Shown here piece after piece: positions 1 to 22,377 of a stretch of 22,377 nt of DNA. The notes under the pieces were generated by a model. The model saw only the letters and a program-made list of their open reading frames with translations. It had not been told where the DNA came from and made no database searches. Made by a program: the position numbers and the translations under genes. The DNA comes from a virus: positions 1 to 22,377 of IMG/VR virus record IMGVR_UViG_3300029812_000173; one strand, 5' to 3'. Position 1 is the first letter of the stretch. Each line of letters opens with the position of its first letter.

Positions 1-203
1 GAACTCATACTACTGGGGCGTTAGTTCACACAGCGATAGACGACGTAGCAAATATTACTGGATCTGTAGCAGGTGACATTTTGGCGGTAAGAGTTTATAG
101 GGATTCAAGTGATGGGGTAAATGATACTTTAGCGGTTGACGCTTGTTTAATTCAAGTTCATTTACACTTTATAATGGACAAGTTAGGTGAGCCAACTTCA
201 TAA
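1..203 (+). CDS. C-terminal end of a virion (tail/appendage) protein, partial
   Basis: The reading frame is open from the window edge (first full codon at base 3) to a TAA at 201-203, giving about 66 residues. The visible part is beta-rich and contains a segment reading AGDILAVRVYRDSSD followed by DACLIQVHLHFIMDKLGEPTS. From memory, this pattern (hydrophobic-R-hydrophobic-YRD, then a D-A-x-L-hydrophobic strand and a short polar tail) is common at the C-termini of phage structural proteins, but no specific family can be assigned from so short a piece. It ends six bases before the PAAR gene, so the two are probably co-transcribed as part of the tail/baseplate operon. The length, domain layout and exact role of the whole protein lie outside the window. 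Confidence 0.7.
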   Translation, partial: THTTGALVHTAIDDVANITGSVAGDILAVRVYRDSSDGVNDTLAVDACLIQVHLHFIMDKLGEPTS

Positions 204-209
204 GTAGTA

Positions 210-566
210 ATGATAGAATTTGGATTGGTGATTTTAATGTTTGGGATTTTTGGATCACAGCAATTTGGTTCTTCTTGGCATATTCCAGTACCTATAGGTG
301 TTGGAGGTAATATATCTGTAGTAGGGGATTCATCAAGTCATGGGGGCTCTATTATAAGTAGTAATCAAGATGGTACATTATTAGTCGGGGGAGTTGCTGT
401 GGCGGTTGCCGGTGCTATACTATTATGTCCCATACATGGTCCAAAGCCAATTACACCCACAACGGTTAAAAGTTTTTGTAATGGGAAATTAATCTTAACA
501 AATGGAGCGATAGCGGGTTGTGGAGCTCTTATAATCAGCCCTGATCGTTCCGTGTATGTCGAGTAA
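210..566 (+). CDS. PAAR-domain baseplate spike tip protein
   Basis: This 118-residue protein is a PAAR-repeat protein, the small zinc-stabilised cone that sharpens the central spike of contractile phage tails and type VI secretion needles. The diagnostic pattern is visible: GDSSSHGG at residues 39-46, then LLCPIHG at 71-77, an NGKLILTNGAIAGCG segment at 91-105 and a short beta C-terminus. The four expected metal ligands are present (His44, Cys73, His76, Cys104). No toxin or other extension follows the PAAR core, so this is a plain spike tip. The start is uncertain: ATG 210 gives a hydrophobic N-terminus of about 15 residues, whereas ATG 237 (residue 10) has a GGTGA ribosome-binding-like stretch about 8 bases upstream and may be the true start. 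Its neighbours (virion protein before, gp25 and J proteins after) support a baseplate role. Confidence 0.88.
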   Translation: MIEFGLVILMFGIFGSQQFGSSWHIPVPIGVGGNISVVGDSSSHGGSIISSNQDGTLLVGGVAVAVAGAILLCPIHGPKPITPTTVKSFCNGKLILTNGAIAGCGALIISPDRSVYVE

Positions 567-717
567 CCTTTTATACCTATTATAGTAGTTCGTCAATGAC
601 AGGCGGAGATAGGACGGTTAAATCAAGTGTTAGGAGGTGGGTTGAGTACGATATAGGAGTTTGTTGGAGGAAAAGAAGAAATAGGCCTCCTCGCCTGTTT
701 TTGGTTATTACCCCTTT
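567..717. other. Non-coding gap, purine-rich, with long-range complementarity
   Basis: No credible gene is seen between the PAAR stop and the 3' end of the reverse-strand gene. The stretch is rich in G/A and contains several Shine-Dalgarno-like runs (AGGAGG at 632-637, AGGAG near 655, GGAGG at 666-670). None leads to an open frame of more than a few codons. Bases 599-605 (ACAGGCG) are perfectly complementary to 692-698 (CGCCTGT). The downstream arm of that pairing is also the 3' arm of the local hairpin annotated at 677-702, so the two structures exclude each other. AGGAGG 632-637 is also complementary to CCTCCT 686-691, the loop side of the same hairpin. It may be a decayed gene, a folded 3' UTR, or both. 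Confidence 0.45.
677..702. terminator. Hairpin with T-run, probable terminator; copy 1 of a flanking repeat
   Basis: AGGC at 683-686 pairs with GCCT at 693-696 around a six-base loop. A G and five T residues follow on the plus strand, which suits an intrinsic terminator for the tail operon, though the stem is short. Read on the minus strand, the same hairpin lies just past the end of the reverse gene and is followed by a U-rich stretch, so it could serve both directions. The 21-bp unit 677-697 recurs at 1128-1148 with 18 of 21 bases identical. The stem and its AGAAAT lead-in are conserved and only the loop differs. Confidence 0.5.
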
Positions 718-1035
718 TTAATTGTTGTGTAGAGCAGGGGCACCTTCACTTTCCCAAGTACATTTTACACTGTACGAAAAAGGAGTACACCAAGCTTCAG
801 GAATAATAGATGTCACAATATCTATTATCTCTTTTCCTTGCTCTGGAGATAGTCTGTCTTTTGGACCTTGACGCTCTCTAGCAGATACCTCTATTTTATG
901 GCTAAACCTATTCCCAATTCGAGGATCTTTATAACTAGTTTGAATGTAGTACCCTTTGTCCTTTAAAGCTTTCCTAAGCTCTTTTCTACGGGGGTCAACT
1001 ATGGCCCGTTTACTTGTTGGGTTTGCATAAGACAT
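718..1035 (-). CDS. Small basic protein of unknown function, reverse strand (moron-like)
   Basis: I do not recognise this 105-residue protein. The frame extends upstream to a TTG at 1050. ATG 1035 is the better start because it is preceded, at normal spacing, by AAAGGA. The N-terminal half is strongly basic (SKRAIVDPRRKELRKALKDKG) with a likely short helix. The middle carries YKDPRIGNRFSHKIEV, and a helix-like LSPEQGKEIIDIVTSII precedes a C-terminal segment with two cysteines. There is no signal peptide or membrane segment. It is the only convincing minus-strand gene here and interrupts an otherwise plus-strand structural operon. Near-identical hairpin repeats lie at each side and a promoter-like palindrome lies at its 5' side. 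That layout is typical of morons, autonomously transcribed accessory genes in phage genomes. A regulatory or host-takeover role is possible but not shown. Confidence 0.6.
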   Translation of the reverse strand: MSYANPTSKRAIVDPRRKELRKALKDKGYYIQTSYKDPRIGNRFSHKIEVSARERQGPKDRLSPEQGKEIIDIVTSIIPEAWCTPFSYSVKCTWESEGAPALHNN

Positions 1036-1084
1036 ACAATGTCCTTTCAAAAAAAGTTAATAATTGGTTTTGTTCCTTACATTT

Positions 1085-1101
1085 AAAGTATAATATACTT
1101 T
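1085..1101. promoter_or_regulatory. 17-bp perfect palindrome with divergent -10-like hexamers
   Basis: Bases 1085-1101 form AAAGTATA-A-TATACTTT, an exact inverted repeat about a central base. On the plus strand it holds TATAAT at 1089-1094, a consensus -10 box, but with only poor -35 candidates (TTGGTT at 1064, 19-base spacer). On the minus strand it holds TATTAT, with TTGTTT 17 bases upstream, a weak sigma70-like promoter for the small reverse gene. The palindrome lies between the divergent starts at 1035 (minus) and 1205 (plus), so it could be a shared divergent promoter, an operator, or both. Confidence 0.45.
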
Positions 1102-1127
1102 TGAGGAAATACAAACAAAAAATAAAA

Positions 1128-1167
1128 AGAAATAGGCATTCTTGCCTGATAAGAATTTGTGCTTATC
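1128..1167 (+). promoter_or_regulatory. Folded leader ahead of the gp25-like gene; copy 2 of the flanking repeat
   Basis: Two hairpins stand in tandem 38 bases before the gp25-like start. The first is AGGC 1134-1137 with GCCT 1144-1147 (loop ATTCTT). The second is GATAAG 1148-1153 with CTTATC 1162-1167. The loop of the first, ATTCTT 1138-1143, is also perfectly complementary to AAGAAT 1151-1156, so the region can adopt either two hairpins or a pseudoknot-like or alternative pairing. The first hairpin is the second copy of the 21-bp repeat at 677-697. No T-run follows, so it is unlikely to be a simple terminator. A role in mRNA stability or translation of the baseplate mRNA is inference. Confidence 0.4.
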
Positions 1168-1204
1168 CTGGTTGTAACATTACTATAAAGTGAGGAATTA
1201 GTAA

Positions 1205-1600
1205 ATGTCGGTTAAAATTGAGACTGTCTGGTCTGATTTGGATCATCGTTTAATTCAAGATGCTCAAGGATCTTTAAAGAAGGTTATTAATGTTCAAGCG
1301 GTTATGTCCTCTGTGGATAATATACTTAGAACATCTAAGAATGAACGTGTAATGTTGCCCAGTTTTGGGTCAAGTCTTAAGAATATGGTTTTTGAATCTA
1401 TGAATAGTTCTTTAATAGATTTAATATCACAAAATATTAAAGATGAAATAGAATTGTGGGATAACCGAGTTGTTGTTTCCCAGATCCGGTATTTGGAAGA
1501 ACCCGATAATAATTCAATTGTAGTTGAGATTGCCTTTGTAATAAAAGGATTCCCTAAGATTTTCAAACAGGAGATTACTATAAGGGGGGAGGCCGGATAG
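1205..1600 (+). CDS. gp25-like baseplate wedge protein (GPW/gp25 family)
   Basis: This 131-residue protein has the size and pattern of the T4 gp25 / P2 gpW family, a small lysozyme-like-fold component of the inner baseplate that links wedge proteins to the first sheath ring in contractile machines. Visible family hallmarks are the segment VDNILRTSKNERVMLPSFGSSL (about residues 37-58), with the conserved N-x-R-x-x-x-P-x-F-G core, the following helix ending in ISQNIKDEIELW, and a C-terminal beta hairpin carrying VSQIRYLEEPDNNSIVVEIAF. The start is supported by GAGG nine bases upstream. The J-like wedge gene follows after a 77-base gap, the order usual in myoviruses. That gap holds what looks like the remnant of a homing endonuclease. 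Confidence 0.9.
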   Translation: MSVKIETVWSDLDHRLIQDAQGSLKKVINVQAVMSSVDNILRTSKNERVMLPSFGSSLKNMVFESMNSSLIDLISQNIKDEIELWDNRVVVSQIRYLEEPDNNSIVVEIAFVIKGFPKIFKQEITIRGEAG

Positions 1601-1606
1601 AACATC

Positions 1607-1693
1607 ATGATGAAGGAAGAATGGAATGAGTACCAAGAAATTAATAAAAAAGTTTTGAATTTTAATAGGGTACAGCTATGGCAAATTTGTTGA
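1607..1693 (+). pseudogene. Remnant N-terminus of an HNH-type homing endonuclease
   Basis: A 28-codon frame opens at ATG 1607 and begins MMKEEWNEYQEI before losing resemblance and ending at TGA 1691-1693, inside the J-like gene. The first residues match the start of the two intact endonucleases nearby: MTKEEWNKYKDL at 8045 and MMVENWEQYKDL at 3381. The Cys-rich module and the nuclease domain are missing. It lies at a gene junction of the baseplate operon, as the intact copies do. The most likely history is insertion followed by deletion of almost the whole gene, leaving a scar that still overlaps the next gene's start. Chance similarity over about ten residues cannot be wholly excluded, and the scar might still be translated as a leader peptide. 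Confidence 0.55.
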
Positions 1694-3381
1694 ACTATTG
1701 TAATTACTCGTTTGAAGATCTTGTCCTGCAGCTTCAGAATCGACTAAAAAGTAAGGCGGCTTGGTTGGACATCTATAGATCTTCCACTGGTGAGATGCTA
1801 ATAGAACTTCTTGCATATTGTTTGAATTTAGGAATGTTTTATACTGAACGAAGGGCAGAAGAATCATATCTTCCAACCGCACAATTACTTTCTAGTGTAA
1901 AGAATTTAGTTTCACTTTTAAATTATTCACCTAAAAGAAAAACATCATCTACAGGTAATTTGACATTTAGCATTGCTGCATCATCAGATAAGATAGTTTA
2001 TATTCCTAAGTATACTGTGTGTAAGGATGCCGCCGGTCTTGGATTCTTAACAAATGAATACGCGGCAATAGAAAAAGGTCAAACTTCAGTTTCTGTGGTT
2101 ACCATTCAAGGAGAATTGAATCGTTTGGAAGTTACTTCAAACGGTTCAGCTAATCAGGAGTATAATATAAACAATACTTCTGTTGAAAATTCAGCAACTA
2201 CCAGCAATCCAACTTTAAGAGTTATAGTAGATGGAACTGAATGGACTGTAGTAAGTTCATTTATAAATAGTTTAAATACAGATCAACATTATCGAATTAT
2301 TGATGAAATGGATGATACTGTAACTATTCAATTTGGGGATGATGTAAATGGGGCTGTCCCGGAATCAGGTTCAATAATTATCATGCAGTACATTGCGTCT
2401 GATGGATTAGATGGAAATGTCACATTCGCTGATAAGATTACTACGGTAAGTTCGACTATCTATGATGAAGATGGAACTGCTGTGGATGTGACTGTAACTA
2501 ATTCAGGTTCATTTCTTGGGGGAGATGCTGCAGAAAGTATAGAAGAAATTCGGTATGAAGCTCCACGAGTGTTTAAGACAGGAGATAGGGCTGTAAATAG
2601 GAGGGATTTCATATCTCTTCTTGAGAATTATGCAGGAGTAGCCAATGCTAACGTTTGGGGTGAAAATGAAGAAGCAGAGGCAGCGGGTGTTTCAGTAGTT
2701 GCTAGTATGTTAAATAAAGTAAAAATGTGCATATTGTTACAAGAATGGGAATTGCCCGGAACGACTTTTAAGGCTACCTTATCAGATTATCTTTATAATA
2801 AATCAATGCTTACAGTTAAGTATGAATTTGTTACTCCAGTTATACTGTTGGTTATTCCAGTTCTTACTGTTAAAGTAGCTGAGGGGCATTCAATGTCACA
2901 GGCTCAAGCGGATTTAGAATCAGTTTTAACTACAAAATTCGTTCTTGGTAGTACGACTAAGTTGGGTACAATAATTAAGTACAGTGAAATACTTTCAGCT
3001 GTTCATGATCTTGAAAACGTAGCATATGTAACGATGGTCCTGGAGGTAAAGAAAGCTTTATCTAGTAGTTATGATTCAACATATGATTGGAGTGAAGCTC
3101 TTGATGCAACAGATGTTAAACCTGAGACATGTCGGGTATTTGTAGATGGAACTTGCACGGTTACAGATGTGGATAATGGTGATGGTACTGGAACATTTAC
3201 TGCTTCTGGAATTACTGGAGCTATAAATTATACTACTGGAATAATTTCTTTAGATATAGCTCCTGCTGCTTCAGCGGTTTATGTCCGATATCAGCAGGAT
3301 GAAAATGGAAATGTGATTCCTTCATCTCAACAAATTTGTAAACTTGAAGATGTGGATGTAGATAGTATATCGATGGAATAA
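1678..3381 (+). CDS. Baseplate J-like protein (gp6-type wedge subunit)
   Basis: This 567-residue protein belongs to the baseplate J family (P2 gpJ, T4 gp6), whose dimers form the wedge ring joining the baseplate periphery to the hub. The N-terminal 90 residues are helical (SFEDLVLQLQNRLKS, then an E-R-R-A-E-E-S-Y-L-P segment) as in other J proteins. The centre is beta-rich and contains FGDDVNGAVPESG (around residues 220-232). The strongest hallmark is GDRAVNRRDFISLLENYAGVA at about 301-321, followed by NVWGENEE. Beyond the core, about 90 extra C-terminal residues form a beta-rich segment containing DGDGTGTFTASGITG, perhaps a small surface domain. ATG 1678 has an AGGG about 9 bases upstream. 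Its stop overlaps the next start by one base, which couples its translation to the inserted HNH gene. Confidence 0.93.
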   Translation: MANLLNYCNYSFEDLVLQLQNRLKSKAAWLDIYRSSTGEMLIELLAYCLNLGMFYTERRAEESYLPTAQLLSSVKNLVSLLNYSPKRKTSSTGNLTFSIAASSDKIVYIPKYTVCKDAAGLGFLTNEYAAIEKGQTSVSVVTIQGELNRLEVTSNGSANQEYNINNTSVENSATTSNPTLRVIVDGTEWTVVSSFINSLNTDQHYRIIDEMDDTVTIQFGDDVNGAVPESGSIIIMQYIASDGLDGNVTFADKITTVSSTIYDEDGTAVDVTVTNSGSFLGGDAAESIEEIRYEAPRVFKTGDRAVNRRDFISLLENYAGVANANVWGENEEAEAAGVSVVASMLNKVKMCILLQEWELPGTTFKATLSDYLYNKSMLTVKYEFVTPVILLVIPVLTVKVAEGHSMSQAQADLESVLTTKFVLGSTTKLGTIIKYSEILSAVHDLENVAYVTMVLEVKKALSSSYDSTYDWSEALDATDVKPETCRVFVDGTCTVTDVDNGDGTGTFTASGITGAINYTTGIISLDIAPAASAVYVRYQQDENGNVIPSSQQICKLEDVDVDSISME

Positions 3382-4055
3382 TGATGGTTGAAAATTGGGA
3401 ACAATACAAAGATTTAGAATACTACCCAGACAGAGTCTGTAAGTGTGGTTGTGGTGGTAGAATAAAAGTACATCCCATGCATAAATATCATGGTATTCCT
3501 AGATTTATGCATGGTCATAATTCTAGAAGTAATCATGGAATGAAAGGAAAACATCATACTGAAGAATCCAAACAGAAAAGTCGGGAAAGCCATATAGGTA
3601 GACCCTCGGAGAAAAAAGGTAAAACATATGTCAAAATGTATGGTGAGGAAAAGACAAAAGAAATAAAACAAAAAATAGGGAAGGCTCATAAGGGCAAAGA
3701 ACTTTCTGAAGAACATAAGCAGAAAATAAGAGATGCAGAGACGGGCCCCAATCATTATAATTGGCAAGGAGGACCTGCTCTTGGTGATTATCCATTAGAA
3801 TTTAACAAAGAATTTAAAGAATTTATTAGAGAAAGAGATAATCATACTTGCCAACTTTGTGGGAAAACAAAAGAGGAAAATGGAAGAAAATTAGATGTCC
3901 ATCATATTTATTATGACAGAGCTAACTCTGATATGGATTCAGAAAGATTTGTAGCCCTTTGTCGGGGTTGTAATTCAAAAGTAAATTTTAATAGAGAGTA
4001 TTGGACTCAATTTTTCCAACAGAAACTGGAAGAGTTAAGGTATGAATTAGTGTAG
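3381..4055 (+). CDS. Free-standing HNH homing endonuclease with Cys-rich and NUMOD-like modules
   Basis: This 224-residue protein cuts DNA with an HNH (beta-beta-alpha metal) domain and is best read as a selfish homing endonuclease. Domains in order: a Cys-rich module CKCGCGGRI (residues 20-28) followed by HKYHGIPRFMHGH (34-46); two NUMOD3-like DNA-binding motifs (GKHHTEESKQKSRESHIG around 56-73 and KGKELSEEHKQKIRD around 104-118); and the nuclease at about 145-212, with CQLC at 157-160, the catalytic-type HH at 174-175 and CRGC at 194-197. The first 77 codons resemble the 8045 gene, with a 50-bp stretch 49/50 identical at DNA level. It starts in a one-base overlap with the J gene's TAA, with a second ATG at 3384. 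It sits between two structural genes and disrupts neither. The true cut site is unknown. Confidence 0.9.
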   Translation: MMVENWEQYKDLEYYPDRVCKCGCGGRIKVHPMHKYHGIPRFMHGHNSRSNHGMKGKHHTEESKQKSRESHIGRPSEKKGKTYVKMYGEEKTKEIKQKIGKAHKGKELSEEHKQKIRDAETGPNHYNWQGGPALGDYPLEFNKEFKEFIRERDNHTCQLCGKTKEENGRKLDVHHIYYDRANSDMDSERFVALCRGCNSKVNFNREYWTQFFQQKLEELRYELV

Positions 4056-4072
4056 AGTTGAGGAAGTTAACG

Positions 4073-4576
4073 ATGAAAAAATTCCATGAATTAGAACAAA
4101 TATGGACAATTAGCCAAATACACAATGGTGAAATTCTTTGGACGGAAACAAAGAAAAATATAGTTCCAAATGAGGGGGAAAAAGCTTTTGTAGATACATT
4201 TTATCGAAAGAATGCTGATTTATATTTTGCCGCGGATACTTTTTATGTTGGACTTTATTACGGTAGCGTGGGTGAAAGTACCGTACTTGCTACTATTCCC
4301 GGTGAGCCCAGCGGTAATGGTTATAGTCGAGTAGCAATTGAAAGATCTACTGTGGGTTGGCCCACTATAGAAGAGCATGAAAATGATTGGCGGGTTGTAT
4401 CTAAAACGATAACAATTACAGCTTCCGGTGGGAGTATTGGTCCAGTTAACGGAGCTTTTTTGTGTACTTCCTCAGATGGTACTGGAGTACTTATAGGTGC
4501 TGTGGCTATGAAAGTATCTAGGAACATTCCTGCTGGGGATAAAATTGAATTTGTGATAAGAGCGAAGCAAAAATAA
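4073..4576 (+). CDS. Small phage tail/baseplate protein of unknown role
   Basis: This 167-residue protein begins at ATG 4073, with GAGG nine bases upstream. An in-frame TTG at 4058 is a less likely start. I recognise the pattern as one that recurs beside baseplate genes in environmental phages: an opening WTISQIHNGEILWTETKKNIVPNEGEK, then GEPSGNGYSRVAIERSTVGWP (about residues 77-97), then DWRVVSKTITITASGGSIGPVNGAFL (about 105-130). The fold looks all-beta. No enzymatic motif, signal peptide or membrane segment is seen. Its position after the J-like gene and before the large adhesin suggests a baseplate-peripheral or fibre-attachment component. That is inference from position only. Confidence 0.72.
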   Translation: MKKFHELEQIWTISQIHNGEILWTETKKNIVPNEGEKAFVDTFYRKNADLYFAADTFYVGLYYGSVGESTVLATIPGEPSGNGYSRVAIERSTVGWPTIEEHENDWRVVSKTITITASGGSIGPVNGAFLCTSSDGTGVLIGAVAMKVSRNIPAGDKIEFVIRAKQK

Positions 4577-4593
4577 TTTGATAAGGGATTTAT

Positions 4594-6795
4594 ATGGGTG
4601 CTGCAACTTTCATACTAGTTGGGACAAGAGACGCTACTAAGAATGTTAGCGTTTGGGGTTTGGCTGCAGATGGGTCCGGAGAATGGACTTATGATACTGG
4701 TGCTAATACTAACACCATTGTTCAAGATGGTTCTGGCAATGTTTATGTAGGAGGTGTTGCTTATGATGCCGGAGGAGGTTTGAAGAATGTTTGGAAATTG
4801 TCTTCTTCCGGTGCATTGGTAGACAGTGTTTATGTCAGTACTATGGCCAGTGTTTGGCAGTTAGCCATAGATGCCAATTATCTTTATGTGGCGGGTACTG
4901 GAGCATATCGATTAGATTTGGATTTGACAAATGAGGCTATGATAACAGGTAGTGGTTCTCGTTATGCAATTGGGGTCGATTCTTTTGGCAATATTTATGT
5001 TGGAGGCGGAGGCACTCCTGTTACCTTAATTAAATACGATTCGAGTTTTGCTTATCAATGGTTAGAAGATACTAATGATAAATTGTATAGTATTGATTTT
5101 CTTGCCAATCAAGATGTTATTGTAGGTACGAGTGACGGGGAAATACGAAGATACGCTGCTGATGGATCTAGTCCGAATGAAGGAGATTGGGCACATGTTA
5201 TGATGGCTTTTGGTCCCTGTTGCAGAGCACGAATTTACAACGATGTTATTTATGCAGCGAGACACAATGGTAGTGGAGTAGGTGATACGTTCGTGGTCTT
5301 AAATTCTAGTGGGGCGCGACAATGGGGTGACGGCCCGACCTATATAGCAGATTTAGAAGATGTAGTTTTTAATAGTTCCGGGGTGCCCTTTGTAGTTGGG
5401 CCACTACGCAATAACTTCAATATAATGGAGGTGGATACCGTTAATGAGGAATTACGAGGTATCATGATAGCGGATTATGCACTTGGGGATTTTAAAGACA
5501 TACTTCTTGTAGATTCTTCTTATGAGTATTCTCCGGATTTATCTGATGTTGAAGGTCAATGGACTTTGAATGATAATGCGGGTACCCCTGTGGTTCTTGA
5601 GGAAGCCTACGGTCGGAATGGCACAGCTTCTAAGAATACATCAGCTATGACAACTGCCGGAAAAATCAACACAGCTTTAAGTTTTGTTCGTGCGGATAAT
5701 GATGAGGTGGATTTGGGGGATAACGCTGCTTGGGAGCTTACTCCATCACAAGATAAAACTTATGCTTTTTGGTGTAATTGGTCACAGAATGGATCCAATA
5801 ATTTTAATGTTATATTTCATAAGTATTATCATCCAACGTCGGTAGGTATTTCTTGTGTAATTGTACGTATTTTGAAATATATTAAAACAACCATATGGTG
5901 GGTAGATGCGAGTACTACTATCACGAATACAACCGGTTTGGATTTGGATGCGACAGGGTGGTTTTTAGTAGTTATACGGGTGGATAGAAGCGGCCAATTG
6001 TGGATATCTATTAACAATGGAGCCTATACCTCTGTACAAGATATTTCAGCAAAGGAAGCAGATGATTTAAGTAGTTCCCAAGCCCTTATGCTGGCTCAAG
6101 GTCAGCCAATAAATATTGATTGGGAACGATTTGAAGGTGATTTGGATAACTTTGCCATTTGGAGTAGAATACTTACACAAGAAGAAGAGGCATTGCTTTG
6201 GAATGGTGGCTCCGGTTCCGAAGATTTTGGTTTAGTAACTGCTCCAACTATAACAAGTCATCCAATTAGTCAAACTAAAAGTGTTGGTGATAGTGTTACA
6301 TTTTCCGTAACAGCAACTGGAGATCCAGCCCCAACATATCAGTGGAAGAAAAATGGTGGGGATATACCCGGAGCGACAAGTAGTAGCTATACTATTCCTT
6401 CAGTAGTTGTAGCTGATGGTGCGGATTATACTTGTGTGGCTACAAATGCGGGGGGTTCAGCTACTTCTAACGCGGCTACATTGTCTATTCGTCCATATAT
6501 ATCAGCACAATCCTCAAGTATGGCAGTTAGTTTGGGGGCAAAAATTACACTATCTATTACTGCTGGTGGGCATCCTCCAGTGTTAACCTATAAATGGTAT
6601 AAAGATGGTGTAGAAGTAGTCGGCAAAACGGAATCTACAATAGATGTGTATCCTACTTCCAGGGTTACTTATAAATGTATAGTTACAAATGGTACGGATC
6701 CTACTACTTCAGCGGACATAGTACTTACTATAACAGATAATCCATATACTTGGAATCCTTTCAATTTGACTTTGGATTCTGGGAGGGCTGAGTAA
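4594..6795 (+). CDS. Large beta-propeller / LamG-like / Ig-like virion adhesin
   Basis: This 733-residue multidomain protein looks like a receptor-binding or decoration protein. Residues 1-300 carry repeated blades resembling a beta-propeller (DGSGNVYVGG near 45-54, DANYLYVAGT near 93-102, DSFGNIYVGG near 129-138, a degenerate one near 173-182). Residues about 310-545 resemble a LamG/concanavalin-like carbohydrate-binding domain (VEGQWTLNDNAG, then LSFVRADNDEVDLGD, ending ILTQEEEALLWNGGSG). Two Ig-like domains follow: about 551-635, with YQWKKNGGDIPGATSSSYTI and ADYTCVATNAGGSATS, and about 636-715, with YKWYKDGVEV and VTYKCIVTNG. Ig-like domains on phage surfaces are known to bind carbohydrates weakly. 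The start has AAGGGA at good spacing. The stop overlaps the gpI-like start by one base, so the two are translationally coupled. Confidence 0.85.
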   Translation: MGAATFILVGTRDATKNVSVWGLAADGSGEWTYDTGANTNTIVQDGSGNVYVGGVAYDAGGGLKNVWKLSSSGALVDSVYVSTMASVWQLAIDANYLYVAGTGAYRLDLDLTNEAMITGSGSRYAIGVDSFGNIYVGGGGTPVTLIKYDSSFAYQWLEDTNDKLYSIDFLANQDVIVGTSDGEIRRYAADGSSPNEGDWAHVMMAFGPCCRARIYNDVIYAARHNGSGVGDTFVVLNSSGARQWGDGPTYIADLEDVVFNSSGVPFVVGPLRNNFNIMEVDTVNEELRGIMIADYALGDFKDILLVDSSYEYSPDLSDVEGQWTLNDNAGTPVVLEEAYGRNGTASKNTSAMTTAGKINTALSFVRADNDEVDLGDNAAWELTPSQDKTYAFWCNWSQNGSNNFNVIFHKYYHPTSVGISCVIVRILKYIKTTIWWVDASTTITNTTGLDLDATGWFLVVIRVDRSGQLWISINNGAYTSVQDISAKEADDLSSSQALMLAQGQPINIDWERFEGDLDNFAIWSRILTQEEEALLWNGGSGSEDFGLVTAPTITSHPISQTKSVGDSVTFSVTATGDPAPTYQWKKNGGDIPGATSSSYTIPSVVVADGADYTCVATNAGGSATSNAATLSIRPYISAQSSSMAVSLGAKITLSITAGGHPPVLTYKWYKDGVEVVGKTESTIDVYPTSRVTYKCIVTNGTDPTTSADIVLTITDNPYTWNPFNLTLDSGRAE

Positions 6796-8021
6796 TGGCA
6801 AATTGGCACCTCGATGAAGGATATCATTTGGATGAAGAAAGTCAGGCAGTAATAGTAACTGAGGGAACTTTAACTTTAGATTTAACGTATATTGCTTCTC
6901 CTTTCGCGGATGCAGTATTGGAGTCAGAATGTGAATTTTCAATAAGTGTACTTCAGGCAGTTGCATTAGATTTACTTCCATTGACTCCTGAAAAATTTCA
7001 TGATTCACTTATTCTTCAGGATTATTGCGAAGAAGCTAGTACTCAAGTGGGTAGCTGGTTATCCAGTGTTAAGGATATTGTAAGATTATTAAATCCAAGA
7101 ACGGTTGGCACAATACCATATTTGAGACATCTTGGAGCACTTATTGGTGTTGAGTTTTCTCCAGAAGATGAAACTACAGAAGCCAGTATGCGGAAAGAGT
7201 TAGTCAATGCTATCAGTTGGTATAAATTAAAAGGAACATATGAATCAATACAAATTTTATCTCTGATTCAACAATTTGTAGTTAATTTTTATGATATGTA
7301 TACTAATGACTATGATACTTTCTATATGGTAGATTGGTTCGTAGGGGATGAGGATGAAAATCCATCAGGTTTTGATTCTACATATTATAAATCTCCACAT
7401 TTTGGAATAGAAGTATTATTGAATAAAGTGTTTGAAGTGGGTTCCGAGCGGTATCTTTGGAGAGAAGAATACTTAGATAATTTGATAGCTCAAATTGAAA
7501 AAACAAGGCCAGTTCATACTGTACCCCATTATTTATTGTTGTTGAATCCTAAGACAGATGAATTAGGGCATACTATTGAAGTAGATGGTGAGATACAAAC
7601 AAAAATACGAGGTGATTGGGAATATTCAACTAAATATTTTGATATGACAGGAACTGATGCTTGGAATTTTGATGATGGAACTCTTTTTGATGAATCCATG
7701 ACATCATTTATCAATAGTATTACAAAATATGTTTTTGGAACGGGAGGTAGTTTTGATATAAGTAATCCAGTGATAGAAGGAACGATAGATACAGCGGATA
7801 TCGCCGTCACTGAAGAAAAAATTGTATTTGAATTTATTTTAGAAAAAAGTGAAGTGCAGGCGGGAATTTCTTGTCTTGGTTTGTACAGTTCAGACTCAGA
7901 TGGTGCGCTGGTACTATCAAGCGTCTTTCCAAAAATAGACAAAGCAAATAATGTTGAGTTACGAGTAGTGGTTGAGATTTACAAAAAGGATTTATCTCCG
8001 GAGGAGATCCCCGAATCTTAA
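6795..8021 (+). CDS. P2 gpI-like baseplate/tail protein with C-terminal extension
   Basis: The centre of this 408-residue protein matches the P2 gpI-type tail protein family, which sits at the baseplate periphery and helps hold the tail fibres. Visible landmarks are the helix SWLSSVKDIVRLLNPRTVGTIPYLRHLGALIGVEF (about residues 84-118), an acidic turn, then ELVNAISWYKLKGTYESIQIL (about 136-156), and aromatic-rich YDMYTNDYDTFYMVDWFVGDE. The last 130 or so residues are an acidic beta-rich extension not found in the short P2 protein. The gene starts inside the adhesin's stop codon. In P2-like order gpI precedes the fibre gene, as it does here apart from the inserted endonuclease. Confidence 0.82.
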   Translation: MANWHLDEGYHLDEESQAVIVTEGTLTLDLTYIASPFADAVLESECEFSISVLQAVALDLLPLTPEKFHDSLILQDYCEEASTQVGSWLSSVKDIVRLLNPRTVGTIPYLRHLGALIGVEFSPEDETTEASMRKELVNAISWYKLKGTYESIQILSLIQQFVVNFYDMYTNDYDTFYMVDWFVGDEDENPSGFDSTYYKSPHFGIEVLLNKVFEVGSERYLWREEYLDNLIAQIEKTRPVHTVPHYLLLLNPKTDELGHTIEVDGEIQTKIRGDWEYSTKYFDMTGTDAWNFDDGTLFDESMTSFINSITKYVFGTGGSFDISNPVIEGTIDTADIAVTEEKIVFEFILEKSEVQAGISCLGLYSSDSDGALVLSSVFPKIDKANNVELRVVVEIYKKDLSPEEIPES

Positions 8022-8044
8022 ATTTAAGTATCATAGAAATTACA

Positions 8045-9226
8045 ATGACAAAAGAAGAGTGGAATAAATATAAAGATTTAGAATACTATCCAGACAGAGT
8101 CTGTAAGTGTGGTTGTGGTGGAAGAATTAAGGTTCGACCATCACATAAATATGACGGTATTCCTATATATCTCACGGGGCACCATGTAGGAAGTGGCGTT
8201 TCTCAGATCGCCCTAAACACAAGAGTAGAAGTAGAAGCAATATTATCAGGTAAGAAAGAAGCCCCATTCTGTGCATGTGGTTGTGGCAATAGAATAGAGG
8301 TAAAGTTTTACCATAAATATCAAGGTATTCCTAAGTTTATTTCCGGGCATACTAGTAGAACAAGAGAGAAAACTAATGTTGGTAGGAAACATACTCCAAG
8401 AGAAAATAGAACTTGTGCTGCCCCAGGCTGTGATATCACCTTTGAATGTAAAGTAAATGATCCTAAGAAATACTGCTGCTCCGGACATGCTGGGAAAGGA
8501 AAAAGTAGTCGACGTAAAATTCCTATGGAAACAAGAGTTTGTGAATGTGGTGAATGTGGTGAATGTGGTGAATGTGGAGAAACTTTTGAGTGCAAAATAA
8601 ACAGTAAACAAAGATTTATTCGCGGGCATCATGCAAAAGGCAAGAATAATGGAATGTGCGGAAAACATCTTACTAAAGAAACAAAACAGAAGCAAAGGGA
8701 AACAGTTTTAATAGGTTATGAAAATGGAAGAGTGAATCCCTTTAAGGGTAAGCACCATACTGAGGAGTGCATACAAGAAAGTCGTGAAAGACAGAAAAAG
8801 AATTGGCAGAATCCTGAGTATATTTCAAAACAAATGGTAGCAAGACATGTTAAACCTAACAGACCCGAGAAGTTTTTAGATAAGTTATTCCAACAACTCT
8901 TTCCTAATCAAATTAGATATATTGGCGATGGTAAAGATAAAGATTCTATTGTAGCAGGAAAGGTTCCGGATTTTATTTTTACTGATGGCCAAAAGAAAAT
9001 CATAGAATTCTTCGGTGACTACTGGCACGGAGAGGAAAGAATTGGTATTCCTAACAAACAGCATGAGCAAGAGAGAATAAATTGTTTCGCTCAATATGGT
9101 TATCAAACTTTAATTATCTGGGAACACGAGTTAGAAAATATTGATGAATTAATTGAAAAACTTATCTTATTTAATAGAGGAGTAAAATCATGCCAGCAAA
9201 TACAGGGACGCAGGTTGTTAGTTTAA
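8045..9226 (+). CDS. Homing endonuclease, Vsr/EDxHD-type PD-(D/E)XK core with repeated Cys-rich modules
   Basis: This 393-residue protein shares its N-terminal module with the HNH enzyme at 3381 but has a different nuclease. Four Cys-rich units can be seen: CKCGCGGRI (20-28), CACGCGNRI (76-84), CAAPGC with FECK (124-136) and the expanded CECGECGECGECGETFECK (166-183). The first two are followed by an H-K-Y-x-G-I-P-type segment. NUMOD3-like motifs follow (about 204-252). The C-terminal 120 residues resemble the very-short-patch-repair/EDxHD superfamily: VPDFIF at 307-312, IIEFFGDYWHGEE at 319-331 (acidic residues and His328) and CFAQYGYQTLIIWEHEL. Residues 379-393 are read from the next gene's ribosome-binding site and start, a 37-base overlap suggesting that insertion replaced the original C-terminus. 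Upstream SD is poor. Confidence 0.85.
   Translation: MTKEEWNKYKDLEYYPDRVCKCGCGGRIKVRPSHKYDGIPIYLTGHHVGSGVSQIALNTRVEVEAILSGKKEAPFCACGCGNRIEVKFYHKYQGIPKFISGHTSRTREKTNVGRKHTPRENRTCAAPGCDITFECKVNDPKKYCCSGHAGKGKSSRRKIPMETRVCECGECGECGECGETFECKINSKQRFIRGHHAKGKNNGMCGKHLTKETKQKQRETVLIGYENGRVNPFKGKHHTEECIQESRERQKKNWQNPEYISKQMVARHVKPNRPEKFLDKLFQQLFPNQIRYIGDGKDKDSIVAGKVPDFIFTDGQKKIIEFFGDYWHGEERIGIPNKQHEQERINCFAQYGYQTLIIWEHELENIDELIEKLILFNRGVKSCQQIQGRRLLV
8542..8577 (+). repeat. Four exact tandem copies of a 9-bp coding repeat
   Basis: The unit TGAATGTGG occurs four times end to end, encoding C-E-C-G-E-C-G-E-C-G-E-C-G inside one Cys-rich module of the 8045 endonuclease. The sister modules have a single C-x-C-G-x-C-G-type unit, so this is probably a recent in-frame expansion by replication slippage. 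The copies are identical at the DNA level, which also argues for recency. Confidence 0.92.
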
Positions 9227-10371
9227 TACATCGTTCGGCGGCTTCAAGTCCGAATGTAAATAGACGACATCAGGATATCAGGCAGTGCGGAATTTATCAA
9301 GGGGGCCGTTTGACTGCTGTAGTTGGTCTAGCTGCTTCTTTATCCGAATTGGTTTGTGAAATTTCTGATGGTACTCATCAAGTAAGAATTCAAACAACTG
9401 CTGCAATAAGTTTAACTGCTGTAATTGCTAGTCCTTATTTCGTATTGCGGTGGACGTATACTGGAGCCGCTTCTGATTTTATGGAGGTATTGGCAGTGGC
9501 TGCTCCATTAGCTAATGATTTGGTAATAGGTAAGTGTGTTTTTGCCGGAGCAGTTTTAACCGGATTTGATTACGGGGATGCCGCCTATCCAAGAAGTACT
9601 CCTAATACTCAGGATTTATTTCTGAAAGTAGAATCCACAGAAGATACTGAGCTAAAAGTGAGAATTCGAGCGGGTAGAATTCATAATTATGTAGGAAATA
9701 TTGATGTAGCTGATCAAAAAAGCGACTTATTTACAGTGCCTACAAGTAATTCCAGAGTTGATTTACTTTATCTAGATAAAGATGGAAATGTTGCTATTGA
9801 TTCTTCAGGGACTCCTGCAGCAACTCCGGTAGCTCCTAATTATAATGGAAAATTGGTTCTAGCTGAAATAACATTAGCTTCTACCAGCACTAATATTACT
9901 GACAGTATGATAAAAAATGTTAGAAATTGGGTAGCATTACCCCAAAGTGTAGATGATACCACAATAGAAAAAAGTGCTACTGGAGCACTTCAAGTCAAAT
10001 CCACGGGAGTAGGTTTACAACTAAGAACTGGAACTTTATCCGGTTATGATTTTACTCAGGCGGATCTTACTCAAGATGGTAATTGGCATGATTTAGATTT
10101 ATCCGCCATAGTTCCAGCCGGAGCTATAGCTGTTAAACTAGAGATAGGTGTTTTAAAAGCAACTCTGGCAGCAGAAACTTTTATGGTTAGAAAGAATGGA
10201 AGTCTTGACGAATATAACGTAGGCAAAGTTTCTGCAACAGTGGATAATAGAGGAGCTTTTGGAGAAAAAACTGTTGGTGTTGACACTAATAGAATTATTG
10301 AGTATAAAGAAACAAAATCAACTGGGGTACTTGATGTTATCCAGATAGTAATAAAAGGTTGGTATCTATAA
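9190..10371 (+). CDS. Tail fibre / appendage protein, paralogue 1
   Basis: This 393-residue structural protein pairs with the next gene. The N-terminal 270 residues of the two align throughout: NVNRRHQDIRQCGIYQGGRLT against NERNINIQPRGIYKGGYLT, PYFVLRWTY against PYLVLRWAY, and GKCVFAGAVLTGFDYGD against GKCVFSGAVLTGFDYTD. The C-terminal 110 residues are unrelated and beta-rich (LSAIVPAGAIAVKLEIGVLKATL, ending IIEYKETKSTGVLDVIQIVIKGWYL), probably a different distal tip or a trimerisation domain. The start is set by GAGGAG about 8 bases upstream. It lies inside the tail of the endonuclease gene. A shared attachment half with a variable tip is typical of phage fibres. Which protein contacts the receptor is not known. 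Confidence 0.75.
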   Translation: MPANTGTQVVSLIHRSAASSPNVNRRHQDIRQCGIYQGGRLTAVVGLAASLSELVCEISDGTHQVRIQTTAAISLTAVIASPYFVLRWTYTGAASDFMEVLAVAAPLANDLVIGKCVFAGAVLTGFDYGDAAYPRSTPNTQDLFLKVESTEDTELKVRIRAGRIHNYVGNIDVADQKSDLFTVPTSNSRVDLLYLDKDGNVAIDSSGTPAATPVAPNYNGKLVLAEITLASTSTNITDSMIKNVRNWVALPQSVDDTTIEKSATGALQVKSTGVGLQLRTGTLSGYDFTQADLTQDGNWHDLDLSAIVPAGAIAVKLEIGVLKATLAAETFMVRKNGSLDEYNVGKVSATVDNRGAFGEKTVGVDTNRIIEYKETKSTGVLDVIQIVIKGWYL

Positions 10372-10400
10372 AATAATAAATTGATTGTAGGAGAAATACT

Positions 10401-11531
10401 GTGGGAAGTGTAAATCACGGAAGTCAGGATTTATCATATAACTTTTATGAAGAATTGACTGCATTAAATTTTAATGAGCGTAATATTAATATTCAGCCGA
10501 GAGGTATATATAAAGGGGGATATCTAACTAAAGTTACCGATTCTGAAGTTACTTTATCACCTCTTACCGTTGAGATAGGTGATAGTACTGTTCAAGTAGC
10601 TATAAGTACCTCCGTTTCGGCTACACTTAATAATACAACGTTAGATTCAGGGACAATTTCTTCAGGAACTCCATATCTAGTTCTTCGGTGGGCATATGCG
10701 GCAACTGCTTCTAATTATTTTGAAGTTCATGCAGTGGCAGCAGTTGCTGCTGCTCAGGCTAATGATATAATTATTGGTAAATGTGTCTTTTCGGGAGCAG
10801 TTTTAACCGGATTTGATTATACTGATAGGACTTCGATTGGTACTTATGGTTCTTTCCTTAAAGTTGAAGCAACGCCAGATACTGAACTATATGTTCGAGT
10901 CCGAGGGGGTAGGGTTCAATTAGGGGATTCGGTAAAAATTGTAGCAGATCAAAAGGTAGGGCCTTTTAGTGTGCCTGCTCCCCCTAATTCCAGATGGGAT
11001 TTGGTATACTTGGATACAAATGGAGTTCCTCAGATATATAAAGGAGCTCAAGCAGTTAGTCCTACAGTACCACCTCATGCTGGAAAATTGGTGTTAGCTC
11101 AGATTTTGGTAGTAAATGGAGTCTCGGATATTGCGGCTGCTAATATTTATGATTTTCGAACTTGTATATCAGCACCCGCGATTCCGGATAATAGTTCTCT
11201 TGAATTAAATAGTTTGGGGCAATTAGCAGTTAAAGATTTTGCTTCTGCAATAGCTTCTGATGGCTACATAAGGTTTGGAGGTTTAATTTTTCAATGGGGT
11301 GTTGAGAGTGTAGCTCAAGGTACTACAGTAAATGTTACTCTTCCAATAACCTTTCCTAATAATCATTTTTGGGCAAGTGCTAGACCTGGGATAAATACAG
11401 GATTTATCGGGTGTAATGAAAACGCATCTACTGGAGCTTTGCCTCTTAGTGTTTCTCAAATTCAATTGAGAAATGGTTATGGGGCAGGGGGAGGTAATCG
11501 GGATATGTATTGGTTTGCAATAGGAAACTAA
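10401..11531 (+). CDS. Tail fibre protein, paralogue 2, with gp53-like tip domain
   Basis: This 376-residue protein starts at GTG 10401, preceded by AGGAG at good spacing. Residues 1 to about 270 are homologous to the preceding fibre protein. The last 90 residues resemble the gp53-like C-terminal fibre domain: DGYIRFGGLIFQWGVES, then VTLPITFPNNHFWASA, and a terminal GAGGGNRDMYWFAIGN. In that family the opening GYI.....G...QWG and the closing YW.AIG motifs mark a trimeric receptor-binding tip. The gene ends one base before the first DUF115/GT42-like gene, so the fibre and glycan genes are transcriptionally continuous. Confidence 0.82.
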   Translation: MGSVNHGSQDLSYNFYEELTALNFNERNINIQPRGIYKGGYLTKVTDSEVTLSPLTVEIGDSTVQVAISTSVSATLNNTTLDSGTISSGTPYLVLRWAYAATASNYFEVHAVAAVAAAQANDIIIGKCVFSGAVLTGFDYTDRTSIGTYGSFLKVEATPDTELYVRVRGGRVQLGDSVKIVADQKVGPFSVPAPPNSRWDLVYLDTNGVPQIYKGAQAVSPTVPPHAGKLVLAQILVVNGVSDIAAANIYDFRTCISAPAIPDNSSLELNSLGQLAVKDFASAIASDGYIRFGGLIFQWGVESVAQGTTVNVTLPITFPNNHFWASARPGINTGFIGCNENASTGALPLSVSQIQLRNGYGAGGGNRDMYWFAIGN

Positions 11532-11532
11532 T

Positions 11533-12294
11533 ATGGCGATTACTATTAAACATAATAAATCAACTAGTGTGATTCCAATTAAGAATACAAAGTGTAAAGC
11601 ATTTCCTATCACAGATATTCTTCCCGGCCAAGCGTGGAAAGATAAAACTTGTTTTCTTATTGGAGGAGGTCCATCTTTAGCAAATTTTGATTTTGAACTT
11701 ATAAGAAATGAATTATCTATAGGGGTAAATAAATCATTCACTAAATTTCCTACTACGGTTAACTATATCATGGATACCCGTTTCTATGATACGATTACTT
11801 ACCCTTCTAAAGATAATGTTGATTTACATAGAAAATGGAAGCAATACACAGGAATTAAAGTTTTCTTACGCCATAGTGTAAAATTTAAGTTTGATAGTAG
11901 TGTATACTATGTAAATAATCTAACTAGTAGCTGTTTAAGTTTAAACCTTAAGAAAGGAATTTGGGGGGGAAATAACTCGGGATTTGGGGCACTAATGCTT
12001 GCGTGTGCTTTAGGTTGTAAACGAATAGGACTTTTAGGATATTCGATGAAAGTTCAAGGTGGGGGTAAGAAAATAAAGACACATTGGCATTCTGGCTACT
12101 CGTTTCAAAATGTAAAATCTTTTCAGCCCAAGCTTGATAAGTTTAAGACATGTTTTGATAACTTTGCTGATGTAATAGCAGCGCAGGGCATTGAAGTGGT
12201 TAATTTGGTTAAGAAAAGTGAAGATAGCGCACTTGAATGCTTCCCAAAAGATTCCTTAGATAATTTCTTGAGTAAGAGCAAGATTGGTGTATAA
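11533..12294 (+). CDS. DUF115/Maf- or GT42-sialyltransferase-like protein, copy 1
   Basis: This 253-residue protein has the Rossmann-type signature of the DUF115 family (motility accessory factor Maf, 6-hydroxymethylpterin kinase-like) and of the Campylobacter CstI/CstII-type sialyltransferases (GT42): TCFLIGGGPSLANFDFELI at residues 39-57, then GVNKSF, and later NNSGFGALMLACALGCKRIGLLGYSM at 147-172, followed by HWHSGYS. Maf proteins are known to transfer pseudaminic or legionaminic acid to flagellin, and GT42 enzymes transfer sialic acid. Encoded with NeuA- and NeuB-like proteins, this one is a candidate nonulosonate transferase. Catalysis is inferred, not seen. SD AGGA lies 8 bases before ATG 11533. 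The stop overlaps a -10-like TATAAT. Two paralogues occur at 12429 and 15432. Confidence 0.72.
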   Translation: MAITIKHNKSTSVIPIKNTKCKAFPITDILPGQAWKDKTCFLIGGGPSLANFDFELIRNELSIGVNKSFTKFPTTVNYIMDTRFYDTITYPSKDNVDLHRKWKQYTGIKVFLRHSVKFKFDSSVYYVNNLTSSCLSLNLKKGIWGGNNSGFGALMLACALGCKRIGLLGYSMKVQGGGKKIKTHWHSGYSFQNVKSFQPKLDKFKTCFDNFADVIAAQGIEVVNLVKKSEDSALECFPKDSLDNFLSKSKIGV

Positions 12295-12295
12295 T
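12268..12295 (+). promoter_or_regulatory. Sigma70-like promoter at the head of the glycan gene run
   Basis: TTGAGT at 12268-12273 and TATAAT at 12290-12295 are separated by 16 bases. The -10 box is a perfect consensus match and the -35 box matches at TTGA. It overlaps the 3' end of the preceding gene. The predicted start point, about 7 bases past the -10, falls at 12302-12304, directly where the 5' arm of the structured element begins. That coincidence supports it as a real promoter. Confidence 0.5.
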
Positions 12296-12302
12296 TATAA
12301 CA

Positions 12303-12400
12303 TAGGGATAATGTTAATAGGATGGTGGCGAAAGCTGGATTTAGCGGGAAAACAGGGTTATCCCCAATAATGGAGTTTCCTCCCTGCCCATCCTATTAAC
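12303..12400 (+). ncRNA. Candidate structured RNA element with a pseudoknot (leader of the 12429 gene)
   Basis: Bases 12313-12325 (GTTAATAGGATGG) are the exact reverse complement of 12388-12400, giving a perfect 13-bp stem around 62 bases. GGGATAA at 12305-12311, just outside the stem, is exactly complementary to TTATCCC at 12358-12364 inside the loop, so the two helices cross as a pseudoknot. Inside the loop, GGC 12327-12329 and GCT 12334-12336 close a GAAA tetraloop. CAGGG 12353-12357 can pair with CCCTG 12382-12386, or GGAG 12372-12375 with CTCC 12380-12383. It fills most of a 134-bp gap in a genome with almost none, and it begins at the start point predicted for the promoter above. No T-run follows, so it is not an ordinary terminator. 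No known riboswitch or ribozyme consensus was recognised. It ends 28 bases before ATG 12429. Confidence 0.6.
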
Positions 12401-12428
12401 TTATCAAGAGAGAAAGTGGAAGATACAA

Positions 12429-13232
12429 ATGAGACTTAATCATACTAGTAGGGCAAAACGGATTGCCCAAGATCATAAGTCTTTTAAGAATTCACCTCTA
12501 ATTATCAATAAAACTCCTCCAAAGGTGTTAACTTCCATTTCTTCTATAATAGGTGCAAAGCAAAGAGATAGGGTTTTCTTAGTAGGTAGTGGGCCCAGTT
12601 TACATAATTTTAATTTTAAAGTTTTAAAGAATGAAGATACTATTTGTGTAAATAGTTCGGTATTTGATGTTCCACGAGCTAACTTCTTTATTACTAAAGA
12701 TTATTTCTTTTTAAGAAAGTATCTTATTAATTGTTTACATTCTAAAAGTAATGGAGCTAAAATTTGGAATTCTGTTGTAAAGATTTTTGTCGCCTGTTAC
12801 GTTGGCGGAAGTCTTCAAGATATTAATGATGAGATTGTCGATGTATCTCATAAAATTAACTATGACTTGTGTCCAATTGATTGGGTTATCAAGAATGATA
12901 AACAACATGGAATTGGTTTATCATTGAATGATTTTAGATGTGGAGTGGATAGTGGTTACGGAGCATTGCAGCTTGCAGTTTTACTGGGCTATAAAGAAAT
13001 ATTTCTGGCAGGATATGATATGTGTGCCCAAAAGAAAACACATTATCATGATAGATATGGTAAAAGAGATGTAGAGGATTTTCAGAAAAAACTTGATGGG
13101 TATTTTCAATTTTATGTAAGGGCTTTTCAAGAATTAAAAAATATGAATCAAGTAAAATTGTACAGTTGCTCTATTATTAGTAAATTCAATGTACACATTG
13201 AGTATGTTCCTATAGAGAAAGTTTTGAGATGA
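12429..13232 (+). CDS. DUF115/GT42-sialyltransferase-like protein, copy 2
   Basis: Of the three paralogues, this 267-residue protein looks most like the CstI/CstII sialyltransferases. It has VFLVGSGPSLHNFNF at residues 49-63, VDSGYGALQLAVLLGYKEIFLAGYDM at 173-198, a HYHD at 205-208 where GT42 enzymes carry the catalytic histidine segment, and an ending QVKLYSCSIISKFNVHIEYVP that resembles the KLYCLCP-type final strand. It lacks a membrane anchor and begins with a basic stretch. It is preceded by the structured element 12303-12400 and a modest GGAAG-type ribosome-binding site. Its stop overlaps the next gene's start by ATGA. A role as a CMP-nonulosonate-using transferase is inference from fold and neighbours. 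An alternative is a DUF115 protein without transferase activity. Confidence 0.72.
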   Translation: MRLNHTSRAKRIAQDHKSFKNSPLIINKTPPKVLTSISSIIGAKQRDRVFLVGSGPSLHNFNFKVLKNEDTICVNSSVFDVPRANFFITKDYFFLRKYLINCLHSKSNGAKIWNSVVKIFVACYVGGSLQDINDEIVDVSHKINYDLCPIDWVIKNDKQHGIGLSLNDFRCGVDSGYGALQLAVLLGYKEIFLAGYDMCAQKKTHYHDRYGKRDVEDFQKKLDGYFQFYVRAFQELKNMNQVKLYSCSIISKFNVHIEYVPIEKVLR

Positions 13233-13900
13233 AACACATTACAATATTGATTCCAACGAGAGGTCGGATAGAAAAGGTAAAGAAAACTTTAGAATCAATT
13301 CCTGAACTTGATTATATTGATACTATGATTATTTGTGATAATTGTTATGAAACTCTAGAGTTTGTTCGGAAATTAAATAATCCGAAGATTTATGCAGCGG
13401 CAGTTGTTTCTCGTCATGGAGAATTTGTGGGTTCCGTTGCTTGTAAGAATACTTATAGTAGTGATGTTGAGGATGGTTTACTATACGCTACTGACGACAT
13501 TATTTTCCAAGAGAATGCTATCCAAAGTGCTTTCGAGTGTTTCAATAAGAACTTTCCAGATGACGATGGTGTTGTTGGATTTGTTCAAAAAGGAAATGCT
13601 TTTCATCCAACTGGAGTAGGGTTGGTAGGTCAGAAATTTTTGAGAAGGTACCCTGATAAGAAACTATTTTTTCCAGGGTATTTTCATTTTGCTTGTCAAG
13701 AAATATATGATTTGTGTCAAAAATTAGGAGGAAGGTTTGTTCAAGAAGAGCAAGCGGTAGTTTTACACAAACATCCTTGTAATTATAGAGAGGAAATGGA
13801 TCAAACTCATAAGGACGCTCGAATTAGAAAACGTGAAGATCACGCTCTTATAAAAGAAAGAAAAGCAAAAGGTTTGATATGGGGCTATGATGAGGATTAA
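13229..13900 (+). CDS. GT-A fold glycosyltransferase-like protein (GT2 type, divergent)
   Basis: This 223-residue protein opens with ITILIPTRGRIEKVKKTLESI, the nucleotide-sugar-binding beginning of GT2-like enzymes, and carries LLYATDDIIFQ (residues 84-94), where TDD would be the metal-binding DxD-type motif. A later PGYFHFACQEIYDLC segment occupies the acceptor-side region and the C-terminus is strongly charged. It is shorter and more diverged than the three canonical GT2 proteins further down and shares no visible DNA identity with them. It starts in an ATGA overlap with the preceding gene and overlaps the next by 14 bases, so it is translationally coupled on both sides. The donor and acceptor sugars cannot be told from sequence. 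Confidence 0.75.
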   Translation: MKHITILIPTRGRIEKVKKTLESIPELDYIDTMIICDNCYETLEFVRKLNNPKIYAAAVVSRHGEFVGSVACKNTYSSDVEDGLLYATDDIIFQENAIQSAFECFNKNFPDDDGVVGFVQKGNAFHPTGVGLVGQKFLRRYPDKKLFFPGYFHFACQEIYDLCQKLGGRFVQEEQAVVLHKHPCNYREEMDQTHKDARIRKREDHALIKERKAKGLIWGYDED

Positions 13901-14711
13901 TCAAGTTTGTATTTCTCCTAGTTTACAATATATGTCGAGTAGGTTTAGAAGTAAATATAAGCTTGAAGAGTATTCTAATCTATTAGAACCTGCAATATTT
14001 TTTGGCTGCTATTCTGTTCATTCAATTAGACAAATTTGTAACTATAAATCATTAGCGGTGGTTGTTTGGGGAGGAACTGATGCTAAACTTTTACGACAGT
14101 ATCTAGATTGTAAAAGAGAGGGGAAAAATCTTGGTATCTGGTACTCAAAATTAATTCAGCAACAACATGTACGGCATATAGCTATTTCAGAGTATATTGC
14201 TGAGGATCTTAGAAAAGTTGGATTGCAGTTTTCATGTGTTCCTATTAATACTGTATTGCCTGAGAAGTTTAAGGTTTGTAAACCGGGTAAACTTCTATAT
14301 TCATACGGCTATACGCGGCGACCTGCTGTCTATAACGAGGATCTTGTTAAGAGGGTACTTAGGCAGCTAGGAAATGTCCAACTCGTGCAAGGGGAAATTG
14401 GGACGGATAAGACAATTCCGTACGAAGGCATGTCAGCCATTTATAGTAAGTGTTTCATGGGCCTAAGACTCACCGCACATGATGGTCTTCCTAATACAGT
14501 TATTGAATTAGGTCTTATGGGCATCCGGTGTATCTATAATGGATGTTTGCCTAATGCTGTTAAATGGATTGGAATTGAGGACATAGTTGCAAACATCCAT
14601 AAAGAACAAGAACGAATAGGTTTTCCAAATGAAGAGATTGCAAGGAAGATGCGGGAGTATATTACTATATCTGATGATTGGTTAGACACAGCTTATTGGA
14701 ATTACATATGA
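13887..14711 (+). CDS. GT-B fold glycosyltransferase (GT4-like)
   Basis: This 274-residue protein resembles a compact GT4-type retaining glycosyltransferase. The N-terminal part shows AVVVWGGTDAKLL (residues 57-69) and a HIAISEYIAEDLRKVGL segment (97-113) with the typical 'S-x-Y/F-x-A' helix. The C-terminal part has MGLRLTAHDGLPNTVIELGLMG (191-212), where Glu207 would fit the donor-phosphate/ribose-binding glutamate region of GT-B enzymes. At 274 residues it is shorter than usual (about 350-400), so one half is trimmed. Two ATGs (13887, 13890) follow a GGGG run, and the second has the better spacing. The frame overlaps the previous gene by 14 bases and ends in an ATGA overlap with the next. 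Confidence 0.75.
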   Translation: MMRINQVCISPSLQYMSSRFRSKYKLEEYSNLLEPAIFFGCYSVHSIRQICNYKSLAVVVWGGTDAKLLRQYLDCKREGKNLGIWYSKLIQQQHVRHIAISEYIAEDLRKVGLQFSCVPINTVLPEKFKVCKPGKLLYSYGYTRRPAVYNEDLVKRVLRQLGNVQLVQGEIGTDKTIPYEGMSAIYSKCFMGLRLTAHDGLPNTVIELGLMGIRCIYNGCLPNAVKWIGIEDIVANIHKEQERIGFPNEEIARKMREYITISDDWLDTAYWNYI

Positions 14712-15430
14712 AACTAAAAGTATCAGTCATCACAACTCTATATAATTATCGAGAATATATAGAAGAATGTATAGTATCATTTTTAAATCAGGATTTTGAG
14801 TGCTCAGAAATAGTAATTGTAGATGATGCTTCTACTGATAATCCATTGGAAATAATTCAAAAATACATAGGTGACCGCGTCAGATATATTGTATTGCCAA
14901 AGAATAGAAATTATTCGAACGCTAAGAATGTAGGAATAAAGGCTTCGCACTCAGAAATTTTAGTTATGCTGGATGCTGATGATATGTTAACAACTACCGG
15001 CATAAGTTCAAGATACGAAAAATTAATGGAAGGTTTTGATTTTGTTCACGGGCCTTGTTTGAGATTAGAAAGAGGGGGTACTCGACGAGATCCAATGTGG
15101 GAAAAATGGTTAAGTACCAAAAATCCTCTTTGGATTCATGCTCAAGGAGCTATGTTAAGAAAGGATATCCATCGTAAAATAGGTTTATACGATCCTTGGT
15201 TTTGGGCTCAAGGCGATAGGGAAATGTTTTTACGTATTGGGAATGCAGATTTTAAGATAGGTGCAGTAGAAAAAGATGTTGCAATATATCGCATACATAA
15301 AGAACAGATGTATAAGAGTCCACGAAAAAGAAAATATAAAGAAGAATTAAATACTAGAATGTTCAAAGTTTTAAAAGAAAGAAAAAATGGTGATTTTTCT
15401 GATCTAGAAATACTAGAAAGTGCTATGTAA
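14708..15430 (+). CDS. GT2 family glycosyltransferase, paralogue A
   Basis: This 240-residue inverting-type GT2 enzyme is predicted to transfer a sugar from a nucleotide donor. It has KVSVITTLYNYREYIEECIVSFLNQ at the start, VIVDDASTDNP (residues 36-46) for the nucleotide base, and VMLDADDML (86-94), which contains the DxD-type metal site. QGAMLRKDIHRKIGLYD and a Q-G-D-R-E-M-F-L acceptor motif follow. The frame extends upstream to a TTG at 14678, but ATG 14708 in the ATGA overlap is the natural start. It belongs to a set of three GT2 domains (with 16326 and 18060) that share an identical 31-bp DNA segment around the VDDASTDNP codons (14814-14844 here). It ends one base before ATG 15432. Confidence 0.88.
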   Translation: MKLKVSVITTLYNYREYIEECIVSFLNQDFECSEIVIVDDASTDNPLEIIQKYIGDRVRYIVLPKNRNYSNAKNVGIKASHSEILVMLDADDMLTTTGISSRYEKLMEGFDFVHGPCLRLERGGTRRDPMWEKWLSTKNPLWIHAQGAMLRKDIHRKIGLYDPWFWAQGDREMFLRIGNADFKIGAVEKDVAIYRIHKEQMYKSPRKRKYKEELNTRMFKVLKERKNGDFSDLEILESAM

Positions 15431-15431
15431 T

Positions 15432-16322
15432 ATGAGATTACAAAGAAGAACTTCGGTCATAAAAAGAAAGGGAGTAATTCCTATAAAAAAGAGGTGTAAG
15501 GTATCTTTGAGTGTAAAAAAGGAATCTGTAGATACAAAGAAAAAAATTATTCCTCCAAAAAATCCTATTAATTTATCTGAGTATAAAAAAAGTGATACTT
15601 GTGTGTTGCTTGGTTCTGGTCCTTCAATATGTAATATAACTCCGGAAGAATGGGAAGTAATTGAAAAGTATGATTCTTGTGCAGTAAATAACTGGGTATA
15701 TCATCCGACATTCGTTCCTAAATTTTATTTTATAGAAACAAAGTGGTATGGGTATGATATTATTCGACGTAGGTTACAAGAAAAATTTGAAGCCTATAAA
15801 GATGTTGTTTTTCTTTTTCCAAGAGAGAAGAAAATTAGAAATCCTCGAGAAAAAGGGAAAGGTACACAACTTCTTCGAGATGTAGCTAAGGGTTTCAAAC
15901 GAAGAGTTGAATACAATTTGGTTTCAAGAGATAGAAAACGCACTCATCCTATCTATACCGCTGATTATGTAATACGTCCAGATAGATTTACTAAAAGCTA
16001 TGATATGTCTATTACCTGTGTTTTTGAATTTTTGCTTCGAATGGGATATAGTAGAATTATTCTATATGGTATAGATTTATTAACTTCTTGGTATTTTTGG
16101 ACTGGAAATGATTTTAAGTATGGAGAAGTCCATCACCAATGGAATAAGGAACATGAGGACAAAGACCCGATCCTACCACATAATACACACAAAATTAAGG
16201 ATTTCATTATTGATTTCAATGAAAGATGGATGAAACCATACCATAAAGAAATAGTTATTGGGCATATTGATACAGCCCTTTATCCCCGTTTGAGATATGT
16301 TAACATACTAGAAGAATTTTAA
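15432..16322 (+). CDS. DUF115/GT42-sialyltransferase-like protein, copy 3
   Basis: This 296-residue protein is the most divergent of the three. About 50 very basic residues (RRTSVIKRKGVIPIKKRCKVSL and similar) precede the Rossmann core, which starts TCVLLGSGPSICNITPEEW at residues 56-74. AVNNWVY, KFYFIETKWYGYD and a long charged insert follow. Then ITCVFEFLLRMGYSRIILYGIDLL occupies the position of the CstII-type LGYKEIYLSGIDF strand, and EVHHQWNKEHED supplies histidines near the expected catalytic area. ATG 15432 is preferred over the GTG at 15420, since it follows the upstream stop by one base. The ribosome-binding site is weak, so expression may depend on coupling to the GT2 gene. The transferase role is inferred from fold and from nearby NeuA and NeuB. 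Confidence 0.68.
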   Translation: MRLQRRTSVIKRKGVIPIKKRCKVSLSVKKESVDTKKKIIPPKNPINLSEYKKSDTCVLLGSGPSICNITPEEWEVIEKYDSCAVNNWVYHPTFVPKFYFIETKWYGYDIIRRRLQEKFEAYKDVVFLFPREKKIRNPREKGKGTQLLRDVAKGFKRRVEYNLVSRDRKRTHPIYTADYVIRPDRFTKSYDMSITCVFEFLLRMGYSRIILYGIDLLTSWYFWTGNDFKYGEVHHQWNKEHEDKDPILPHNTHKIKDFIIDFNERWMKPYHKEIVIGHIDTALYPRLRYVNILEEF

Positions 16323-16325
16323 GAT

Positions 16326-18059
16326 ATGAATTCTACAATTTCTATCATATGTGCTCTCTATAACTATCGTCAATATGTTGCAGATTTTGTGCATTCAGTA
16401 TTGCGTCAAACTTACACAAATTGGGAATTAATAATTGTAGATGATGCTTCTACTGATAATCCGGAGGAAGTTTTACATCAATTTAGTGATGAATCGAGAA
16501 TTTATTATACTAAACTTGAAAAAAACCATGGTTATAGTTTTGCAAGAAACACTGGAATACTTCAATCTGTAGGAGATTTTATTGTTATAGCTGATGCAGA
16601 TGATATGTTAACAGATGATTCTATTGAAGTTCGATTAAAAGCTCTACTAGCCCATCCTGAAAAACTTTGGTGCCATGCTGATGGAAAGAAAATGGAGATT
16701 GATGGACAAGTGCTCTATAAATCAAAAGAACGTGGTACCCGGATGGAAAGATATGGTGATATAGAGGACAATCATAGACAGATTCATGGAGGTTCTATGA
16801 TGATGTGTAAAAAATTCCATGAAAAATTGGGGCTATATGATGATAAACTTAAATTTTCTTCAGATAATGAAATGGTTAAAAGAGCATTTCGATTTGGGAT
16901 AATTCCTTTATATGTACCTAAAGTGGTTACATACTATCGACAGCACCCAAATCAAATGCATAGATCTCTGGAGAAGAAAAGAATTATAAATTCAAGATTA
17001 AATGTAGATATAATTAAAGAACAAATTGATAGTAGTGTAGAAAGAAGATTCCAAGAAGGAATTACTATAAATAATACTAAATTATTGAAAAAAGATAGAA
17101 TGAAGATATTTTTACCTATATCACCTAATCCAAAATCTGGAAAATCTTTCTTTTTCCGACGGTTATTAAAAGAATGGAAAAAGGATATGCCTTTTGATAT
17201 TACTACTAATCCAGATAATTTTGTTGATGTTTCAATTGAAAGTGCTAGAATTAAACATAAGAATTCAAGATTTAAAGTAATTAGATTTGATGGAGTTTAT
17301 CATAATACTGGTCAAAATTTTAAGCAAAAAAATTCTTCAATGGTTACAAGTTTAGGTATTGCTGATGGAGCAATTTATCAATCTAATTTTGCTAAGAGTA
17401 TGTGTCGTGAATATTTAGGGAAATTTGATGGTTTTGAATCCGTAATTTATAATGGGGCAGATCCAGAATTTTATGCCAAAGCAATTCCAATACGTATGAA
17501 CTATGAAAAAGTATTTGTATCTTTTTCAAAATGGCGGCCACATAAAAGATTGAGGGATATGATCGAAAGTTTTTTATTGGCTGATATGGAAAATTCAGTA
17601 TTATTGATTGCCGGTGATTTAAGCCGATCAGGTCTAACTCAATCTGACATTACCCGGTATTTTAGTATTTCTAACGTAAAATATTTAGGAATCTTAAATC
17701 AAAATCAAATGGCGGGATACTTGAAAATAGCTACTGCTGCTGTTCATTTATGTTGGATTGATGCATGTCCAAATAGCGTAGTAGAAGCTATTGTAGCAGG
17801 AGTTCCTGTAATTTGTAATAATAATGGAGGGACGGCTGAATTAGTGGCTAAAGCTAATGGATACGTTTGTACAACTGAAAAACCTTATGATCGAAAACCA
17901 ATTGATTTGTATCATCCACCAAGATTTAGTTATAGGATAGTAGCTGAAGCTATGATACACGCTGCAAATGAGAAAAGAAAAGTAGTAAATGATCATGTTT
18001 TGATTTCAAATATTGCTGAACAGTATAAAAATTATATTCAACGAATAGGAGAATCTTAA
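16326..18059 (+). CDS. GT2-GT4 fusion glycosyltransferase
   Basis: This 577-residue protein is two enzymes in one chain. Residues 1-250 form a GT2 domain (ISIICALYNYRQYV; VDDASTDNP at 38-46; IADADDML at 88-95; GGSMMMCKKFHEKLGLYDD). Residues from Met259 form a GT4-type GT-B domain (IFLPISPNPKSGKSFFFRRLL; FDGVYHN; IYQSNFAKSM; VIYNGADPEFY; VSFSKWRPHKRLRDMI; and CPNSVVEAIVAGVPVICNNNGGTAEL with its E-x7 region). The GT2 half aligns end to end with the stand-alone 18060 protein, whose last residues match the linker here. Met259 (ATG at 17100) may be the start of a formerly separate GT4 gene. Two successive additions to one glycan chain would be logical. The stop is followed at once by ATG 18060. 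Confidence 0.88.
   Translation: MNSTISIICALYNYRQYVADFVHSVLRQTYTNWELIIVDDASTDNPEEVLHQFSDESRIYYTKLEKNHGYSFARNTGILQSVGDFIVIADADDMLTDDSIEVRLKALLAHPEKLWCHADGKKMEIDGQVLYKSKERGTRMERYGDIEDNHRQIHGGSMMMCKKFHEKLGLYDDKLKFSSDNEMVKRAFRFGIIPLYVPKVVTYYRQHPNQMHRSLEKKRIINSRLNVDIIKEQIDSSVERRFQEGITINNTKLLKKDRMKIFLPISPNPKSGKSFFFRRLLKEWKKDMPFDITTNPDNFVDVSIESARIKHKNSRFKVIRFDGVYHNTGQNFKQKNSSMVTSLGIADGAIYQSNFAKSMCREYLGKFDGFESVIYNGADPEFYAKAIPIRMNYEKVFVSFSKWRPHKRLRDMIESFLLADMENSVLLIAGDLSRSGLTQSDITRYFSISNVKYLGILNQNQMAGYLKIATAAVHLCWIDACPNSVVEAIVAGVPVICNNNGGTAELVAKANGYVCTTEKPYDRKPIDLYHPPRFSYRIVAEAMIHAANEKRKVVNDHVLISNIAEQYKNYIQRIGES
16416..16462 (+). repeat. 47-bp identical segment shared with 18150-18196 (first copy)
   Basis: The 47 bases coding TNWELIIVDDASTDNP in the fusion enzyme are identical, including silent positions, to 18150-18196 in the next GT2 gene. 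The 31 bases at its 3' end also occur at 14814-14844 in the first GT2 gene. The surrounding protein sequence is much less conserved, which suggests local gene conversion or recent partial duplication. Confidence 0.9.
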
Positions 18060-18848
18060 ATGCAACCTTTGGTTTCTGTTGTGAGCACTCTCTATAACTA
18101 TCGTGATTATGTTATAGATATGATTCATTCTGTTCAAAATCAAATACATACAAATTGGGAATTAATAATTGTAGATGATGCTTCTACTGATAATCCACTG
18201 GAAACAATATCCCCGTATCTCGCGGGTTCTCGACTCCAATACTTGCCGCTTCTTGAGAATCATGGTTATAGTTATGCTAAGAATGTAGGTATTCGTGCTT
18301 CAAGAGGCGAATACATTGTTATGATCGATGCTGATGATTTATTGTATGATGAATATTCTATTACTTATCGGTTAGAAGCCCTTTTAAAATATCCTGAAAA
18401 ACTTTGGTGTCATGGGGATTCTGTTAATCTTGAGCCTTCTGGGGATATTTGTACAACTTCAAATGCTCGAATGAAGCGTAGCGAACGAAGAAAAAGGATG
18501 AAGGCGGACGGAACTCTAGAAACGGGGTACAGCCACCGATTAATTCATTCTCAAACTATAATGGTGTGCAGAGAATTTCATAAAAAATTAGGATTATATG
18601 ATGAAAATCTTTGGTGTTCTTCAGATAATGAAATGTTTAGAAGAGCTCTCCGTTTTGGAATAATTCCTTGCTATATTGCGGATATAGTATCTTTATATCG
18701 TATACACCCAAATCAAATGCATAGATCCCCAGAAAAAAGAAAAATTATAACAGAACTTAAGAAACAAATTATTACTGATGTTGAAAGAAGATTTCAAGAG
18801 GGGATCAATGCTAGTAATACTCCACTTTTAGAGGAATTTGATGAGTAA
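18060..18848 (+). CDS. GT2 family glycosyltransferase, paralogue B
   Basis: This 262-residue GT2 enzyme closely resembles the N-terminal half of the preceding fusion protein. It has VSVVSTLYNYRDYVIDMIHSVQ, VDDASTDNP (38-46), NHGYSYAKNVGIRASRGEYIVMIDADDLL (68-96), LWCHGD, REFHKKLGLYDENLWCSSDNEMFRRALRFGIIP and HPNQMHRSPEKR. Its C-terminus, VERRFQEGINASNTPLLEEFDE, aligns with the linker that joins the two domains of the fusion enzyme. A GGAG ribosome-binding site lies in the 3' end of the upstream gene and the start codon directly follows that gene's stop. The reading frame overlaps neuA by 8 bases. Donor and acceptor are unknown. The duplication suggests that the two GT2 domains add similar sugars at successive or alternative positions. 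Confidence 0.88.
   Translation: MQPLVSVVSTLYNYRDYVIDMIHSVQNQIHTNWELIIVDDASTDNPLETISPYLAGSRLQYLPLLENHGYSYAKNVGIRASRGEYIVMIDADDLLYDEYSITYRLEALLKYPEKLWCHGDSVNLEPSGDICTTSNARMKRSERRKRMKADGTLETGYSHRLIHSQTIMVCREFHKKLGLYDENLWCSSDNEMFRRALRFGIIPCYIADIVSLYRIHPNQMHRSPEKRKIITELKKQIITDVERRFQEGINASNTPLLEEFDE
18150..18196 (+). repeat. 47-bp identical segment shared with 16416-16462 (second copy)
   Basis: This is the second copy of the segment coding TNWELIIVDDASTDNP, identical over all 47 bases to the copy in the GT2-GT4 fusion gene. Direct repeats of this size in the same orientation, about 1.7 kb apart, could recombine and delete or duplicate the GT4 half between them. Confidence 0.9.
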
Positions 18849-19542
18849 AAGAAAGAAAAAAATAGTTGGATTTATTCCAGCACGTGGAGGAAGTAAGGGT
18901 ATTCCGGGCAAAAATATTACAAATCTTTGTGGACTACCTTTGATAGCTTATACTATAATAGCAGCATATTTTTCTAAGCTGGATGAAGTTTGGGTAAGTT
19001 CTGATAATTCAGAAATTTTAGAAGTTGCAAAGGTATATGGAGCAAAAACTTTACAGCGTCCTATAGAACTTTGTCAAGATGATAGTACAACAGAAGAGGC
19101 GGTAGAACATTTTTTAAAGCATGTTAAATGTGATACCATAGTATTGATACAAGCTACTTCCCCTTTACTTACTTCGAAGGACATTGACCGAGGTATTGAA
19201 AAATTTTTAACAGGAAATTATGATTCTCTATTTAGTGTTATTAGAGAAACGGATATGCTTATATGGAAACTTAGTAAGAAAAGGAGATTTGAAAAGGAGA
19301 ATATTTATATTCAGCCGGCAAATTATAATCCACAAAATAGAATGCGGCGGCAAACTCGAGAAGAAAATGCTTACATGATAGAATCTGGAGGATTCTTTAT
19401 ATTCAGTCAACAATTCTTTAATCAAAATAAATGTCGTATGGGAGGGAGAGTAGGTTTTGTTGAAATACCTTTTTGGCAATCTTTTCAAGTGGACACAAAA
19501 ACTGACTTATCAAATATTTCTAAGGTGATGATTCATGGATAA
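18841..19542 (+). CDS. neuA: CMP-nonulosonate (sialic acid type) cytidylyltransferase, NeuA family
   Basis: This 233-residue enzyme is predicted to activate a nine-carbon sialic-acid-like sugar with CTP, giving CMP-sugar and pyrophosphate. The diagnostic N-terminal signature IPARGGSKGIPGKNI (residues 12-26) is intact, with Arg15 and Lys19 for CTP. SSDN (53-56), LIQATSPLL (102-110), NRMRRQTREENAYMIESGGFF (166-186) and VDTKTDL (217-223, with the metal-binding aspartates) follow the family order. The length is normal for a single-domain NeuA. The start is ATG 18841, with GAGG 6 bases upstream. A TTG at 18838 is in frame but unlikely. It lies 0.75 kb before the NeuB-like gene, and the two together make and activate the sugar. 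Whether the substrate is Neu5Ac, legionaminic or pseudaminic acid cannot be settled from these residues. Confidence 0.9.
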   Translation: MSKRKKKIVGFIPARGGSKGIPGKNITNLCGLPLIAYTIIAAYFSKLDEVWVSSDNSEILEVAKVYGAKTLQRPIELCQDDSTTEEAVEHFLKHVKCDTIVLIQATSPLLTSKDIDRGIEKFLTGNYDSLFSVIRETDMLIWKLSKKRRFEKENIYIQPANYNPQNRMRRQTREENAYMIESGGFFIFSQQFFNQNKCRMGGRVGFVEIPFWQSFQVDTKTDLSNISKVMIHG

Positions 19543-20272
19543 TGAATTTAAGCTATATCCTAACTCTAAGTATGTAGATTTTACAGCTATTTCTCAAATT
19601 CAACTTGATAGATTACAAAAGAAAACTTTAGTATCTGTTGAAATTGGTGCTTTTAAAGGAAATACTGTAGCTCAACTCCATCAACGATACGGAAATACTA
19701 TTCAAATTTATCCAATAGAGGCTTGTCCACTAAATTTTAGATATTTGAAGAGAAGATTTAAGAAGTTTAAAAATGTTAAACTTAGGAATATTGCTATTTC
19801 TGATGTAGATGGTAAAGAAAAATTCTATGTTATAAAACGAGATCCGGATGAAAAAAATCTTAGTTCAGAAGCTAATAGTTTATATGAATCATTTTTAAAG
19901 GATAAAGAATGGGCAGTTAATTATAAACAAATTGAAGTTCCAAGTCAAACACTTACTACTTTTTGTGAGAATGAAAATATAGATCAGATAGATTTTCTTA
20001 AGATAAATTGTGAAGGTGGAGAATATCGAATCTTTTCTAGAAGAAAATTGCTCTTTTTAAGAAAAGTTAATATACTTGATATAGCTATTCACGGAAAAAA
20101 TCGACAATTCTTAAATCTTGAGTTTGTACGTAAGAAATGCCATATTAATAGGCGATTAGTTGATTATGGATTTAAGTTAATTTGTGGATATAATTTAAAT
20201 GATTTATCTTATATTCCGATTAATCATGTTCGACAAATATGGATTAGAAAAAATGCTCCATGGAAAAAATAA
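19535..20272 (+). CDS. FkbM-family SAM-dependent methyltransferase
   Basis: This 245-residue protein has a class I methyltransferase fold of the FkbM family, which commonly O-methylates sugars and polyketides in surface-glycan and secondary-metabolite clusters. The SAM-binding motif VSVEIGAFKGNTV is at residues 33-45, the acidic post-II residue lies in IEACPLNFRYL (61-71), a VKLRNIAISDVDGKEKFYV segment follows, and the family signature IDQIDFLKINCEGGEYRIF is at 149-167, with the usual Asp-Val replaced by Asn-Cys. The start overlaps the neuA stop by 8 bases and has AAGGTG at good spacing. No transmembrane segment is visible. A likely job is capping or decorating the glycan made by the neighbouring transferases. 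The exact acceptor is unknown. Confidence 0.85.
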   Translation: MDNEFKLYPNSKYVDFTAISQIQLDRLQKKTLVSVEIGAFKGNTVAQLHQRYGNTIQIYPIEACPLNFRYLKRRFKKFKNVKLRNIAISDVDGKEKFYVIKRDPDEKNLSSEANSLYESFLKDKEWAVNYKQIEVPSQTLTTFCENENIDQIDFLKINCEGGEYRIFSRRKLLFLRKVNILDIAIHGKNRQFLNLEFVRKKCHINRRLVDYGFKLICGYNLNDLSYIPINHVRQIWIRKNAPWKK

Positions 20273-20290
20273 TAGAAAGTGAGGATAATT

Positions 20291-21127
20291 ATGAGAGATA
20301 GAGATTCAAAATGTTGTATTGTGGCAGAAATAGGAATTAATCATTCAGGAAATTTAGAAACAGCCAAAAAAATGATTGAAGCGGCCGCAGTTGCGGGATG
20401 TAATTTCGTAAAATTTCAAAAACGAACTATCGACCTTGTATATACACCGGAGGAACTTGATCGTTATCGAGAATCACCTTGGGGAACAACAAATAGAGAA
20501 CAAAAATTAGGTTTAGAATTTGAAAAAGAAGAGTATGATATAATAGATACTCATTGTAGAAATAGTGGAATAGGTTGGTTTGCTTCACCTTGGGATGTGC
20601 AATCAGTTAACTTTCTTATGCAATATAGCTGTCCGTTCATAAAAATTGCCTCACCAAGTATTACTAATTTTAATTTGTTACGGGCAGTACGAGATACAGG
20701 AAAACTTGTAATTCTATCCACAGGAATGTCTACTGAAGAAGAGGTCAAGAAAGCTGTTGATTTTCTTGGAGATCAAGTAAAATATATTTTAGCATGTACT
20801 TCTACGTATCCTACAAAGATAGAAGAGATGAATCTTAAATTTATTCAAACTCTTCAAAAAGAATATCCTGATATAGAAATAGGTTTTTCTAATCACCATC
20901 CAGGTATATTATTTGCTGCAACTTCAGTAATTTTTGGGGCTAAGATGGTTGAATTTCATATGACTCTTGATAGAGCGATGTACGGATCTGATCAAGCAGC
21001 TAGTATTGAAGTTCCTGGGGTATTCAAATTAGTTAAATACATTCGAGATTTAGAAATAGCTTTAGGATCTGGTAGTTGGAGTGTATTTGATAGTGAGAAA
21101 GAAATCAAGAAAAAATTAAGGAAATAA
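20291..21127 (+). CDS. neuB: Nonulosonate synthase, NeuB family, lacking the C-terminal SAF domain
   Basis: This 278-residue protein is a TIM-barrel sialic-acid-type synthase, condensing phosphoenolpyruvate with an N-acetyl-hexosamine such as ManNAc. Signatures: VAEIGINHSGN (11-21), KFQKR (41-45), WFASPWD (96-102), LSTGMSTEEEV (142-152), ACTSTYPTKIEEMNL (168-182), GFSNHHPG (198-205) and EFHMTLDRAMYGSDQAASIE (221-240). The two metal ligands of the family, His202 and His223, are present with the expected spacing of 21. Standard NeuB is about 340-350 residues and ends in an antifreeze-like SAF domain that completes the partner's active site. Here the chain stops after the barrel and a methyltransferase begins one base later. 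GTGAGG at 20279 is the ribosome-binding site, so ATG 20291 is the start rather than the GTG. Confidence 0.88.
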   Translation: MRDRDSKCCIVAEIGINHSGNLETAKKMIEAAAVAGCNFVKFQKRTIDLVYTPEELDRYRESPWGTTNREQKLGLEFEKEEYDIIDTHCRNSGIGWFASPWDVQSVNFLMQYSCPFIKIASPSITNFNLLRAVRDTGKLVILSTGMSTEEEVKKAVDFLGDQVKYILACTSTYPTKIEEMNLKFIQTLQKEYPDIEIGFSNHHPGILFAATSVIFGAKMVEFHMTLDRAMYGSDQAASIEVPGVFKLVKYIRDLEIALGSGSWSVFDSEKEIKKKLRK

Positions 21128-21128
21128 T

Positions 21129-21707
21129 ATGCAAAGTTGGGGTAAATGCATAGGATGTTTAAAAACCGGAATTAGTTTAGTCGACAAGAATTTAAAACAT
21201 ATTCTTGAATTTGGTGTTTGGAAGGGTAGAACACTTCGATTAATACGTAACAGTTTTGACGATTCATTTCAAATTTTTGGGTTTGATTCTTTTATAGGAC
21301 TTCCTTGTGATTGGATTGGTGGTAGAAGAACAGGTGGAACCATCAATAAGGGGCATTTTAGTACTGATGGTGAAATTCCAGATATTCCAAATGTTACTTT
21401 TTTTAAGGGATGGTTTGAGGATACCTCACTTGAATACCAACAAATAGCTCAAAGTATTGGATTGATTCATATTGATGGTGATTTATATTCATCTGCAAAA
21501 ATTGTCTTATTTAATCTAAATGATTTTATTGTTAAGAATACTATTTTAGTTTTTGATGAATGGCGATATGGTATTAATCAAGAATCTAATAATGAGAAAC
21601 AAGCTTTCTATGAGTGGGTAGAAAAATTTAATAGGAAGTATGAATTTTCAGAATTTCCCAGGTGGAAACATCCAAGTATGGAGCAAAAGTTAGTTAGAAT
21701 ACTATAA
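21129..21707 (+). CDS. TylF/macrocin O-methyltransferase-like SAM-dependent methyltransferase
   Basis: This 192-residue protein has the layout of the TylF/MycE-type sugar O-methyltransferases. The SAM-binding loop is LEFGVWKGRTLRLI (residues 26-39), FGFDSFIGLPCDW (50-62) carries the acidic residue for the ribose, and GLIHIDGDLYSSAKIVL (111-127) and ILVFDEWRYG (139-148) supply the aspartates that, in the family, bind magnesium and act in catalysis. It is a little shorter than typical members (about 240). It starts one base after the neuB-like stop, with AAGGAAA as the ribosome-binding site, so the two are co-translated. It is the second methyltransferase of the island and a plausible O-methylator of the finished glycan or the nonulosonate. 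Confidence 0.84.
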   Translation: MQSWGKCIGCLKTGISLVDKNLKHILEFGVWKGRTLRLIRNSFDDSFQIFGFDSFIGLPCDWIGGRRTGGTINKGHFSTDGEIPDIPNVTFFKGWFEDTSLEYQQIAQSIGLIHIDGDLYSSAKIVLFNLNDFIVKNTILVFDEWRYGINQESNNEKQAFYEWVEKFNRKYEFSEFPRWKHPSMEQKLVRIL

Positions 21708-21758
21708 TAAATGTTGAAAGAAACAAAGGATTTACACAGGATATGATTAATTTATAGA

Positions 21759-22377
21759 ATGAAAATAAAAAATAGAATAACTTATTTACTTTTACACTAT
21801 AATCGACCTTATTTTTTAGATTTAAATGTAAAATTAATTCGAAGATATTTTCCTGAGGATACTAGGATAGTAGTTATGGATGATGGTTCATTTCCATCTG
21901 TACAAAAAAAGATTCAAGATATGGAGATTGACCATTTTATCCGTACTAAGGATAAAAAAGATGCAACAACTACTTGTACTTTATTAACAGATACTTTCGA
22001 TCAATTAAGAAAAGGTTTGCTTGATTCAGAATTTATTTTATTCAGTGAAGATGACTTTATATTTTGCCCTATTGGAGCTCAGGGTATCAAAAGAGGTAAT
22101 ATTTTACTTTCTGAAAATCCTGAGAATAGGATAGATATCTTTTTTCCTAAAAAATTTGATTCCCCTATTGAATCCGCGTGTTCCATACTAAATCAATTTC
22201 CAGAAGTTGGGGTAGCTCAACTTGCTAGATACCAATTTTGTGAAGGTGAAAATTTTGGTACTTTTAATAATATAAACTGGAAAATTTTTAATCCTTATCT
22301 ATGGCCACGACATGGAAATTGGATATATAATAATTGGCCCCATATAACAAGGAGAAAAGATTTTCTAGAAACATTTA
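21759..22377 (+). CDS. GT-A type glycosyltransferase-like protein, 5' part only
   Basis: A frame opens at ATG 21759 and stays open to the window edge (206 codons visible). It begins RITYLLLHYNRPYFLDLNVKLIRRYFPEDTRIVVMDDGS, a GT2-like opening in which VMDDGS is the nucleotide-binding loop. It later has FILFSEDDFIFCP, where EDD stands at the DxD metal site. The remainder, including VAQLARYQFCEGENFGTF and PHITRRKDFLETF, resembles the acceptor-side half of small bacterial GT-A enzymes. The stop, full length and C-terminus are outside the window. The 51-base gap before it has no clear promoter and only a weak ribosome-binding site, and an ATG at 21743 is closed by a TAG after four codons. It shows the glycan island continues downstream. 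Confidence 0.75.
   Translation, partial: MKIKNRITYLLLHYNRPYFLDLNVKLIRRYFPEDTRIVVMDDGSFPSVQKKIQDMEIDHFIRTKDKKDATTTCTLLTDTFDQLRKGLLDSEFILFSEDDFIFCPIGAQGIKRGNILLSENPENRIDIFFPKKFDSPIESACSILNQFPEVGVAQLARYQFCEGENFGTFNNINWKIFNPYLWPRHGNWIYNNWPHITRRKDFLETF

Follow-up and report, generated by a model that had tools for sequence, protein, structure and literature searches.

The ompA and papA leaders form 5'-terminal stem-loops that stabilise bacterial mRNAs. An mRNA is more stable when structure at its 5' end hinders RppH and RNase E (PMC3997798). RNase III processes RNAs of the phages lambda, T7 and T3, and its targets exceed a minimum double-stranded size of 22 nt (PMC5371410). In HK022, putL lies just downstream of PL, is approximately 70 nt in length and acts over a distance of at least 10 kb (PMC9378689). 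The locus described here may be a lineage-specific promoter joined to an mRNA 5' leader, which would shield the 5' end of a glycosyltransferase-cluster transcript and leave its ribosome site free; this reading, the one we prefer, is put forward tentatively. An element of this kind, a promoter with a 5' hairpin leader that is lineage-specific and represented by two sequences, is an ordinary one.

The window, i.e., the whole stretch of DNA that was analysed, is a 22.4-kb viral contig (22,377 nt). The element occupies a 134-nt gap at positions 12295–12428. An earlier note, made from the letters of the window, had described the rest of the strand as almost gap-free, and this gap is indeed one of very few on the plus strand. 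On the 5' side of the gap are tail genes and then a gene of a phage alpha-2,3-sialyltransferase-like family (11533–12294). The gene directly 3' of the gap (12429–13232) is of the same family, and beyond it are glycosyltransferases, a CTP_transf_3 (NeuA-like) protein, an FkbM methyltransferase and NeuB. The downstream glycosyltransferase, NeuA and NeuB genes are collinear, and the cluster as a whole, which follows the tail genes at 12429–21707, also contains TylF/Methyltransf_24-type methyltransferases. Such a gene content points to synthesis or modification of a sialic-acid-like glycan by the phage.

The only relative found to carry the element is IMGVR_UViG_3300031673_000090 (L002), which has the same gene order. 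Amino acid identity to the window is 67–72% across the two flanking genes, with the 72% in the one directly downstream of the element. Both flanking genes are also present in four other relatives (L003, L012, L090 and L094), where they overlap by 4 nt or are at most 32 nt apart and the element is absent. The promoter and leader are therefore confined to the lineage of the window and L002, and their origin would most simply be a gain in that lineage. No further homologue was found in viral contigs, searched by flanking-gene DNA and protein and by the pattern of the element, or in bacterial genomes; the other pattern hits in viral contigs are all in unrelated contexts. A similarity search of phage and plasmid records gave no informative match, and a two-sequence covariance model run on six related records found no further copy, its one minus-strand hit being the palindrome itself. 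The earlier note recognised no known consensus and proposed a comparison with Rfam. At gathering level that comparison matched nothing in the window, in L002 or in L003, and at E values up to 10 it gave only chance-level matches; a leader seen in just two uncultured phages would be expected to be absent from Rfam. The features of the element in the window are as follows.

12268–12295, plus strand: promoter-like site TTGAGT-N16-TATAAT; the -10 (12290–12295) overlaps the stop codon of the upstream gene
12302–12303, plus strand: predicted transcription start, approximately 7 nt past the -10
12305–12311 with 12358–12364, plus strand: proposed crossing helix; the complementary letters are real, a structural role is unsupported
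12307–12311, plus strand: outer helix, 5' strand GATAA, predicted to pair with 12401–12405; at 3900–3904 in L002
12313–12325, plus strand: main 13-bp helix, 5' strand of the inverted repeat; three two-sided changes in L002
12328–12330, plus strand: inner 3-bp helix, 5' strand GCG, after a 2-nt bulge UG in the minimum-energy fold
12331–12384, plus strand: apical region of 54 nt, which holds the GAAA mini-hairpin, CAGGG/CCCTG and the crossing 3' arm at 12358–12364
12385–12387, plus strand: inner 3-bp helix, 3' strand UGC in the minimum-energy fold; same letters in L002
12388–12400, plus strand: main 13-bp helix, 3' strand of the inverted repeat; paired changes in L002
12401–12405, plus strand: outer helix, 3' strand TTATC, predicted in both folds; letters common to both phages
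12406–12428, plus strand: purine-rich leader with ribosome site, largely unpaired, before the ATG at 12429

The letters of the promoter described in the earlier note are present. Promoter-like sites are no commoner at positions 9000–16000 than in shuffled sequence (25 versus 26.5); the support for a promoter at 12268–12295 comes from its conservation in L002. The block TATAATTATAACATA (12290–12304) is identical there and has no other exact copy in four related records, and the -35 of L002 is weaker (CTGTGT). The predicted start near 12302 is 3 nt before the 5' crossing arm, and not on the first base of that arm, where the earlier note had put the 5' end of the transcript.

The perfect 13-bp inverted repeat is present as reported. 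Perfect repeats of at least 13 bp with a spacer of up to 150 are expected 0.17 times per shuffled window and are unremarkable on the scale of the window; when the 134-nt gap itself was shuffled 20,000 times by mononucleotides, no such repeat arose, so that inside the gap the helix exceeds chance. In L002 it has the form ATTAATAGGGCGG/CCGCCCTATTAAT, where three positions are changed on both sides and 13 of 13 pairs are kept, i.e., the compensatory changes that had been proposed as a check are seen in one relative. Controls in which the partner strand is slid by 1–3 columns show no paired changes versus three in the true register. Accidental matching of three differences per 13-nt arm, in both position and letter, has a chance of about 1 in 7,700 by our own arithmetic (286 x 27), and a two-sequence shuffle control for paired changes has low power (69/500). 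Of these three changes, two are neighbours and may be a single event.

Secondary structure modeling shows a nested extension that was overlooked in the first reading: GATAA pairs with TTATC past one bulged U. This outer pairing is predicted both in the window fold and in the L002 fold, with pair probabilities of 0.90–0.996 at the three pairs checked. The letters of the inner GCG/UGC helix are found in both phages and the pairing is possible in both, although the minimum-energy fold of L002 prefers UGGC/GCCA at this point. In the minimum-energy fold the whole stem has approximately 21 pairs with bulges of 1 nt and 2 nt. Folding z is about -2.3 for the window element and for the L002 element alike. 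The leader after the stem is predicted to be open, with positions 12406–12416 unpaired at probabilities of 0.97–1.0, and its segment CAAGAGAGAA is conserved in L002.

The apical region is shorter in L002, and its 50% identity at aligned positions is not above that of shuffles (P 0.19). It contains the GAAA-capped mini-hairpin GCGAAAGC, and the letters that would pair CAGGG (12353–12357) with CCCTG (12382–12386) are also present, both as first described. Comparison of the two phages gives identities of 85–88% for the helix strands and leader versus 68–75% for the flanking coding DNA and 50% for the apex. Nearly every letter conserved between the two phages falls within a single bulged rod, the -10 block or the leader with the ribosome site. 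As modeled, the element is a long hairpin with bulges, which has the conserved TATAATTATAACATA block on one side and an open, purine-rich ribosome site on the other.

The element resembles the ompA and papA leaders in having a stem a few bases from the predicted 5' end and an unpaired ribosome site downstream. It differs in that it belongs to a phage mRNA, the helix is longer and bulged, the apex is large and variable and the start site is a predicted one; in L002, moreover, a second structured block comes first. The preferred reading of a promoter with a shielding leader is as follows. The gap at 12295–12428 would be an inserted promoter and leader, parting two genes that in other relatives adjoin or overlap. 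The sugar-cluster mRNA would be transcribed from the -10 (12290–12295) with a start near 12302, and its 5' bases would fold into GATAA/UUAUC, a bulged U, 13 bp, a bulged UG, GCG/UGC and a loose apex. The hairpin would begin about five bases from the 5' end, the stem starting at 12307, and would end right before the unpaired purine-rich ribosome site. By analogy with the known leaders, the rod may shield the mRNA from 5'-end-dependent decay while translation initiation is left free, and the cluster could be expressed independently, not only via read-through from the tail genes. We infer transcription from this site, its start and a stabilising role of the hairpin. If this is true, a cargo cluster of sugar-modifying genes has been uncoupled from tail-gene transcription by an acquired promoter and structured leader, in one lineage and not in its neighbours.

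The leader is approximately 100 nt in the window and 220 nt in L002, and the layouts differ. An extra block of about 120 nt (L002:3770–3890), absent in the window, is found between the L002 promoter and the hairpin. It is closed by a 9-bp stem GTAGACTGA/TCAGTTTAC and is bordered by imperfect direct repeats TAATTATAACATA/TAATTATGATGT. With this added distance the L002 hairpin is not 5'-terminal, and the stem nearest to the start is GTAGACTGA/TCAGTTTAC. The block was either gained by L002 or lost by the window between the repeats. A T-arm-like sequence CTGGGTTCGAGTCCTGG is located inside it. Relaxed ARAGORN reports a tRNA-like domain in the block (tRNA-Gln ctg), a candidate that was rejected: standard ARAGORN finds none, and relaxed hits are at chance level, with 69 of 2000 shuffles giving them and about one found in every kilobase of these genomes.

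The main rival to 5'-end shielding, itself on the unlikely side, is that the hairpin is chiefly a site for the host's RNase III, which would split the tail-gene transcript from the glycosyltransferase transcript or trim the leader. Like the RNase III hairpins of the T7, T3 and lambda operons, it is a long bulged hairpin between cistrons and ahead of a ribosome site. Its approximately 21 pairs with small bulges amount to about the two helical turns of double strand that such hairpins have, at a borderline length, and an unconserved apical loop fits this reading as well. It differs from those hairpins in being near the minimum length and bulge-interrupted and in having its own promoter directly upstream, which lowers the need for processing; cleavage here is putative.

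Quite unlikely is a reading in which the arms are a DNA inverted repeat, i.e., a small inserted element or a protein site, with a perfection that comes from template-switch correction and not from an RNA function. The insertion is lineage-specific, and template switching from arm to arm can produce paired changes without selection on an RNA. The insert-like second block of L002, bordered by an inverted repeat and the imperfect direct repeats, would also be in keeping with it. Nevertheless, both extensions of the helix, outer and inner, are conserved along with the ribosome-site leader, all of them on one strand of an expressed cluster, and no more copies are found in related records or, by pattern, in viral contigs.

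It is improbable, in our estimate, that the element is an undescribed regulatory RNA leader of phage glycan-modification clusters, in which the conserved bulged rod would be a platform for binding a protein or polymerase and the apex would be exchangeable; the leader might act, e.g., as an antiterminator or switch. Another proposal is a cis-acting antiterminator RNA like put of HK022, which would modify RNA polymerase where a long operon begins. The likeness is in the position, a structured RNA that directly follows a promoter and precedes a long cluster of phage genes, here of about 9 kb. This reading is very unlikely, since put has two stem-loops in about 70 nt (PMC9378689) whereas both sequences here have a single long hairpin with a variable apex, there is no match to an Rfam sequence family, and the two leaders are unlike in size and layout.

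The earlier note had as its main proposal a pseudoknot, in which a 7-bp helix crosses the 13-bp helix in a riboswitch, a ribozyme or an exonuclease-blocking RNA. The crossing complement exists as letters and is geometrically possible, and 2.7% of shuffled loops contain a 7-bp crossing complement by chance (8.9% if either 30-nt flank may give the arm). Its structural role does not survive the comparison with L002, where the 3' arm is absent and the loop has no TTATCC. Of six testable crossing pairs in the alignment, two are broken, two are gapped and two are retained. The longest crossing match in L002, the 6-bp ATGATG/CATCAT, is elsewhere and has the length expected by chance. Energies point in the same direction: the nested fold is -36.9 kcal/mol versus -26.9 kcal/mol with the crossing arms free plus -7.8 kcal/mol for an isolated 7-bp duplex, before any pseudoknot cost. 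With the 3' arm missing in the only homologue, the apex unconserved and a nested competitor in both phages that uses the 5' arm, the pseudoknot is highly improbable. The 5' end tucked into a loop, which the note took as the topology, is not conserved, since in L002 the hairpin lies approximately 120 bases further from the predicted start.

No positive evidence was found for a riboswitch, ribozyme or exonuclease block, and Rfam gave no ribozyme or riboswitch family at E values up to 10. The window sequence by itself allows a 7-bp 5' helix to be drawn across a second helix, as in HDV-like ribozymes. That candidate was rejected: there is no 3-bp P3 beside P1 (no pairing between bases after 12325 and bases before 12358) and no J4/2 motif with a catalytic C, and the first helix is missing in L002. 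Homologues without the helices had been named as evidence against the original proposal; L002 lacks the crossing helix and retains the 13-bp helix. A structured, transcribed leader under selection at a predicted start is a plausible part of that proposal, with the 13-bp helix, the promoter block and the ribosome-site leader all conserved, and the pseudoknot is the part that fails. A single-sequence pseudoknot that looks convincing can fail on the first homologue.

A 25-codon open frame runs across the hairpin at 12322–12399 and ends at a TAA in the 3' arm. That it is a leader peptide coupling translation to the fold is the least probable of the readings, for although L002 has an 18-codon counterpart in frame, which starts with GTG and shares the stop in the 3' arm, the common residues are only those encoded in the helix strands, the start context is poor and two short open frames arise by chance fairly often. 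An intrinsic terminator was also considered and rejected: the hairpin lacks the GC-rich stem with a T run, a scan of the sequence did not report it and the sequence after the stem is TTATCAAGAG.

Elsewhere in the window, two genes with NUMOD3 motifs are located between tail genes (3381–4055 and 8045–9226). The first is an HNH endonuclease, both start with a CKCGCGGRIKV motif and they look like free-standing homing endonucleases. A look for signs of a temperate lifestyle in four partial records found no tyrosine integrase. The second large gap of the plus strand (567–1204) contains a minus-strand frame of 110 aa (718–1050), for which no Pfam or PHROG match was found. GC-rich inverted repeats, AGGCCTCCTCGCCT and AGGCATTCTTGCCT, lie on either side of this frame.
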